Positions 1 to 64,000 of a stretch of DNA of 64,000 bases are shown in pieces; the first letter of the stretch is position 1, and the number at the start of each line of letters is the position of its first letter. Origin of the DNA: Bryobacter aggregatus MPL3 (GTDB taxonomy: Bacteria > Acidobacteriota > Terriglobia > Bryobacterales > Bryobacteraceae); the NCBI RefSeq assembly GCF_000702445.1, contig NZ_JNIF01000004.1, positions 558,001 through 622,000 of the forward strand, written 5' to 3'. Below the pieces are notes generated by a model. It was not told the DNA's origin and made no database searches. It saw nothing but the letters and a program-made list of their open reading frames with translations. Made by a program: the position numbers and the translations under genes.

Positions 1-29
1 TTCCACGGAGCGGAGACGCCATCGTTACA

Positions 30-905
30 GTGAACGGGAAGGCGGTTTCACTGACGAATCTGGCAAAGGTCTTCTGGCCTGCAGAGGGAATTCAGAAGGC
101 CGATCTGCTGCAATACTACGCGGACATCTCCCCCTACTTGCTTCCCTATCTCGAGTCGCGCGCGATGGTGCTGAAGCGTTATCCGAATGGAGCCTTTGAT
201 GATTTCTTCTTTCAAAAGCATGCACCGGCGTCACGGCCGGATTGGCTTCCAATTTGCAAGATCCAGCATGGCGCAACCAATCTGGTGGCCTTTCCGGTGA
301 TCGATGATCTTGCCGGACTGCTCTGGGCGGTGAACCTGGGTTGTATCGATCTAAACCCCTGGTATGCCCAGTGCGATGACGTGGATCGTCCGGATTCTCT
401 CCACTTTGATCTCGATCCTACTTCTGGGGCGGACTTTGCTCTGGTGCGGCAGGCGGCTCTCCTGCTGCGGGAAGAGCTGGACGCTCAAAAGATGAAGAGC
501 TATCCCAAGACGACGGGGTCTCGCGGTATCCACATCTATGTTCCGATCGAGCGGGGACCTTTGCAGAAGCAGGTTTGGACGGTGGCCAAGGCCTTTGCGG
601 TCCGTCTTGCTGCGAAGTATCCGGATATTCTTGAATCTGAATACCGCATCGCGAAACGGAAGGAAAAGCGGGTTCTGGTCGACTATAACCAGAATGCGTG
701 GGGACGGACTCTTGCTTCGGTTTATTCGGTGCGTCCGAAGCCGCGCGCGACGGTTTCGGCGCCAGTGACTTGGGACGAGGTGGAGCAGGGAATCGAGATC
801 GAGGACTTCCGGATCGACAATATGGTGGCCCGCGTGGCCAAGCTTGGCGATCTGTTTCGTCCGCTGTTGCTGCAGAAAAGCCGCGTCAAGCTGGGGGTGG
901 ACTGA
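30..905 (+). CDS. ligD: LigD-type DNA polymerase/primase module (possibly 5'-partial)
   Basis: Stand-alone polymerase (archaeo-eukaryotic primase-like) domain of the bacterial non-homologous end-joining enzyme LigD, which fills in and extends broken DNA ends with ribo- or deoxynucleotides. The core motifs are visible: FDLDP near residues 126-130 with the metal-binding Asp pair D127/D129, GSRGIHIYVP near 163-172 with its conserved His, and a C-terminal VDYNQNAWGRT segment. At 291 aa it matches the polymerase module alone, with no ligase or phosphoesterase part attached. The reading frame stays open to the left edge of the window (position 3), and family members usually carry a few more N-terminal residues. 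The GTG at 30 is therefore a minimal start, and the true start may lie outside. The stop overlaps the ligase start by one base, so the pair is probably translationally coupled. Confidence 0.9.
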   Translation: MNGKAVSLTNLAKVFWPAEGIQKADLLQYYADISPYLLPYLESRAMVLKRYPNGAFDDFFFQKHAPASRPDWLPICKIQHGATNLVAFPVIDDLAGLLWAVNLGCIDLNPWYAQCDDVDRPDSLHFDLDPTSGADFALVRQAALLLREELDAQKMKSYPKTTGSRGIHIYVPIERGPLQKQVWTVAKAFAVRLAAKYPDILESEYRIAKRKEKRVLVDYNQNAWGRTLASVYSVRPKPRATVSAPVTWDEVEQGIEIEDFRIDNMVARVAKLGDLFRPLLLQKSRVKLGVD

Positions 906-1942
906 TGAATCTCAGCCATCTTCCAATCCAAGTGCCGTATCTTCCGATGGAAGCAAAGAGCGTTGCGCAGATTCCCAAGGGTGCGGAGTGGCAGTATGAG
1001 CCGAAGTGGGACGGGTTTCGCTGCCTGGCCTTTCGCGATGGCGACACGGTGGAGTTGCAGTCAAAGTCGGGCGAATCGCTGACGCGCTACTTTCCAGAAC
1101 TGGTGCAGGCGCTGACGGCTCTTCGGGCCAAGCGCTTTGTGCTGGACGGCGAGATTGTTCTCTTTATCGATGGACGTTTGTCTTTTGATGACTTGCTGCA
1201 ACGCATCCATCCGGCCGAAAGCCGGGTGCGGAAGCTGTCTGTCGAACATCCGGTGAAGCTGGTGCTGTTCGATCTCCTTGTCGATGACAAAGGGAAGCTG
1301 GTGGCCACTGATGTGTTTGCGAAGCGCCGCAAGGATCTGGAGCACTTCATCTCTAGATATGTAGACAGCGACGAGATTCTCTTTCTTTCTCCGGCGACCC
1401 GGGAACTGGAGAATGCGGAGACCTGGCTTGAAACGATGCGCGGGCAACTGGATGGCGTGGTGGCTAAGCGCCTGGACCTGCCCTATCAGTCCGGGGAAAG
1501 GGCGATGCTGAAGATCAAAGATCTGCGGACTGCCGATTGTGTCGTCGGAGGATTTCGCTATGGGGCTCGCGAGAAGCTGGTGGGTTCGTTGCTGCTGGGT
1601 CTCTATGATGAACAAGGACTGCTGCATCATGTCGGATTCACGTCGTCCATTGCTGCGGCGGAACGTCCTGCCTTGACGGAAAAGCTGGAGGCACTGATTG
1701 GAAAGCCGGGATTCACCGGCCGGTCTCCTGGAGGGCCGAGCCGCTGGTCAACGGCAAAGTCGGCAGATTGGCAGCCGTTGCGTCCGGAGTTGGTGGTAGA
1801 GGTTCGCTACGATCACTTCACCGGCCAGCGCTTCCGGCATGGTACGAAGCTGATGCGCTGGCGGCCCGATAAGTCGCCCCGCCAATGTCTGTTGTCCCAG
1901 TTGGAGGGCGAGTCGGCCTCGCCGTTAGGATTGATCGCTTGA
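905..1942 (+). CDS. ATP-dependent DNA ligase (LigD/LigC-type ligase module)
   Basis: ATP-dependent DNA ligase of about 345 aa that would seal double-strand breaks together with the upstream polymerase gene. The adenylation motif EPKWDGFR places the nucleophilic lysine at about K34. FVLDGEIV, GVVAKR and MLKIK are the later nucleotidyltransferase motifs, and the C-terminal third looks like the OB-fold ligase domain. The ATG at 905 overlaps the TGA of the polymerase gene and follows a G-rich stretch that can serve as ribosome binding site. A longer open frame begins at 698, but that part lies inside the polymerase gene and is out of family register. The two activities are fused in many LigD proteins and are separate genes here. 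No Ku gene is in view; it may lie upstream of the window. Confidence 0.93.
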   Translation: MNLSHLPIQVPYLPMEAKSVAQIPKGAEWQYEPKWDGFRCLAFRDGDTVELQSKSGESLTRYFPELVQALTALRAKRFVLDGEIVLFIDGRLSFDDLLQRIHPAESRVRKLSVEHPVKLVLFDLLVDDKGKLVATDVFAKRRKDLEHFISRYVDSDEILFLSPATRELENAETWLETMRGQLDGVVAKRLDLPYQSGERAMLKIKDLRTADCVVGGFRYGAREKLVGSLLLGLYDEQGLLHHVGFTSSIAAAERPALTEKLEALIGKPGFTGRSPGGPSRWSTAKSADWQPLRPELVVEVRYDHFTGQRFRHGTKLMRWRPDKSPRQCLLSQLEGESASPLGLIA

Positions 1943-2580
1943 GCTTCCCTCGTGTTTTTCTTCTTTCTCCGGCGAATCTGGGCGGACGGCGTGCCGAGAT
2001 GCTGTTGCGCCGCGATGCAAGCTTTGACCTGGCGGTGCGTTTGCGCGAAGGTGCGGCGACGATCGGGGAGACTTATGCCTTTGTGAGTGGGCTTTATTTC
2101 CGGGGCAAACTCGCCTATGCGCGCAGCTTTGCTGTCCCACATCTGGGCTTGCCTCCGGCACTGGTGATTGTGCCGGGACGCGGATTTGCTCATCCCGAAG
2201 AGACGGTGAGTTGCGAGGACTTGCGAGCCATTAGCGGGGTAGAGATTGCTGTGAGCAATGAAGCGTATCGGAATCCGCTGTTGCGAGAGGCAGAGCAACT
2301 GGCTACGAACTCGAGCCCGGATTGCCGCTTTGTCCTCCTGGGTAGTGTCGCGACGAATAAGTATACGGAACCCTTGCTCGGCGTGTTTGGCGAACGCTTA
2401 TTGTTTCCCGCTGATTTTCTCGGACGCGGCGATATGAGCCGGGGCGGCTTAATGCTGCGGCGTGTGGAAAACGGCGAAGAGCTCTCGTATATTCCGATCC
2501 AAGGGAGCGTTTTGAGGGGCAATCGTCCTGGAAAGCTGGAACCCCGCAGTCGTCCCTTTGACCCGCCAGGATCCCCTTAA
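1939..2580 (+). CDS. Uncharacterised protein coupled to the ligase gene
   Basis: A 213-aa protein I cannot assign to a named family. I chose the TTG at 1939 because an AGGA lies 8 bases upstream and because the residues encoded from the earlier ATG (1885) are only a shadow of the ligase gene. The sequence then opens with FPRVFLLSPANLGGRRA, a hydrophobic strand followed by a small basic turn. The TTG overlaps the ligase TGA, so coupled translation with the repair genes is likely. There is no signal peptide and no membrane segment, so the protein should be cytoplasmic. Its position suggests a possible accessory role with the end-joining genes, but that is inference from context only. Confidence 0.7.
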   Translation: MSFPRVFLLSPANLGGRRAEMLLRRDASFDLAVRLREGAATIGETYAFVSGLYFRGKLAYARSFAVPHLGLPPALVIVPGRGFAHPEETVSCEDLRAISGVEIAVSNEAYRNPLLREAEQLATNSSPDCRFVLLGSVATNKYTEPLLGVFGERLLFPADFLGRGDMSRGGLMLRRVENGEELSYIPIQGSVLRGNRPGKLEPRSRPFDPPGSP

Positions 2581-2631
2581 AAGAGCTCAAGCTTGCGTGA
2601 CTTTCTCAAAGCGGCCAGACTAACCTAGAAG

Positions 2632-4017
2632 TTGGAGTTCTTGGAGCGGTTCTTCCAGTCGCCCCGTCGCGTGGTGACCTTGGGGTTGATGATCGGGTCT
2701 TTCATGGGGTCCATGGAGGCGACGGTGGTTGCCACCGCGATGCCGACCATTGTGCGGGAAATGGGTGGGCTGAGCATCTATGGTTGGGCATTTTCCATCT
2801 ACGTTCTGGCCTCCAGCGCCGGAATTCCAGTTGCGGGGAAACTCAGTGATATTTTAGGGCGGCGGCTTGTTTACGCCTGGTCGATGGGTTTGTTTCTGGT
2901 GGCCAGCCTGCTTTGCGCCTTTGCTCCAAGCATGGTGTGGCTGATTGTCTTTCGGGCGCTGCAGGGCTTGGGAGCCGCTGGATTGCTGCCTCTGGCGCTG
3001 GTGATGATCGGCGACATGTTCTCCTTTGAAGAGCGTGCCCGGGTGCAAGCATTCTTCAGTGGCGTTTGGGGGCTGTCGAGCGTGCTCGGTCCGTTGCTCG
3101 GCGGTTTTCTGGTGGACCGGATCGGCTGGGCGAGCGTGTTCTATCTGAATGTTCCGTTCGGGATCCTGTCGGCCTGGTTTGTTTGGCACTGGTGGGAGGA
3201 CCGGCATACGCTCGCTGTCGGGAAACCGCACATCGATTATCCTGGTGCGATCCTGGTGACGCTTTCCGCCGTGACCTTACTTCTGGGCCTGGTGGATCTG
3301 GCGGTTTGGTGGGGCTGGGCGCTGATCCTCTTGTCGGTTGCCTTGGCCTATCTGCTCTTGCGGGTGGAGCGGTCGAGTCCTGACCCGGTTCTGCCAATGC
3401 CCTTATTCCGGGATCGCCTGTTTACGATTTCCGTGCTGCATGCGTTGCTTGTCGGCTGGACTCTGACCGGCGTCACTGCTTATGTACCGCTCTTTGTGCA
3501 GGAAGTACAGAAGAAAAGTGCGACGGAGGCTGGCGCCACGCTCACGCCAATGCTGTTGGCCTGGGTGGTGGCGAGCGCGATTTGCGCACGGGTGATGCTC
3601 CGTGTGGGCTATCGGGGACCGGCAATTGGCGGGATGGTGTGTGTGGTGCTCGGCAGCATTCTGATGAGCCTACTGCAGCCGAATTCCGGAAAGGCATTGT
3701 TGCTCGGGTCAATGGCGGTTCTGGGGGCAGGGCTCGGGCTGACGGTACCCGCGCTTCTGATCGCGGTCCAGATGATGGTGGAGCGCAGATCGATGGGGGC
3801 CGCGACGGCGACGATCCAGTTTGCCAGAAGCATTGGGGGGAGCATCGGGATTGGGGTGATGGGCGCGTTCTTCAGCTTTCGGCTGACTAATGCCGGTATT
3901 GCCGAAGCACTGCAGACGACCTTTCTGGTGGCGGGTGGCGTGTCCGTTCTGGGCCTTGTGCTGACGATTCTGGCGCCGAAGTTGAGTGCGGCCGAGATGG
4001 GACAACGGCGATCCTAG
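2632..4017 (+). CDS. MFS drug-exporter-like transporter (DHA2/EmrB type)
   Basis: Major facilitator superfamily membrane protein of 461 aa, probably a proton-driven exporter of toxic compounds in the inner membrane. The N-terminus (MEATVVATAMPTIVREMGG) is typical of the 14-helix DHA2 branch. GRRLVYAWS fits the loop 2-3 motif, LGPLLGGFLVDRIGW fits the antiporter motif C region, and long hydrophobic helices continue to the C-terminus. The start is the TTG at 2632; a second in-frame TTG at 2641 is equally possible because a GGAG lies between them. Substrate specificity cannot be read from the sequence. The next gene is 98 bases downstream, so the transporter may be transcribed alone. Confidence 0.85.
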   Translation: MEFLERFFQSPRRVVTLGLMIGSFMGSMEATVVATAMPTIVREMGGLSIYGWAFSIYVLASSAGIPVAGKLSDILGRRLVYAWSMGLFLVASLLCAFAPSMVWLIVFRALQGLGAAGLLPLALVMIGDMFSFEERARVQAFFSGVWGLSSVLGPLLGGFLVDRIGWASVFYLNVPFGILSAWFVWHWWEDRHTLAVGKPHIDYPGAILVTLSAVTLLLGLVDLAVWWGWALILLSVALAYLLLRVERSSPDPVLPMPLFRDRLFTISVLHALLVGWTLTGVTAYVPLFVQEVQKKSATEAGATLTPMLLAWVVASAICARVMLRVGYRGPAIGGMVCVVLGSILMSLLQPNSGKALLLGSMAVLGAGLGLTVPALLIAVQMMVERRSMGAATATIQFARSIGGSIGIGVMGAFFSFRLTNAGIAEALQTTFLVAGGVSVLGLVLTILAPKLSAAEMGQRRS

Positions 4018-4115
4018 GCTTCTCGACCCGCAACCAGTTGTGACTGGAAATCGATTGATACCCCAACTCTTCACAGCGGAAGACCGATACGGGCCGCACT
4101 GATAGAATTGCCCCC

Positions 4116-5372
4116 ATGAAACGGCGTGAGGTTTTTGGTTTGCTTGCAGGTAGTTTTGCGGGCTGGGCGGCGGAGTCGCAGTGCAGGATTGAGGCGGTCG
4201 AGATTTGGGAGTACCAGGGGACGCGCGAGGCTGAGCGTGGGGTGAATGGGCAGTATCAGGTGCAGCCGCTCCATATTTATGATGGGGAACGTCCGAAGGA
4301 ATATCGCGATGGGGCAGCGACGCGTGGGCCACAGAAGACGACCGCCATCTATTTGAAACTGAAAGCAAGCGGGGGTGTGGAAGGACTCTATGGTCCGGTC
4401 GATCGAGAGGCGGCAATTGTCATCGATCAACAGATTCGCAGCTTTCTCGTTGGGAAGGACGCGCTGGCCGGCGACGTGGTGTGGGACCAGATGTGGCGTC
4501 TGAACCGGCATGCGCGGACCGGAATCTTCATGATGGCGATCAGCGCTGTGGATAATGCGCTGTGGGATCTGCGGGGGCGCTACTTCAAGACGCCGGTCTA
4601 TCGTCTGCTCGGGGGACCGTCGCGCAACGCGGTGGAAGTGTATGGCAGTACGCTGGGGAGTTCGGTGGAGCCTGGCAGGATCGCAGCGCGGGCGAAGGAG
4701 CTGTATGCGAAGGGCTTTCGCAACCAGAAGTGGTTTCTGGCCGATGGGCCCGGAAGCGGGCCAGAGGGTTTCGCTCGTAACGTGAAGGTGGCGGAGACTT
4801 TGCGCGAAGCGCTGGGTCCGGATGCCGGGCTGATGTTTGACGTCTTTAATGGCTGGGATCTGTCCTATGCGTTGCGCTGGTGCAAGGCCGTCGAAGGGCT
4901 CCGGCCAAGGTGGCTGGAAGAGCCGTTCAGCAGCGAGAAGGTAGATGCCTATGCGCGGCTGAGTGCGTCGACGAGCGTGCCGATTGCGACCGGGGAACAT
5001 TTCTATGGGCGTTGGGAAGTGCAGTCGTTTCTGAAGGCGGATGCGATTCGGGTGGTGCAGGCGGATCCGGAATGGTGTGGTGGGGTGAGTGAGTTGAAGA
5101 AGATCTGCACGCTGGCGAGTGTGTATGATGTGCCGGTGATTCCGCATGGGCATAATTTGCATGCCGCGCTGCATGTGGTGGGGAGTGAGAATCCGTCGAC
5201 TTGCCCGTTGAGCGAATTCCTGGTGTTGAAAATGGCTTCGTATTACCATTTTGATCGGAATGCGCTGCTTCCGGTGGATGGAAAGATTGAGTTGAGTGAG
5301 CGGCCGGGCTTTGGAATGGAGTTGGATGTGGCGAAAATTGAAAAAGCACGGCTCCTTTCCTGGAAGATCTAA
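4116..5372 (+). CDS. Exported enolase-superfamily (mandelate racemase/muconate lactonizing type) protein
   Basis: Enolase-superfamily enzyme of 418 aa, probably an acid-sugar dehydratase or racemase; it looks closest to the rhamnonate-dehydratase-like branch, but the substrate is not certain. The barrel metal ligands can be placed at D242 (MFDVFNGWD), one Glu of WLEEP (268/269) and E294 (ATGEH). A lysine lies in FRNQKWF (about 205) and the catalytic-type His in PHGHNLHA (344). The N-terminus, MKRREVFGLLAGSFAGWAAE, resembles a short twin-arginine export signal, which is unusual for this normally cytoplasmic family and points to a periplasmic form. Upstream, 98 bases contain a weak CCAGT/ACTGG hairpin at 4034-4047. 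Confidence 0.88.
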   Translation: MKRREVFGLLAGSFAGWAAESQCRIEAVEIWEYQGTREAERGVNGQYQVQPLHIYDGERPKEYRDGAATRGPQKTTAIYLKLKASGGVEGLYGPVDREAAIVIDQQIRSFLVGKDALAGDVVWDQMWRLNRHARTGIFMMAISAVDNALWDLRGRYFKTPVYRLLGGPSRNAVEVYGSTLGSSVEPGRIAARAKELYAKGFRNQKWFLADGPGSGPEGFARNVKVAETLREALGPDAGLMFDVFNGWDLSYALRWCKAVEGLRPRWLEEPFSSEKVDAYARLSASTSVPIATGEHFYGRWEVQSFLKADAIRVVQADPEWCGGVSELKKICTLASVYDVPVIPHGHNLHAALHVVGSENPSTCPLSEFLVLKMASYYHFDRNALLPVDGKIELSERPGFGMELDVAKIEKARLLSWKI

Positions 5373-5404
5373 AGTCCGCCTCCGCTTAGGCCGATTACGC
5401 TGAC

Positions 5405-6004
5405 ATGCCCGAAGTGGGCGTGTCTATGAAGCAAGCTGTGAATCCGAAACGCCGGAGAGGGCGACGTGGGAATACGCTGATCGAGTTTTCGCTCTGCGCC
5501 TTGCCACTCTTTGCTCTGTTCTTTGGCGTGTCAGATATTGCACTCGCCGTTTTTCTGAAGAGCATGCTGCAAAGTGCCGTGCGGGACGGAGTGCGTTTTG
5601 GGATCACCTTCCAAACCACACTGAATGGGACGAGTTGTGGAACTCAGACAGCCTGTATCAAGCAGGTGGTGCAGAACGCGTCGATTGGCTTCTTATCTGG
5701 GACTGCAAATAGCAATCTGATCTCGGTGAAATACTATCAGCCGACCGATCTCACCAATCCGCTGACGCCTGGGGATGTTGGTGTCGGGAAAACGATCAAG
5801 AATGACACTTATAGTCCGGCTCGATCGCTTATGTATATGAACCAGACGGGCAACCTGATTGAAGTCTCTGTGACGGATTTCCCCTGGAACTGGATGGTTC
5901 CTTTGCCGAATTTCATGCCTGGAACGCAGATCAAGATGAGTTCTTCGGCGAGTGATGTTCTTCAGGGCTATCCGGTGGGCGCTTCTGCGCCGCCAGCTCC
6001 TTAA
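5405..6004 (+). CDS. TadE-like pseudopilin
   Basis: Small secreted or membrane-anchored protein of 199 aa with the TadE signature. A basic leader (KRRRGRRG) is followed by NTLIEFSLCALPLFALFFG, a hydrophobic helix whose Glu sits five residues after the Gly, as in Flp-type prepilins cut by TadV/PilD-like peptidases. The rest is a Ser/Thr/Asn-rich extracytoplasmic part. TadE-family pseudopilins take part in assembly of Flp/Tad pili. Starts at 5405 and 5426 are both possible, and neither has a strong Shine-Dalgarno. It is the first of three consecutive genes with the same architecture (5405-8853). No tad ATPase or platform gene is in the window. Confidence 0.83.
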   Translation: MPEVGVSMKQAVNPKRRRGRRGNTLIEFSLCALPLFALFFGVSDIALAVFLKSMLQSAVRDGVRFGITFQTTLNGTSCGTQTACIKQVVQNASIGFLSGTANSNLISVKYYQPTDLTNPLTPGDVGVGKTIKNDTYSPARSLMYMNQTGNLIEVSVTDFPWNWMVPLPNFMPGTQIKMSSSASDVLQGYPVGASAPPAP

Positions 6005-6024
6005 TCGGGATTCGGGAAAAGAAA

Positions 6025-6711
6025 ATGAGTTTTGTGAATCCAATCTCCGTCCGTCGGAACACCAAAGAGAGAGGGAACGTGATCATTGAGTTTGCGCTGA
6101 TCACGCCGTTTCTCATGATCCTGCTCGCAGGGACTTTTACGATCGGAATGAGCCTGAATCGCTCGATTCAGGCGAGCAATCTGTGCCGGAACGCGAATGT
6201 GTTGATTGTGCGGGGCGTCAATCTGATGACTCCGGAGAATCAGAATATGTTGATTCGATCAGCGAGCGGGATGGGTTTTAACCTCGCCGGGACTAATTTA
6301 CCCGATCCGAATGGAAAGGGTGCGGTGTATGTGACGAAGGTGGTTCGGGTGGGGAGCAACGAGTGCTATGCGGGAATCTCAACCTGGAACGGAAATGCTT
6401 CAACGTGTGCCAACTTTGACGAGTATGTGATTGCCCAAAGGGTGAAGATCGCGAATACTTCCCGCTGGAGCAGTGCACTGGGCTCCGTTTCGACACAGAC
6501 GCTCTCCGATGGGAGTCTGTATGACTCTGATATTGCGATCAATACGGGAGTGCGGGCGAGCGGCTTCTCGAAGACGACAAGCGGAAGCGGCATTATCTAT
6601 CTGAATCAGGGTGAGTTTGCGTATATCTGTGAAGTGTTTGCCGATGTGTCGGAGTTGAATATGCTTCCCTGGCTGGCTGCTCCGAGCATCGCTGTTCGGA
6701 ATGTCAGTTAG
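6025..6711 (+). CDS. TadE/TadG-like pseudopilin
   Basis: Second TadE-type protein (228 aa), 20 bases after the first and preceded by GGGAAAAGAAA as ribosome binding site. It has a short basic N-terminus (VRRNTKERG) and then NVIIEFALITPFLMILLAG, again with Glu five residues after the Gly. The remaining 190 residues are predicted to be outside the cytoplasm, with several cysteines that could form disulphides. It is probably co-transcribed with its neighbours and forms a minor pilin-like component of the same surface structure. Sequence similarity to the first copy is limited to the leader and helix, so the two are paralogues in design rather than recent duplicates. Confidence 0.82.
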   Translation: MSFVNPISVRRNTKERGNVIIEFALITPFLMILLAGTFTIGMSLNRSIQASNLCRNANVLIVRGVNLMTPENQNMLIRSASGMGFNLAGTNLPDPNGKGAVYVTKVVRVGSNECYAGISTWNGNASTCANFDEYVIAQRVKIANTSRWSSALGSVSTQTLSDGSLYDSDIAINTGVRASGFSKTTSGSGIIYLNQGEFAYICEVFADVSELNMLPWLAAPSIAVRNVS

Positions 6712-6738
6712 AGAGCGGGATGAGAGAGAGGTTGTGCC

Positions 6739-8853
6739 ATGAGTGAGGTTCTTCGTCCCCAACCGGAGGGTGTTCCGGGCCAGCGCCCGATGCCGTCGCA
6801 TCGGGAAAAAGGGATGGCGGTGTTGATCTCCGCGATCCTCATGTTCTTTACTCTCGGTACGGTGGGTCTGGCAATCGATGGTGGCTTGGCCTATCTGGTG
6901 AAGGGACGGTTGATCGCCTCAGTGGACTCTGCTGCACTTGGCGCCGCACGAGGACTGAATCTGGGTGACGATGTCGCAACTGCGAATGCGGCCGCAACCG
7001 CGAGTGCAACTCGCTTCTTCAACGCGAATTTTCCTAGTGGCTATATGGGGACCGACCCCGCGTTGACCACGATTACTCCGACCTTCACACTGTTGACCAC
7101 GGGCGGCGTCGCGAATGGAATCCTGCAGGTGGACGTGGTCGGTGCTGTGACGGCGCCCACCTACTTCATGCGTATGTTTAGTGTGCCGAACATTCGAGTG
7201 AGTGCGACGGGAACCGCCACGCGAAGAACGCTGGTAATGATGCTGATTCTTGATATCTCAGGATCGATGGGGAGCAGAAATACTACCGTAGGGACGATTC
7301 CCAGTACCTTGGTTTCGAATGCAAGTTCCTGTGAGGCAATGGTGTATTCGGCGATTCAGTTTTTGAATTTCTTCAGCCCGTATGACTATATTGGCGTAAC
7401 TACATTTTCGAGCCAGGCACAGGTGGTCTACACCCCGTCGACGAACTATAAGAAGACGGGTTCCGCAGGTGCGGCGAAGGCGATTGCGAATCAGGACTGT
7501 ACGGGGTCGACGAATACAACTCCTTCGTTGGAATTGAGCTATGCGGCGATTCAGAATGTTGGACTGAAACTTGCGATGAATGAAATTGCGCTGTTCACAG
7601 ATGGAGTCGCAAATACGGTCAGCGGAGCGTTTCCGTTGCGAACACAAAAGGATACGCGATACTCTCCATCTCCGGTATCCGCAATCAATCCTCCCTCAAC
7701 GAATGTGCAGCTCTTACATTCGGATCCCAATAATCCTTATAGCCCCACTACCTACTATCTGGGAACGAATGTGACCCCGACACTCGATTCTCCATATTCA
7801 ACAGCGCAGACGACTCTCAAAAATTCCGGAGTTACGCCGTTGTATGGTGATTCTCGATTTCTACCACTCTCGGCTGTGCAATATAAAAAATATACGGATT
7901 TGGCGCAGGGCACGCGCGATGCATTCGGCTGGTACCTCGGTAGCGCTTCTGGACCTTATCTGCCGCGATGGATTCAAGACTCCGGGGCTCCAACGAATAA
8001 CTTCAGAAATTGTCAGAACAATGACGCAGCCTCAGAATTTGCCTATAAGTGTTACATGATGGCGGTCCCCTCTGCATCAACGAGTCCTGCAACCGTCACC
8101 GGATCGATTACTGTCACTCCTTCTTCCAGTGGAACACTCTACAACAACGGTTCCTCCTCGAGCGTAGGCTCAATGACATCGTATAGTTCGAAGTATGGGT
8201 ATCGAACGGGCTTCCAGAAGACACTTCCCAATGTCAATGTTACTGCGATTCCATCTGGATTCCCCACTCCGAGTTCTCCCAATACACTAGTGAGTTCTCA
8301 AATAATTGCGTACATTCCCGACACAGATCAGTTCGGCAACTCGAATCGCGGCTTCAAGGACAATTGGGTCTTCGAAGTCAATTCGAACTGCGCGCCCTCC
8401 GGAACTCCTGTCAATGGTGGAAACTTATGCCGTTTCCGAGGTGGAGACTGGGGCAGTTATTCAAGTGTCGGCGAAGGCAGTAATTTTTTCCAATCTGGTC
8501 CCTACAGAAATTATCTACGGCCTGACTTCAACAACCCTTACCCGGTGGCAGCGATGAATAGTACCGTGTCTGCAGCCAACAAGATCCGAAACGATACCGA
8601 CTATAACATCCGCATCGATACGATCTATCTGATGGGAAATGAAAATGTGGTGGATCGGGATTTTCTCCAGATTGTGGCGAACGTCGAGCAGATCAAGCCG
8701 ATCGTATTCGACAATGGCACGGTCTCTCCCTACAGCAATCCCTACTTCAATCCGAACCAGCAGAAAGGTCTCGCGATGGCGACGACGGATGGTTCACAGT
8801 TGGCGGGATTGTTTGCCCAAATTGCTGCTTCGTTGCTTCGACTCAGCCGTTGA
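6739..8853 (+). CDS. TadG-like protein with von Willebrand factor A domain
   Basis: Large (704 aa) TadG-type protein. A hydrophobic segment at about residues 25-47 (GMAVLISAILMFFTLGTVGLAIDGG) anchors it in the membrane. A putative Flp-pilus TadG N-terminal domain follows, then a VWA domain with an intact metal-ion-dependent adhesion site DISGS at 172-176. The long C-terminal half is rich in Ser, Thr, Asn and Tyr, as expected of a surface-exposed adhesin. The ribosome binding site is GAGAGAGG, 8 bases before the ATG. Gene order TadE-TadE-TadG suggests one surface appendage or adhesion module. Base composition in the second half is more AT-rich than in the flanking genes, which fits a fast-evolving exposed region. 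Confidence 0.85.
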   Translation: MSEVLRPQPEGVPGQRPMPSHREKGMAVLISAILMFFTLGTVGLAIDGGLAYLVKGRLIASVDSAALGAARGLNLGDDVATANAAATASATRFFNANFPSGYMGTDPALTTITPTFTLLTTGGVANGILQVDVVGAVTAPTYFMRMFSVPNIRVSATGTATRRTLVMMLILDISGSMGSRNTTVGTIPSTLVSNASSCEAMVYSAIQFLNFFSPYDYIGVTTFSSQAQVVYTPSTNYKKTGSAGAAKAIANQDCTGSTNTTPSLELSYAAIQNVGLKLAMNEIALFTDGVANTVSGAFPLRTQKDTRYSPSPVSAINPPSTNVQLLHSDPNNPYSPTTYYLGTNVTPTLDSPYSTAQTTLKNSGVTPLYGDSRFLPLSAVQYKKYTDLAQGTRDAFGWYLGSASGPYLPRWIQDSGAPTNNFRNCQNNDAASEFAYKCYMMAVPSASTSPATVTGSITVTPSSSGTLYNNGSSSSVGSMTSYSSKYGYRTGFQKTLPNVNVTAIPSGFPTPSSPNTLVSSQIIAYIPDTDQFGNSNRGFKDNWVFEVNSNCAPSGTPVNGGNLCRFRGGDWGSYSSVGEGSNFFQSGPYRNYLRPDFNNPYPVAAMNSTVSAANKIRNDTDYNIRIDTIYLMGNENVVDRDFLQIVANVEQIKPIVFDNGTVSPYSNPYFNPNQQKGLAMATTDGSQLAGLFAQIAASLLRLSR

Positions 8854-8901
8854 TCCTTCCTCTGGTGGCATGATGGATTTTGCCCCAGGAGAACTAGAGT
8901 C

Positions 8902-10560
8902 ATGCAAAGAAGATCGTTCCTGAATCTTGTAGCGGCGACGAGCTTCGCCGCTACAACCCGTTCAAAAGAGTTGTCTGCTGAGATCGCCATTCTTGGTGGC
9001 GGTACCGGCGGTTGCGCTGCTGCCCTCGGTGCTCTGCGAGAAGGCCGCCGCGTCCTTATGACGGAGGAATGCCGCTGGGTGGGTGGGCAACTGACCTCGC
9101 AGCTTGTGCCCCCCGATGAGCATCCCTGGATCGAGATGTTCGGCGGCACGCGGAGCTACCGTTCCTATCGCGATCATGTGCGCGCCTACTATCGGGCGAA
9201 TTTTCCGCTCACAGAAGAGGCGCGCCATCGCGTCCCGTTCAATCCTGGTGGTGGTTCGGTCAGCGGGATTACGCATGAACCGAAAGTCTCATTGGCGGTT
9301 CTCGAAGGATTCCTGGCTCCCTATGTCGCGAGTGGACAACTGGTTCTGCTGACGGAATTCAAACCGGTGGCGGCGAGTGTTGCGGGAGACCGCGTGCGTG
9401 CTGTCACGGTGGAGCACACCACAGAGAAGCACCGCATCACCATTAGTGCTCCCTACTTCATTGATGCAACCGAACAAGGCGATCTCTTGCCGCTAACAAA
9501 GTGTGAGTTTGTGACCGGCTTTGAGAGCCGGGCGGTGACCGGAGAACCGAGTGCTCCCGATCAGGCGCAGCCGGATAATATCCAGTCTTTCACCGTCTGC
9601 TTTGCGATGGACTATCGTGATGGCGAGAACCATGTGATTGAGAAACCCCAGGAATATGCTTTCTGGCGCGATTATGTTCCGGCGATGAAACCTGCCTGGC
9701 CTGGGAAGTTATTGAGTCTGCGGATGAGCAATCCCCAGACGCTGCAGTTGCGCAATGTCAGCTTCGATCCGACGCAGGATGCGGGACAAGCGGGGGGACC
9801 GTTGAACCTCTGGTTGTACCGCCGGATTCGCCGGCGGCGGAATTATGTGGACTGGCAGCAGGATGCCGACATCTCGCTGGTCAACTGGCCGCAGAATGAC
9901 TATTGGCTGGGCAATCTCCACAATGTTAGTCAGGAGACGGCGGCGAAGCATCTGCATCGGGGCAAGCAGCTTAGCCTTTCTTTGCTGTATTGGCTGCAGA
10001 CGGAGGCGCCTCGCCCTGATGGAAAAGCAGGCTGGCCCGGTTTGCGCCTGCGGCATGATCAGGCTGGAACAGAAGATGGATTGGCGATGTATCCCTATAT
10101 CCGGGAGAGCCGTCGCATCGCTGCTGAGTTCACTGTCCTTGAACAGCATGTCGCCTCGAAGATTCGAGGCGAGAAGGGGACTGCTGAACGTTTTGCCGAT
10201 AGCGTTGGTGTGGGGAGCTATCGAATCGATTTGCATCCTTCGAGTGGTGGGGACAACTATGTTGATGTTGGCTCTTTGCCGTTTCAGATTCCGATGGGTG
10301 CACTGATTCCCAAACGGATGGAGAATCTGTTGGCCGGAGCGAAGAATCTTGGCGTGACGCACATCACCAACGGCTGTTACCGGCTGCATCCGGTGGAGTG
10401 GAACATCGGTGAAAGTGCGGGCGCATTGGCCGCTGAGGCGCTTCGGACCGGTGAGCCGCCTCGCCAGATCCGGAACGACATGAAATTGCGGGATGCCTTC
10501 CAAACGCGCCTCCGCTTGAGAGGGGTACAGACGGAATGGCCCGCTTTGTCGGCTCGTTGA
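8902..10560 (+). CDS. Exported FAD-dependent oxidoreductase
   Basis: Flavoprotein of 552 aa in the large FAD-dependent oxidoreductase family (PF12831-like). The dinucleotide-binding motif is ILGGGTGGCAA at about residues 30-40, followed by RRVLMTEE as the ribose-binding strand end. A twin-arginine-like leader (MQRRSFLNLVAATSFAA) suggests export in folded form with bound FAD. The C-terminus has the second FAD-contact region (NGCYRLHPVEWNIGESAGALAAEAL). The ribosome binding site is AGGAGA. Its last 25 bases overlap the PQQ-propeller gene, so the two are likely translated together. The substrate is unknown; electron transfer to a periplasmic partner is conceivable from context. Confidence 0.87.
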   Translation: MQRRSFLNLVAATSFAATTRSKELSAEIAILGGGTGGCAAALGALREGRRVLMTEECRWVGGQLTSQLVPPDEHPWIEMFGGTRSYRSYRDHVRAYYRANFPLTEEARHRVPFNPGGGSVSGITHEPKVSLAVLEGFLAPYVASGQLVLLTEFKPVAASVAGDRVRAVTVEHTTEKHRITISAPYFIDATEQGDLLPLTKCEFVTGFESRAVTGEPSAPDQAQPDNIQSFTVCFAMDYRDGENHVIEKPQEYAFWRDYVPAMKPAWPGKLLSLRMSNPQTLQLRNVSFDPTQDAGQAGGPLNLWLYRRIRRRRNYVDWQQDADISLVNWPQNDYWLGNLHNVSQETAAKHLHRGKQLSLSLLYWLQTEAPRPDGKAGWPGLRLRHDQAGTEDGLAMYPYIRESRRIAAEFTVLEQHVASKIRGEKGTAERFADSVGVGSYRIDLHPSSGGDNYVDVGSLPFQIPMGALIPKRMENLLAGAKNLGVTHITNGCYRLHPVEWNIGESAGALAAEALRTGEPPRQIRNDMKLRDAFQTRLRLRGVQTEWPALSAR

Positions 10561-12299
10561 TTTTGTTTTGCTGCGTTGCCTGGGCGCAGAGAATCGATCC
10601 TTCCAATGTGGAGAAGCTTCAGGTTGCCTGGCGTTATGCCCATGGTGAGAATGGCCCTGACACTGGTGCGGCGCGCCGCACCAGTTTCTCAGCGACCCCG
10701 GTGCTGGCCGATGGCAAACTGATCCTGGTGACGCCGAAAGGTTCGGCGATCGCGCTTGATGCGAAGAGCGGACGTGAAGTTTGGAAGGTGCCTCGCAATG
10801 GAGAAACCCGCCGGAACTGGGGGGCGGCGCATGCGAAGGGGCGCGTCTTTTATGGCACTCCTGATGGCAAGCTGATCTGTCTGCTGGCAAAGAATGGCGA
10901 GAAGCTCTGGGAGATCGATTTGCGTGCGGGCTTGTACGCAGGACACCTGTCGCAGAATATGCCGCCAGCGATCTTTGGCGATCTGGTGATTACGGGCGGG
11001 GAAGTGCCGGAGGCTACGCCGCAAGGTCCGGAAGGGATGATCCGCGCCTGGCGTCAGAGTGATGGCAGTCCAGTCTGGGAGTTCCATACGGTCCCTCGTG
11101 ACGGGGAGCCGGGGGCAGAAACCTGGGCTCCGGGTTCTCGTAAGAATCGGACTGGCGTCAATGTGTGGGGCCAGTGCGCTGTCGATGAAGTTGCTGGTGC
11201 GCTGTACTGCCCCACAGGGAGCCCGAGTTACGATTTCTACGGTGCAGACCGCAAGGGCGCGGGACTCTATGCCAACAGCGTGGTGGCTCTCGATGGCAAG
11301 ACCGGGAAGCTGCGTTGGCACCGGCAACTGGTGCATCACGATCTATGGGACTATGATTTGCCTGCCAAGCCTGTGCTCTTCGAGGTGAAGCAGAATGGGA
11401 AGACGATTCCAGCCTTGGCCCAGATCACGAAGATGAGTCTGGTTTGGATTCTTGATCGCCGTACGGGCGAGCCGATCTTTGGGTTTGAAGAACGAGCAGT
11501 TCCGCAGAGTACGATGCCAGGGGAAGAGTCTTGGCCCACGCAGCCTTTTCCCTTGAAGCCTGCCCCACTCTCACGAACGGCGCTTGCGTCAGGAGATCTG
11601 AATACGTTGACGCCGGAATGGGAGCAGGAGTGCCGCGCGCTCTATGAACAGGTGGGGCGGTCCGGGCTGTTCACTCCTTGGGAGAAAGATCGGTACACGC
11701 TCATTTTTCCCGGACTTCTGGGAGGTGGCACCTGGAGTGGTGGCTCTTTTGATGCTGCGCGCCGGCTGCTTTTTGTCAACAGCAATGACATCGGATATAT
11801 TGGCAAGCTGACCGAGCGGGACGGGCGTTGGATGCTCTCCACTCCTCCAGGACAGGCTCGTTTTACGACCAAGAATCTTGTGCCCTGTACGGTGCCGCCA
11901 TGGAACACGTTAAACGCGATCGATGTGGATACAGGCGAGGTGCGTTGGAGGGTGCCACTGGGCGAGTTGCCGGAAGCAAAGAAGAAAGGTTTCGATCACA
12001 CGGGTGCTTACGGCCTGGGGGGTTCTCTGGCATTGCCTTCAGGCGTGCTCTTGATTGGAGGGAGCGCGGATTCTACCTTTCGGGCCTTTGATGCTGCGAG
12101 TGGCAAGACGCTTTGGGAACAGCCAATGAAGGCAAGTGTTTATGCGACGCCGATGTCGTTTGTCACAAAGGAGGGCCGGGAGTTTGTGGTGGTTGCGGCA
12201 GGAGGGGGAAGCTTTTTTGCCGGTCCGATGGGGGATGAACTGGTGGCCTTTACGCTTCCTGAGACAACAAAGAGAGAGTTGCCAAGTCGCGGACGTTAG
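10536..12299 (+). CDS. PQQ-dependent dehydrogenase-like beta-propeller protein
   Basis: Secreted quinoprotein of 587 aa. After a signal peptide (MARFVGSLILFCCVAWAQ) come repeated propeller blades with GKLIWE/GSAIALDAKSG-type motifs. The stretches CPTGSPSYDFYG and HHDLWDYDLPAKPVLFEV are characteristic of the PQQ-dependent glucose/alcohol dehydrogenase family. It should oxidise a sugar or alcohol in the periplasm and pass electrons to the respiratory chain. It overlaps the FAD oxidoreductase by 25 bases. The stop codon TAG is shared with a mobile element: TA (12297-12298) is the target duplication and G (12299) is the first base of the inserted element. The ancestral stop was probably also TAG. 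Confidence 0.88.
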   Translation: MARFVGSLILFCCVAWAQRIDPSNVEKLQVAWRYAHGENGPDTGAARRTSFSATPVLADGKLILVTPKGSAIALDAKSGREVWKVPRNGETRRNWGAAHAKGRVFYGTPDGKLICLLAKNGEKLWEIDLRAGLYAGHLSQNMPPAIFGDLVITGGEVPEATPQGPEGMIRAWRQSDGSPVWEFHTVPRDGEPGAETWAPGSRKNRTGVNVWGQCAVDEVAGALYCPTGSPSYDFYGADRKGAGLYANSVVALDGKTGKLRWHRQLVHHDLWDYDLPAKPVLFEVKQNGKTIPALAQITKMSLVWILDRRTGEPIFGFEERAVPQSTMPGEESWPTQPFPLKPAPLSRTALASGDLNTLTPEWEQECRALYEQVGRSGLFTPWEKDRYTLIFPGLLGGGTWSGGSFDAARRLLFVNSNDIGYIGKLTERDGRWMLSTPPGQARFTTKNLVPCTVPPWNTLNAIDVDTGEVRWRVPLGELPEAKKKGFDHTGAYGLGGSLALPSGVLLIGGSADSTFRAFDAASGKTLWEQPMKASVYATPMSFVTKEGREFVVVAAGGGSFFAGPMGDELVAFTLPETTKRELPSRGR

Positions 12300-12321
12300 A
12301 AATGGTCTCATAAACCTCTGA
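12299..12321 (+). repeat. Left terminal inverted repeat of the IS5-type element
   Basis: Begins GAAATGGTCTCATAAAC and pairs with 13135-13157 on the opposite strand. Mismatches are at positions 4, 5 and 18 of the repeat. Its first base completes the TAG stop codon of the upstream dehydrogenase gene. Confidence 0.85.
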
Positions 12322-12372
12322 AGAGCGGAATATGGGAATCTGAAAGAGCTCTGGTGAATTGCGCGGAAGTGT

Positions 12373-13148
12373 ATGCGTGGACGATGGGACTTAAAGGACG
12401 ACCAATGGGAAGTCGTGGAGCCGGTGTTGCGTCCGCAGCGCCGAGCGGATCAGCGTGGCAGGCCGTGGCACGATACTCGATGCGTATTGAACGGGGTGCT
12501 GTGGGTTTTAGGGAGTGGGCCGCAGTGGCGTGAACTACCAGAAAGATATCCGCCATACCAGACCTGTCACCGACGTTTTCAACAGTGGGTGCGCAGCGGA
12601 AAGCTGGAAGAGACGCTGAGAGTGTTGGCCCGCTACTTACATGAGCGAGGCCAGTTGAATCCGGAAGAAGCGTTCGTTGATGCCACATTCGCGAGCGCAA
12701 AAAAGGGGGCCTCGCCGTTGGCCCCACCCGTCGCGGCAAGGGCACGAAGATCATCGCTCTCGCCGCTGGTGACAGTCTTCCTCTCGCCGTTGCTGTCGAC
12801 AGCGCTTCGCCGGCCGAGTGTCAGCTTGTGGAAGACGTTCTGGCCGGAAGCTTCCTCGATGAAATGCCCAGGCGACTCATCGGAGACAAAACTTACGACT
12901 CGGATAAGCTCGACGAAAAGCTTGCCGAAGAGTACGGCATCGAGATGATCGCGCCGAACCGGCGCAACCGGGGCAAGACTCAGGATGGACGGCCATTGCG
13001 CCGTTACCGCCGCCGCTGGCGCGTCGAGCGACTCTTTGCCTGGCTTCATCACTTTCGACGCCTGGTCACTCGTTGGGAATACCACGTCGAAAACTTCCTC
13101 GGATTCGTTCGCCTCGGTTGCTTACAAATCTTACTCAGACGTTTATGA
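12373..13148 (+). CDS. IS5-family transposase made by -1 frameshifting
   Basis: Transposase expected to be 258 aa when the ribosome shifts by -1 at A AAA AAG (12699-12705). Phase 0 alone gives a 191-aa product ending at 12948. The first part (DLKDDQWEVVEPVLRP...) is the usual N-terminal domain of IS5-type proteins. After the shift the sequence continues KKGGLAVGPTRRGKGTKI, in perfect family register. The DDE residues are D in FVDATF, D in LIGDKTYD and E in RWRVERLFAW. A GGAAG ribosome binding site precedes the ATG. The shift is judged programmed rather than a decay mutation because both halves are otherwise intact and the heptamer sits in the correct phase. Confidence 0.88.
12699..12705 (+). 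other. Programmed -1 frameshift site (A AAA AAG)
   Basis: Heptamer in X XXY YYZ phase relative to the ATG at 12373, followed by GGGGG. A one-base backward slip moves decoding into the frame that encodes the catalytic C-terminus and ends at 13148. This is the standard slippery sequence used by many insertion sequences. Confidence 0.85.
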
Positions 13149-13157
13149 GACCGCTTC
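13135..13157 (-). repeat. Right terminal inverted repeat of the IS5-type element
   Basis: On the minus strand it reads GAAGCGGTCTCATAAACG, matching the left end at 20 of 23 positions. It contains the transposase stop region and is followed directly by the TA shared with the next element. Confidence 0.85.
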
Positions 13158-13159
13158 TA

Positions 13160-13171
13160 GTGTCCTGAGTC
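13160..13171 (+). repeat. Left inverted repeat of the IS630 element
   Basis: GTGTCCTGAGTC. It pairs with 14336-14347 on the other strand with one mismatch at the third position. Confidence 0.8.
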
Positions 13172-13215
13172 CTAAGTGGCTGGCATAATATAACCGCTTG
13201 TTCTATGGTTGAAGC

Positions 13216-14337
13216 ATGGAAGCGAAGCGAGGACGACCCAAGAAGCAGGAGTTGGTGGTAACCGAGCAGCAACGGGAAGAGTTGGAACGGTTGGTGCGGC
13301 AGCCAAGAAAGTCCCGAGCAACAGCGTTTCGGGCACGAATCATCCTGGAATGCGACGGCGGATTGAGTAACGCCGCAGTTGCGGCGAAGCTGAGGACAAC
13401 TGGGTTTACTGTTGGATTCTGGCGTAATCGTTTCATTGTGGGCGGGATCTCAACTTTGGGAGATGAGCCTCGGCCCGGGGCGCCACGAGAAATCGGCGAC
13501 GACAAGATTGAGCAGGTCGTCCGGCTCACACTGGAGAAGGCCCCCAAGGGAGCAACCCATTGGTCCAGCCGAATGCTGGCGACGAGAACAGGACTGAGTC
13601 AATCCACCATCAGCCGCATCTGGCGTGCCTTTGGTCTGAAGCCACATCGAAGCGAAACCTTCCAGTTGTCGAACGATCCGTTGCTGGTTGACAAAGTGCG
13701 GGACATTATTGGGCTCTATCTGTCGCCCCCGCATCATGCGTTGGTGCTGTGCGTGGATGAGAAAAGTCAGATCCAGGCGCTAAGCCGGAACCAACCCGTG
13801 TTGCCGCTACGAAGCGGTCAACTTGAGCGCCGCACGCACGACTATCAACGACATGGAGTGACCAGTCTGTTTGCGGCTCTGGATATCGCCACCGGCCGGG
13901 TATTGGGCAAATGCTATCGCCGTCATCGCTCTGTAGAGTTCCTCGATTTCTTGAAAAAAATCGATGCGGCCGCCCCTGCCGACCTGGATGTCCATCTGGT
14001 GCTGGATAACTACGGAACGCACAAGACCGCCAAGGTTCGACAGTGGCTCCAAAAGAGGCCCCGGTATCATCTGCACTTTACTCCCACACATGCCTCTTGG
14101 TTGAACCAAGTCGAACGCTGGTTTGCGTTGTTGACACAACGGCAAATCAAGCGTGGCTCTCATCGAAGCGTCTCGGAACTAGAGGACGCTATTCGGAAGT
14201 TCATTGCCGTGCACAACGAGCAACCCAAACCATTCCTCTGGACCAAATCTGCCTCTCAAATTCTTGAGTCCATCGCCCGCTTTGCTTCAACCACCCTTGC
14301 CGCCCATCAACCGAACACTTCTGCTAGAAATCAATGA
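13216..14337 (+). CDS. IS630-family transposase
   Basis: Transposase of 373 aa with an N-terminal helix-turn-helix part (residues about 15-145, including the second [17 protein letters not shown]) and a DDE catalytic domain. The triad is visible as D181 (CVDEKSQIQ), D264 ([10 protein letters not shown]) and E300 (WLNQVERWF). Full length and uninterrupted, so probably functional. The ATG at 13216 lies 56 bases inside the left end, leaving room for a short promoter. The C-terminal stop overlaps the right inverted repeat, as is common in compact elements. Confidence 0.95.
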
Positions 14338-14347
14338 CTCAGGAGAC
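14336..14347 (-). repeat. Right inverted repeat of the IS630 element
   Basis: GACTCAGGAGAC on the plus strand. It is followed by the TA duplication at 14348-14349. Confidence 0.8.
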
Positions 14348-14392
14348 TAGTGTTCCCAAGGCTGTGGGGCGGAAGAGTTTTGCTTCCTTTGC

Positions 14393-14873
14393 TACTTTGA
14401 TCAGATCTCCACGATGCCCGCAGAACGCAAAGGCCTGCCCCGAGAATGGATCGCCGCTCAGTGCCTGTTGCACTATTGCGCTCAGCCCGGTGAAGTTGCG
14501 GCGCATATCGGTTCGCCCCGCCACGATCCAAATCTGCACACCAGTTGGCGCGAGGTTTATCCCAGCACCTTGTCGAGCATCAGCCGCAAACAACTCAGAC
14601 CGGGTGATCCTTCGATCCAAAGTTGAACAGTTGAACACCGGCAACCTCCACTTCAATACTGCCTCCCTGCGGCTGAGACGCTGCCATTCGCACTGGCAAT
14701 ACCTACGGGTGAATCCTCATCGTTGCGCAGACCTTGCGTATATAGTCGTTGCCACTGAAACATCTGGTTGGTATTGACGCCGTGCTGTCACGCCACCTCT
14801 GCCACAGATCTTTCAGCGTTCAAGGTCGCCTCGACAATCACTTGGCACTCAGCACGCCTCCGCTGAATACGGA
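14393..14873 (-). pseudogene. Relic of an IS66-family element (orfA and orfB fragments)
   Basis: Two decayed reading frames on the minus strand. Upstream (about 14873-14700) lies an IS66 OrfA-type helix-turn-helix, recognisable as RRRAECQVIVEATLNAERSVAEVA, then an in-frame TGA at 14788-14790 where an Arg codon is expected, then QHGVNTNQMFQW. Downstream (about 14554-14393) is an OrfB fragment with the hallmark GVQIWIVAGRTDMRRNF and DPFSG, ending abruptly after GDLIKV. The joining part is scrambled and the large orfC transposase is absent. It is therefore an old, non-functional remnant, older than the intact elements to its left. Confidence 0.8.
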
Positions 14874-15206
14874 TTCCACCTTTTCCGACCCGGAGCCCGC
14901 GCCCAACATCATTGATTCCGCTCTCCGTACCCATCCCTCAAGCTTCCACTCTCTTCGGCCTCTTGCACAGACGGCCTAGGGTGGACGCTTACCGAGATCG
15001 CGACAAGCAGTGGCAAAGACTTGGATGGATCGGCGGCTTCGTTGTCAGGCAGGACGGCCGGGAACTGGATTCGGAATCGCCCATCGTAGGCTAGGGACGG
15101 ATGCAGGAACGCGGTGGCGGAAGCCTGCTTTTTATTGGATTGCTGTTTCCACTTTCCGGAATCGAGTGGAGCAACACAGAACGAATCCTGTCGGCTGAGC
15201 TCTTTC
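14874..15206. other. Non-coding stretch with no recognised content
   Basis: About 330 bases between the IS66 relic and the permease gene. Only short frames occur, with no family resemblance, and I saw no RNA gene or convincing terminator. It may contain further degraded mobile-element sequence. Confidence 0.5.
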
Positions 15207-17726
15207 TTATTCGGAGCGCAATGCCTCAGCGGGATCGAGTCGGAGGACTTGGCGAGTTTTAAGCCAGATCGCCAGGATTGCGACGCAGAAGAGCGAAGCC
15301 AGCGGAAGGAGCCGGAGGTTCCAAGTTGCGGGCTGGATCGTTTCGATCAGCTTTGTCAGCAGGGTAGCGGTGGTAGGGATCAGCAGAAAACCCGCACTCA
15401 ACCCGAGTAGGATTGCCGGGAGCATCTGAGCTAAGATCATGGCGCGCACCTGCCGGGATTGTGCTCCGACAGCGAGTCGAATCGCGATTTCGCGCGTGCG
15501 CTGTGCCATTGCATTTGCACAGATGCTATAGCAGTTGAGGAGCGTGAGCAGGAGCGAAAATCCACCAAAGAAGGCGAGCACGATGGTGTAGAGATTTGGT
15601 TTGGCCAGAGTCCTTTGGACTCGCTGCTCAAGCGGCAGGACATCGTAGACGGGTACGTCGGGTGAAAGGCTCTGCAGGGCTGCTGCCAGTTGGTGAAGGG
15701 GTGCATTCCCACTTTTGTGGTGTATGGCAATGGTGAAGAAATTGGGGGGCGCTTGCGCCATGGGCCGGAAGAGCGCGGGCATGACTCCGCCTTCAGCGCC
15801 ATCAAACTGAATGTCTCGAGTTACCCCGATGATCGTTGCGGGCTTCTCGTCTTTGTCCGTCGGGCGCAGCTTTTGACCGAGCACCGCGCGCGCTCCACCA
15901 TCCAGCTTCGCGTAGGACTCATTGACGATCACGACGGGCTCGGAGTTGAGGGTATCGTGAGCCGTAAAGTCGCGGCCTGCCAGGAAGGGCGTGCCAACGG
16001 TTTGAAAGAAGTCCGGACTGGCGCTCAGCGTAATCAACATCTGCTCCTGTGGTGTCGTTCGCAGTTTGTAGTTTGCGGCAGAGAAGGTTTTGGTGGCGAT
16101 GGGGAAGTAGTCGATGGCAGCTGCCGAGTGGAACTGTGGGAAGGCGCGGACTTGCGCGAGCGCCTTGCTGATGTAGTCGATGCTTTGCTGTTTGCCCTCG
16201 TAGCGTGTGCCGGCGAGCGAGATGGTTGCCGTACTGATGTTCTTGGTCGTCAAGCCGAGATCGGTATTGTGGAGCCGGATGAGCGCTTCACCGATGCTGA
16301 GCGAACTTGCCAGCAGAACGACCGTGAGTCCGAACTGCAACGCGAGGAGCGCGTGGCGGATGGAATTTGCTCGCATCGCCCAAGCGCCTCGTCGCAAAAG
16401 CACTGGCGTGAAGCCAAAGGCGAGACCCGAGAGCAGGGAGAGTAGGAACGCGAAAAGGAGTACCTGGGAATCGAAGACTTCATAGTGCTGGAAGCGGAAG
16501 TTCGGCGGGAAGTACAGAAAGCCGAGCTGGACTGTTAGGTGGGCGATTCCGAGGCTGAGGAGTCCGGAGATCAGCGAGAGCAAGATGCATTCCGTCAGGA
16601 TTTGTTGACTGATGCGGGCGATTCCAGCTCCGAGGGAGCTGCGAATCTGGAACTCGCGCTGGCGTGCCGCATAGCGCGTGAGCAAGAGGTTCGCCATATT
16701 CGCACAGGCGATCAGGAGGACGGAAGTGATGCCGACAAAGAGAACCCAGACGGATTTTGCGATTGGGCCGGCAAGCTGTTCGCGCAAAGAGACGAGACGG
16801 GCTTTCCACTCCGGGGCGGAGGAGAAGGGTTTGCCATTGGCCGCGGCATCGAGTTCGAAGGCGCGCACCGCAGTGGGGAAGGAGAGATGGGGCTTCATCC
16901 GTCCGATGATCTTGATGTTGTCGGGGCTCTGCTTCGGGATCCTGTTCCAGTCGAATGCTGTGGGCGTCCAAAGGCCAGCTTGATCCGGGTAGTCGAATCT
17001 AGGGGGTGCGATTCCAATGACGGTGAGCGGGAAATTATTGATCCGGATCTTCTGACCCAGGATGCGCAGGTCGCCTCCGTAGGCCTGTTCGAACAAGGCA
17101 TGGGAGAGAATGGCGACATCGCCCTTTCCACTCACGCCTTCTTCGTGGGTGAAGTTTCGTCCCCGGTAAATGGGCGTTCCCAGCAGGTCGAAGAAGTTTG
17201 GGGATACTTCCACCACGGGGATGCGTAGGGATTGGGAGTTCCCCGACAGATTGAGCTTGGAAACGTTGACCGCGGTGGCTCCTGAGAGATAGGACGTAGA
17301 GCCTGCCCATGCTTCAAAGGCTGTTTGCCCTTTAAACAGTGGTCCGAAGAAGATGTTCAGTTCCACGAGCTCTTCGGCGTGGGCGAAGGGCAGAGAACGG
17401 TAGAGCGTCGCGCTGAGGATGCTGAAGATTCCGGTGGAGACTCCGATGGCCAGGGAGAGCGACAGGATCGCGAGGAGCGTGACGCCCATAGCTTTGCGCC
17501 AGGTACGCCAGCAGTAGCGGGTGTCTTGCAGGAACTCGCTGCCCATGATTTGCGGCCAGAGTAAGAGGAACTCCCAGAGGCTCTGGAGGAGCAGGCGGAG
17601 TCGTGAGAAGGCCGAAGGGGCGTCCATCCATTCGTCGGCGAACTGCTGGTGCAGAGCGCTTCCGTACTCAGCGCGGAAGCCTGAAGGGTAGAGACGGATG
17701 AGCTGGTTAAAGAACCACATGCGCAC
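15207..17726 (-). CDS. ADOP-type ABC transporter permease (MacB/FtsX-like)
   Basis: Permease of 839 aa with the layout of the acidobacterial duplicated orphan permeases. A cytoplasmic N-terminal permease prefix (about residues 1-70) is followed by a first helix near 81-104 and a MacB-like periplasmic domain, then an FtsX three-helix block around 330-440. A second periplasmic domain and a second FtsX block follow at about 690-830. No ATPase gene is adjacent, as is usual for this family. Related MacB permeases move peptides or lipoproteins or signal across the envelope, but the ADOP cargo is not known to me. The gene overlaps padR by 20 bases, so it is translationally coupled and probably controlled by PadR. 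Confidence 0.9.
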   Translation of the reverse strand: MRMWFFNQLIRLYPSGFRAEYGSALHQQFADEWMDAPSAFSRLRLLLQSLWEFLLLWPQIMGSEFLQDTRYCWRTWRKAMGVTLLAILSLSLAIGVSTGIFSILSATLYRSLPFAHAEELVELNIFFGPLFKGQTAFEAWAGSTSYLSGATAVNVSKLNLSGNSQSLRIPVVEVSPNFFDLLGTPIYRGRNFTHEEGVSGKGDVAILSHALFEQAYGGDLRILGQKIRINNFPLTVIGIAPPRFDYPDQAGLWTPTAFDWNRIPKQSPDNIKIIGRMKPHLSFPTAVRAFELDAAANGKPFSSAPEWKARLVSLREQLAGPIAKSVWVLFVGITSVLLIACANMANLLLTRYAARQREFQIRSSLGAGIARISQQILTECILLSLISGLLSLGIAHLTVQLGFLYFPPNFRFQHYEVFDSQVLLFAFLLSLLSGLAFGFTPVLLRRGAWAMRANSIRHALLALQFGLTVVLLASSLSIGEALIRLHNTDLGLTTKNISTATISLAGTRYEGKQQSIDYISKALAQVRAFPQFHSAAAIDYFPIATKTFSAANYKLRTTPQEQMLITLSASPDFFQTVGTPFLAGRDFTAHDTLNSEPVVIVNESYAKLDGGARAVLGQKLRPTDKDEKPATIIGVTRDIQFDGAEGGVMPALFRPMAQAPPNFFTIAIHHKSGNAPLHQLAAALQSLSPDVPVYDVLPLEQRVQRTLAKPNLYTIVLAFFGGFSLLLTLLNCYSICANAMAQRTREIAIRLAVGAQSRQVRAMILAQMLPAILLGLSAGFLLIPTTATLLTKLIETIQPATWNLRLLPLASLFCVAILAIWLKTRQVLRLDPAEALRSE

Positions 17727-18060
17727 CTGCCAGCCGTACGAGTTCCTGCATGCGGAGCGCTTCGGCGCGGGTGCAGTCCCGGCCCAGTGGAGTGATGCGG
17801 TAGTAGCGGCGGCGCTGGTCGTCGAGATGCGGATCTGGGCGTTCCTCAGATTCTTCGATGAGACCTTGCTCGAGGAGCCGATTGATGTGGCCGTAGAGGA
17901 GACTCGGGCCAGGGTTCAACTTCTTGTGCGTGCGGGCGAGGATTTCGCGTTTGAGTGCGTAGCCGTGACGCTCTCCCTCGAGTAGGGAGAGCAGCAAGTG
18001 GAAACTGAGCGGAGGCAGGGGAAGAAGGTCTTCGACTTTCGAGTCTTCCTGTTTCGGCAT
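17707..18060 (-). CDS. PadR-family transcriptional regulator
   Basis: Short (117 aa) winged-helix regulator. The PadR core is clear: FHLLLSLLEGERHGYALKREI (helices 1-2), GPSLLYGHINRLLEQGLIEE (recognition helix and wing) and RRRYYRITPLG (wing strand), followed by a short dimerisation helix. It lies directly upstream of, and overlaps, the ADOP permease; the padR-ADOP pair is a recurrent acidobacterial arrangement. A 19-base dyad touches its start codon (18061-18079), which suggests that it represses its own operon. The inducer cannot be deduced. Confidence 0.93.
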   Translation of the reverse strand: MPKQEDSKVEDLLPLPPLSFHLLLSLLEGERHGYALKREILARTHKKLNPGPSLLYGHINRLLEQGLIEESEERPDPHLDDQRRRYYRITPLGRDCTRAEALRMQELVRLAGAHVVL

Positions 18061-18079
18061 AGTAGTTCAGATTATGAAC
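18061..18079 (-). promoter_or_regulatory. Dyad at the padR start, candidate PadR operator
   Basis: TAGTTCAgattaTGAACTA has perfect 7-base arms and a 5-base centre. It begins directly upstream of the padR ATG (18058-18060), so a bound regulator would block either RNA polymerase or the start region. Autoregulation is inferred from position and symmetry; binding is untested. Confidence 0.6.
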
Positions 18080-18320
18080 TAGATGAGGACTCGCTTGCAA
18101 GAGCTTCCTAGAACTTTCCTGATTTGAGCAGGTCATAAATCTGTATTTTATTGAGTTTTATTTCTAATTCATGAAATGTATAATTACGTACGACTTGTCT
18201 TAAATCGATAAGGTTAAATAGTGTATTTATCTTAGATTGCGAGTAAGGTTCCTGATCTAAGAGGAAGGCTCTTGAATGGTTTTTTGTATCGGATCTGCGA
18301 CTTTGAAAGGTAGGGCGGCG
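18080..18320. other. AT-rich divergent intergenic region
   Basis: Noticeably AT-rich compared with the surroundings. It separates padR (minus) from the collagen-like gene (plus) and must contain both promoters. A TATAAT occurs at 18179-18184 on the plus strand without a well-placed -35 box. No gene is supported here. Confidence 0.5.
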
Positions 18321-19604
18321 ATGTCCGCAACTTTCCTTTTGTCTTTGGCGTTTCTGACGCCTGTTGCTTTTGGGCAACGCGGTTCCTCTCATGCGATTCC
18401 GCTGGAGAACTGGTCTGTGGAGAAGCAGAACCGGGATTTTTTGAATGCGGCGATTCCTGCTCCTCCCGATGGGGCTTCGCCCGCACTGGTCTTTATTGCA
18501 ATTCCGCCCTGCCGCGTGCTGGATACGCGTGCGGAAGGCGGGTCGGGAAAGACGGGTGACTTTGGGCCGCCTTCTCTCATCGCGAACGAATCACGAATCA
18601 TTGCAGTGGCGGCCACGAATTGCGGAGTGCCTGCGGCGGCCGCGTACTCGATGAACTTTGTGTCTGTGACACCGGTGGGCAAGACGGTGGGTTGGGTGGC
18701 GGCTTGGCAGGATAACCGGCCCTGGCCGGGAACGGTTGTGCTCAATGCTCCTCTTGGCGGAATCATTGGGAATGCGGCGATTGTCCCCGCGAGCCCCGAG
18801 GGGCGGATCCAGGTGTTGTCGACGGATCCGACCGATCTTGTCATCGATATGAATGGCTACTTTGTCCAGGCATCCATGATTGAAGTGGCTCAGGGCCCCG
18901 CGGGTCCAACCGGGCCAACCGGTCCCCAGGGCCCTGCAGGGCCACAGGGACCCCAAGGACCTGTTGGACCCGCTTCGACAATGCCTGGTCTTGTGGGACC
19001 TCCGGGGCCGGCAGGACCCGCAGGCGCGGTTGGGATTCCTGGGCCGACGGGGCCAGCAGGACCTTCCGGCGTGCAGGGGCCTCCTGGACCTCAGGGACCG
19101 ATTGGATACACGGGCCAGCCGGGACTGATGGGGTCGCCAGGGCCTGTGGGACCCACCGGTGCAACCGGGCAGGCGGGCGGCATTCGTTCATTCGCTGACT
19201 TTTATGCCTTGATGACGCCAGACAACGCTGCCCCGGTGCCGGTTGGCGGCGACGTGAGTTTTCCCCAGGATGGACCAACGTCTTTGACCAGCATTTCACG
19301 GGCGGGACTTTCCAGCTTCAAGCTGGCGTCAGCCGGAATTTACCAAGTGCAATTTCAGGTCAGCATCAGTGAACCGGGACAGTTGGTGCTCACGATCAAT
19401 GGCGAGGACCTTCCCTACACGGTGGTGGGACGGGCGAGCGGATCGAGTCAACTGGTTGGTGTGGCGCTGATCGAAACCAAGACGATCAACGCCATTCTGA
19501 CGGTGCGGAACCCGGTTTCCAACGCTAGTTCTCTGACCCTGGCGCCGATGGCGGGTGGTGTACGGAGCGTCTCTGCGCATCTGGTGATCACTCAGCTGCA
19601 ATAG
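18321..19604 (+). CDS. Secreted collagen-like protein with BclA-like C-terminal domain
   Basis: Secreted protein of 427 aa from the ATG at 18321, which follows AGGTAGGG and gives a clean signal peptide ([19 protein letters not shown]); an earlier frame start at 18276 gives a poorer one. Three parts follow. Residues about 55-188 carry the PCRVLDTR ... DMNGYF pattern seen in secreted bacterial proteins. About 30 Gly-X-Y collagen triplets span residues 192-287 with one four-residue break (STMP). The C-terminal head of about 140 aa resembles the BclA/C1q-like trimerisation fold. The collagen part should form a triple helix that projects the head from the cell surface. Ligand and role (adhesion or matrix) are unknown. 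Confidence 0.88.
18894..19181 (+). repeat. Collagen-type Gly-X-Y coding repeat
   Basis: About 30 triplet repeats, mainly Gly-Pro-X with Ala, Thr, Gln or Val in third position: nine triplets, a STMP interruption, then twenty-one more. Bacterial collagens lack hydroxyproline; stability here would come from proline-rich triplets. Codon use is varied, so the repeat is not a recent slippage product. Confidence 0.85.
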
Positions 19605-19622
19605 CCTCTTCGCAAAACGAAA

Positions 19623-19660
19623 CTGCGGTATATCCGTCTTTGGGGACCGATATACCGCAG
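19623..19660. terminator. Hairpin between convergent genes
   Basis: CTGCGGTATAT (19623-19633) pairs perfectly with ATATACCGCAG (19650-19660). It lies between the collagen-like gene and the convergent E2 gene. T-rich tracts on both sides allow it to act in either direction, though the U-tracts are weak. Confidence 0.65.
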
Positions 19661-19687
19661 CTTTGTTAGGAGGGAAGTAGGAGCTTG

Positions 19688-21013
19688 TTAGAGAACCTGT
19701 TCGCTGAAGTTCTCGAGGATCGACTTGATCTTCTGGCAGAACTGGTCGGCGAGCGCGCCGTCGATCAGACGATGGTCGAAGCTGAGCGCGAGGTGCGCCT
19801 GGCTGCGGATTGCGATCATGTCGTCGATCACCACCGGAACCTTCTCGATGGTGCCGATGCCGAGGATGGCAACGTTCGGCTGGTTGATGACAGGCGTCGC
19901 AAAGACACTGCCGAAGCTGCCGAAGTTGGTGAGCGCGAAGGTGCCGCCGGAGATTTCGTCGGGCTTCAACTGCTTGCCGCGGGCGCGGTTGGCCAGGTCG
20001 ACAATGGAGCGTTGCAGGCCGACGATGTTCAGTTCGTCTGCGTGCTTGATCACCGGAACGATCAGACCGAGGCCGCCGTCGAGAGCGACTGCGATGCCGA
20101 GGTTGGTCTCGTTGTGGAAGATGATGTTGTCGCCTTCGATCGATGCGTTCAACAGCGGGAAGGCACGCAAGGCCTCCACTGCGGCGCGGGCGATGAAGGG
20201 CAGGAAGGTGAGGCCGAAGCCGTAGCGGGCCTGGAACTCATCTTTATGCTTGGCGCGGAGCTTGGCGATCTTGGTCATGTCGACCTTGTGTACGGTGGTG
20301 ACATGTGCGGAGATGGCCTGGGACTTGATCATGTGCTCGGCAATCTTCTTGCGCATGATGCCCATCGGCTCGACGCGGGTCTTGGACGGAGTTGCTGCCG
20401 CAGGCGGCGGAACTGCGGCGCTGGGGGCAGACGGGGCGGCGGGAGCTGCCGGAGCCGCTGCACTGGCGAGAGTTTTGTTTGCCTGGTTCTGGATGTAGGA
20501 TTCGATGTCCTGCTTGGTGATGCGGCCACCTGCGCCAGAGCCGGGGACCTGGGCCAGATCAATGTTGTACTCGCGAGCCATCTTGCGGACCAGCGGTGAC
20601 AAGGGGCCGTTTACGGAGTCCGCTTCGATGGCGGGGGCTGGCGCCGGAGCGGCAGGCGGTGGGGGCGGCGGAGCCGGTGCAGGAGCAGGAGCCGGTGCAG
20701 GAGTGGGGGCGGGAGCAGGCGGAGCTGGGGGCGGGGGAGCCGGTGCTGCTGCCGCAGGAGCCGGAGCGGCTGCGCCGCCTGCCTCACCAATGCGGGCGAC
20801 CAGAGTATTGATGGCGACGGTTGCGCCTTCCTGCACCAGGACCTCCGTGAGAATGCCGGCGGCGGGCGAAGGAATCTCAGTGTCGACCTTGTCGGTGGAA
20901 ATTTCAAAGAGCGGCTCATCGCGCTCTACCTTATCGCCGGGCTTCTTCAGCCAGCGGGTGAGGGTTCCTTCAACGATCGACTCGCCCATCTGGGGCATTA
21001 CGACATCAGGCAT
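19688..21013 (-). CDS. Dihydrolipoamide acyltransferase (2-oxoacid dehydrogenase E2)
   Basis: E2 core subunit of a pyruvate, 2-oxoglutarate or branched-chain 2-oxoacid dehydrogenase complex (441 aa). The lipoyl domain at residues 1-77 carries the lipoylation lysine K42 in EISTDKVDTE. A very Ala/Pro-rich flexible linker (about 80-135) is followed by the E3/E1-binding domain (LVRKMAREYNID...GRITKQDIE), a second Ala/Pro linker, and the catalytic domain ending with HRLIDG (H414, D418). Which oxoacid is used cannot be fixed from the sequence, and no E1 gene is in view. Its first 16 bases overlap lipB, which encodes the enzyme that starts lipoylation of this very domain. Confidence 0.93.
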   Translation of the reverse strand: MPDVVMPQMGESIVEGTLTRWLKKPGDKVERDEPLFEISTDKVDTEIPSPAAGILTEVLVQEGATVAINTLVARIGEAGGAAAPAPAAAAPAPPPPAPPAPAPTPAPAPAPAPAPPPPPPAAPAPAPAIEADSVNGPLSPLVRKMAREYNIDLAQVPGSGAGGRITKQDIESYIQNQANKTLASAAAPAAPAAPSAPSAAVPPPAAATPSKTRVEPMGIMRKKIAEHMIKSQAISAHVTTVHKVDMTKIAKLRAKHKDEFQARYGFGLTFLPFIARAAVEALRAFPLLNASIEGDNIIFHNETNLGIAVALDGGLGLIVPVIKHADELNIVGLQRSIVDLANRARGKQLKPDEISGGTFALTNFGSFGSVFATPVINQPNVAILGIGTIEKVPVVIDDMIAIRSQAHLALSFDHRLIDGALADQFCQKIKSILENFSEQVL

Positions 21014-21699
21014 GGAAGCATCTCCTGTAAGTTTTCAATGGAATCGGTAAATTCGTGGTGGAAGATCTCCGCCAGATGGCGGGAAAGTACCCGCATCACT
21101 TCCTCACGCTGCACCGTGACGCCTAGCGCTTCCATCGAGGTGACGGGAAGCGTAAGTCCACAGGGAACGATGTACTGGAAGTAGCGGAGATCTGTGTTGA
21201 TGTTGAGGGCAAAGCCGTGGGAGGTGACCCAACGGCTGATGTGCACGCCGAGCGCGCAAATCTTGGCAGGCGCAAGGCCCGCTTGCTGGACGTAGACACC
21301 GGTTTCTTTGCCGGTGCGCGTATGTGCCTCGATGCCAAAGCCAGCGAGCGTGCGGATCACCGCCTGCTCGACGCCTTGCACATAGGCGCGGACATCTTTC
21401 TTCCAACGGGTGAGTTCAAAGATCGGATACCCGACGAGCTGTCCGGGGCCGTGATAGGTGACATCACCGCCTCGATTTGCTTCGTGGACCTCGATCCCCA
21501 GACGCGCCAGTTGGTCGCGGCCAGCGAGGATATTGCTCTCACTGGCATTACGGCCGAGGGTGATGACGTGCGGATGTTCGACGAAAAGAAGAGTATCCGG
21601 CACCAGACCGGCTTTTCTCTTTTCGACATAACTCTGCTGGATCGACCAGGCTTCCGCCCAAGGCAGAGGTCCCAGGTCGATGACGTCAAAATCAGGCAT
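20998..21699 (-). CDS. lipB: Octanoyltransferase LipB
   Basis: Transfers octanoyl groups from acyl carrier protein to lipoyl domains, the first step of endogenous lipoate synthesis. At 233 aa from the ATG at 21699 it has normal length; a longer frame from 21747 would only add residues from the upstream gene. Diagnostic motifs are RGGDVTYHGPGQLVGYPI, the catalytic lysine in PAKICALGVHI, SHGFALNIN and the catalytic cysteine in VPCGL. It overlaps lpd by 8 bases and E2 by 16, so all three proteins are probably made from one transcript. Enzyme and substrate are thus encoded side by side. Confidence 0.95.
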   Translation of the reverse strand: MPDFDVIDLGPLPWAEAWSIQQSYVEKRKAGLVPDTLLFVEHPHVITLGRNASESNILAGRDQLARLGIEVHEANRGGDVTYHGPGQLVGYPIFELTRWKKDVRAYVQGVEQAVIRTLAGFGIEAHTRTGKETGVYVQQAGLAPAKICALGVHISRWVTSHGFALNINTDLRYFQYIVPCGLTLPVTSMEALGVTVQREEVMRVLSRHLAEIFHHEFTDSIENLQEMLPCLMS

Positions 21700-23086
21700 T
21701 AATCGCCATTCCGTAGACGGCGTTGAATGCTTCGCCGACTGCTTCATAGAGAGTGGGATGGGCGTGGATCGTGTTCATCATCACCTCGACGGTGGATTCC
21801 GATTCCATGGCGGCAACGGCTTCGGCAATCAGTTCATAGCCGTGATGGCCAATGATGTGGACACCGAGAATCTCGCCATAGGTGTCGTCGGCAACCACTT
21901 TGACGAAGCCTTCATGATGCCCGCTGATGGAAGCCTTGGAATTTGCGGCAAAGGGGAACTTGCCGACTTTCACCTTATAGCCCTGGGCCTTAGCCTGGGA
22001 TTCGGTGAGGCCGACACTGCCGATGCCGGGGTCCGTGTAGGTAGCGCCCGGAATGCGGTTGCGGCGAATCGGCTGGACTTCGACGCCTGCAATGTGACCA
22101 ATGGCGATCATGCCCTCGGCGGTGGCGACGTGGGCCAGTTGCGGGGTGCCGGCGACAACGTCGCCAATGGCATAGACACCGGGTTCAGAAGTCTGCTGGA
22201 AACCGTTCACCTTCAGGAAGCCGCGATCGACTTCGACTTTGGTGTTTTCGAGGCCGATGCTCTCGGTGTTCGGCTTACGGCCGACGGCGACGAGCAAGCT
22301 CTCCACTTCTACCTGTTCCTGGCTCCCGTTAGCGAGGGTCGCGGTGAACTTGACGCTATTGGGGCCGTTGACGATGTTTTCGACCTTCGCGCTGGTCTCG
22401 ATGCGGATGCCCATCTTCTTGAAGCAGCGCTCGAGTTCTTTCGAGACTTCTTCATCTTCGACCGGAACGACGCGGGGCAGCATCTCGAAGATCGTTACTT
22501 CACTGCCGAAGCGGCGGAAGATGCTGGCAAACTCGACGCCCACCGCGCCTGCACCGATAATGGCGAGCGACTTGGGAACGCTGGGCAGGTCGAGGATTTC
22601 GACGTTGGTGAGGATGCGTGGGGACTGGGGCTGGACATTGGGAATCATCCGGGCCTCGGATCCAGTGGCGATCACAATATTCTTCGATTCGATGATCTGG
22701 GTCTGCCCGTTATGACTGACTTCGATCTTGCCCCCACCGAGCAGCTTTGCGTAGCCCGCAATGACGTCGACCTTGTTCTTCTTCATGAGGAACTCGACGC
22801 CTTTGGCGTGCTTGGAGACGATCTTGGCCTTGCGGTCGATCACGTTGGGGAAGTGCAGAACCGGAGATTGGCAGGAGATTCCTTCCTCCTCCGGGTGCAC
22901 AAAATAGTCCCAGACGCTGGCGCTGTGGAGCAGCGCTTTGGTGGGAATACATCCCACGTGGAGGCAAGTGCCACCCAGCTTCGGAGACTTTTCAATGATC
23001 GCGGTCTTGAGACCGTATTGGCCGGCTCGCACGGCGGCAGAGTAGCCGCCAGGGCCACTACCGATAATCACGACATCGTAGGACAT
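21692..23086 (-). CDS. lpdA: Dihydrolipoyl dehydrogenase (E3)
   Basis: Flavoprotein of 464 aa that reoxidises dihydrolipoamide on E2 with NAD+. The FAD motif IIGSGPGGYSAAVRAGQYG is at residues 7-25. The redox-active disulphide is C41/C46 in GGTCLHVGCIPTK, the NAD-binding motif is IIGAGAVGVEFAS, and the active-site His lies in HAHPTLYEA near the C-terminus. It is first in the operon with lipB and E2. The divergent POTRA gene lies about 245 bases upstream, so promoters for both directions should sit between 23087 and 23330. Confidence 0.96.
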   Translation of the reverse strand: MSYDVVIIGSGPGGYSAAVRAGQYGLKTAIIEKSPKLGGTCLHVGCIPTKALLHSASVWDYFVHPEEEGISCQSPVLHFPNVIDRKAKIVSKHAKGVEFLMKKNKVDVIAGYAKLLGGGKIEVSHNGQTQIIESKNIVIATGSEARMIPNVQPQSPRILTNVEILDLPSVPKSLAIIGAGAVGVEFASIFRRFGSEVTIFEMLPRVVPVEDEEVSKELERCFKKMGIRIETSAKVENIVNGPNSVKFTATLANGSQEQVEVESLLVAVGRKPNTESIGLENTKVEVDRGFLKVNGFQQTSEPGVYAIGDVVAGTPQLAHVATAEGMIAIGHIAGVEVQPIRRNRIPGATYTDPGIGSVGLTESQAKAQGYKVKVGKFPFAANSKASISGHHEGFVKVVADDTYGEILGVHIIGHHGYELIAEAVAAMESESTVEVMMNTIHAHPTLYEAVGEAFNAVYGMAINA

Positions 23087-23281
23087 GGGTCGTATCTAGT
23101 GTATCAATAGGCTCGTCAAAACTCAGGATTCAGTGGCACTGGAACGTGAATTGTGAGAGTGTATTCCAAGTGCGTTTTCTTCAGGAGGGGCGACGCACGG
23201 CAGGGCCCCCTTCGAGGGAAGAACGGCGTTTTTTGCAACGCGGTGGCTGTTCTTCATCTGAGGCGGGGCCCTGAGTCCTGT

Positions 23282-23297
23282 TGGAACGAGAATTGCA
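23282..23297 (+). promoter_or_regulatory. Possible sigma-54 (-24/-12) promoter
   Basis: TGGAACGAGAATTGCA keeps the obligatory GG and GC separated by exactly 10 bases and differs from the consensus TGGCACG-N4-TTGCA at one conserved position. A similar TGGAACGTGAATTG lies at 23140-23153. Transcription would begin near 23307, which supports translation from the ATG at 23331. No sigma-54 activator gene is adjacent, so this stays tentative. Confidence 0.35.
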
Positions 23298-23330
23298 ACC
23301 GCTCCGTCGATGACAATGAATAAGGTTGCA

Positions 23331-24644
23331 ATGAATTCGCGAATCAGTTTCGGTGTCGTATTTCTTTCTCTGGGCGCGGTCTTGTTCGCACAAGCGCCCG
23401 ACCAAGCGTTTCCCGTACGGGCCGTGGCCGTGCAGGGAAATCGGATCCTCCAGGCGGAGCAGGTGATTGCTGCCGCAGGTATTCTTCCCGGCTCCACTGT
23501 CAAGCCCGCACAAATGGATGCGGCGATGCAGAAACTCCTCACCTGTGGCTATTTCGACAAAGTCGCCTATGACTACAAGCCGCAGGACCAAGGTTATGCG
23601 TTGACTTGGGATATCACCGAGGTTTCCACCTTCTATCCCATCGGCTTTGAGGAGATCCCGGCCAAAATCGCGGACGTGAAAGCGATTCTGAAGAAATTCG
23701 ATCCGTTGTTTGGGGACAAGATTCCAGCGACGCAGGAAGTCCTCAGCCGTTATGAGGAAGAGCTGAATCGGGCGTTGAAGCTGACGGATCCCGTGGACCG
23801 GGTTCGCGGTCAATTGGCGACAGACGCACAGGGCAATCTGGTGGCAATGTTCCGCCCCAAGCGGGAGCTGCCGACAATCTCCAGTGTCGACTTTAGCGGC
23901 AATCGCCTCCTGAGCCTGGACGATCTACGTCCTCTCATGGCTTCCGCTGCGGTTGGACTGGTTTATCGGGAACCCGAGTTCCGTGACATTCTCGACATCA
24001 AGATCCGGCCGATGTACGAAGCGCGCGGGCATGTGAAGGTGACCTTTCCGGAGATCACGGCAACTCCCGCCAAGGAAAATGCTGGTTTGAATCTCAAGGT
24101 CAAGATTGTGGAGGGTGAGGAGTACAAGCTCGGAGAGATCCGTGTCGAGGGCGAAGCGGAACGGACGGACGATTGGCTGCGCGTGGGCGGTTTCCGCCAA
24201 GGGGTGACGGCCAACATGGGGGAAGTGGATGAAGGCCGGCGCAAGATGGAAGCTGCGATCAAACGGAACGGGTTCTTAGACGCCAAAGTGACCGGGAAGC
24301 GCACGATCAACGAAGAGCGAAAAGTGGTGGATATGGACTTCAAGATCGACGCTGGCGGCAAGTACCAATTTGATCGTCTTGAGATTAAAGGTCTCGATCT
24401 GATTTCTGAACCAGAAGTACGGAAGATGTGGGGTGTGAAAGCGGGGTCTCCATTCAACCCTGAATATCCAGATTTCTTTTTGAACAAATTACGAGAAGAC
24501 GGAGTCTTTGACAATCTGGGTGAGACCAAAAGTATTGCGGATGTGGATCGTGTGAATCATACAGTGGCCGTTACCCTTGTTTTTAAGGGCGCTCCTCCTG
24601 TAGATCCGAACAAAACTCAAAAACGCCCTGGTCCACGGCTGTAA
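23331..24644 (+). CDS. POTRA-domain outer-membrane assembly-like protein without barrel
   Basis: Secreted protein of 437 aa that resembles the periplasmic POTRA part of BamA/TamA-type proteins. Repeated units begin with FPVRAVAVQGNRILQ, PTISSVDFSGNRLLS, YKLGEIRVEGEAE and YQFDRLEIKGLDL; there appear to be four or five. No C-terminal beta-barrel follows. I chose the ATG at 23331 because AAGG lies five bases upstream and because it gives a good signal peptide (MNSRISFGVVFLSLGAVLFAQ); ATGs at 23310 and 23316 are also in frame. A barrel-less POTRA protein could act as a chaperone or scaffold in outer-membrane protein assembly, but that is inference. Confidence 0.8.
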   Translation: MNSRISFGVVFLSLGAVLFAQAPDQAFPVRAVAVQGNRILQAEQVIAAAGILPGSTVKPAQMDAAMQKLLTCGYFDKVAYDYKPQDQGYALTWDITEVSTFYPIGFEEIPAKIADVKAILKKFDPLFGDKIPATQEVLSRYEEELNRALKLTDPVDRVRGQLATDAQGNLVAMFRPKRELPTISSVDFSGNRLLSLDDLRPLMASAAVGLVYREPEFRDILDIKIRPMYEARGHVKVTFPEITATPAKENAGLNLKVKIVEGEEYKLGEIRVEGEAERTDDWLRVGGFRQGVTANMGEVDEGRRKMEAAIKRNGFLDAKVTGKRTINEERKVVDMDFKIDAGGKYQFDRLEIKGLDLISEPEVRKMWGVKAGSPFNPEYPDFFLNKLREDGVFDNLGETKSIADVDRVNHTVAVTLVFKGAPPVDPNKTQKRPGPRL

Positions 24645-24746
24645 TATCCTTAGATTTTTTCTGAGTAAGCGTTATTATGAATAGGTATTTCACCTCGAAT
24701 CCTAGTACTCACGCTACTCATAGTCCTCTTTGGGCTCGGATCGCTA

Positions 24747-26930
24747 TTGCTGTTTCACGAGCATCGATATCCGCGCACGATTCGTGCTGGATTTTCTGAG
24801 TTTCCTCCCTATTTCAGTCTGCGATCGAATGGGAGTCCGGCCGGTTTTGCCATTGATGCATTTGAGGAAGCTGCCAGACGGAGAGGGATCACTGTCGAAT
24901 GGGTCGAGATGGTGGCAACTCCTGAACTTGCTTTACTGGAGCACCAGATTGACGTTTATCCCTTGATGGTGAGAACTCCAGAGCGGCTCAAGAACTTTGG
25001 TTTGAGCGAAGCCTGGTGGGAAAACATGATGGTCATGGTGAGCCGCGCGGACCATCCGGTGAAGACCGTGAAGGATTTACGAGGCCAGACCATCTCCAGC
25101 ATGGGAGGCTCCTTTGATGCGTCGCTGCTGCGGCGTGCTTTTCCAGTGGTGAATGTTCTCTCGATGGAGCTTGCGGATCAGGTGCTCAGTCCGGTCTGCG
25201 ATGGCCGGGCCGTTGCGGCTGTGCTAGAGGCGCGGGCCATGGATCGCTGGATGCTCGATTCCAAACGGCTGTGCCCCAGTGCTTCTCTTTACGCCCAGTC
25301 TTTCAATGAGCTCTCGATCCGCTATGGGATTGGTGCTCTCAAGGAGAATGCCTGGCTGGCCGACGAGTTGCACAGCACCTTGCTCGACCTCACCATGGAT
25401 GGCACGATGTACCAGCTTGGGGCGCGCTGGAATGTATTCACGACCAATCAAATTGGCATGTTTCAGGATCTGGTCCGGGTGAAAGATCAGCGCCTCTGGC
25501 TGGCTCTGCTGGTCTTGAGCCTCATTGCGGGGATGCTGGCATTCGCGAGGCTCTATTTCCGGAGCCGTGAGGCGCGCAGACTGGCGGAGGCCGCCTCTGC
25601 GTCGCAATCGCAGTTTCTGGCGAATGTGAGCCATGAAATCCGTACGCCGCTCAATGGCATTCTCGGCATGGTGGATCTGCTGCGCAGCACATCGCTCCAG
25701 CCGGCACAGAGAGATTTTACCGACGCCATCTCGTCGAGCGGACAGGTCCTGCTTGCCTTGATCAATGATTTTCTCGATTTGGCGAAGATTGAAGCCGGGA
25801 AGCTGGATCTGGAGAGTATTCGTTTCTCCCCAATGAAGCTGACCGAGCAAGTGGTGCAGAATCTTTATCCGCGCGCGCAAGATGCTGGGATCTCAATCGG
25901 CGCCTACGTCGACCCTGCGATTTCAGAGACGGTGAAAGGCGATCCGACTCGCATCCAGCAAGTCCTTTTTAACCTGGTGGGGAATGCGGTGAAATTCACG
26001 GCTGAAGGCGAGGTCTGGATTGAGGTGGAACGTGTTGGGGAGGGAGCTTTGCGCTTTGCCGTTTTCGACACGGGCGCCGGTGTTCCCGAAGAGAGCCGGG
26101 AACGGCTCTTCCAACGTTTTACGCAAGCCGACGCCTCGACGACGCGCAAGCATGGGGGAACCGGGTTGGGCCTAGCCATCTGCCGGGAACTGGTGCGCCT
26201 GATGGGCGGGGAGCTGGGGTATCAACCCCGGCCGGGCGGAGGGAGTCAGTTCTGGTTTACGGTGATGGTGGAGGGCATGCAGAAGACGGTGGAGATTTCA
26301 CCGCTGGAGCGGCGGGTGGCCGTAGCCGCAGATGCCCATCCCGATGTGAGCGGCCTGCGTGTGCTCGATCGTGTTCTGAAGAGTTTTGATTGTGAGAAAG
26401 TCTCTCCTGACACGAACCCGGATCTTCTGCTGAGCCCGGGCGTTTTGATGCCGCCGGTGCGGCAGAGCCAACTCCTCGACGTGCTGGGGGGACGCGGTCC
26501 GCTGACCAAAGCAAATGCTTCTAAGTCCTTGGCTCCATTAAATTTACGTATTTTGGTGGTGGAAGATAATGCGGTGAACCAGCGAGTGGTGATGCACTAT
26601 CTGAATAAGCTCGGTTGCGAGGCGAAGCTGGTGGAAAATGGGCAACTGGCGGTGGAGGCCGCGCTGGGTGGAGATTATGACGTTATATTAATGGACTATC
26701 AGATGCCAGTGATGGATGGTCTGACTGCGGCGCGCAACATTCGTGCCGGAACAGGAAAGAGGAGCGAAGTGCCGATCCTGGCCATTACGGCTGGCGTACT
26801 GGCGATTGATCGCGAAAGAATTCGAATGGCCGGCATGGATGACTTGCTCCCGAAGCCCTATTCGCTGGATGCGCTCCGCACCGCTTTGGAGACTGCGAGC
26901 AGGTCCAAGCGTGGTACATTCCAAAAGTAG
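24747..26930 (+). CDS. Hybrid sensor histidine kinase with periplasmic substrate-binding-like domain
   Basis: Membrane sensor of at least 727 aa. Residues 10-235 resemble a solute-binding (SBP_bac_3) domain. A membrane helix spans about 250-270, then HisKA with H296 in NVSHEIRTPLNG, a HATPase with GTGLGLAICRELV, and a C-terminal receiver with phosphoacceptor D650 (LMDYQMPVMDG). The TTG at 24747 is only the first near-standard start. The same frame is open back to 24681 and encodes a clear membrane helix (LVLTLLIVLFGLGSLLLF at 24702-24755), which a periplasmic sensor domain would require. No ATG, GTG or TTG precedes it, so the start may be a rare ATT/ATA, or a frameshift from the ATG at 24677 may be involved. 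It overlaps scpA by one base. Confidence 0.88.
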   Translation: MLFHEHRYPRTIRAGFSEFPPYFSLRSNGSPAGFAIDAFEEAARRRGITVEWVEMVATPELALLEHQIDVYPLMVRTPERLKNFGLSEAWWENMMVMVSRADHPVKTVKDLRGQTISSMGGSFDASLLRRAFPVVNVLSMELADQVLSPVCDGRAVAAVLEARAMDRWMLDSKRLCPSASLYAQSFNELSIRYGIGALKENAWLADELHSTLLDLTMDGTMYQLGARWNVFTTNQIGMFQDLVRVKDQRLWLALLVLSLIAGMLAFARLYFRSREARRLAEAASASQSQFLANVSHEIRTPLNGILGMVDLLRSTSLQPAQRDFTDAISSSGQVLLALINDFLDLAKIEAGKLDLESIRFSPMKLTEQVVQNLYPRAQDAGISIGAYVDPAISETVKGDPTRIQQVLFNLVGNAVKFTAEGEVWIEVERVGEGALRFAVFDTGAGVPEESRERLFQRFTQADASTTRKHGGTGLGLAICRELVRLMGGELGYQPRPGGGSQFWFTVMVEGMQKTVEISPLERRVAVAADAHPDVSGLRVLDRVLKSFDCEKVSPDTNPDLLLSPGVLMPPVRQSQLLDVLGGRGPLTKANASKSLAPLNLRILVVEDNAVNQRVVMHYLNKLGCEAKLVENGQLAVEAALGGDYDVILMDYQMPVMDGLTAARNIRAGTGKRSEVPILAITAGVLAIDRERIRMAGMDDLLPKPYSLDALRTALETASRSKRGTFQK

Positions 26931-27712
26931 TGTCCTCGTTTCAAATCCAACTTCAGCATTACGAGGGGCCGCTCGACCTTCTGCTTGATCTGATCCGCAA
27001 ACAGCAGATCAATATCTACGACATCCCGATCGCCAAGATCACTTCGCAGTACCTCTCTTATATGGACCAGGCGATGGCCATGGATATCGAGCTGAGTTCG
27101 GAATTCGTATATATGGCGGCAACTCTGATCCATATCAAGAGTAAGCTGCTGCTGCCACGGGATCCGGAACTCGAGAAGATCATGCCGGAGGAAGATCCAC
27201 GGCAGGAACTGGTCGATCGGCTTCTCGAGCATGAGCGCTTCAAAGGTGCGGCGCAGATGCTGGAACAAAAGCGTCAGATTGAGGAAGCGATCTGGACCAA
27301 CCCGCAGGTGGACCGCCTGTTGGGCGAAGACCAGGACCCGGGTCTGGCGGTGACGCTTTTTGATCTGGTCAAGACGCTCGAGGCGGTGTTGGATCGTGCC
27401 AAGAACCGGCCCATTTATGAGATAACGGGTGAGGAAGTCACGGTTCCGGAGATGATCCAGCAGTTGCGGAATGTCTTCGATCAGGTGGCCACTGGAGATC
27501 ATTTCAGCGCCCGCGAAATGTTCGAACGGCAAAAGAGCCGCCGCGCGATGATCTGCCTTTTTCTCGCGATCCTCGAGATGGTGAAGCGCCAGGCGCTGAA
27601 CCTGGTGCAGGACGAGATTTTTGGTGAGATTGTGCTGGCACGCAGCGAGAGTTTCGCCGAGGCCTTCCCGAAGGAAGCAGACCTCGAAGCAGTCGAGCAA
27701 GAATACAAGTAA
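26930..27712 (+). CDS. scpA: Segregation and condensation protein A
   Basis: Kleisin subunit (260 aa) of the SMC-ScpAB condensin that compacts and separates chromosomes. The N-terminus FQIQLQHYEGPLDLLLDLIRKQQINIYDIPI is the classic ScpA helical domain, and the C-terminal winged helix (FLAILEMVKRQAL) binds the SMC head. The start is the GTG at 26930, which shares its G with the TAG of the sensor kinase. scpB follows after 18 bases. smc itself is not in the window. Confidence 0.95.
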   Translation: MSSFQIQLQHYEGPLDLLLDLIRKQQINIYDIPIAKITSQYLSYMDQAMAMDIELSSEFVYMAATLIHIKSKLLLPRDPELEKIMPEEDPRQELVDRLLEHERFKGAAQMLEQKRQIEEAIWTNPQVDRLLGEDQDPGLAVTLFDLVKTLEAVLDRAKNRPIYEITGEEVTVPEMIQQLRNVFDQVATGDHFSAREMFERQKSRRAMICLFLAILEMVKRQALNLVQDEIFGEIVLARSESFAEAFPKEADLEAVEQEYK

Positions 27713-27730
27713 GAACAAGACGAAGAAGAG

Positions 27731-28456
27731 ATGGAAGAACAGAATACCGTCGTGGAATCGCCGCAACTGGAAGAAGTGGCGTTAGACGTCAACCAGTTTG
27801 TCGAAGAAAAGCAGACTCTCACCGAAGAGGACCAGCTCAAGCCGATGATCGCGGCGATCCTTTATGTGACCGAGGAGCCGATGACGGCTACCGACATTGC
27901 CAAAGGATTGGGCCGGGAGCCGGAGTTGATCGAGAAGCTGATTGGCGAACTCGTCCAATACTATGAGGGCCCGGAGCATGGCTTTCAGATTCACGCGAAG
28001 GCCGGTGGCTACTACTTTGGAACCAAGCCGGAATTCGACGAAGCGCTGCGCCAGTTTTTTCAGAGCCAGAAGCAGCCGTTGAAGCTCTCGGCCGCCGCGG
28101 TGGAGACGCTTTGCATTGTGGCCTATAAGCAGCCGGTGACGGCGCCAGAGATTGCGCAGATTCGCGGCACCCAAGGTGTCGGATCGTTGAAGCCGTTGCT
28201 CGATCGCAAATTGATCACGACGGCCGGCCGCAAGGACGTAGTTGGCAAACCGGTGCTGTATAAGACAACGCCGGAGTTCCTGATTCAGTTTGGCCTGAAA
28301 GACCTGAAGGAACTGCCGACCTTGAAAGAATTTGAAGAATTACGCCGTTTGGCGATGGATGATGATTTGGTGCCCGCAGTCGAGGCCAAGGGCCCGCAGG
28401 CGGCCGCCGAAGAACCTGTCGCTGAACCGGAAGTTGAAAGCGCTGAAAGCGCCTGA
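27731..28456 (+). CDS. scpB: Segregation and condensation protein B
   Basis: Partner of ScpA (241 aa), with two winged-helix domains: LKPMIAAILYVTEEPMTATDIAKGLG (first) and LSAAAVETLCIVAYKQPVTAPEIAQIRG (second, the family hallmark). An acidic N-terminal extension of about 35 residues and an Ala/Glu-rich C-terminal tail are longer than in the shortest members. The ribosome binding site is GAAGAGATGG. It is followed by the pseudouridine synthase gene after 14 bases, the conserved scpA-scpB-rluB order of many bacteria. Confidence 0.95.
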   Translation: MEEQNTVVESPQLEEVALDVNQFVEEKQTLTEEDQLKPMIAAILYVTEEPMTATDIAKGLGREPELIEKLIGELVQYYEGPEHGFQIHAKAGGYYFGTKPEFDEALRQFFQSQKQPLKLSAAAVETLCIVAYKQPVTAPEIAQIRGTQGVGSLKPLLDRKLITTAGRKDVVGKPVLYKTTPEFLIQFGLKDLKELPTLKEFEELRRLAMDDDLVPAVEAKGPQAAAEEPVAEPEVESAESA

Positions 28457-28470
28457 TCGGATGGTCCATT

Positions 28471-29214
28471 GTGGCTGAAGAAAGATTACAGAAAATCCTG
28501 TCGCAGGCAGGGATCGCAAGCCGCCGTGCATCGGAAGAGATTATTCTCGAAGGCCGCGTAAAGGTCAACGGCAAGGTGGTGAATACCCTCGGCAGCAAGG
28601 CCGACCTGAGCCGCGACCACATCAAGGTTGATAACAAGCTGCTGCATAAGCCGCAGAATATGGTCTATCTCGCGCTGCACAAGCCGCGCGAAGTGGTCAC
28701 CACCATGAGCGATCCACAGAAGCGGAAGACGGTGGCAGATCTGATTCGCGGCGCTAAGGAACGCGTGTATCCAATTGGCCGCCTGGACTATCACAGCGAA
28801 GGTTTGTTGCTGTTTACGAACGATGGCGAGTTTGCCAATCGCATCATGAGCAAGCGGACGAATATCGTCAAGACCTACGTGGTGAAGGCGACCGGCGCGC
28901 TGACCGAGAAGCAGCTCGAGGAGTTTCGCAATGGCGTGCCGCTCTTCGGGAAGAAGACGAAGCCCGCTGGCATCAAAGCGCTGAATCGGGCTGAGAATCC
29001 CTGGTATGAAATCCAGTTGACCGAAGGACGCCAGAATCAGATCCGCATGATGTTCAAGCACTTCGGGTTTCTTGTGGAGAAGCTGAAGCGCGTCAAGATC
29101 GGATTCCTGGAACTGGCTTCGCTGAAGTCCGGACAGATGCGGCATCTCACTCCAGAGGAAGTGCGCAAATTCAAGCATATCCTCAAGATGGATGAAGCGG
29201 ATGAGAACGATTGA
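28471..29214 (+). CDS. rluB: 23S rRNA pseudouridine synthase, RluB/RsuA family
   Basis: RNA-modifying enzyme of 247 aa that isomerises a specific uridine in rRNA. An N-terminal S4 RNA-binding domain (RLQKILSQAGIASRRASEEII) precedes the catalytic core with GRLDYHSEGLLLFTNDG, in which D106 is the nucleophile, and EGRQNQIRMMF near the end. The start is the GTG at 28471. RluB is favoured over RsuA or RluE because the gene follows scpB, the usual setting of rluB. The last bases overlap the CoA-binding protein gene. Confidence 0.93.
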   Translation: MAEERLQKILSQAGIASRRASEEIILEGRVKVNGKVVNTLGSKADLSRDHIKVDNKLLHKPQNMVYLALHKPREVVTTMSDPQKRKTVADLIRGAKERVYPIGRLDYHSEGLLLFTNDGEFANRIMSKRTNIVKTYVVKATGALTEKQLEEFRNGVPLFGKKTKPAGIKALNRAENPWYEIQLTEGRQNQIRMMFKHFGFLVEKLKRVKIGFLELASLKSGQMRHLTPEEVRKFKHILKMDEADEND

Positions 29215-29596
29215 GCAGATCCTAAGAGAGTCCAAGACGATTGCGGTTGTTGGACTGTCCGGCAATCCGGAACGCACCAGCTTTGGTGTTGCGAAGGCTT
29301 TGCAGCACTATGGCTACAAAATCATTCCGGTGAACCCCAACGAGACCGAAGTGCTGGGGGAGAAGGCTTATGCCCATCTGAGCGATGTGCCTGTGCCGAT
29401 TGATATTGTCAATGTGTTTCGCCGTGCCGACCAGACGCCTCCGATTGCAGCCGAAGCGGTTGCTGTTGGCGCGAAGGCGCTCTGGTTACAGCTTGGCATC
29501 GAGAACGAGGATGCCAAGCGGATTGCCGAAGCAGGCGGTCTGGACGTCGTGATGGACCACTGCATCATGGTGGAGCATCGCAAGCTCCGTCTCTAG
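29192..29596 (+). CDS. CoA-binding domain protein
   Basis: Small cytoplasmic protein of 134 aa with a Rossmann-like CoA-binding fold (YccU type): TIAVVGLSGNPERTSFGVAKALQHYGYKIIPVNP, then VPIDIVNVFRR and ALWLQLGIENEDA, ending with VVMDHCIMVEHRKL. The enzymatic role of the family is not established to my knowledge. The ATG at 29192 lies inside the pseudouridine synthase gene; the ATG at 29201 is an alternative that shortens the protein by three residues. Its 3' end overlaps the convergent phosphatase gene by four bases. Confidence 0.9.
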   Translation: MKRMRTIEQILRESKTIAVVGLSGNPERTSFGVAKALQHYGYKIIPVNPNETEVLGEKAYAHLSDVPVPIDIVNVFRRADQTPPIAAEAVAVGAKALWLQLGIENEDAKRIAEAGGLDVVMDHCIMVEHRKLRL

Positions 29597-30171
29597 CTGG
29601 TGGGTTGATTCCAGCGGCGAATCACGCGCCGGTCCTGTTCCCAGCCGAGAATGCTGATCGTCGCCGTTCCGAGCGCAAAGAGCTGTGCATCGTTCGGCTG
29701 CAGGCCCAGATAGTTCGCCGCGAGAAGCCGCAGGATATGGCCATGTGCGAAGAGCGCGACATCGCCAGGGACGTGGCTCGCTTCTTCAATCACCTTGCCC
29801 GCGCGGTCGTAAACCTGTTCGATGGTTTCGCCGCCGGGCGCTCCGTCCTTCCAGATTGTCCAACCCGGAACAGACTGCCGCACTTGCACTGCCGTCAGGC
29901 CCTCTACCTGCCCATAGTTCCATTCCTTCAAGTTGTCCTTGGGCTGGGCCTGGCTGCCATAGCCTGCAAGCGTGCAGGTGGCACGGGCGCGTTGTAAGGG
30001 ACTGACCCAGACTTCTGCGAAGGGACGTCCGGCCAGGGCGATGCCGAGATTCCTCGCTTGCTGCTCGCCGTTCGGAGTTAAGGGGATATCTGTCCAGCCG
30101 GTGTGCTGGCCGCTCAGGCTCCATTCGGTCTCGCCGTGGCGCAGAAGCCAGAGTTCATGCCGGTCTGCCAT
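29593..30171 (-). CDS. Histidine phosphatase family protein
   Basis: Phosphatase or phosphoglycerate-mutase-like enzyme of 192 aa. The catalytic motif LLRHGETEW holds the phospho-accepting His12 and Arg11; VSPLQRARATC supplies the second Arg and AHGHILRLLAANYLGL the second His. The substrate is not predictable: family members act on phosphosugars, phosphoglycerate, alpha-ribazole phosphate and others. It starts one base inside the end of the aquaporin gene on the same strand, so the two are probably co-transcribed. Confidence 0.9.
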   Translation of the reverse strand: MADRHELWLLRHGETEWSLSGQHTGWTDIPLTPNGEQQARNLGIALAGRPFAEVWVSPLQRARATCTLAGYGSQAQPKDNLKEWNYGQVEGLTAVQVRQSVPGWTIWKDGAPGGETIEQVYDRAGKVIEEASHVPGDVALFAHGHILRLLAANYLGLQPNDAQLFALGTATISILGWEQDRRVIRRWNQPTS

Positions 30172-30932
30172 TAAAGAGTCTTTCTGATGGTGAAATCATA
30201 TGCCGCAGTGCCGACGATACCACCAAGGATAGGGGCAAAGAAAGGAATCAGCCAGACATAAGTTCCGTCGGTGAGTCCATTGTGCTTGAAGCCGGCAATG
30301 GCGGTGAAGAGCCGCGGGCCGAAGTCGCGGGCTGGATTGATCGCATAGCCGTGCAGGCTGCCGAAGCTCATTCCAATCGCGACAACAATCAGGCCGACGA
30401 GCATCGGCGTGAGCCAGGGCGGCGCCTGCAGATTGTTCTCGTCGGTTACGGCAAGAACTAAGAACAGCAGCAATGCGGTGCCGATGACTTGATCGACAAA
30501 GCCAGCCAGGGGAATTTCGGGGAAGCGAGGGAAGGTGGAAAAGACACCGGCCGTCGATTCAAGGCCGGGGTCGTGGGCAAGGAAGGCCGGCCGGTAGTTC
30601 AAATAGACTAACGCCGCGCCGCAGAAGGCGCCGGTGAACTGTGCGGCCAGGTAGGGAAGCACCTTCGACCAGGAAAAGCCTCGAAAGATCGCAAGAGAAA
30701 TGGTCACTGCCGGATTCAGATGCGCGCCGCTCACCTTTGCGCTCACGGCGACCCCCATCATCACAGCCAAGCCCCAGCCTAGCGTGATGTTCGTAAAACC
30801 TCCATTCACGATTTCCCCTGGCGTTCCTGTGCCGAAGAGTTGGGTCATGGCGACAACGCCAGCGCCGAAGAGGATGATGATCATGGTGCCGATAAACTCG
30901 GCGGTGGCTTCGTAGAGGAGGGTCCCGGGCAT
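30171..30932 (-). CDS. MIP-family channel, aquaglyceroporin type
   Basis: Inner-membrane channel of 253 aa with six membrane helices and two half-helices. The two NPA boxes are HLNPAVTIS and AINPARDFGPR; the Asp right after NPAR is typical of glycerol facilitators rather than strict water channels. It probably conducts glycerol or other small uncharged solutes. It is divergent from the CocE-type hydrolase, with only 14 bases between the start codons, so each promoter must reach into the neighbour. Confidence 0.93.
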   Translation of the reverse strand: MPGTLLYEATAEFIGTMIIILFGAGVVAMTQLFGTGTPGEIVNGGFTNITLGWGLAVMMGVAVSAKVSGAHLNPAVTISLAIFRGFSWSKVLPYLAAQFTGAFCGAALVYLNYRPAFLAHDPGLESTAGVFSTFPRFPEIPLAGFVDQVIGTALLLFLVLAVTDENNLQAPPWLTPMLVGLIVVAIGMSFGSLHGYAINPARDFGPRLFTAIAGFKHNGLTDGTYVWLIPFFAPILGGIVGTAAYDFTIRKTL

Positions 30933-30946
30933 TCCGCGATTCTATA

Positions 30947-32818
30947 ATGAGCCGTATGCGTTTGGTTGCTTTGCTTCTTCTTTTTCATCTAGGATCTTGG
31001 GCGCAGAGTACTCCCGCCAAGCCGTTGACCGCGGAAGAGCAAGCGGCTTATGTCCAGGCGAACTATACGAAATACGAGTATCGGATTCCGATGCGCGATG
31101 GGAAGCGGCTCTTCACCAGCATCTACATGCCCAAGGATCCACTGCAGACTTATCCCTTTCTGCTGAGCCGCACGCCCTACAGTTGCTCGCCCTACGGTGT
31201 GGACCGTTACCGTGCCAGCCTGGGGCCGAATGAGATGTTTCTCAAGAGTGGCTACATCTTTGTGTACCAGGATGTGCGCGGACGCTACATGAGCGAGGGC
31301 GTATTCGTGGAGATGACGCCCCATCGTGCTCTCAAGCGTGGGGCGCAGGATGTCGATGAAGCGACGGACACTTACGACACCATCGAGTGGCTGGTCAAAA
31401 ATATCAAGGGCAACAATGGCAAGGCTGGGATTGTCGGCATCTCCTACCCCGGTTTCTACGCGGCGGCAGGAATGATTGAAGCGCATCCGGCGCTCAAGGC
31501 TGCCAGCCCGCAGGCCCCCATCCTCGATCTGTTCTTAGGCGATGACGCCTATCACAATGGCGCTTTCTATCTGGCTGCAAACTTCGGGTTCTATGCCTTC
31601 TTTGGAAAGAAGAAGACAGAGCCGGAACTCCCCGATCCCAACGCTCGCCGTTTCGAATTCGGTACGCCGGACGGCTATCAGTTCTATCGCGATCTGGGGC
31701 CGCTCTCGAATGGCGACGAGAAGTACTTCAAGCACGAGAGTCCTTATTGGACGGATTTACTGGCGCACACTTCTTATGATGAGTTCTGGAAGTCGCGGAA
31801 TCTGGCGCCGCACTTGAAGGCGGTCACTCCGGCGGTGCTGACTGTGGGCGGATGGTTCGATGCGGAAGACTTGCAGGGGCCGCTGCGCCTTGATGCCTCG
31901 TTATCCAAGCAGAGTCCTGTCACGCAGCACACCCTGGTCATGGGACCGTGGGTGCATGGCGGCTGGGCTCGCGGGCAGGGAAGCAAGCTCGGCCCGGTCA
32001 GCTTTGGCCAGAAGACGTCGCCCTGGTTTCGTGAGAATGTGGAGTTCCCTTTCTTTGAGCATCATTTGAAGGGGGCTCCAGACCCCAAGCTGAGCCGGGC
32101 GATTGTCTTTGAAACTGGCACGAATCGATGGCGCCATTTCGATTCCTGGCCACCTCAAGGCGAGACGAAGCGGCTGTACTTTCATGCGGGAGGCAAACTG
32201 AGTTTCAGTCCTCCCACCGAGGCCGAGAGTCTGGATGAATACCTGAGTGACCCGGCCAAACCCGTCCCTTTTACCGGCTACACCACGCTTGGGATGGCGC
32301 AGGAATACATGGTGAGTGACCAACGCTTTGCCTCCTCGCGGCCAGATGTTCTCAGCTATTTGAGTGATGTGCTGGAGGAGGACGTGATTGTCGCGGGGCC
32401 TCTCCAGCCCCACTTGTTCCTGTCTTCGACGGGGACTGACGCTGACTATATCGTGAAGCTGATCGATGTCTATCCGAATGATTTCCCCGAGCATGGCGGT
32501 TACGAGCAACTGCTGCGTGGGGAACCCTTCCGCGCGAAGTTCCGGGAAAGTTTCGAGAGGCCAAAGCCGATCGAGCCCTTGCGGCTATTTGAGGTGAATT
32601 TTGAGATGCCCGATGTTTGCCACAGCTTCCGGCGGGGGCATCGGATTCTGGTCCAGGTGCAGAGTAGCTGGTTTCCGCTCGTCGATTTGAACCCGCAGCG
32701 TTTTGGCGATGTGCCGAACATGACGCGGGGGGATTTTGTGAAGGCGACGCAGCGTGTCTATCACGATGCAAAACGCCCGAGTGGAATTGGGGTCACTGTG
32801 ATCCAGCCGGCTCCGTAA
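30947..32818 (+). CDS. Secreted CocE/NonD-family hydrolase
   Basis: Serine hydrolase of 623 aa related to cocaine esterase and X-Pro dipeptidyl peptidases (peptidase S15 fold). A signal peptide (MRLVALLLLFHLGSWAQ) exports it. The nucleophile is S166 in GIVGISYPGFYAA, the acid is probably the Asp in VGGWFDAEDL, and the His lies in GPWVHGGWARG. The C-terminal jelly-roll domain follows (from about residue 400). Natural substrates may be peptides, amides or esters. It is followed by a strong terminator. Confidence 0.92.
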   Translation: MSRMRLVALLLLFHLGSWAQSTPAKPLTAEEQAAYVQANYTKYEYRIPMRDGKRLFTSIYMPKDPLQTYPFLLSRTPYSCSPYGVDRYRASLGPNEMFLKSGYIFVYQDVRGRYMSEGVFVEMTPHRALKRGAQDVDEATDTYDTIEWLVKNIKGNNGKAGIVGISYPGFYAAAGMIEAHPALKAASPQAPILDLFLGDDAYHNGAFYLAANFGFYAFFGKKKTEPELPDPNARRFEFGTPDGYQFYRDLGPLSNGDEKYFKHESPYWTDLLAHTSYDEFWKSRNLAPHLKAVTPAVLTVGGWFDAEDLQGPLRLDASLSKQSPVTQHTLVMGPWVHGGWARGQGSKLGPVSFGQKTSPWFRENVEFPFFEHHLKGAPDPKLSRAIVFETGTNRWRHFDSWPPQGETKRLYFHAGGKLSFSPPTEAESLDEYLSDPAKPVPFTGYTTLGMAQEYMVSDQRFASSRPDVLSYLSDVLEEDVIVAGPLQPHLFLSSTGTDADYIVKLIDVYPNDFPEHGGYEQLLRGEPFRAKFRESFERPKPIEPLRLFEVNFEMPDVCHSFRRGHRILVQVQSSWFPLVDLNPQRFGDVPNMTRGDFVKATQRVYHDAKRPSGIGVTVIQPAP

Positions 32819-32824
32819 GATCAG

Positions 32825-32854
32825 AAAAGGCCACCCGGGGCAGGGTGGCCTTTT
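32825..32854. terminator. Strong bidirectional terminator
   Basis: AAAAGGCCACCC (32825-32836) pairs perfectly with GGGTGGCCTTTT (32843-32854) around a six-base loop, with T-runs on both strands. It serves the hydrolase gene and the convergent cold-shock gene. Confidence 0.9.
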
Positions 32855-32878
32855 CGTTTGATTCTTAGGTAGGGATGC

Positions 32879-33085
32879 TTATGCGCGCATAACGTTTTCT
32901 GCCATGAGCCCCTTCGGGCCCTGCTTGACCTCAAATTCAACGTCGACGCCTTCATCGAGTGAGCGATAGCCATTCATCGCGATTGCAGAGAAATGTACAA
33001 ATACATCCTCGCCCGTGGAACGCTGAATGAAGCCGAAGCCCTTCGCGTTATTAAACCACTTCACTTTACCTTTTTCTTTCACCAC
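32879..33085 (-). CDS. cspA: Cold-shock domain protein
   Basis: Single-stranded nucleic-acid binding protein of 68 aa with one cold-shock domain: [15 protein letters not shown] (RNP1) and DVFVHFSAI (RNP2). I place the start at the GTG at 33085 because AGGAGA lies five bases upstream and because the resulting length is typical of the family; a second GTG follows at once. An in-frame ATG at 33130 and longer extensions exist but have no ribosome binding site. A hairpin at 33105-33127 lies in the leader, a plausible place for temperature-dependent control as in other csp mRNAs. Confidence 0.92.
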
Positions 33086-33104
33086 TGGTGTCTCCTGACT
33101 GGCA

Positions 33105-33127
33105 CAGTCCTCCGGAGGTGAGGACTG
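33105..33127 (-). promoter_or_regulatory. Hairpin in the cspA leader
   Basis: CAGTCCTC (33105-33112) and GAGGACTG (33120-33127) form an 8-bp stem with a 7-base loop, ending 9 bases before the AGGAGA ribosome binding site. It could influence ribosome access; function is untested. Confidence 0.5.
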
Positions 33128-33207
33128 CATAAAAAAACTTCGCTTGATTCTCTCAAAAGAGTTTTTGGGGTGCAATAAAAAAGTGTCGCAAAAGTCGAAA
33201 AGATATG

Positions 33208-33876
33208 TTAACGAAGTGCCATTATGGCGATGAAATAGCGAAACGAAGGGAAATGCCACCGGATCTCTGCCCGTGGCAGCAGATCCACACTATCTAAAAG
33301 CTTTTCCAGCTCCGTCCGGCGCCAAGCTGCCGCGACACTCTTCTGTCCGTCGCTGACCATAGCGAAGTGCCACCGGAAGAACGGCCGGGTGAGGGGTAGA
33401 AACCAATACGACAGCCAGTGCCGGAAGAGATCCTGAATCAAAATGACATGCCGGCTGACACGCTCCATTTCGAGCAACAAGAGCCGGCACTGGGCGTGGT
33501 CAAAATGGTGCAGAAAGAGGGAACAGTGCACCACATCCATGCTTCCCGCCGCCAAGGGGAGGGAAAAAGCGTCTCCCTGAATGCGCAAACCTTTACTGAT
33601 TCGTAGATTCCTCAATTTCAGATCGAGACAGAAAATCGTTGCATTTGGGAAAGCTGCCTGTACGGCGGCGCCCATATCTCCGGTGGCGGACCCGATATCC
33701 AGGAATCGAAAAGAGGCATTGCTGGCATAAATGCCACGTAATCGGTGCACGAGTTCCCGGTGTGCGAGAGTCCACCGATTGAGGCGCACAAGATCCTGCA
33801 AATTCAGGGCTGCTTCCTCATCGGGCAAGGAGTCCAGAATCTCCGCTTCGATCACGCGACGTTGGAGGGACATCAT
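33208..33876 (-). CDS. Class I SAM-dependent methyltransferase
   Basis: Methyltransferase of 222 aa with the Rossmann motif [13 protein letters not shown] (58-69), an acidic residue in [11 protein letters not shown], and the post-motif [13 protein letters not shown], as in enzymes acting on small molecules. The acceptor is unknown. A hydrophobic stretch ([13 protein letters not shown]) may contact a lipid-like substrate. Only 15 bases separate its start from the divergent thymidine kinase. Confidence 0.88.
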
Positions 33877-33891
33877 GTAACACTATCCCGT

Positions 33892-34497
33892 ATGGACTTT
33901 TTGGCAGGCAACATGGGTTGGATTGAAGTGGTATGCGGCCCAATGTTTTCCGGCAAGAGCGAGGAGTTGATTCGGAGACTGCGCCGGGCCATGATCGCGC
34001 GTCGCCGTGTACAAGTATTCAAACCCGTTCTGGATAACCGCTATTCAAAAGAAGAGATTGTCAGCCACAGTGACCAGCGTCTCGGATCGACCACTGTCAA
34101 CAGCGCCGACGAGATCTTGAAGCAGCTCGATTGGCGGACACAAGTGATTGGCGTTGACGAGGCCAACTTTATGGGCCCCGGCTTAGTAGAAGTGTGTGGG
34201 CAACTGGCTGATTCCGGCAAGCGCGTCATTGTGGCTGGTCTTGATACCGACTATATGGGACGGCCCTTTCCTCCCATCCCCGACTTGCTCGCCATGGCGG
34301 AGAGCATCACCAAGACCTTGGCCATTTGTATGAGGTGTGGCAATCCTGCAAAACAAACGCAACGCCTGGTTGAGAGCGAGGATCTAATCGTTGTGGGAGC
34401 GGCCGGGATGTATGAAGCGCGCTGCCGCGCTTGTTTTGAGGCAGGGGTCCCCAAGCAGGAAATGTTACCCTTCTCGCGACCCGTTTCTCGCGGTTAA
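33892..34497 (+). CDS. tdk: Thymidine kinase
   Basis: Salvage enzyme that phosphorylates thymidine, 201 aa, type II (bacterial/viral) family. The P-loop GPMFSGKS is at residues 16-23. DEANFM is the Walker B region and the lasso Y is expected near MYEARC. Zinc-binding cysteines occur as CMRCG and CRAC. The ATG at 33892 is preferred; MGWIEVV at 33913 is an alternative. The frame opens further upstream, but that part overlaps the methyltransferase and has no family similarity. Confidence 0.95.
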
Positions 34498-34572
34498 GGA
34501 CGCTATCCTGTTGAGCGCAAAGCGACACCCGCTACGAATCTGGTAAATTGAGCCAACGAGGAGAATCGAAAT

Positions 34573-35454
34573 ATGTCCGATATGCAAATAGGGCAGCCAC
34601 AGGCTGCGAACAGTGGTGGTGGCTTGAAGATCCCGATCCTGTTTGGCGCCGTGATCGCATTACTGGCGTCCAATGTCTGGTTGTTCCTGCAGCTCGATAA
34701 GATGCGCGGCGAGATGGACAAGGTCCAGGTGCAACTGGAAGAGAAGTTGAGCGATGTGCGGCAGACGGCTACTGCATCTTCGCAAACCAGCCGCCGCAAT
34801 CTGGAAGCCATGCAGGAGCAGTTAGAGACGGCGCGCCGCCAGGCCGCCATGGCTGTTGGCCAAGCCAAGGTCGAAGCGGATACGAAGGTGACACAGATGG
34901 CTGCCCGTCTGGAAAACGAACAGCGCAAGACCAAGGAGCAGCTCTCGACCGAGATCACACAGAAGGTCGGCGAGGCTTCGGCAGTGGCTGAGACCAAGGT
35001 GAACGAAGTGAAGACCGAAGTCTCTGCGGTGAAGACGGATGTGTCGAACACGAAGTCCGAACTGGAGAAGACCATTGCGAATCTGACGAAGGTCACGGGC
35101 GACCTCGGTGTCCAGAGTGGCTATATCGCGACCAATGGCAAAGAGCTGGAGGCGCTCAAGCGGCTAGGCGAGCGCAACTATTACGAGTTCAACCTCGGCA
35201 AAACCAAGACCCCGACTCGTGTTGGCGACATCATGGTCCAGTTGAAGAAGACCGACCAGAAGAAGAACCGCTACACGATCGAAGTTACGGTCGATGACAC
35301 TCGCGTCGAGAAGAAGGACAAGACCGTCAATGAACCGGTGCAGTTCCTCACTTCGAAGGCTCGGCAGCCGTATGAACTTGTAGTCAACCAAGTGAAAAAA
35401 GATGTCATTGTGGGTTATTTGGCCACACCTAAGGTGATGGAGCCCCGCAAGTAA
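34573..35454 (+). CDS. Single-pass membrane protein with long coiled coil, unknown function
   Basis: Protein of 293 aa that I do not recognise. A Gly-rich N-terminus precedes one membrane helix (about 20-40, IPILFGAVIALLASNVWLFL). A charged heptad-rich coiled coil follows at about 45-195, rich in Glu, Lys, Ala and Thr, and then a compact C-terminal domain of about 90 residues (NYYEFNLGKTKTPTRVGDIMVQLKKTD...). The topology suggests a periplasmic or cytoplasmic rod that holds a small beta-rich head away from the membrane. The ribosome binding site is GAGGAGAA. It has its own strong terminator, so it is probably a single-gene unit. Confidence 0.82.
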   Translation: MSDMQIGQPQAANSGGGLKIPILFGAVIALLASNVWLFLQLDKMRGEMDKVQVQLEEKLSDVRQTATASSQTSRRNLEAMQEQLETARRQAAMAVGQAKVEADTKVTQMAARLENEQRKTKEQLSTEITQKVGEASAVAETKVNEVKTEVSAVKTDVSNTKSELEKTIANLTKVTGDLGVQSGYIATNGKELEALKRLGERNYYEFNLGKTKTPTRVGDIMVQLKKTDQKKNRYTIEVTVDDTRVEKKDKTVNEPVQFLTSKARQPYELVVNQVKKDVIVGYLATPKVMEPRK

Positions 35455-35485
35455 TCCAGCTCTCCATATTTTTGGACCGTTGTGA

Positions 35486-35520
35486 AAACCGCCGCCGCTC
35501 TCTTGAGAGGGCGGCGGTTT
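35486..35520 (+). terminator. Rho-independent terminator
   Basis: AAACCGCCGCC (35486-35496) pairs with GGCGGCGGTTT (35510-35520), and an inner CTCTC/GAGAG extends the stem past one bulged G. It is followed by TTTTC. Confidence 0.92.
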
Positions 35521-35681
35521 TTTTCAATATTCCTGACAGGAATAGGGAAAGAATTTCAGACCTCCCTCCAACGGATGAGCGGAACGCGCCCGTTTCGGCG
35601 CGTATTTGCTCAGTAAGCCATGCTCGCATCCTTTGGCATTGCGATTGCATCTTACTTAGTAGCTAAGGGTTCACTCTAAAA

Positions 35682-35966
35682 ATGTCTGTCAAAGTTTTGG
35701 TTCGAGCGATCCCAGCGCAAATTCTGCCCGACTTTCAATTCGGAGAAGATACTTTACAAGCGCTGCGGCTCCTGATGTTCTTGTTGAAACCGGCCTCTCT
35801 GGCCGCATTTCTTCTTGCCACGTGGCGTTTTGTTGCTGATCTCGGTTGGACCTCCGAGTTCTTGATTTCAGATGGCCTTGCCTCCCATTGGCAGCTGTGG
35901 GCCGTTCTGGGTGTCGTAATGTGGTCCGTTGAGACCGCATTTGAGAAAAGCCTGAACAAGCAGTGA
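35682..35966 (+). CDS. Small membrane protein of unknown function
   Basis: Protein of 94 aa with two probable membrane helices (LRLLMFLLKPASLAAFLLA and HWQLWAVLGVVMWSVETAF) and charged ends. No family is recognised. It is preceded by TAAGGG about 14 bases before the ATG. The gene stands alone between a terminator and the rhomboid gene, whose start lies 52 bases downstream. Confidence 0.65.
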   Translation: MSVKVLVRAIPAQILPDFQFGEDTLQALRLLMFLLKPASLAAFLLATWRFVADLGWTSEFLISDGLASHWQLWAVLGVVMWSVETAFEKSLNKQ

Positions 35967-36018
35967 GAGTGCTTTGATATCGTGGTGTTAGCCGCGAGGC
36001 ATTGGTTGGTTTCTCAGC

Positions 36019-36804
36019 ATGCGATATCCAGGTGGTAGTTCTTATTACGCGACGCCTTCCATGTCCATTCCTCCGGGAGTGAAATGGCTGTTGGTCAGCA
36101 ATGTCGCGATTTTTCTGCTGTACTTCATCGCAACCATTCCACAGCCGGGTTACGGGTGGTTATTTTCCCCCTTTAGCCTGACCCCGGTAAAGGCTGTTGA
36201 GGGTTTGCAGGTCTGGCAGGTGTTCACCTACCTGTTCCTGCATGATCCCAATGGATTCAGCCACATTCTCTTCAACATGCTGGCGCTGTATATGTTCGGC
36301 AAGACGCTGGAAGAGACCTGGGGCACCGAGCGGTTTCTGCGCTATTACTTCGGTTGCGGCATCGGTGCTGGCCTCTGTGTGATTCTGGCCGGGTACCTCA
36401 CGGGGGATCCCTATACCTCCACCATCGGCGCGAGCGGAGCCATCTTTGGCTTGCTGCTCGCCTTTGGCGTGCTCTTTCCGGATTCCACGGTTCTGATGAG
36501 CTTCCTGTTCCCGATCAAGGCGAAGTACATGGTGATGATCGTGGGCGCCATTACCTTTCTGAGCATTCCGAAGAGCGGCAGCGGTGTCAGCCATGTTGCT
36601 CATCTGGGCGGCATGATCGTCGGCTACTTGCTCTTGAAGACCAGCTTCGGACAGCGCCAGTTGAACCGGAGCCGCTATACCCGGGAATCTTTACTCAGCC
36701 GGGTCACCGGAGCATGGCGCGAGTACCGGCTGCGGCGTGCCCGGAAAAAGTTTCAGGTTTACATGTCCAAACAGAACCGCAAGGATGGGCCGCGCGTCCA
36801 CTAA
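36019..36804 (+). CDS. Rhomboid-family intramembrane serine protease
   Basis: Membrane protease of 261 aa that cleaves substrates within or near the bilayer. The catalytic Ser139 is in GASGAIFG and its partner His195 in SHVAHLGGMI. The HILFNMLALYMFG segment on helix 2 supplies the conserved His and Asn of the oxyanion region. Six core helices are expected, followed by a basic cytoplasmic tail of about 45 residues. Substrates are unknown. Confidence 0.93.
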   Translation: MRYPGGSSYYATPSMSIPPGVKWLLVSNVAIFLLYFIATIPQPGYGWLFSPFSLTPVKAVEGLQVWQVFTYLFLHDPNGFSHILFNMLALYMFGKTLEETWGTERFLRYYFGCGIGAGLCVILAGYLTGDPYTSTIGASGAIFGLLLAFGVLFPDSTVLMSFLFPIKAKYMVMIVGAITFLSIPKSGSGVSHVAHLGGMIVGYLLLKTSFGQRQLNRSRYTRESLLSRVTGAWREYRLRRARKKFQVYMSKQNRKDGPRVH

Positions 36805-36836
36805 GCAGTTGTGCAGTCTGCGTTAAAGTGGGTGTC

Positions 36837-38021
36837 ATGAAGTCTCCGGTCTTGTTCTCTCGTGGTTTCGCAAGTCCTCTGGTCGCGCTGATGCTCGTTG
36901 CGGGTTTGTCGATTGGGGCTCTGTCCATGATCGATTCCGTGCAAGCGCAGAGTGGGCCGAAGAAGGAAAGCGGCGAAACCGTTGCAAAACCTCGCAAGAA
37001 GTCAGGCGATAAAGATGCTCCGGTTGAGAGCGAGTTGCCAAAGATTCCTTCAAAACTGAACAAAAAAGGCCAGGTGGATCTGCCAGAAGGAATGCCTACC
37101 TTCCGTACTGACTCGACCAGCGTCAATGTGGATGTTGCTGTGTTGGACAACAAAGGCCGCTTCATCCCGAATATTCCTGCCGGCAACTTCCGCATCCTCG
37201 AAGACAACGTACCCCAAAAAATCTCAAACTTCTCGATGGGCGAAGCGCCCATGACCATCTGCATGGTGATCGAGTTCTCGAACCTGTTCCAGCAGTATTG
37301 GACCAGCAGTTGGTACGAAACGCTGCAGGCCTCTTATGGCTTCCTTGAGACGCTCAAGCCGGAAGATTATGTGGCGGTGGTTGCCTATGACCTGCGTCCG
37401 GAAATCCTCAGTGATTTTGCAACCGATAAGCGCAAAGCCTACGAAGCCATGCAGCGCCTGCGCATTGCCGCCTTCAGTGAGTCCAACCTCTATGATGCGA
37501 TTACAGACACCGCAGAGCGCATGACAGAGATTGAAGGACGCAAAGCGATGGTGCTGATTGCCTCCGGAATCGACACCTTCTCGAAACAGACTTTCGATCA
37601 GACGAGAAAGAAGATTCAGGCTGCTGGCGTGCCGATCTATGCGATCGGTATTATGCAAGCGCTGCGGGAGATTGTCGATGCTCGTGGCGGCATGGGCGCG
37701 ATCCAGCGTCTGGACTTTCTCCAGGCCGACAATCAGATGCGGACTTTCGCCAAAGAATCGGGCGGAATGAGCTTTTTTCCGCGCTTCTTCGGTGAATTTC
37801 CCAGCATTTATGGGGCAATCCACCAAGCGATGCGCAATCAGTATTCTCTGACCTTCGCTCCCACCAATCAGGCCAAGGACGGCAAATTCCGCAAGCTCAA
37901 AGTGGAACTGATCAATCCTGCTACGAATGAGCCGTTGCGCATCACCGACGAGAAGAACAAACCGATCAAGTACCAGATCGTTGCCAAGATCGGTTACACC
38001 GCCCCGCGCGAAGTGGAGTAA
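36837..38021 (+). CDS. Secreted VWFA-related protein with degenerate MIDAS
   Basis: Protein of 394 aa of the VWFA-related type common in Acidobacteriota. The ATG at 36837 gives a signal peptide (LVALMLVAGLSIGALSMI...QAQ) and then a Lys/Ser/Glu-rich low-complexity spacer (40-80). A beta domain (SVNVDVAVLDNKGRFI) is followed by a VWA fold. The metal site that should read DxSxS is EFSNL at 146-150, so metal-dependent ligand binding is doubtful. The 36354 start of the open frame lies inside the rhomboid gene and is not used here. The role may be adhesion or assembly of surface complexes. Confidence 0.87.
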   Translation: MKSPVLFSRGFASPLVALMLVAGLSIGALSMIDSVQAQSGPKKESGETVAKPRKKSGDKDAPVESELPKIPSKLNKKGQVDLPEGMPTFRTDSTSVNVDVAVLDNKGRFIPNIPAGNFRILEDNVPQKISNFSMGEAPMTICMVIEFSNLFQQYWTSSWYETLQASYGFLETLKPEDYVAVVAYDLRPEILSDFATDKRKAYEAMQRLRIAAFSESNLYDAITDTAERMTEIEGRKAMVLIASGIDTFSKQTFDQTRKKIQAAGVPIYAIGIMQALREIVDARGGMGAIQRLDFLQADNQMRTFAKESGGMSFFPRFFGEFPSIYGAIHQAMRNQYSLTFAPTNQAKDGKFRKLKVELINPATNEPLRITDEKNKPIKYQIVAKIGYTAPREVE

Positions 38022-38124
38022 TTCTGCCCAACGGGTTACAGTCCGATGTCAAGCGGTAAAACCTTTGCGAAATGAGGCGTATAGGAAAGTATTGACGGGG
38101 CAATTTTTTCTCTGCTACCTTGCA

Positions 38125-38595
38125 ATGGTCCGCATGAGAATTAGCAAGTCACCCTCCTCATCCCCGTCCGCAGTTATTCTTTTGGTGGATGACAACAGGA
38201 TGGGGTTAGCGGCGCGCCGGGCTGTTCTGCAGGAGTTGGGTCATACCGTAGTGACGGCTGTGAATGGGCAAGACGCCTTAGGTTTGACGGAGGCCCAAAG
38301 CTTCGATCTGGTCATCACGGATTGGAAGATGCCAAAGCTCGATGGTATTGAATTGATTCGAGAGCTGAGAAACCGCTTGTATCCAGCTCCGATCGTGTTG
38401 CTCTCCGGTTTTGCCGATAGTTCTGGCTTGCACGAGAGCGAATCTGGAGCCGACGTGGTGGTCCAGAAAAGTGCGAATGAAGTGCAGGTTCTGATCAGCA
38501 CCGTGAAGCGGCTGCTGACCCGCAAGGCGCTTCGCAAGGGCCCTGCCTCGCAACTCCCCGCTAAGGCCACAAAAGCAAAAGGCAAAGCCAGCTAA
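38125..38595 (+). CDS. Stand-alone response-regulator receiver protein
   Basis: Receiver-only protein of 156 aa. The acidic pocket is VDDNR (22-26), the phosphoacceptor is D66 in VITDWKMPKLDG, and the switch Thr/Ser and Lys are in LLSGFAD and VVVQKS. The Lys/Ala-rich tail (GPASQLPAKATKAKGKAS) has no output domain. It could relay phosphate or bind a target protein. A TTGACG at 38091-38096 lies 18 bases before TACCTT, a possible promoter placing transcription start almost at the ATG; a second start ATG is at 38134. No cognate kinase is adjacent. Confidence 0.88.
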   Translation: MVRMRISKSPSSSPSAVILLVDDNRMGLAARRAVLQELGHTVVTAVNGQDALGLTEAQSFDLVITDWKMPKLDGIELIRELRNRLYPAPIVLLSGFADSSGLHESESGADVVVQKSANEVQVLISTVKRLLTRKALRKGPASQLPAKATKAKGKAS

Positions 38596-38622
38596 GAGGT
38601 CTGTAGAAGGTTATAGTGGGAA

Positions 38623-40410
38623 TTGTCGCGGCAATTCTTTTCTCTCATCCTTCTGTTGTGTTTGATCGGTGTGCCAGGGCTGGCCCAGCGCCGCTCTGCC
38701 CGCGCGGTTTCGAAGAAGCCTAGCGCGCCTGTTACGATTCCCACCCTCCCAATCCACTTTCCTCGCAATACAGCTCCTGAAGTCCGTGCAGTCATGCGCA
38801 AGCTGACCCTGCGCGAGATGGTGGCTCAGCTTGTCATCATTCCTTTCTATGGCGACAATCCTTCGCGCCAGCGCCGGGAGTATCAGGAATTCTACCGGCT
38901 CGTGCACCAGACCGGAGTTGGTGGATTGATTCTGTTGAATCGCACGCCCAGCGGGCAGGTGCTGCAAGCGGAACCCTTTGCGGTAGCCTCTTTTCTGAAT
39001 CGCATGCAGAAAGGGTCGAAGTTGCCGCTCTTGGTGGGCGGCGATTTCGAACGGGGTGCTTCGATGCGACTCTTGCATACGACAAAGTTCCCGCACGCGA
39101 TGGCTTATGGCGCGGCTAATGATCTGAGCGCCACGCGCAGAGCCGGCGCCGCCACTGCGCGCGAAGCCCGTGCTCTTGGCTTCCAGTGGGTCTTTGCGCC
39201 CGACGCGGACGTCAATAATAACCCCGATAATCCAATCATCAATACGCGGAGCTACGGGGAAGATCCGCAACTGGTGGCTGCGCACGTCCAAGCCTTCATC
39301 GAAGGGGCTCACGAGGCGAAGGAGAACGGCATCCTGGTCACGGTGAAGCATTTTCCCGGTCACGGAGATACGGCTACCGATACGCATGTCGGCATGGCCC
39401 GGATCTCTGCCGATCGCGAACGCCTGGACCGTCTTGAGCTCATACCCTTCAAGGCTGCCATTGCGGCGAAGGTCGATGGCGTCATGACAGGGCACCTTGC
39501 TGTTCCTTCGATCGAGGAGCAGGACATTCCGGCCACCGTTTCTGCAAAGGTAATTCAGGGACTGCTGCGCAAGGAGCTTGGCTTTGAAGGGCTTGCGGTC
39601 ACCGACGCGATGGACATGCAAGGGCTGAGTCGGCAGTATTCCGCAGGAGAGGCTTCTGTTCGTGCGCTTGAGGCGGGGATCGATGTGTTGCTGATCCCGA
39701 GTAATGCCGACGCAGCGATCAAGGGCGTGATGGACGCGATTGTGTCCGGCCGTCTCACCCAGGCCCGCATCCATCAGAGCGTCGTGAAGATCCTCAGCGC
39801 CAAGCACCGCCTGGGGCTCTTCCACAATCGTCTGGTCAATCTCGAAGAGATCAGTGAACAGATTGATTCTCCTGAGTTTGCCGAGTTGGCGCAGACCGTG
39901 GCCGAGAAGGCCTTGGCGACGATTCGCAATGAAGGCGGCATACTGCCGTTGCGGGATCCGGCCAAGGCTTGTCTGGTGGTTCTGGCCGAGGCGAAGCAGA
40001 CGACCTCCGGACGGCGCATGATCGAAGACGCTTTGACCCGTTCTCCCCAAATGAAGACGCTGTGGTTGGAGCCGTCCATGAAGCCGGAAGAGCTCGCTGA
40101 CTCTGCGGCTCAACTCGGCGACTGCTCACCTGTGGTGGTTGCTGCTTTTGTTCCGGCTGCCTCCTACAAAGGCGATCTGATTTTGCCAGGGAATTTCACC
40201 GGCTTTCTTGAGACCGTCTTGTCCAGGCCCGCCCCGGTAGTTCTTTGCGCCTTGGGGAGCCCCTATCTCCTCCGGCGCTTTCCGCAGGTTGCCGCGAAGG
40301 TGGCCACTTTTTCGACGACCGTCACCAGCGAGGCAGCTCTGGTGCGTGGGCTTTTCGGCGAAGTTCCAATGAACGCAAAGCCACCGGTGACCCTCACCCC
40401 GATCCCCTGA
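38623..40410 (+). CDS. nagZ: Exported glycoside hydrolase family 3 beta-N-acetylhexosaminidase
   Basis: GH3 enzyme of 595 aa. The NagZ hallmark KHFPGHGDTATDTH and the nucleophile Asp in LAVTDAMDMQGL are both present. A signal peptide (FFSLILLLCLIGVPGLAQ) and a C-terminal extension of about 200 residues distinguish it from the short cytoplasmic NagZ of Escherichia coli. It should remove N-acetylglucosamine from muropeptides or other oligosaccharides outside the cytoplasm. The start is the TTG at 38623 behind GTGGGA. Confidence 0.9.
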   Translation: MSRQFFSLILLLCLIGVPGLAQRRSARAVSKKPSAPVTIPTLPIHFPRNTAPEVRAVMRKLTLREMVAQLVIIPFYGDNPSRQRREYQEFYRLVHQTGVGGLILLNRTPSGQVLQAEPFAVASFLNRMQKGSKLPLLVGGDFERGASMRLLHTTKFPHAMAYGAANDLSATRRAGAATAREARALGFQWVFAPDADVNNNPDNPIINTRSYGEDPQLVAAHVQAFIEGAHEAKENGILVTVKHFPGHGDTATDTHVGMARISADRERLDRLELIPFKAAIAAKVDGVMTGHLAVPSIEEQDIPATVSAKVIQGLLRKELGFEGLAVTDAMDMQGLSRQYSAGEASVRALEAGIDVLLIPSNADAAIKGVMDAIVSGRLTQARIHQSVVKILSAKHRLGLFHNRLVNLEEISEQIDSPEFAELAQTVAEKALATIRNEGGILPLRDPAKACLVVLAEAKQTTSGRRMIEDALTRSPQMKTLWLEPSMKPEELADSAAQLGDCSPVVVAAFVPAASYKGDLILPGNFTGFLETVLSRPAPVVLCALGSPYLLRRFPQVAAKVATFSTTVTSEAALVRGLFGEVPMNAKPPVTLTPIP

Positions 40411-40431
40411 CGGCCTTGCGACAATAGGCGC

Positions 40432-41127
40432 ATGATCGACGTTACGTGGCTTGGCCACAGTTCCTTTGCCTTGCAGCTCGAAAGCGGTGAAACCTATCTT
40501 CTCGATCCGTGGCTTGGCAATCCGAAAGCTCCCAAAGACTACAAGCCTTCGCGTGTCGATGGCATCCTGCTTTCTCATGGCCACTCGGATCATACCGGTA
40601 GCGTGGTGGCGCTTGCCGCGGAGTTCCGTTGTCCAGTGCTCGGAATTGTGGAGTTGTGCGGCCACTTCGCCTCGAAGGGCGTTGCCAATACGATTGGCTT
40701 CAATAAAGGTGGCACCGTAAAGCTTGGCCCACTTTCTGTCACCTTGACGCACGCCTTCCACTCCTCAAGCGAGGAGGGCGAGAATGGCTCCGTCTATCTG
40801 GGAGAAGCTTGTGGCTTGATTCTCACCGTGCCCGATGGGCGGTCAATTTACTTTGCTGGCGATACCGATGTCTTTGGCGACATGGCGCTTCTGGCAGCGC
40901 TCTACAAGCCGGAGATTGCCTTTCTGCCCATCGGTGACTTCTACACGATGGGGCCGAAGCAGGCTGCGCACGCTTGCCGTCTGCTCCAGGCCAAAACGAT
41001 TGTGCCGATGCACTATGGCACTTTTCCGGCGCTTACGGGAACTCCTGCAGAATTACGATCTTTACTCAGTGATTTTTCAGATATTCGTATCGAGGAATTT
41101 AGGCCGGGACATACAATAACGCTATGA
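40432..41127 (+). CDS. Metallo-beta-lactamase-fold hydrolase (UPF0173 type)
   Basis: Metal-dependent hydrolase of 231 aa. The signature SHGHSDHTG gives the zinc ligands H49, H51, D53 and H54; further ligands are in FAGDTDVFGD and VPMHYGTF. Physiological substrates of this family are not established to my knowledge. The stop overlaps the start of the next gene by four bases (ATGA), so it is translated together with a VWFA-related protein. Confidence 0.93.
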   Translation: MIDVTWLGHSSFALQLESGETYLLDPWLGNPKAPKDYKPSRVDGILLSHGHSDHTGSVVALAAEFRCPVLGIVELCGHFASKGVANTIGFNKGGTVKLGPLSVTLTHAFHSSSEEGENGSVYLGEACGLILTVPDGRSIYFAGDTDVFGDMALLAALYKPEIAFLPIGDFYTMGPKQAAHACRLLQAKTIVPMHYGTFPALTGTPAELRSLLSDFSDIRIEEFRPGHTITL

Positions 41128-43250
41128 AATTTTTGTGTCTGCTCATGGCGCTATCCATGCTCTCGGGGCAGGTGGCGCCAGACGACACAATTCGCGTCAA
41201 CGTCAATTTGATTCAGTTGGATGTGAAGGTGACGGACAAGAGCGGGCGCGATGTTCCGGACCTCAGCGTAAGCGATTTCGAAGTCTTGCGCGACGGCAAG
41301 CGGCAAACGATCGACAAGGTGCTTTATGTTTCCGGGCAGCGTCCTGGGGCGGCACGTGTCGGGCCTGCTCTTGCGGGCCTGCCTGTCGCAGCACTGCCGT
41401 CCGTACAGCCGCGCCGCCAGGACATTCGCAGAACGATCGCCATTTACATCGACGACCTCAGCTTGTCGATGGAAAGCATTGACAGAGCGAAGAATGCGTT
41501 GAAGAAATTTATCGAGGAACATATCCAGCCGGGCGATTTTGTTGCGCTGTATCGATCTTCTTCCGGGGTCGGCATGCTCCAGCAATTTACAACCGACAAG
41601 CGGCAGTTGCTGGTTGCGGTGGACCGGACAGGCTTTCGCAATCGCAATGCGGTGGATTCGCTGGCTCCCGTCGACGACGAGCGCATGGAGCAGTCTGACA
41701 ATCCGACGCTGGCTCAGCAGGCAATGGAGATGCGGCTGCGGGAAGATATCCAGCGGCGAGAGCGCCAGGATCTGCTCACGGCGGGGATGCTCGCGACTGC
41801 TCGCTTTGTTGTGAAGGGTTTGCAGGAGTTGCCGGGACGTAAGTCGCTCATCCTGTTTTCAGAAAGTCTTCAGATGATCGATCAGCCGCGTGGGATGACG
41901 AACTCCGGGATGAGTGCTGAGATGCGGATGATGCCGGGGATGAGCGGTGGCATTCGGCAACGCACCCTCCAGTCTCTCGAAGGGTTGATTGACGCGGCCA
42001 ATCGAGCTGGTGTGGTGCTGTATCCGATTGATCCACGGGGCTTGAGTGTCAATGGAATGACGGCTGCCGATAAGCCCTCATCCGAGCCCTTCCGCGCCCT
42101 GAGCCAGATGCAGGAGAGGCGTAACGATTTCCTTTCCTCGCAAGACGGAATGCTCATGCTCGCCGATCAAACCGGTGGAGTCTTCTACGGCAATACCAAT
42201 GACATTGGCGCCGCACTCAAGGGAGCCTTGGATGATCAGGAGGGTTATTACCTGATCTCTTTCCGTCCGGACGACGCTACGTTCGAGAAGGCAAAGGGAG
42301 AGGCGAAGTTCCATAAGTTCTCTGTGAAGGTCAATCGATCTGGCCTCAAGCTCCGGTATCGCAAGGGCTTTTATGGCGAGCCAGACCAGGAAGCGGACCG
42401 CACGTCTTCCTCGAATCTTGTCACCTCCATGACCTCCCCTTTTCGAGCAACAGAGGTTGGTTTGAAGGTGAGTCCCATCTACTACGACGATGCAACGGAG
42501 GGCGCGAAGATCCGGGCATTGTTGCACATCGATGCGTCGAACTTTACTTATAAAGAGGTGCCGGCAGATGCGGGCGACAAGAATCAGGCGCCTTGGTTTG
42601 AGACCTCAATCGATCAACTGGTGATGCTCTACGATGAGTCCGGGCAGCGGGCGGAGTCGGTTGGCAAGATGCATACGATCAAGTCGCGCGGGAGCGCCTT
42701 TGAGAAGCTGAAGCAGGGTGGGCTACGGCAGGAAGTGGAGGTGCCGGTCAAACGTCCGGGAGCCTATCAATTGCGTGCCGCCATCATGGACCAAAGCTCA
42801 AAGCGGACTGGATCTTCGATGCATTTCATCGAAATTCCGGATCTCAGGAACAAGCGGCTCGCGATGTCGGATCTAGTGCTGAGTGTCTCTGATTGGGAAA
42901 CAAACGGACAACCTCAAAGTGGACCGACGCAACGCATCTTCAAACCTGGCGCCAAGCTCGCTTATGGAGGATTTATCTATAACGCGAAGGTGAATCAGGG
43001 AAAAAAGAATGCCGATCTGGAGACGCAGATTGTGCTGTATCGGGAAGGCAAGCAGATCTATACCGGCACGCTGACCCCCTTTCGGCCTGAGTTTGCCCCG
43101 GATTCGTCATATAGCCTCATTGGCTCTGTCCAACTCGGTCCCGGCACCCAAGCAGGCGGCTATGTGTTGCAGGTGGCGATTCGGGATCTGAACGCGCCGA
43201 AGAAGCAACAGTTCTTCGTTCGTTCCGTGGATTTTGAAGTGCGACCCTAG
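41124..43250 (+). CDS. Secreted VWFA-related protein
   Basis: Protein of 708 aa with a short signal peptide (FLCLLMALSMLSG). A beta domain, IRVNVNLIQLDVKVTDKSGRDV, is followed by a VWA domain with a complete MIDAS, DLSLS at 111-115. The C-terminal half (about 420-708) is probably made of immunoglobulin-like folds. It is the larger of two VWFA-related proteins within 6 kb and, unlike the other, keeps the metal site, so true ligand binding is plausible. It overlaps the upstream hydrolase and is followed after six bases by an MFS transporter. Confidence 0.9.
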   Translation: MKFLCLLMALSMLSGQVAPDDTIRVNVNLIQLDVKVTDKSGRDVPDLSVSDFEVLRDGKRQTIDKVLYVSGQRPGAARVGPALAGLPVAALPSVQPRRQDIRRTIAIYIDDLSLSMESIDRAKNALKKFIEEHIQPGDFVALYRSSSGVGMLQQFTTDKRQLLVAVDRTGFRNRNAVDSLAPVDDERMEQSDNPTLAQQAMEMRLREDIQRRERQDLLTAGMLATARFVVKGLQELPGRKSLILFSESLQMIDQPRGMTNSGMSAEMRMMPGMSGGIRQRTLQSLEGLIDAANRAGVVLYPIDPRGLSVNGMTAADKPSSEPFRALSQMQERRNDFLSSQDGMLMLADQTGGVFYGNTNDIGAALKGALDDQEGYYLISFRPDDATFEKAKGEAKFHKFSVKVNRSGLKLRYRKGFYGEPDQEADRTSSSNLVTSMTSPFRATEVGLKVSPIYYDDATEGAKIRALLHIDASNFTYKEVPADAGDKNQAPWFETSIDQLVMLYDESGQRAESVGKMHTIKSRGSAFEKLKQGGLRQEVEVPVKRPGAYQLRAAIMDQSSKRTGSSMHFIEIPDLRNKRLAMSDLVLSVSDWETNGQPQSGPTQRIFKPGAKLAYGGFIYNAKVNQGKKNADLETQIVLYREGKQIYTGTLTPFRPEFAPDSSYSLIGSVQLGPGTQAGGYVLQVAIRDLNAPKKQQFFVRSVDFEVRP

Positions 43251-43256
43251 AAGATC

Positions 43257-44495
43257 GTGCGCATTCACTACGCTTGGGTCATTGCAGCGATCTCGTTTCT
43301 GATTCTGATTGCTTCTGCTGGAGTCCGGGCGACCCCCAGTATTCTGATGGTGCCTCTGGAGGCGGAGTTCGGTTGGACGCGAGCCGCGATCTCGGCCGCC
43401 ATTGCCGTCAATATTGCTCTCTTTGGAATGATCGGCCCTTTTGCGGCGTCGCTCATGAATCGTTTCGGCATCCGGAGGATCGTTGTGTCGGCGCTGCTTG
43501 TTCTTGCGGTTGCCGTTGGTGTCACCAGCCAGATGACGCGGCTCTGGCAATTCACCTTGCTTTGGGGTGTCCTGGTGGGCAGTGCGTCCGGGATGACGGC
43601 CTTAGTCTTTGCCGCTATCGTGACCAACCGCTGGTTTGAGGAAAGGCGTGGCTTGGTCATTGGCGTCCTGTCTGCGGCCAATGCGACGGGGCAACTCGTT
43701 TTCCTGCCGCTGCTGGCGACGACTGTGGTGGCAAGCGGGTGGCGGAGTGCGTCGACACTGGTCGCCATTGCGGCTGCCATCATGTCGCTGCTTGCTTTCC
43801 TCTTCCTGAGGGATCGTCCCGAAGACCTGGGCCTCAAGCCCTACGGCTGGACTCATGCGACGGTGGCTCCAACCGCGCCGCCGAAGTCTCCGCTGGCGGC
43901 GCTGGCCTGGGCCTCGAAGCAAAAGGCGTTCTGGGTGTTGGCCGGCAGCTTCTTTGTCTGTGGTGCCAGCACCAACGGCCTTGTCGGCACGCATCTGATT
44001 CCGGCTTGCCACGATTCCGGCATTGCAGAGGTACAGGCCGCCGGATTGCTCGCGATGATGGGGATCTTCGACATCCTTGGGACCTCCGCTTCCGGCTGGC
44101 TCACCGATCGCTACTCGGGCCGTTATCTGCTGTTTGCCTATTATGCGTTGCGTGGCATCTCGCTACTATTTCTGCCCGCGACGCTTGCCCAAGGGGGCAC
44201 GGCCTTGGCCTGGTTTGCGATCTTCTATGGCCTCGATTGGATTGCCACCGTACCGCCCACGGTGCGACTGACCTCCGACTATTTCGGACGGGAGAATGTC
44301 GGTGTCGTGTATGGCTGGATTGGAGCCTCGCACCAACTCGGCGCTTCGCTCGCAGCCTTTGGTGCGGGCGCGATTCGTACTGGCCTGGGCAAATACGATC
44401 TCGCGTTTTGGCTGTCTGGCGGAGTCTGCTTTGCGGTGGCCTTTGTCTTTCTCTGGCCTAGAGCCTGGAGTACACAAAGGTCAGCAGTCCGATGA
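43257..44495 (+). CDS. MFS transporter, monocarboxylate/oxalate-formate-like
   Basis: Twelve-helix major facilitator of 412 aa. Features such as MRIHYAWVIAAISFLILIASAGVRA, FGWTRAAISAAIA and WFEERRGLVIGVLSAANATGQL match the monocarboxylate and oxalate/formate antiporter branch. The start is the GTG at 43257. Its last 38 bases overlap the convergent lactate permease gene, so the two carriers may interfere transcriptionally. A substrate such as an organic acid is inferred. Confidence 0.87.
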   Translation: MRIHYAWVIAAISFLILIASAGVRATPSILMVPLEAEFGWTRAAISAAIAVNIALFGMIGPFAASLMNRFGIRRIVVSALLVLAVAVGVTSQMTRLWQFTLLWGVLVGSASGMTALVFAAIVTNRWFEERRGLVIGVLSAANATGQLVFLPLLATTVVASGWRSASTLVAIAAAIMSLLAFLFLRDRPEDLGLKPYGWTHATVAPTAPPKSPLAALAWASKQKAFWVLAGSFFVCGASTNGLVGTHLIPACHDSGIAEVQAAGLLAMMGIFDILGTSASGWLTDRYSGRYLLFAYYALRGISLLFLPATLAQGGTALAWFAIFYGLDWIATVPPTVRLTSDYFGRENVGVVYGWIGASHQLGASLAAFGAGAIRTGLGKYDLAFWLSGGVCFAVAFVFLWPRAWSTQRSAVR

Positions 44496-46032
44496 TGCTG
44501 GCCAGCAGGACACTGTGTTTGAAGGTAAAGCGGAAGAGCCTGGCCTGATCTTCGGTTGACATCTTTGTTGCCGCGGCCGCGACGGCAATGGTCTGCAGCG
44601 AGATCATTTTGCCCATCACGCCGCCGGAAGAGTTCGATGCTGCCATCAGCACCGGATCGAGGCCGAGTTTGCCCGCGGTGACCACTTGCAGGTTGCCGAA
44701 CAGCGCATTCGCACTGGTGTCGCTTCCCGTCAGGAACACGCCAAGCCAGCCGAGCATTGCACTGAAGAAGGGGAAGAACACGCCGGTTGCTGCAAAGGCG
44801 AGACCGAGCGTTCCGGTGGCGCCGGAGTAATTCATCAGAAAAGCCATACCGAGCACGCTGCACACGGTCAGGGTGGGCAGCCGCAATTGCACGGCGCTCT
44901 CTTGGACGACATGGAAGAACTGCTTCAGGGTTACCTTCAGTACCAAGGCGCTGAGGATGGTTGCGACCATGCAGGAAGTGCCGGCAGCGGCCAGGAGATT
45001 GAAATTGAACACCGCCGCATAGGTGGTTTGCTTCACCATGACAGGTGGCATGCGCATCGCCAAATTGTGGAGCATCGGCCACTCGATCTTCATGGCGCTG
45101 GCATTCAGCATCTTGGCGATCGGCTCATGCCCCCAGACGAGGACGCAGCCCACCAGCAGCAGGTAGGGGCTCCAGGCGTGGAACACCTGGCCAATCGGCA
45201 AGGCGAGGGAGGAGTTCTTCTTGATCACCAGATACAACAGCAGCGCGATGATGGCGCTGAGTGAACTGAGGATGTCGACCAACTGCGCGCCCAGATAATT
45301 CGAAACCAGAAACTGGACGCTTGCAAATGCGCCGCCACAGAGCAGAGAAGGGAAGAGCACTCTGCGCATCACCGCAAAGCCCTCGGTTGCGGCAATCAGA
45401 TAGGCGGGGATGAGGAAGGAGACCGGGGCGCAGAGCCGGCCCACTTGCGCGCTGAGCTCCGGCAGTGGCAGGCCGGTGATGCCGGCAAGTGTCACCACTG
45501 GAATTCCGATCGATCCGAATGCGACCGGCGCTGTATTGGCTAACAGGCAGATTGCCGATGCTTCAAAGGCGCCAAAGCCCACGCCTACCAGCATTGCGGC
45601 GGCCACAGCGACCGGCGTTCCAAAGCCCGCGGCGCCCTCAATGAATGCGCCAAACGCAAAGGCGATCAGCAGCGCTTGTAGTGGTCTTTCGCCGGTGAGC
45701 GAGGCGATCGATTGCTTGATCACTTCAAACTTGCCGGTGATCACTGTCAGCCGGTATAGGGCGATGGCCCAGAAGATAATCCAGGTGATCGGAAACAACG
45801 CGAAAGCTGCGCCATAGCCGACGCTGGACACTGCCATCAAGCCAGGCATTCCATAGCCGGCCAGCGCCACCACGAGAGCCGATGCCAGACCGCTCATCGC
45901 CGCCATCCATGCGGGTTTTCGCAATACTCCAAGCATCACCAGGAGGACAAAGATCGGAATCGCCGCCACCAGGGCGCTACCCCAAAGTCCTAGTCCACCC
46001 ATCTCATAGCTTTGAGTCCAAACAGTGTTCAT
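44458..46032 (-). CDS. lctP: L-lactate permease
   Basis: Lactate/glycolate permease of 524 aa with about 13 to 14 helices. The family is recognisable from MGGLGLWGSALVAAIPIFVLL, FGAFIEGAAGFGTPVAVAAAMLVG, SGATGTLGLAFAATGVFFPFFSA and ASNSSGGVMGKMIS. It should import lactate with protons. It lies 10 bases after a secreted protein of unknown role in the same direction. No lactate dehydrogenase gene is nearby. Confidence 0.94.
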   Translation of the reverse strand: MNTVWTQSYEMGGLGLWGSALVAAIPIFVLLVMLGVLRKPAWMAAMSGLASALVVALAGYGMPGLMAVSSVGYGAAFALFPITWIIFWAIALYRLTVITGKFEVIKQSIASLTGERPLQALLIAFAFGAFIEGAAGFGTPVAVAAAMLVGVGFGAFEASAICLLANTAPVAFGSIGIPVVTLAGITGLPLPELSAQVGRLCAPVSFLIPAYLIAATEGFAVMRRVLFPSLLCGGAFASVQFLVSNYLGAQLVDILSSLSAIIALLLYLVIKKNSSLALPIGQVFHAWSPYLLLVGCVLVWGHEPIAKMLNASAMKIEWPMLHNLAMRMPPVMVKQTTYAAVFNFNLLAAAGTSCMVATILSALVLKVTLKQFFHVVQESAVQLRLPTLTVCSVLGMAFLMNYSGATGTLGLAFAATGVFFPFFSAMLGWLGVFLTGSDTSANALFGNLQVVTAGKLGLDPVLMAASNSSGGVMGKMISLQTIAVAAAATKMSTEDQARLFRFTFKHSVLLASIIGLLTFVYSRL

Positions 46033-46042
46033 ACGCAGGAGA

Positions 46043-47221
46043 TTATTCCATCACATTAGGCCCGGGGATTGCGGGAGAATTGCGTTTTTCTCGAATCTCG
46101 CGGATCGCTCTTGCCAGATCTTCGGGCCGATAGACTGCAATGACTTTGCCTTTGGGGCCGGTCCTCACGAACTTCTCGATCAGATCGGAAGTTGAGGACT
46201 GCCAGGGTGTCAGAGTGACATAGAAGGTGGGCGGCATCTGATTCCTTTGCTCCCGTAACAAGGGGGAGATTTTGGGACCATAGCGCCAGGAGGGCCCGAG
46301 AAAGACAACGGCATTACTTGGTCCGTTGCGTTGCAGCTCTTTGCCCATCAGATCGGCGAGCAGACTGCTTTCATCGGGTCCGGCCAAGGTCTTCGCCGAG
46401 ACCGTTCCCAGATTCAGATCCGCTAGGGCTTCGGTGAGCTTCTCAAAGGCTGCTGCGTCGAAATGCTCACTCTCGAACAACACCCTGCGCCCGTCGAAAT
46501 CAAAGACCGTCACCCTGGCTTCCTCAAAGCCCCCGCTTTCGAGCAGGCTCTTCATCGAACTCAGCAGAACATTCTGTTCCCAGGCGGAAAGTTTTGCCTT
46601 CACCTTCCGGCGAAGAAGAGGCGCGGCATGGACATAAAGGCTGAGCTTTCCACTGCCACCCACCAGCCCCTTCCATGTATTGAGTCCATTGGCGGCTACG
46701 GCTCCCGGCGCAAGCTGCAGTGGGACATCGAGCTTTGCCGCCTCCAGCTTCCATGCCTTGGTGCAGGTACGGCCCTGTCCATCGGCTACGAGGAGAGAGA
46801 CGCGAAAGCGTCCCGGGCCGGTGAGAAAGCCTCCGCCCAGATTCATCATCGTGTTCTTACTTGTCCAGGCTTCGGGGGGCGCATTGCGGGGCAATTGGGC
46901 CGGGGCGAAGAAGTAGCTCTTCTTACCGTTGGTTTCGGAGATCACTTCCAGGGCCATCAAGATGGGCTTGTCCCGTCCCCCGCTGGCGAACTCCCGCATT
47001 GGGACGAGGACGTCGTAGCCAGTCCAGAATTGAAAGTTGTAGGACAGGCGGGATGGGATGGGTTGGATCTCGCAATTCAACCTGGAGGATTCTTTGCGGA
47101 TCGTCTCAATCCCGCCTTCAAAGTAGGTCGCGATTTCTTTGGCGCGCCAGTCATTCTCCCGAAGCAGGATTTGACCCCAACTCAGGCTTGCAAGGAACAG
47201 CAGGAGTGCAGCTCGCCACAT
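46043..47221 (-). CDS. Secreted protein of unknown function
   Basis: Protein of 392 aa with a signal peptide (MWRAALLLFLASLSWGQ) and no membrane helix. The middle part (YNFQFWTGYDVLVPMREFASGG) and the C-terminal half (VTVFDFDGRRVLFESEHFDAAAFEKLTEAL, NAVVFLGPSWRYGPK) hint at a VWFA-like Rossmann fold without MIDAS. I cannot name a family with confidence; it may be one of the VWFA-related proteins of acidobacteria. It lies between gpsA and lctP on the same strand. Confidence 0.75.
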   Translation of the reverse strand: MWRAALLLFLASLSWGQILLRENDWRAKEIATYFEGGIETIRKESSRLNCEIQPIPSRLSYNFQFWTGYDVLVPMREFASGGRDKPILMALEVISETNGKKSYFFAPAQLPRNAPPEAWTSKNTMMNLGGGFLTGPGRFRVSLLVADGQGRTCTKAWKLEAAKLDVPLQLAPGAVAANGLNTWKGLVGGSGKLSLYVHAAPLLRRKVKAKLSAWEQNVLLSSMKSLLESGGFEEARVTVFDFDGRRVLFESEHFDAAAFEKLTEALADLNLGTVSAKTLAGPDESSLLADLMGKELQRNGPSNAVVFLGPSWRYGPKISPLLREQRNQMPPTFYVTLTPWQSSTSDLIEKFVRTGPKGKVIAVYRPEDLARAIREIREKRNSPAIPGPNVME

Positions 47222-47247
47222 CTTGCAACATCATCGCACTAGCCGTC

Positions 47248-48237
47248 TTAGCATTCTGCCTTGGGCGTACGGCCCATTAGTTGCCGCAATACCTCAGCGG
47301 CTGGACGTCCCGCAAGCATTGCGGCTACGGCCTCGGCAATCGGCATCTCGATGCCATGCCGCGCCGCTAGCGCAAGAGCGGTGGCCGTTGTCTCCACCCC
47401 TTCTGCCACCATCGGCGTTGATGCCAGAATGGCCGCCAGGCTCTGTCCGCGAGCAAGTTCGACTCCCACCCTGCGGTTACGGCTCAACTGGCCGTGGCAG
47501 GTGAGGACCAGGTCGCCAAGGCCCGCCAGTCCGGACACGGTTTCTGCCCGTCCCCCGAGCGCTTGTACCAGCCTGCTCATCTCGGCCAAGGCGCGCGTGA
47601 TCAGCGCCGCCATGGAGTTACTTCCGAGCTGCAAGCCTTCTGCCGCGCCGGCCGCGATCGCCATCACATTTTTGAGTGCGCCGGAAAGCTCGACGCCGGT
47701 CACATCGCTGTTGGTATAGAAACGCAGATTATCGACGGAGAAGACCGTCTGTACCTCGCGTGCAAAGGCCGCATCGACACTGGCCGCGACAATGGCGGCG
47801 GGTGCTCCAGCGGCGATTTCGCGGGCAAAGGTCGGCCCAGTCAAAACGGCTGGCGGCGCAGCGAGCTTTGTTGCGAGGCATTCTTCGCCAATCTGGGACA
47901 TGCGCAGAAAGCTCCCGGCCTCAATGCCCTTTGTCGCGCTGATCCAATGGAGCGGCTGTTGTGCTTCGCAGGCTACTGCCTGCAAAACTCCTCGCAAATG
48001 CGCCGATGGCACCACTGTCATCACCCACGGCGACAGGTGCCGTCGCGGCGAGACAAGCACATTCTTCGGGAGCAGGAAACCAGGCAAATACACGCCATTC
48101 ACTCGTGAGGCTTGCATCTGCGTTGCGAGCGCTTCGGAATGAACCCAGAGATGGATGCGCTCAAAGCGAGGAGCAAGGACGATGGCAAGTGCGGTTCCCC
48201 AACTTCCCCCGCCCAGGATCGTTAACTCTTGCGCCAT
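47248..48237 (-). CDS. gpsA: NAD(P)-dependent glycerol-3-phosphate dehydrogenase
   Basis: Makes sn-glycerol-3-phosphate from dihydroxyacetone phosphate for phospholipids, 329 aa. The nucleotide-binding motif is ILGGGSWGTALAIVL, the catalytic lysine is in VELSGALKNVMAIAAG, and GLAGLGDLVLTCHGQLSRNR is the family signature. It overlaps plsY by 16 bases; the product of GpsA is the substrate of PlsY, so the two steps are encoded in one operon. Confidence 0.96.
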   Translation of the reverse strand: MAQELTILGGGSWGTALAIVLAPRFERIHLWVHSEALATQMQASRVNGVYLPGFLLPKNVLVSPRRHLSPWVMTVVPSAHLRGVLQAVACEAQQPLHWISATKGIEAGSFLRMSQIGEECLATKLAAPPAVLTGPTFAREIAAGAPAAIVAASVDAAFAREVQTVFSVDNLRFYTNSDVTGVELSGALKNVMAIAAGAAEGLQLGSNSMAALITRALAEMSRLVQALGGRAETVSGLAGLGDLVLTCHGQLSRNRRVGVELARGQSLAAILASTPMVAEGVETTATALALAARHGIEMPIAEAVAAMLAGRPAAEVLRQLMGRTPKAEC

Positions 48238-48827
48238 TGGAATCGATTCTCAGTGCCGGCGCGCAGCCTCTCAATATTGGCGCTGTGCCGCCAGGTCACA
48301 AATACGCCCGCGATGAGCGAAGCGAGTAGTACCGGCCAACTGGGATGCAGAATCAACCAGACGGCAAACGGGAAGAAAATCGCTCCCAGTACGGAGCCAA
48401 GCGAGATATATCGGCTATAGGCAACCACGGCGACAAAGAGCAGCGCGATGCACCAGAAAGGCAGCGGCGTCAGGTAGGCAAAGGCGCCGGCAAAGCTCGC
48501 CACTGCCTTGCCGCCCTTGAAGTTCATGAAGGGAGAAAAACCATGCCCAAGCATCACCGCGACCGCGGCGGCTGACATCCAAAGCGCATTCCCTTCCGTA
48601 AAATGATCGGCAAGCCAGACGGCCAAGACACCCTTTCCGATATCAAGTGCGAGCGTCAGGATCCCTGCCAGCTTGCCTGTCGTGCGCAGTACATTGGTTG
48701 CGCCAATGTTGCCGCTCCCCATGGCGGTGACATCCTTGCCGGTCTTCAGACGTACAATCCACGCTCCAAAGGGCAGGCTTCCCAGCAGAAAGCAGAGCGG
48801 AATCAACCACATCGCCGTGTTATTCAA
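48222..48827 (-). CDS. plsY: Glycerol-3-phosphate acyltransferase PlsY
   Basis: Integral membrane acyltransferase of 201 aa that uses acyl-phosphate to form lysophosphatidate. Conserved motifs are GSGNIGATNVLRTTGK (motif 1), GHGFSPFMNFKGGKAVA (motif 2) and the last-helix region KNGxE-like WRHSANIERLRAGTE (motif 3). Five to six helices are expected. It overlaps thpR by four bases and gpsA by 16. Confidence 0.95.
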   Translation of the reverse strand: MNNTAMWLIPLCFLLGSLPFGAWIVRLKTGKDVTAMGSGNIGATNVLRTTGKLAGILTLALDIGKGVLAVWLADHFTEGNALWMSAAAVAVMLGHGFSPFMNFKGGKAVASFAGAFAYLTPLPFWCIALLFVAVVAYSRYISLGSVLGAIFFPFAVWLILHPSWPVLLASLIAGVFVTWRHSANIERLRAGTENRFQWRKS

Positions 48828-49381
48828 AGTGCGAATTCTCCGATCACCTTGTAGCTGCTGGCCGTCTCGCCAGGCTCGCTCTTGTACAGCAAAAACTTCG
48901 TTGCCGTGCTCATTCCGAAATCTGCACTGGGCAACTGTGCAATTCCTGTGCGCAGGGCCCGGACGTCTTGCTCGCCTTTGATGCGGGCGATGGTCAGGTG
49001 GGGCGAGTAGTCCCGCTTCTCCGGTTGGAAGCCGAGCTTGGCACAGGCCTCATTGGTGGTCCGTGCCAAGGTATGCAATGCTTCCGGTGCTTGTACGCCA
49101 GTGACCAGGACACGCGGATGGTGCGGATTCGGGTACCAGCCAAAGCCTCCAATACGAGTCGCAATGGGGCCGGTTTTCGGCACCAGGGAGAGGGCTTGCT
49201 TTAGCTCCTCCACCCGGTCCACCTCCCAGGCGCCCAGGAAGCAGGTGGTGATGTGAAAATTGTCGGAAGGGCTCCAATGGATGGGAGCAAGCGGGCGCAA
49301 GTGCTCGAGAACCAGCTCAAGGTTCCGGCGGACAGGATATTCGATGGACAGGCCAGTGAAGAGCCGTAATGAGTTCGGCAC
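48824..49381 (-). CDS. thpR: RNA 2',3'-cyclic phosphodiesterase
   Basis: 2H-phosphoesterase of 185 aa (LigT/ThpR type) with two HxT motifs, FHITTCFLG and SPHLTIARI. It opens 2',3'-cyclic phosphates on RNA ends. I placed the start at the GTG at 49381, seven codons before the family-typical RLFTGLSI; the open frame extends to 49444. Either way its 5' end overlaps the head-to-head glycosylase gene. It begins the thpR-plsY-gpsA run. Confidence 0.9.
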   Translation of the reverse strand: MPNSLRLFTGLSIEYPVRRNLELVLEHLRPLAPIHWSPSDNFHITTCFLGAWEVDRVEELKQALSLVPKTGPIATRIGGFGWYPNPHHPRVLVTGVQAPEALHTLARTTNEACAKLGFQPEKRDYSPHLTIARIKGEQDVRALRTGIAQLPSADFGMSTATKFLLYKSEPGETASSYKVIGEFAL

Positions 49382-49865
49382 AATCTTAGATCGTAACTTC
49401 TTTTCGCGAGACACAGCCACAGTCGCACGTGAACTTCTCGGCATGTGGCTAGTGCTGGGGGACCAGGCCGCCCAGATTCGCGAAACGGAGGCCTATCTCC
49501 CCCAGGACGATCCTGCTGCGCACTCCTTTGCCGGACGCACGAAACGAACCGAAGTCATCTTTGGGCCGCCCGGTCATGCTTATGTCTATCTGAACTACGG
49601 CATCCATAAGATGCTGAATGTCGTCGTTGAGCCGGAGGGCACCCCGGGCTGTGTTCTGATCCGGGCGGCTGGGGACTTCACCGGTCCCGGCCGGCTCACC
49701 CGCGGCCTTGGCATTGAGCTCAGCCACTATGGGGTGGATTTCACAAAGGGGCCAATCCGGATCCACCAAGGGGAAAAAATCCCGGATTCCCGCGTGCTGA
49801 TCACCCCACGCATCGGAATTACGAAGGCTGCAGACTTTCTTCTTCGCTTTTTAATCGCCTCATAG
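49344..49865 (+). CDS. 3-methyladenine DNA glycosylase (Aag/MPG type)
   Basis: Base-excision repair enzyme of about 173 aa that removes alkylated purines. Signatures are FFSRDTATVARELLG, IRETEAYLPQDDPAAH with the catalytic Glu and the Ala/Pro/His stretch, and GPPGHAYVYLNYGIHKMLNVV. The ATG at 49344 follows an AGGA; a GTG at 49356 is the alternative, and a longer frame from 49260 lies within thpR. Its 5' region overlaps that of thpR on the other strand. recA begins 27 bases downstream, so the two repair genes could share a transcript. Confidence 0.92.
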   Translation: MDRPVKSRNEFGTILDRNFFSRDTATVARELLGMWLVLGDQAAQIRETEAYLPQDDPAAHSFAGRTKRTEVIFGPPGHAYVYLNYGIHKMLNVVVEPEGTPGCVLIRAAGDFTGPGRLTRGLGIELSHYGVDFTKGPIRIHQGEKIPDSRVLITPRIGITKAADFLLRFLIAS

Positions 49866-49892
49866 TGTTTTCGAGCTATAATCGTGGTTCCT

Positions 49893-50957
49893 ATGGCAGA
49901 GAATGAGAAACTACGCGCCCTGACTGCGACACTTGGCGCAATTGAGAAGCAATTCGGCAAAGGGTCCATTACCCGTCTGGGTGCGTCGGAAGCGATGGTC
50001 CAGGTCCAGTCGATTTCCACGGGTTCTATTTCCCTCGACTATGCACTTGGCATTGGCGGCGTGCCGCGTGGCCGCATCATCGAAGTATTTGGGCCGGAAT
50101 CTTCTGGGAAAACCACCGTCGCCCTGCAGTGCGTTGCGCAAGCGCAGAAAGCGGGCGGAATCGCCGCCTTCATCGACGTAGAACACGCTCTCGACCCGAT
50201 TTACGCGAATGCTCTCGGTGTCGATACCGAAAATCTGCTCGTTTCACAGCCCGATTATGCGGAACAGGCGCTTGAGATCGCCAGCACCTTGGTCCAGTCC
50301 AATTCCGTTGACATTCTGGTGATTGACTCTGTCGCTGCGCTTGTGCCCAAGGCCGAGCTCGATGGCGAAATGGGCGACACCTTTGTCGGCATCCAGGCCC
50401 GCCTGATGTCTCAGGCGATGAGAAAGCTGACGGGAATCTGTTCGAAGTCCAATACCTGCCTGATCTTCATCAACCAGATCCGCGAGAAAATCGGCGTCAT
50501 GTTTGGCAATCCGGAGACCACCTCGGGTGGCCGTGCGTTGAAGTTCTACGCGAGCGTCCGCCTCGACATCCGCCGCATCAGCGCCATTAAGGATGGGGAC
50601 GTCGTGTCCGGCAACCGCACCAAGGTCAAAGTGGTGAAAAATAAGGTGGCTCCTCCTTTCCGCGAGGCTGAGTTCGACATCATGTACGGCCAGGGAATCA
50701 GCGTCGAAGGCGACCTACTCGATATCGGCGTGGCGCAGAATTTGGTGGAGAAGTCCGGGAGCTGGTACAGCTACAAGGGCGAGCGCATCGGTCAGGGGCG
50801 CGAGAATGCCCGTCAGTTCCTGAAGGATCATCCCGACGCGGCTACTGCAATCGATACGGAACTGCGTAAGATTCTCGGTCTTGCTGCCAAGATTGAGGCT
50901 GCGGATGCTCCTCTCGATATCCCGACGAAAGCAAAGAAGGACGCTCCGAAGGGCTGA
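49893..50957 (+). CDS. recA: Recombinase A
   Basis: Strand-exchange protein of 354 aa from the ATG at 49893 (a GTG at 49884 is also in frame). The Walker A motif is GPESSGKTT, Walker B is [12 protein letters not shown], and the loops L1 ([14 protein letters not shown]) and L2 ([28 protein letters not shown]) are canonical. A TATAAT at 49877-49882 lies just upstream with no clear -35 box or LexA site recognised by eye. A likely terminator follows at 51029-51057. Confidence 0.98.
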
Positions 50958-50974
50958 AAAATCAATACGATCAC

Positions 50975-50999
50975 GCGGGCAGGAGTGTCTTCTGCCCGC
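50975..50999 (+). terminator. Hairpin after recA
   Basis: GCGGGCAG (50975-50982) and CTGCCCGC (50992-50999) form an 8-bp stem 18 bases after the recA stop. It is followed by AAAA rather than T, so it is more likely to protect the 3' end than to terminate. Confidence 0.45.
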
Positions 51000-51028
51000 A
51001 AAATGGGCCTTTCGAGCCCTCCTACCTC

Positions 51029-51057
51029 ACAAAAGGCCCGTTTTTCGGGCCTTTTGT
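51029..51057 (+). terminator. Rho-independent terminator after recA
   Basis: ACAAAAGGCCCG (51029-51040) pairs with CGGGCCTTTTGT (51046-51057) around TTTTT and is followed by CGTTTTTTT. Confidence 0.9.
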
Positions 51058-51118
51058 CGTTTTTTTCTCTTTACTTCGCCTTCGAGCTTCCCGTATGATG
51101 AGGGTGCGCTTGAGGCTG

Positions 51119-51142
51119 AAACATTTTTACGAAGAAATGTTT
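51119..51142. promoter_or_regulatory. Dyad upstream of the HU gene
   Basis: AAACATTT (51119-51126) and AAATGTTT (51135-51142) are perfect 8-base arms around an 8-base centre, 47 bases before the HU start. It could be an operator or part of the leader structure; no regulator is known. Confidence 0.4.
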
Positions 51143-51189
51143 TTTATGGCACAGGCCGTAAAAAGTCTGATTGTTAAGGAGCAAGTTTT

Positions 51190-51501
51190 ATGGCTGATCG
51201 CATGACGCAATCCCAGCTGATCAAGGAACTCGCGGAGAAGATGACGCTTTCGAACAAGGTAGCGAAGGAATTCATTACCCTGTACGCCGAGATCGCTGTC
51301 CGCGAAACAAAGAAAATTGGCGAAGCAACGCTGCCTGGTATCGGTAAGCTGGTTCGTCAGGAGCGTAAGGCCCGCACCGGCCGCAACCCTGCCACTGGCG
51401 CCACCATCAAGATCCCGGCCAAGAAGGTCGTAAAGTTCCGCGTGGCCAAGGCCGTGAAAGACGCGATCGTTCCCCCGAAGAAGGTCAAGGCTTCCAGCTA
51501 G
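51190..51501 (+). CDS. hup: HU-family DNA-binding protein
   Basis: Small histone-like protein of 103 aa that bends and compacts DNA. The core is LIKELAEKMTLSNKVAKEFITLYAEI, with the DNA-intercalating beta arm TGRNPATGATIKIPAKKVVKF containing the key Pro, and a basic tail (PPKKVKASS). It is about ten residues longer than typical HU. A strong AAGGAG precedes the ATG, fitting high expression. A terminator follows. Confidence 0.95.
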   Translation: MADRMTQSQLIKELAEKMTLSNKVAKEFITLYAEIAVRETKKIGEATLPGIGKLVRQERKARTGRNPATGATIKIPAKKVVKFRVAKAVKDAIVPPKKVKASS

Positions 51502-51525
51502 GCTGAGCCCTCTCCTGCCGATTCC

Positions 51526-51569
51526 GATCCCCAGTTTGGGCACGCAACTGCGATGCCAAGCTGGGGATC
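51526..51569. terminator. Terminator between convergent HU and membrane-carrier genes
   Basis: GATCCCCAG (51526-51534) pairs with CTGGGGATC (51561-51569); TTGG/CCAA extends the stem past one mismatch. It is followed by TTTCTATTT. The minus-strand gene ends at 51573, so the signal is shared. Confidence 0.75.
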
Positions 51570-51572
51570 TTT

Positions 51573-52703
51573 CTATTTCCGTACGGCTGCAAAGAGGGTG
51601 GCCGACAGTGCCGCCAGGACAAAGTATTCCCGCCAGGCCGCGAAGTTCCCGGTAATCAGGTGGACCGATACGCTCATCACCGGTCCGAGTAAGGCCAGCC
51701 GGTCGGCAAACTCCCCAGCCCTGCGGTGCATGGAGATCATCTGCAGCGCAAACGGAACAAAGCAGGCGATTCCCGCCCCAAGCAGCGCATAGCAGGCCAT
51801 CAGAGACCAGGCATTGTTCGGGTTCCACATCGAACCCAATACCGCCACAATGCAGAGCACGTTGCCCACTGCCACCACGCGACGCAGATCGACAGTCTCC
51901 CGCAAGCCCGTTGTAAAGCGCACCGTACCCACTACCATCCAGAACACTCCCGCGAGCAATCCTGCGGCCATCAGCGGTGACAATGCGATTTTTCCTGCCC
52001 GGACACTCGTTGCCAGGACACTGGACCAGGCCGTTGCCTGCGTAATGGTGAAGACTTCGGCGCAGTAAGCGGCAAATGCGACGCCAATGGGCGCGGCTAC
52101 CTCGGGCCGGATTGCGGCGGGAGGTGCTGTTGGCATTCCTTCCCATACCGGCAATCTTCCCTTGAGCCACCAGGCGATGGGCACGCCCAGAAAAAGCGTG
52201 AGCGTCGAGGCCCACAATGCCTCTCCCGTCAGCTCGGTGACGAGAGCATTCATGAGAAAGGATTCCCCTAGTCCAAAGCCCGCCAGAGACTCGAGAATCA
52301 ATGTGGCATTGACGTTGACCGACAGCGTCAGACTTTGCCGCTGGATCGACGTTACTGCGCGATACAGCCCCGCCAGCGCAATGCGCGAAGCCGCTCCTTG
52401 GACGGAGTAGGCAACTAGCAAGGGCCACAAGCCTTGGGCGAGTAATGGGAGCCAGGAAGCAACGGTAAGGAGCAGCAAACCCGTCGAACCGGAGAGTCGC
52501 TTGCCGCTGTGACGCAGATAAAGATTCACCAGTAGGGCGGTGACCGCGCCGGTGGCGAGAACCAGTCCAAATTGCGGAAGACTTAGCCCGCTACGGGTCT
52601 GAACATAGCCATTTAAAACAGCCATGCCGCTGATATGCCCAAAAAGGAACATGCCAGCGGCAGTAGCTTTGAATCCAGGAACGGGTACAGTAGGAAAACG
52701 CAA
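51573..52703 (-). CDS. MFS-like membrane transporter
   Basis: Hydrophobic protein of 376 aa with about 11 to 12 helices, such as FKATAAGMFLFGHISGMAVLNGY and GVAFAAYCAEVFTITQATAW. The arrangement fits the major facilitator superfamily, but the classic loop motif is weak (LRHSGKRLSGSTG), so subfamily and substrate cannot be given. It follows the PEP-CTERM gene by 10 bases on the same strand. Confidence 0.72.
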   Translation of the reverse strand: MRFPTVPVPGFKATAAGMFLFGHISGMAVLNGYVQTRSGLSLPQFGLVLATGAVTALLVNLYLRHSGKRLSGSTGLLLLTVASWLPLLAQGLWPLLVAYSVQGAASRIALAGLYRAVTSIQRQSLTLSVNVNATLILESLAGFGLGESFLMNALVTELTGEALWASTLTLFLGVPIAWWLKGRLPVWEGMPTAPPAAIRPEVAAPIGVAFAAYCAEVFTITQATAWSSVLATSVRAGKIALSPLMAAGLLAGVFWMVVGTVRFTTGLRETVDLRRVVAVGNVLCIVAVLGSMWNPNNAWSLMACYALLGAGIACFVPFALQMISMHRRAGEFADRLALLGPVMSVSVHLITGNFAAWREYFVLAALSATLFAAVRK

Positions 52704-52713
52704 AGAGAAGCTA

Positions 52714-53652
52714 TTAGTTTAACTTGCGCCGTTGCCGTAACCACGCGCCCATCGCCACAAGAATCACACCGGCGAATGCGGTGGAGGGTTCCGGAACCGC
52801 ACTGGGGTCCATCGTGCCGATGTTTCCGGTCGGAATGGTGCCATTGAAAATGTAGTTGTGAGTCTCGCCGCCACCCAGCAGGTTGTTCACAATCACTTGG
52901 CCTTCGATGTTGCCATTGTTGAAGTTGAGTGTTGCGTTGGGGGCAAGAATCGAACCCTGTACACTGATTCCCTGGACTGTCAGGGCGGTTGCCTCGTAGA
53001 AGTTATAGATCACCTGTGTCTTGCTCAGCCCGTTCAGGTTCATCCCCGCATTTTGCAGGCTGTTGGTGGCTCCTGCAATGTTGACGATGACGGTGGAGGT
53101 GGTGGGGACGTTGAAAGTGAACGTATTGATCCCACTCAGTACGCCTGCGGAAACGTTGAAAACATTGAGGGAAGCGTTGGTGCCGGTTAAGGTCAGCGCG
53201 CCCCACGGGGTCGCTGTAGCGGTGATGGCGCTGAGCCCTGCCAGATAGGCGGACAAATTTGTCTCCTCAGTCTTGACCTGCGCGAAGTTGATGTTCGGAA
53301 CTACGTTGGTAATCGTCCCATTCGGCACGCCGACGCTCGTGAGCGCAGCTGACCCGCCATAGATGCCACTGCCATTAAAAAGCTGACCATTCGTCCAGCT
53401 CAACGATCCACCCACTTCGAGATCCAACCGGCTCGGGTCTGGAGACAGCGAAGTGCCAATTCCGAAGTTGGTGACGCTCGCCGTCCCTCCAACTGCGACC
53501 CGGCCTTGGACATCGGTGTTGGCTTGTGTCAGATTGCCAAATACAAAAAGGTTGAAATCGCCAACACTTAGAATCGACGTCGCGCGGAGTGATCCGCCCG
53601 TACTAAGCAATACAAGGGCAAGATTGAAAATGACCTTAGAAACACTACTCAT
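52714..53652 (-). CDS. Choice-of-anchor A domain protein with PEP-CTERM signal
   Basis: Secreted protein of 312 aa. The start at 53652 gives a signal peptide (VIFNLALVLLSTGGSLRAT). The choice-of-anchor A domain begins ILSVGDFNLFVFGNLTQANTDVQG and ends with SVQGSILAPNATLNF...QVIVNNL. The C-terminus has the exosortase sorting signal VPEPS, a hydrophobic helix and a basic tail RQRRK. Such proteins are cleaved and anchored by exosortase during export to the surface or extracellular polysaccharide. This implies an exosortase elsewhere in the genome. Confidence 0.92.
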   Translation of the reverse strand: MSSVSKVIFNLALVLLSTGGSLRATSILSVGDFNLFVFGNLTQANTDVQGRVAVGGTASVTNFGIGTSLSPDPSRLDLEVGGSLSWTNGQLFNGSGIYGGSAALTSVGVPNGTITNVVPNINFAQVKTEETNLSAYLAGLSAITATATPWGALTLTGTNASLNVFNVSAGVLSGINTFTFNVPTTSTVIVNIAGATNSLQNAGMNLNGLSKTQVIYNFYEATALTVQGISVQGSILAPNATLNFNNGNIEGQVIVNNLLGGGETHNYIFNGTIPTGNIGTMDPSAVPEPSTAFAGVILVAMGAWLRQRRKLN

Positions 53653-54043
53653 GTATCTAAGGTGCCTGTTCTGGGTCAATCCGCACAATCCCACAACAGT
53701 ACGGTTACCTACTGAATTGGTACAGTACGACGTTGATGAAGTTTTGTTCTCATTTCCTTCTGGACTATTCCGGCTCCGGATTCGAGGAAATCCTGGAACT
53801 GCTTTGGAATCAATAGGTATCTTGATCATGGACTTGAGGTTGTCCGTTTGAAGAAAGGTGGTGAAGTCCTAGGTGCTGCTTGGACTAAAGTTTGTCGCGT
53901 CCTATCATTTCTCGCTCTCCTGGTGCCAAACTATCGCCCCGAAACGCCAAATTCTGGATGTGGGGAAGTGTGCTTTTTAATACAAAACGAGTTCTTCGTC
54001 ACGAATTGTGTAAGCGTGGGATCATAGAGGCTGATTCTTTTCG
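53653..54043. other. Intergenic region, no gene recognised
   Basis: About 390 bases between the divergent PEP-CTERM and peptidase genes. It must hold both promoters. The second half is AT-richer. I see no RNA gene or repeat. Confidence 0.5.
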
Positions 54044-55282
54044 ATGTTTCGCCCTCGCCGAGCCCTAAAGGACCTGTCTCAGGAATCGAACGTTGCGGAA
54101 GCTCTTCGGAACTTTGGCCGCGAGCGATCCTGGACCAATGAGAAGCACCTGGAGCTTTGCCGTGTTGCTGCGCCCACTTTCTTTGAAGAGAAGCGCGCAC
54201 AGTGGATGATCGGCCAACTGGAAGCCCTTGGCTACGAAGCTCGCATCGACCGGGCCGGCAATGTGGTCGCCACACGTCCCGAAGAATCGCGAGGCCCCTG
54301 GGTTGCGGTGACTGCTCATCTCGATACGGTATTGTCGCCGCGCAATGCGGACGATATTCGCGTGGCTCCGGACGGGCGTTTTCTTGGCCCCGGAGTGGCA
54401 GACAACGGCGCCGGTCTGGCGGGGTTGCTCTCGGTTGCGCGGCAATACGCACTCCGTCCTCCCGACAAGTCGCAAGCAGGCCTCATGCTGGTTGCCAATG
54501 TTGGTGAAGAGGGTGAGGGAAACCTGAGCGGCATGCGATACCTTTGCCGGCAAAGTAACCTCGCAGAACGCATCCAGGCTTTTCTCGTGTTGGATGGGCC
54601 CGGCGTCGAACATCTCACCACCCAGGCACTGGGAAGCCGGCGTTTCGAAGTCGTCTTTTCCGGTCCGGGCGGTCACAGTTGGAGTGATGCTGGGAATCCG
54701 AATGCCGTTCACGCCATGAGCCGCACGATTGCCGACTTTCTCGATTGCCACGGGCGGCGCGCTGGCTTTCTGCAAACCCGTTACGGACGCAGTACAGCGA
54801 ACTTCAGCCTGATCGATGGCGGTACCAGCATCAATTCGATTCCAGCTTCCGCTCGCGCAAAGCTCGACCTCCGCAGCGAGAGTGGCGAGGTGTTGGATGA
54901 ACTCGCCGAGTTGCTCACCGATTGTGTGGAGCGCGCGCTGGTCTTAGAAAATGAGCGCGTTGTGGCCATGCGTGGGAGTGGCCGGCTGACGGCAAAGATC
55001 CGCGAAATCGGTTCCCGGCCTGGAGGCCATCTGCTGGCTACTTCGCGTCTGCTGGAAACCATGCGCCAGGTGGATGAGCACCTCGGCATCTCTTCCCGTC
55101 TGGACTGCGCCTCGACGGACGCGAATATTCCTCTCTCGATGGGACTTGAAGCTGTTTCGATCGGGGCCGGTGGCTCCGGTGGCGGTGCGCACAGCGAGGG
55201 GGAATGGTATCACCCCGAGGGCAGGGAACTCGGACTGCGCCGCATCTACCTGGCGCTCTGCCAACTCCTGCGAGCGGCTTGA
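54044..55282 (+). CDS. M20-family metallopeptidase
   Basis: Zinc-dependent exopeptidase or deacylase of 412 aa. The metal ligands are H92 (TAHLDTV), the bridging D120 (GVADNGAG), the catalytic E155 and E156 (NVGEEGEGN), D in FLVLDGPG and H in GGGAHSEGEWY. GGHSWSDAGNPNAVHA belongs to the dimerisation lid. It is closest to PepT-like members, but the substrate is open. The stop overlaps the TTG start of the EamA transporter, so the pair may function together. Confidence 0.92.
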   Translation: MFRPRRALKDLSQESNVAEALRNFGRERSWTNEKHLELCRVAAPTFFEEKRAQWMIGQLEALGYEARIDRAGNVVATRPEESRGPWVAVTAHLDTVLSPRNADDIRVAPDGRFLGPGVADNGAGLAGLLSVARQYALRPPDKSQAGLMLVANVGEEGEGNLSGMRYLCRQSNLAERIQAFLVLDGPGVEHLTTQALGSRRFEVVFSGPGGHSWSDAGNPNAVHAMSRTIADFLDCHGRRAGFLQTRYGRSTANFSLIDGGTSINSIPASARAKLDLRSESGEVLDELAELLTDCVERALVLENERVVAMRGSGRLTAKIREIGSRPGGHLLATSRLLETMRQVDEHLGISSRLDCASTDANIPLSMGLEAVSIGAGGSGGGAHSEGEWYHPEGRELGLRRIYLALCQLLRAA

Positions 55283-56151
55283 CGCTCCGCGCGCGAGCGG
55301 AACTCGCTCTCGTGGCGGCGGCGATGCTCTGGGGCAGCACCTTTGTTGTTGTCAAGGATGCTCTTGCCGATGCGAGCCCCATTCTCTATCTCGCGATTCG
55401 CTTCGCGGTTGCGGCGCTCTTGCTTCTTCCCATCGTGTTTCTTCAGGAACGGCGCATGCCATCGCGGCGGATGCTGTGGGGCGGTCTTGCCACCGGTGCC
55501 TGTCTGGGGGTGGGAATGATTCTCCAGACCGTGGGACTCAAATACACATCCGCGTCCAATAGCGGCTTCCTGACTTCGTTGTATATCCCGTTGGTACCTT
55601 TTGTCGCCTCCGCCGTCTATGGAGTCAGGACCGGGTGGCGTGAGCGGATTGCAGTAGGCTTAGCAAGCTGTGGAATCGCCCTCATGAGTTTTGATCCCTC
55701 CAGTTTTACGATGAACTTCGGGGACGGGCTCACGGTGGGTTGTGCTCTTGTCTTCTCTGTTCAAATTGTGATGGTCAAGCATTTTGCAGACACTGGTGAA
55801 ACTGCCTGGTTGGCTTGGTTGCAAGTGAGTGCGACTGCGATCCTTGCCTCCATCGCTGCCTTTCTCAGATTGGATGGTCCGAGTTATCTGGTCATGACTC
55901 CGCGATTGTATTGGGCCTTTGCGATCACAATTCTCGGAGCAACGGTGGTGGCATTTCTGCTGCAAAGCTGGGGCCAGCGGCAAACCTCCGCATCACGCGC
56001 GGCACTGGTCTTTGCCACGGAACCTGTATTTGCAGGCATTGCGAGTTATTTTTACCTGGATGAGCGTCTTTCCGCGCGTGCCTGGATCGGCGCGGCGTTG
56101 GTTTTCACTGGTGTTCTTCTTGCGGAATTGAAACCCCGAGGCGAGCGTTAG
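55279..56151 (+). CDS. EamA-family (DMT) transporter
   Basis: Ten-helix drug/metabolite transporter of 290 aa with two EamA repeats: LALVAAAMLWGSTFVVVKDALADASPILYLAIRF and FGDGLTVGCALVFSVQIVMVKHFAD..., ending ATEPVFAGIASYFYLDERLSARAWIGAALVFTGVLLAEL. The start is the TTG at 55279, which shares bases with the stop of the peptidase gene; the earlier ATG-like frame from 55204 lies inside that gene. It is probably an exporter of amino acids or metabolites. Confidence 0.9.
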   Translation: MTLRARAELALVAAAMLWGSTFVVVKDALADASPILYLAIRFAVAALLLLPIVFLQERRMPSRRMLWGGLATGACLGVGMILQTVGLKYTSASNSGFLTSLYIPLVPFVASAVYGVRTGWRERIAVGLASCGIALMSFDPSSFTMNFGDGLTVGCALVFSVQIVMVKHFADTGETAWLAWLQVSATAILASIAAFLRLDGPSYLVMTPRLYWAFAITILGATVVAFLLQSWGQRQTSASRAALVFATEPVFAGIASYFYLDERLSARAWIGAALVFTGVLLAELKPRGER

Positions 56152-56200
56152 CATAGTAATAATTAGAAGTCTTCTTCAGAAGGATAGGAAAAGAACAATT

Positions 56201-57817
56201 ATGAATATCTTCAGCAGAATGCGGGAACAGCGATTCCTCGGATTCAGTATGCTGCTGGTCACTTTGTCCGTCGGAATTTTGATCGGCACCGTGCTGACCA
56301 CGGGCGTAAAAGCGGGTAAGGAACAGGTTGCGCCCGATGCGACACCACTTGTGGTTCCGAGTCCCGTGCTCATTCAAAATGAGTTCGCCAAGCTTGCCAA
56401 GCGAGCTGAGAACTCCGTTGTGCATATCAACACGGTCGACGAGGGGAAACAGAACACCTCGATGTCCCAACGCCGCGGACGTCCCGCTCCGGACGATGAA
56501 GCCGATGGCGAAGACGATCAGATGGAATTGTTCCGCCGCTTCTTCCGCAATGGTCCCCAGGGTCAGGGTGGTATGGGCGGCGCGATGCCCAGCCCGAAGC
56601 GGATGGGCACCGGTAGCGGTTTCATCGTTGACAAGAACGGCTACATCATCACGAACTTTCACGTGGTAGATGGCGCCGACAAGATCACGGTGAAGCTCCA
56701 CAACGATTCCGCGGAATACAAAGCCCGCGTCATTGGTTTCGATAAGGAAACCGACCTTGCGGTCATCAAGATCAGCTCGGGTACTCCTCTCACTCCGCTT
56801 CCGGTTGGCAATAGTGACGCCGTGGAAGTGGGCGACTGGGCCATCGCCATCGGTTCTCCCTTTGGTCTCGATGCAACGGTCACCGCTGGTATTGTCAGCG
56901 CCAAGGGCCGCGACTTCAATGGCGCACAGGCCTTCCAGCGCTTCATCCAGACCGATGCTGCGATCAACCCCGGCAACAGCGGCGGCCCGCTGCTGAATTC
57001 GCGCGGCGAAGTGATCGGCATCAACACGATGATTGCAACCCGTACCGGCGGCTATGAAGGCATCGGTTTTGCACTGCCCGTCAACATGGCGGTCAAGGTG
57101 TACAACCAGATCATCAGCTCTGGCCGTGTCACCCGCGGTAGCATCGGCGTCCAATTTGCCCGTACGATGGACCCCACGCTCATGAAGGCATTCAAGCTGG
57201 ACGGCGGCGTTCCAGTGACCGAAGTAGTGGCCAATGGCCCCTCGGCCCGTGCTGGTCTGAAGGCGGAAGACATCATCACCCGCGTGAACGGTGCGCTGGT
57301 GAAGAACGGTGATGAATTGATCGCCAAGGTCAGCGAATTGCCGGTTGGATCGAAGGCCTCGATCGAAGTGGATCGTCAAGGCAAAAAGATGAACTTCGAT
57401 GTTGCCATCGAAGATCGCCAGCAGCTCTATGCAGACAATCCAATTGTCGGCATGGGCAAGCGCCCTGACGATGCGGCTCAGAATAGCCAGCAGAGCGCTC
57501 AGTTCGGAATCATGATTGCGAACCTTCCAGAAGCGGAAGCCGAAAAGCTTGGCATCCCTGAGAAGCGCGGTGTCCAGGTGACGCGCGTGGTTCCGGGCAG
57601 CTTCTCGGAAGAAATCGGAGTGGCCGATCGTGACGTCATCGTTTCGATCAACCGCCAGCCGGTTGGGAGCGTGGACGATGTCAAGCGCATCCAGGCGACT
57701 CTCAAGCCTGGCGATGCGGTGGCCTTCCGCGTCATGCGTGCCGCGCCTGGAAGCCGGAAAGGTGTAACTGGCCCAGCCCAAGGCATTTGGCTGAGCGGTA
57801 CGCTCCCACGCGACTAA
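56201..57817 (+). CDS. degP: DegP/HtrA-type periplasmic serine protease
   Basis: Quality-control protease and chaperone of 538 aa. A membrane-anchor or signal helix (15-36) is followed by an Asp/Glu/Gly-rich insertion (80-132). The trypsin-like domain has the triad H154 (TNFHVV), D185 (ETDLAV) and S260 (NPGNSGGPL), and two PDZ domains follow (about 315-405 and 430-535). The extended insertion may correspond to the LA loop that controls activation. The ribosome binding site is GGAAAAGAA. It is followed by a strong terminator. Confidence 0.95.
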   Translation: MNIFSRMREQRFLGFSMLLVTLSVGILIGTVLTTGVKAGKEQVAPDATPLVVPSPVLIQNEFAKLAKRAENSVVHINTVDEGKQNTSMSQRRGRPAPDDEADGEDDQMELFRRFFRNGPQGQGGMGGAMPSPKRMGTGSGFIVDKNGYIITNFHVVDGADKITVKLHNDSAEYKARVIGFDKETDLAVIKISSGTPLTPLPVGNSDAVEVGDWAIAIGSPFGLDATVTAGIVSAKGRDFNGAQAFQRFIQTDAAINPGNSGGPLLNSRGEVIGINTMIATRTGGYEGIGFALPVNMAVKVYNQIISSGRVTRGSIGVQFARTMDPTLMKAFKLDGGVPVTEVVANGPSARAGLKAEDIITRVNGALVKNGDELIAKVSELPVGSKASIEVDRQGKKMNFDVAIEDRQQLYADNPIVGMGKRPDDAAQNSQQSAQFGIMIANLPEAEAEKLGIPEKRGVQVTRVVPGSFSEEIGVADRDVIVSINRQPVGSVDDVKRIQATLKPGDAVAFRVMRAAPGSRKGVTGPAQGIWLSGTLPRD

Positions 57818-57840
57818 GCGTCACGACAAGCGAAGCACAC

Positions 57841-57868
57841 GATGCCCGCCCGTCAAAAGGCGGGCATC
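57841..57868. terminator. Terminator after degP
   Basis: GATGCCCGCC (57841-57850) pairs with GGCGGGCATC (57859-57868), followed by TCTATTTTT. It is shared with the convergent amidohydrolase pseudogene that ends at 57870. Confidence 0.9.
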
Positions 57869-57869
57869 T

Positions 57870-59717
57870 CTATTTTTGATAACCCGGTCCGCGCAGCAGC
57901 TTGCCCGGCTTGGCTCCGGTATGAACATTCTTGTCTACGACCACAACGCCGTTCACCACCACTTGCCGGATGCCGGTGGACAGGCGGTTGGGACTGTCAA
58001 AGGTGGCGACATCCTTGACGCTTGCCGGATCGAATACGACGAGGTCTGCCCACAGGCCGGGCCGCAGCAGCCCGCGATCGTGCAGCGACAATCTTGTCGC
58101 GACACTGCTGCTCATCTTGAAGACTGCATCCTCGAGTCCAATCGTCTTTAACTCCCGCACGTAGAAGCCCAACACTCTCGGGTAAGTGCCATAGGTCCTG
58201 GGATGCGTCGGTCCTTTGGTGACGGCCGGATCGACACCACCGGAATCGGTCGCCACCTTGATCCAGGGCTGCTGCAACTGCTTCGCGATATTCGCCTCGT
58301 TGATCGTGTAATAGATGGTTGAAATTGTCTGCCGTTCACTGCGCAGCAGTGCCATGACGGCCTCAGGCCAGGGAAGCTGCATTTGCGCGGCAATCTGGTT
58401 CAGCCGCATGCCTTTGTACTGCAGATTCGCTGTCTTGGTGAGTCCGATCGGTTGCACCAGATCGGGATCGCGGCCCTTGTTGTTCTGCAACATCTCAGCG
58501 GCAATTCTCTTTCGGGTGTCAGCGTTGTCGAGGTTCGCCCAGAGCTTTCCATCGGCGGCGGACCAGTCGGGGAGCATCGCCGTCAGGGCTGTGCCGGACG
58601 CTTCATAGGGATAGAGATTCGCCTGGATATCGATACCATGGGCGCGAGATTGGTTGAGGAACTCGATCGCCGGATCCATGAGCTTCCAGTACTTTCGCCC
58701 TGCTGCTTTCAGGTGATAAACTTCCGCCGGAACGCCGCCTTCCTGGCTGATCCGCGCCGTCTCTGCCAGCGCCTCGAGCAGCTTTTCCGCTTCGCTGCGG
58801 ATGTGCGAGATATACAGTCCCCCAAATGGCGCCATCGTCTTGGCCAAGGCAATCAGTTCTTCGGTGGACGCATAGCTGCCCGGTGGATAGATCAAGGCCG
58901 TGGCCAATCCGAAGGAGCCGTCCTCCATCGTTTCGCGTAGCGCTCCCTGCATGCTTGCGAGCTCTGCCGGGCCCGATTCTCCCATCGCAAATCCCTTGCC
59001 GAAAGCCCGGATCGTGCCGCCACCGGTGAAGGATCCGAAGTTGGCCGACGAGCCACGAGCCTCCATGGCCCGTAGCCATCGATCGAAGCTGTGCGGACCC
59101 CGGAACTTCGAGTCAGCCTGGTCGCCCATGATCTCGGTGGTGATGCCCTGGGTCAGCTTCGAGATCAGCCGCCCGTCCCCGCTGAGCAGCGCCTCACGCC
59201 TTGCCCGCCGCCATCCCTTTGCCGTAAGCCCGCAGCGTGCCTTGCCCGACAAAGGAGCCGAAGTTGACACTTGAGCCATGCGCCTTCATCGCCCGCAACC
59301 AGCGATCAAAGCCATGCGGGCCGGCGAAACTTGCATCGCCCTCGGTACTGTTCAGCGCATTGGCCGGCGCATTTGAGCTGCCTTCGCCCATGATCTCTGT
59401 TGTGAAGCCTTGGGATACTTTGCTAACGACGCGGCCATCGCCCTGCAACAGGGCATCCCGGGAATGAGACTGGATATCGAGAAAGCCCGGGGACAACACC
59501 AGCCGTCCTTCCCCATCGATACGCTTTGCGGTTGGGGCGGAAGCGAGAATCCCCCGGGGTGTCACCCGTACGATCCTGTCCCCGCTGACGGCCAGGTCCC
59601 CGTAATACCAGGGGCGCCGCTCCCATCCACAATTCGCGCATTCGTCACGATCAAGTCATATGGCTGTGACTGAGCGCCAAGGAGTCCGGCAAACACCAAC
59701 AAAAGAATCCCGCGCAT
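57870..59717 (-). pseudogene. Amidohydrolase (N-acyl-D-amino-acid deacylase type), frameshifted paralogue fusion
   Basis: The minus-strand frames together encode a secreted amidohydrolase, but two breaks occur. The start ATG at 59717 gives a signal peptide (MRGILLLVFAGLLGAQ). A one-base loss in a C-run near 59614 shifts the frame, and reading resumes after about 59585 (RIDGEGRLVLSPGFLDIQSHS). Near 59230-59195 that frame stops after GKGMAAGKA, while another frame restarts with REALLSGDGRLISKL. Residues LQGDGRVVSK...GKG and LSGDGRLISK...GKG are therefore present twice, with divergent sequence, as if two tandem paralogues had fused by deletion. The remaining C-terminal 57870-59235 part is intact and ends HTGAKPGKLLRGPGYQK. 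The metal motif reads DIQSHS. Confidence 0.85.
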
Positions 59718-59898
59718 AGGGAAATTGTAGGCGGAAGCCGCCGTCTCGCCACACATTTGGGATCAATTGTTACTGTCCCATGAAGAGATCATGATTGAAT
59801 GATGTCGATTTTTGGTGCAGACTGATAGATATCGATTTGTCTCTCAATTTTCACAGAGACGAACGGACTTCAGGGAAAGGTTAAGGGAATAAATTTTA

Positions 59899-62800
59899 AT
59901 GAAAATCCCCTCTTCCGTAGGACGCATACCTGCGTATCTCGGACTTCTTGCTTTACTACTTCTGATCGGGTCTCCGTTTACTGTCTACGCGCAGGCAACG
60001 GCGACTGGCACTATTGAAGGCAACGTCACCGACGCCTCCAATGCAGGCGTTCCAGGCGCCACGGTCAAGCTCTCCAGCACGGCAACCAATCAAACTCGCG
60101 AGACCACCTCGAACAGCGCTGGCAACTATCGCTTTGACCAGATCGCCTCCGGCAACTATTCGATCACAATTGAAGCTGCGGGCTTTGCTCGTGTAGAACT
60201 CAAGAATGTAGAAGTTGCGGTTGGTCGCGTTAGCAGCTATCCCATTGTACTGACTCCTAAGGCTCAGGCTGAAGTCGTTACTGTAAACGCGGAAGCTGCG
60301 CCGCTCCTCGACGTCGTGAAAACAGACGTCTCTTTGGCGATTTCGCCGAAGGAAGTGCAGGCGCTCCCCACCAACGGTCGCGACTTTGCGAATCTTGCAG
60401 TTCTTGCTCCTGGTGCAAAACTGGTCAATTCCTATGATCCTACCAAAAACCGCGTCGCTGTCATCGGTATTAACGGTAGCGCAGGCCGCAATATCAACTA
60501 CACCGTGAATGGTGTAGACAACAAGGACAACACCATCGGTGGTCCTGTGATGCAGCTTCCAATGGAAGCCGTTGAAGAATTCAATATCTCCACCCAGCGC
60601 TTCTCGGCTGCCAATGGCCGTAGCGAAGGTGCCGCGGTGAACGTTGTCACCAAATCCGGCTCCAATGTCATTCATGGTTCGCTGTTTGGCTTCTTCCGCG
60701 ATACCGCACTCACTGCAAATGACGCACTTTCCAAGGCCGGTGGTAATCCGACTCCCGCCATCTCCCGCCAGATCTATGGTGGCTCCGTTGGCGCTCCGAT
60801 CAAGAAGGATAAAACCTTTGTGTTCTTCGCGATCGAACGGCAACGCGAAGAAACCTCGGTTGGCATCACTGCTGCCGCTATTCGTGAGCTCACCATTGCC
60901 GCCAATGCCGGACTCGGCGCGAAACCGGTGGCCTCGATCGGAACCCCGTACAACGACCAACGCTACACCGGACGTCTTGACCACCGCATCAGCCAGAACC
61001 ACAACTTTTTCGTCACCTATACGAACCAGTCGAACAGAGGGCTGAACGATCAGGTCACCAGCAATAGCGACCTCACCGCTGGCAACTTTACTACGAATCA
61101 ATTGATTCTGGCCAACGCGACGCTGCAGTCGGTGTTTTCTCCTCGTGCGGTGAATACCTTCACCGCCGGCTTCCAATATTGGAACAACCTCATCAACTCT
61201 GATCTGAAGGTTCCGAACGTCACCTTCCCGGGCAGTATTACCTTCGGAACCAATGCCAATGTGCCACAACAGAGCTTCCAGAAGAAATGGCAGTTCCGCG
61301 ATGACTTCTCCTACACCAAGGGCAACCACACGCTGAAGACTGGTTTTGATTACGTCACCCTGCCGAAACTGGGCGGTATGTTCGCCACCTCCTCGACGCT
61401 GCAGTTGGTCTTCCAGGATCTGCCCAGCGTCATTACGACCAACCAGACCCTGTATCCCAATGGTTTCGCCACTCCTGGCGCGATCACCTCCATGACCGGT
61501 TCCTCTGGCAACCCCTACTTCCAGAGCAAAGATGCTCAGATGTTTGGTGTTTACTTCCAGGACGATTGGAAGGTCACCCGCCGCCTCAGCTTGAATCTCG
61601 GTGTCCGTTGGGACGTCGATATCAACCTTCAGGGTGCGAATATCCAATCTGCAAGCCGTACCTATCAGTATCTGAAGGCTGTCGGATCTTCTTATGCCGC
61701 TGGTCTGCCCCACACGGACATGAACAACTTCAGCCCCCGTGTTGGCTTTGCTTATGACCTCACCGGCCAGGGGACCCACATCCTCCGCGGTGGTTACGGC
61801 ATGTACTTTGGCCAGACCTTTGCGAACATCCCGCTCTTTATGGAGCAGCAGGCGAATAACACCGTCTACACCGGAACGCTGAACCTCACCTCCACTGGCC
61901 GGAATGATCCGAATGCTTCAATCGTTCCGAGCACCGGTCTTCCCTTGACGCAGTTCCGTTATGGCGTCGATCCTTTCCCGGCAATCGGCAATGGTTCGAC
62001 CATCCTGACCGCTGGTTCCGTGGGCCGTCTGGTGGACCCCAACTTTGCCAACCCCTATAACCACCAATGGAATGTTGGTTATGCATGGCAGATCAATGCG
62101 AACAACGTATTTGAAGCTGAAGTCATCAAGGTACTCGGCCTTCGCGAAGCGAAGCGCCAGAATATCAACTACCAGCGTCCGGAACTCGGCGCTAGCCGTC
62201 CTTACGATGCTGCTTTTGATGCCGCCGGTCTCCCCCGTCTGGGCCAGATCATTGTCGAAAGTTCGATTGGCCGTTCGCGTTATGACGGGCTCAACCTCGC
62301 CTATCGCCGCCGCCTGAACAAGCGCTTCTCCGTGAACTCGAATTATGTGTTCTCGAAGGCTGTTGCTTGGGCTGGTGGTCCGGCCGCTTTCGGTAACGTC
62401 GCCTCTGACGCTCGCAACATCTTTGCACTGAGCGATTTTGGCCCGGCTCCGAATGACGAACGTCATCGCGCCACCGTGACAGCCATTTTTTCTCTCCCCT
62501 GGGGAATCCAGTTGGCTCCTGTCATCGTTGCAGCGACTCCGAAGCCTTACTCGATCAATCAGGGCAGCACCTGGCTCGGTCAGGGTGGCGGCAACGGCAC
62601 AAACCGAGCTGTCGTTCCTGTGAACAACCCCACCGACTACCTGTATACGGTGCGTAATGGGATCGCTACCAACTCCGCCGCTCTGCGCGCTGGTGTTGCC
62701 AACGGCACTCTCAAGATGGTCGACTATAACACGGTTCGCGGCCAGGAATACTTCCAGGTCGATCTCCGTGTCTCGAAGTTCTTCCAGTTCGGAGAACGGA

Positions 62801-62982
62801 ATCGCCTCGAGTTCCTTGCTCAGTTCTTCAACCTGACGAACCGGGCAAATTATGGCGCGTCCTTCAACCCGACGATCACCTCGGGTGCAGCTTTCCAGAC
62901 CCCCAACGGCTGGTATGCAGGCGCTTCGAACCTGGTTCCGAAGGCCTTTGCTGGCGAGATGGGCGTCCGCTACTCGTTCTAG
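59899..62982 (+). CDS. TonB-dependent receptor with N-terminal carboxypeptidase regulatory-like domain (Oar-like)
   Basis: Outer-membrane receptor of 1027 aa. After a signal peptide (LGLLALLLLIGSPFTVYAQ) comes a carboxypeptidase regulatory-like fold (ATGTIEGNVTDASNAGVPGATVKL...FARVEL). A plug (residues about 140-260, PTNGRDFANLAVLAPGAK) and a long beta-barrel follow, ending in the outer-membrane signature Phe (GVRYSF). The family is strongly expanded in Acidobacteriota and imports large oligosaccharides or other substrates using TonB energy. A strong ribosome binding site (AAGGGA) and a perfect terminator enclose the gene, so it is monocistronic. The ligand is unknown. Confidence 0.95.
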   Translation: MKIPSSVGRIPAYLGLLALLLLIGSPFTVYAQATATGTIEGNVTDASNAGVPGATVKLSSTATNQTRETTSNSAGNYRFDQIASGNYSITIEAAGFARVELKNVEVAVGRVSSYPIVLTPKAQAEVVTVNAEAAPLLDVVKTDVSLAISPKEVQALPTNGRDFANLAVLAPGAKLVNSYDPTKNRVAVIGINGSAGRNINYTVNGVDNKDNTIGGPVMQLPMEAVEEFNISTQRFSAANGRSEGAAVNVVTKSGSNVIHGSLFGFFRDTALTANDALSKAGGNPTPAISRQIYGGSVGAPIKKDKTFVFFAIERQREETSVGITAAAIRELTIAANAGLGAKPVASIGTPYNDQRYTGRLDHRISQNHNFFVTYTNQSNRGLNDQVTSNSDLTAGNFTTNQLILANATLQSVFSPRAVNTFTAGFQYWNNLINSDLKVPNVTFPGSITFGTNANVPQQSFQKKWQFRDDFSYTKGNHTLKTGFDYVTLPKLGGMFATSSTLQLVFQDLPSVITTNQTLYPNGFATPGAITSMTGSSGNPYFQSKDAQMFGVYFQDDWKVTRRLSLNLGVRWDVDINLQGANIQSASRTYQYLKAVGSSYAAGLPHTDMNNFSPRVGFAYDLTGQGTHILRGGYGMYFGQTFANIPLFMEQQANNTVYTGTLNLTSTGRNDPNASIVPSTGLPLTQFRYGVDPFPAIGNGSTILTAGSVGRLVDPNFANPYNHQWNVGYAWQINANNVFEAEVIKVLGLREAKRQNINYQRPELGASRPYDAAFDAAGLPRLGQIIVESSIGRSRYDGLNLAYRRRLNKRFSVNSNYVFSKAVAWAGGPAAFGNVASDARNIFALSDFGPAPNDERHRATVTAIFSLPWGIQLAPVIVAATPKPYSINQGSTWLGQGGGNGTNRAVVPVNNPTDYLYTVRNGIATNSAALRAGVANGTLKMVDYNTVRGQEYFQVDLRVSKFFQFGERNRLEFLAQFFNLTNRANYGASFNPTITSGAAFQTPNGWYAGASNLVPKAFAGEMGVRYSF

Positions 62983-62996
62983 TTCACTCACAAACG

Positions 62997-63028
62997 AAAA
63001 GGCCCGATCCGTACGGATCGGGCCTTTT
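62997..63028. terminator. Perfect terminator after the TonB receptor
   Basis: AAAAGGCCCGATCC (62997-63010) and GGATCGGGCCTTTT (63015-63028) form a 14-bp stem around GTAC, with TTTTTTATTT on the plus side and T-run on the minus side. It is shared with the convergent DUF1501 gene. Confidence 0.95.
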
Positions 63029-63043
63029 TTATTTCTGCAACAG

Positions 63044-64000
63044 CTAAACGAGAATCCCCTTCACAACCTCTCCGAACACGTCGGTGAGCCGGAAATCTCT
63101 CCCTGCATAACGATGTGTCAGTTTTGTGTGATCCATTCCCGTTGCGTAGAGCATCGTTGCGTGCAGGTCATGAATGGACACTCGATTCTCTACAGCCTTG
63201 AACCCGAAATCATCGGTGGCTCCATAAGCAATCCCACGCCGGAAGCCACCGCCAGCTACCCACATCGTGTAGCCATAAGGATTGTGATCGCGCCCCGTAC
63301 CACTCTCTGAGACGGGCGTCCTGCCAAACTCACCACCCCAGACGACAATGGTTTCATCCAATAAGCCCCGCCGCTTCAAGTCGCGAATCAAGGCTGCCGC
63401 CGCCTGGTCCATGCTCGGACAATTCTTGCGGTAGTTCTCGGGCAGATCCTTATGGTCGTCCCAGTTCCCCAGACCAACATGGACATAGCGTACGCCACGC
63501 TCCACCAGTCTGCGGGCGAGCAAGCAGCCGTTGCCCGAGTTGTTCATCCCATACTCCGTGCGCACCGCCTCTGACTCCTTCCGCACATCGAAGGCGTCCA
63601 TTGCCGCTGACTGCATCCGATAGGCTCCCTCCATCGATTGGATGCGCCCCTCCAGAAATTCATCCTCGCCAAAGCCCTTTGAGAAATCGCGATTCATCGC
63701 CTGCACTGCATCGAGTTGCTTGCGTTGCGCGGCGCTGTCAAGCCACTTGTTCTGCAGATCCGGAATCATCTTCTCCGGCTCGACAGATCCAATCTCAAAG
63801 GGAGTTCCCTGGTGCTCGGCGGGCAGAAAACCGGCGCGTGTTGCCGAACCGCCCAGCCCACCGCCATTTCCAGGCGCGAGCGCAACAAAGGAAGGCAGAT
63901 TCTCATTCTCCGAGCCCAGTCCATAGGACATCCAAGAACCCATCGACGGCCGGTTCAGCAGAATACTGCCGGTGAACCAGAGGCTCAAGGCCGGCGTGTG
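63044..64000 (-). CDS. DUF1501 protein (5'-truncated by window edge)
   Basis: C-terminal 318 aa of a secreted sulfatase-fold protein of the DUF1501 family, frequent in planctomycetes and acidobacteria and often paired with a DUF1549/DUF1553 cytochrome-like protein. Family patterns include PSMGSWMSYGLGSEN, RLVERGVRYVHVGLGNWDDH, DLKRRGLLDETIVVWGGEFGRTP and GRDHNPYGYTMW. The frame continues beyond 64000, so the true start and any Tat signal are outside. The function is unknown; the fold suggests a hydrolase acting on sulfate or phosphate esters. Confidence 0.9.
   Translation of the reverse strand, partial: HTPALSLWFTGSILLNRPSMGSWMSYGLGSENENLPSFVALAPGNGGGLGGSATRAGFLPAEHQGTPFEIGSVEPEKMIPDLQNKWLDSAAQRKQLDAVQAMNRDFSKGFGEDEFLEGRIQSMEGAYRMQSAAMDAFDVRKESEAVRTEYGMNNSGNGCLLARRLVERGVRYVHVGLGNWDDHKDLPENYRKNCPSMDQAAAALIRDLKRRGLLDETIVVWGGEFGRTPVSESGTGRDHNPYGYTMWVAGGGFRRGIAYGATDDFGFKAVENRVSIHDLHATMLYATGMDHTKLTHRYAGRDFRLTDVFGEVVKGILV

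Follow-up and report, generated by a model that had tools for sequence, protein, structure and literature searches.

The 64,000-nucleotide stretch of DNA analysed here (the window) carries two abutting insertion sequences of different families at the stop codon of a host gene. Very probably they arrived as two ordered insertions, an IS5-type element entering a TTAG site and an IS630-type element then entering the CTAG made by the first, with the ends of IS5-type elements serving as hot spots for IS630. Six of the nine IS630 copies in the genome (L025, L027, L030, L031, L032 and L033) adjoin an IS5-type end, which is the main point and one that an earlier, sequence-only reading of the window had missed. 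These results suggest that landing sites for one mobile element are prepared by another, and the case can be put in numbers: NTAG becomes CTAG at IS5-type ends, and IS630 fills 6 of 17 such ends.

The order read in the sequence was TA, IS5-type element, TA, IS630-type element, TA (12297-14349). The left TA (12297-12298), which belongs to the target duplication of the IS5-type element, supplies the first two bases of the host stop codon. It is followed on the plus strand by an IS5-family (IS427-like group) insertion sequence of 859 bp (12299-13157) and an IS630-family insertion sequence of 1188 bp (13160-14347), each with G as its first and C as its last base. The middle TA (13158-13159) is common to both elements, and the last TA (14348-14349), the right-hand copy of the TA duplicated by the IS630-type element, is followed by a host G. 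The arrangement of two intact elements with one shared TA, as described in the sequence-only reading, held to the base: the IS630 reading frame is whole, and a -1 shift would link the IS5 frames to give a full-length transposase of 258 aa. At the junction the terminal C of the IS5-type element, the shared TA and a G form a CTAG (13157-13160), the probable target of IS630. Its final G now belongs to the IS630-type element and would have been the host G before that insertion.

The host gene (10536-12299, plus strand) encodes a PQQ-dependent dehydrogenase-like beta-propeller protein (Pfam PQQ PF01011, 1.4e-154), and its open reading frame ends in CGT TAG. The stop codon consists of the target TA and the first G of the IS5-type element, as had been proposed, and termination is preserved. 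The insertion left the host protein intact, with the former 3' neighbourhood of the gene now 2 kb away. Rejoining the flanks gave ...GGACGT TA GTGTTCCC, which reads CGT TAG TGT; the restored stop agrees with the earlier proposal, but the continuation given there, CGT TAG GTGTTC, contains one G too many. The comparison with relatives that had been proposed alongside was run over 37 genomes and revealed neither an empty site nor a one-element intermediate. Nine of these 37 genomes, the genome itself among them, contained a match to the host gene, and the DNA downstream of the 8 other homologues was viewed for up to 80 bases. The best same-genus homologue (76% protein identity) ends about 10 residues earlier. 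The homologues L174-L177 and L180 end about 9-12 residues earlier, L178 and L179 remain alignable beyond an in-frame stop, and L181 reads further.

The IS5-type element is bounded by 17-bp imperfect inverted repeats, GAAATGGTCTCATAAAC on the left (12299-12315) and GTTTATGAGACCGCTTC on the right (13141-13157), and has TA flanks on both sides. Its first open reading frame (12373-12948, plus strand) encodes the DUF4096 half of a transposase (PF13340, 4.9e-25) and the second (12828-13148, plus strand) the DDE half (PF01609, 3.7e-08); the start of the latter is a mechanical one, and the frame is open further upstream. A slippery run, AAAAAAG (12699-12705, plus strand), is present in all 9 IS5 copies examined, including L004, in which the frames are broken elsewhere. 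A -1 shift at this run would join the two frames, and the predicted fusion product of 258 aa scored 216.3 bits with NF033580 (cut-off 110), as expected for an IS5-family transposase made through a putative frameshift. The element matches 24 places in the genome, 9 of which are full or nearly full copies.

The IS630-type element has the terminal repeats GTGTCCTGAGTC and GACTCAGGAGAC and encodes a 373-aa transposase (13216-14337, plus strand) with a helix-turn-helix N-terminus (PF13565 HTH_32, 7.2e-15) and a DDE_3 domain (PF13358, 1.6e-23), scoring 264.9 bits with NF033545 (cut-off 100). The genome contains 9 full copies, any two of which differ at 0-2 of 1188 bases, and the element is recently expanded in this genome. 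All 9 copies have short inverted repeats and a TA duplication in C-TA..TA-G flanks. A DNA search for close copies in 61 genomes matched none of the 7 same-genus genomes. Three of the nine copies, and several IS5 copies, stand alone. Of the lone IS630 sites, L026 and L029 were checked for repeat ends on one side each. The sequence at L026 was unique, whereas part of that at L029 recurs (81-82%) in 3 places some 30 kb distant, with the match ending 141 bases before the junction.

We counted how often IS630 occupies CTAGs at IS5-type ends and elsewhere. Of 25 IS5-type ends identified by pattern, 17 carry CTAG and 6 of these 17 adjoin IS630; at least two further diverged IS5 ends (L012 and L020), with CTAG and no IS630, lie outside the 25. 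Only 3 of approximately 3,547 other CTAGs were occupied, the latter number being extrapolated from 288 CTAGs in a 400-kb sample. CTAGs at IS5-type ends were thus about 417-fold more occupied than other CTAGs (Fisher 3.6e-13), a figure that describes one genome with 9 IS630 copies. The adjoining of the two elements is more than chance. It might still be a mere side effect of a target rule common to both elements and of selection purging insertions in genes, the IS5 ends being safe CTAGs like any non-coding CTAG. Both element types do favour TAG-containing targets in this genome, IS5-type elements also taking CTAG, and of the 16 own insertion rows just 1 falls within a called gene, against 137 of the 288 sampled CTAGs. 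However, when the denominator was restricted to non-coding CTAGs (about 1,870 genome-wide, extrapolated with a home-made gene caller), 17 of them at IS5 ends, finding 6 of 9 copies there still had P = 4.6e-11. Assuming a fifth as many safe sites raised P for 6 of 9 only to 6.6e-7, and the IS5-end share of available targets would have to reach 0.345 for P = 0.05. These counts strongly disfavour a side effect as the sole explanation, and we regard it as improbable.

The abutments involve either end of the IS5 element and either orientation, and all four end-to-end combinations are present, the right as well as the left IS5 end being joined to the left or to the right IS630 end. The existence of six adjoining pairs, two of which (L025 and L032) share the same IS5-right/IS630-left arrangement, would be expected if the two elements travelled as a composite unit, but the four combinations, the different far-side flanks in each pair and the solitary copies of both elements argue against it. 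The divergence is also unequal: IS630 hardly varies between copies, whereas identity among the four full IS5 partners is 91.6-98.1% and a further partner comes from another lineage. With arrangement and co-divergence differing between pairs in this way, joint movement is excluded for practical purposes, in line with the earlier description of two separate elements.

The proposed course of events starts with the insertion of the IS5-type (IS427-like group) element into the TA of TTAG at the stop codon of the host gene. Because this element begins with G the stop would have stayed TAG, and because it ends in C the right junction would have become C-TA-G, so that a TTAG, hardly used by IS630, was turned into the required CTAG. 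The IS630-type element would later have entered this new CTAG with duplication of the TA, one TA being shared. In this genome IS5-type ends are strong hot spots for IS630, very probably because they provide CTAG together with some further attraction. The reverse order, IS630 first and the IS5-type element later into the adjoining TA, has in its favour that IS5-type elements accept CTAG too, that any IS630 left junction offers N-TA-G, and that 5 of the 9 full or nearly full IS5 copies are identical and therefore recently active. Two of 85 IS630 relatives in other genomes were found at CTAA, which is TTAG on the other strand, and this leaves the reverse order a small probability. It nevertheless requires that IS630 entered TTAG in the window and, at L032/L002, ATAG as read on the IS5 strand, these being the sites that remain without both elements; neither is a target of IS630 in this genome, where all other copies are at CTAG. 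The IS5 copy in the window is diverged, with no more than 98.1% identity to any of the 8 others compared, and two further partners seem old: that of L030 is represented by matching pieces only (L015 and L013), and that of L031 belongs to another lineage with 46-62% protein identity. We therefore judge the reverse order unlikely and keep the IS5-type element as the probable maker of the IS630 target.

One tentative explanation for the further attraction, which we put forward as a possibility rather than an expectation, is that the IS630 transposase reads the IS5 terminal repeats, or their DNA shape, as a signal beyond CTAG and colonises IS5 ends systematically. Terminal repeats of the type TAG-N8-TCTCATAAAC are common to two IS5 lineages in the genome. 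If so, end recognition by IS630 and CTAG-making IS5 ends would together yield self-renewing landing sites outside genes.

The CTAG rule was also seen in other genomes. A set of 109 cross-species loci was reduced to 85 by removing 3 without an end pair, 20 with poor terminal repeats and 1 that its left flank of 3 bases marked as a duplicate; false end pairs may remain among the 85 in a few cases (e.g. L089). Of these 85 relatives with clean ends, 82 lie at CTAG, and two of the remaining three are those at CTAA. Comparison of 167 flanks with 540 control half-sites gave no extended target motif, the 15 positions being nearly flat. Terminal repeats (at least 13 of 18 matches) were detected in 7 of 158 flanks, one of them from the present genome (L063), and in 7 of 390 control CTAGs, which include the far ends of neighbouring elements (P = 0.13); a general IS630 excess at element ends in other genomes is thus weak and not significant. 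Individual abutments were observed. L105, L107 and L161 lie beside IS630 ends, L115 and L165 have a DUF4096 transposase alongside and L137 a DDE_5 transposase; the neighbouring IS5 match of L154 is weak. L146, L148 and L160 have IS-end-like flanks in common, and no transposase was shown immediately adjacent to them.

We also asked whether the elements actively seek stop codons when they insert. Besides the TAG stop in the window, another IS630 copy occupies the TAG stop of a hemD-like gene, a shortened IS5 copy the TAA stop of a called gene of 814 codons, and relatives of IS630 in other genomes are located at stops of recognised genes (Pfam scan of 10 of 16 open reading frames, picked by eye). 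The search for further copies in stop codons, suggested in the sequence-only reading, gave no preference beyond the target rule: 3 of 16 own rows were at stops (these rows include two IS630 copies judged to lie beside an IS5 remnant and L230, whose end is unclear), compared with 46 of the 288 sampled CTAGs, or 16%, that are TAG stops (binomial P = 0.48); among non-coding CTAGs this share is 30%. A long-ORF criterion had given 4 of 11, and the home-made codon-usage gene caller removed L005 and L029; the L005 open reading frame had no Pfam match. In the 67 of 85 cross-species loci with enough flank, 22 were at stops, against 37 of 197 control CTAGs, with P = 0.026 at a threshold of 100 codons, 0.06 at 80 and 0.17 at 150. 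An active preference is thus unlikely, and insertion at a stop codon follows from the CTAG rule, since 16% of sampled CTAGs are TAG stops. About half of the sampled CTAGs are outside called genes, and an element with G..C ends inserted in CTAG restores a TAG stop on both strands. This would explain in a simple way how CTAG-directed elements with such ends can spread without gene breakage.

CTAG-directed transposition of IS630 in Shigella sonnei was reportedly described by Tenzen et al. in 1990 and Tenzen and Ohtsubo in 1991. The present element resembles that IS630 in its TA duplication, its preference for the TA in CTAG and its transposase family (NF033545); it differs in the roughly 400-fold higher occupancy, in this genome, of CTAGs at another insertion sequence's ends relative to other CTAGs. 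IS4321 and IS5075 are said, after Partridge and Hall in 2003, to target the terminal repeats of Tn21-family transposons, and in both cases an insertion sequence prefers to land at the end of a different mobile element. Elements of that kind use, according to PMC11187229, a DEDD enzyme of the IS1111 type with a seekRNA as its guide, whereas the transposase here is of the DDE type (DDE_3/IS630) and the target TA lies beside the terminal repeat. For ISY100, cut-and-paste transposition by its transposase is described in PMC2170065. In Pseudomonas syringae, ISPsy19 adjoins ISPsy2 and MITEPsy1; according to the tables of PMC3189936, ISPsy2 and ISPsy19 are both IS5 family and the ISPsy19 target is CHHD, unlike the two families and the direct CTAG link found here. 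The name IS427 group was given to our IS5-type element from its anatomy and from comparison with a table in PMC3281130, which describes Paracoccus IS5 elements of this group as about 830-865 bp long, mostly with a 2-bp duplication and in some cases with a frameshift motif and a pair of overlapping frames. Our element shares this size, the duplication and the overlapping frames with a putative frameshift motif. In that text no landing role of IS5 ends for IS630 was seen, and the terms IS630 and CTAG are absent from it. The open-access literature searched gave, as a weak negative, no account of a preference of IS630 for IS5 ends or of CTAG elements in stop codons.

Promoter and terminator scans over 12000-15300 gave counts no higher than in shuffled sequences. 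A remnant of an IS66 tnpB gene (14393-14536, minus strand), corresponding to residues 41-88 of the open reading frame 14339-14656 (PF05717, 2.6e-14), lies 43 bp past the last TA, so mobile-element debris was already beside the insertion site.

The arrangement proposed in the sequence-only reading, TA, an 859-bp IS5-type element (12299-13157), a shared TA, a 1188-bp IS630-type element (13160-14347) and TA, was exact to the base when read directly from the sequence. Its description of both elements as intact also stood. The IS630-type transposase is whole (373 aa; 264.9 bits against NF033545), and the two transposase frames of the IS5-type element would be fused by -1 frameshifting on an A6G run kept in 9 of 9 IS5 copies examined, the predicted joined product of 258 aa scoring 216.3 bits against the IS5 model NF033580 (cut-off 110). 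The left TA of the pair opens the TAG codon that terminates a PQQ-dehydrogenase-like gene. A truncated IS66 tnpB remnant (14393-14536, minus strand) was seen in the right flank just past the pair.

When the flanks of the pair were joined, the site without both elements read TTAG. IS630 was found at CTAG in all nine copies of the own genome and in 82 of 85 clean-ended elements of other genomes, the exceptions being CTAA (n = 2; TTAG on the other strand) and CTAC (n = 1). The IS5-type element is less strict and uses TTAG, ATAG, GTAG and CTAG among other targets. Since it ends in C and G usually follows its right TA, its right end usually creates a CTAG; the G was present in all 9 full or nearly full copies (taken from the far side of IS630 in the three copies with IS630 directly next), and an A in two shortened copies (L011 and L019). 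Because the site was TTAG and IS630 uses CTAG, insertion of the IS5-type element followed by IS630 would be by far the easier order at this locus, and the divergence of the window's IS5 copy, whose identity to the 8 other copies compared does not exceed 98.1%, agrees with it.

The own genome (5.75 Mb, 4 contigs) contains nine full IS630 copies, which differ pairwise by 0-2 bases and are all flanked by C-TA and TA-G. Abutment on IS5 ends is a pattern among them: 6 of the 9 adjoin an IS5-type end via one common TA, of which L025 (the window copy), L027, L030, L032 and L033 lie next to members of the IS5 lineage present in the window, and the neighbour of L031 belongs to a different IS5 lineage (46-62% protein identity). 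These six junctions use the IS5 right end three times and the left end three times, the IS630 left end four times and the right end twice, and all four combinations of ends occur. A composite IS5+IS630 unit was thereby ruled out, and the earlier view of two separate elements, with no single composite moving as one, was upheld. The IS5 copy beside L027 (L004, G000:C3:1936905-1937757) is one base shorter and has broken transposase frames. Three degenerate IS630 fragments with changes of orientation lie at G000:C3:1235910-1236264.

A search by terminal-repeat pattern (≤3 mismatches) detected 25 IS5 ends and missed at least two more diverged ends with CTAG and without IS630 (L012, L020). Prior to any IS630, 17 of the 25 were CTAG, the base beyond IS630, read from the flanks of the own copies, being C or G as required. 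IS630 occupies 6 of these 17 ends versus none of the remaining 8. Elsewhere it occupies 3 of ∼3,547 CTAGs, a 417-fold lower occupancy (Fisher P = 3.6e-13), against a background of ∼3,560 CTAGs genome-wide extrapolated from 248 in a 400-kb sample. Limiting the denominator to the non-coding class, 151 of the 288 CTAGs in 464 kb, gave P = 4.6e-11 and assuming five times fewer sites gave P = 6.6e-7; all these figures come from one genome, 9 IS630 copies, an extrapolated background and a home-made gene caller. Together, the analyses demonstrated the CTAG rule, the hot spot and the independence of the insertion events. We infer that IS5 ends create the CTAG target for IS630. Extra attraction beyond CTAG might arise if the IS630 transposase recognises the IS5 terminal repeat or the shape it adopts, if IS5 ends are broken or distorted by the element's own transposase, or through local accessibility. 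CTAG-directed transposition of IS630 is already known from work cited in PMC2170065. Targeting of the ends of other mobile elements is known for IS4321/IS5075, from work cited in PMC11187229, and an adjacency habit is reported for ISPsy19 and ISPsy2 (PMC3189936). We found no report of an IS630 hot spot at IS5 ends in searches of an open-access library, which is weak evidence of newness.

The strong hot spot was shown for the Bryobacter aggregatus MPL3 genome only, since a blind terminal-repeat test of 158 flanks was not significant (7/158, one of them from the own genome, versus 7/390 controls) and no extended target motif was detected in IS630 flanks. IS630 relatives in other genomes adjoin other IS630 ends (L105, L107, L161), IS5-type elements (L115, L165 and, more weakly, L154) or an element with a DDE_5 transposase (L137). 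At L165 (Streptomyces diastatochromogenes) both flanks of the IS630-type element start with GGGCGTGT, as if IS630 had entered a CTAG between two facing IS5-type ends; a DUF4096 transposase was seen on the left side only. In Ensifer sesbaniae (G458), 4 of 7 IS630 loci (L281/L286, L290, L291, L292) lie at CTAG beside one palindromic repeat, one of them with a variant of it. This repeat, TAGAGCGCCGTGCGTTCAGATGAACGCA, occurs at 17 places within 3 mismatches (L294-L310), 3 of them at these IS630 loci, and at one of the four loci two different IS630 elements abut. Another acidobacterial genome (G446, contig C5, ∼17400-22600; L064, L285, L288) carries clustered broken copies of the window's IS630 family, one fused to a fragment of the window's IS5 family (72-74% DNA identity).

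The stop-rebuilding mechanism put forward earlier proved correct, as an element starting with G and inserted in the TA of TAG or TAA yields TAG. A preference of the copies for such stops was not borne out. Stops account for 3 of 16 own-genome insertion rows, the share expected under the CTAG rule (binomial P = 0.48): the window pair at the TAG of the PQQ-dehydrogenase-like gene, an IS630 copy (L028/L239) at the TAG of a hemD-like gene (HEM4, 2e-31), whose product matches NCBIfam uroporphyrinogen-III synthase models below their cut-offs, the best match spanning nearly the full length, and a shortened IS5 copy at the TAA of a called gene of 814 codons. In 464 kb, TAG stops of called genes make up 46 of 288 CTAGs (16% of all, 30% of non-coding), and TAG/TAA stops hold 246 of 10,467 TAs (2.4%). 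No report that stop codons form an inherent part of the CTAG targets was found in searches of an open-access library, again weak evidence of newness. In other genomes an ORF of ≥100 codons terminates at 22/67 IS630 sites versus 37/197 control CTAGs (P = 0.026; P = 0.06 and 0.17 at other codon thresholds). Ten of 16 stop-site ORFs, from 8 of 13 loci and picked by eye, were scanned against Pfam; two had no match and eight matched, namely a CoA-transferase (L111), a 2-hydroxyacid dehydrogenase (L172), an SDR (L146), an AraC (L141), an integrase (L137), a GH127 (L086), and a nitroreductase and an MFS transporter, both at L171 (contig JANQKS010000050.1, element at ∼2910-4080). At L171 a single CTAG forms the stop of two convergent genes, one on each side of the element, and both stops are retained thanks to the G at the start and the C at the end of the element.
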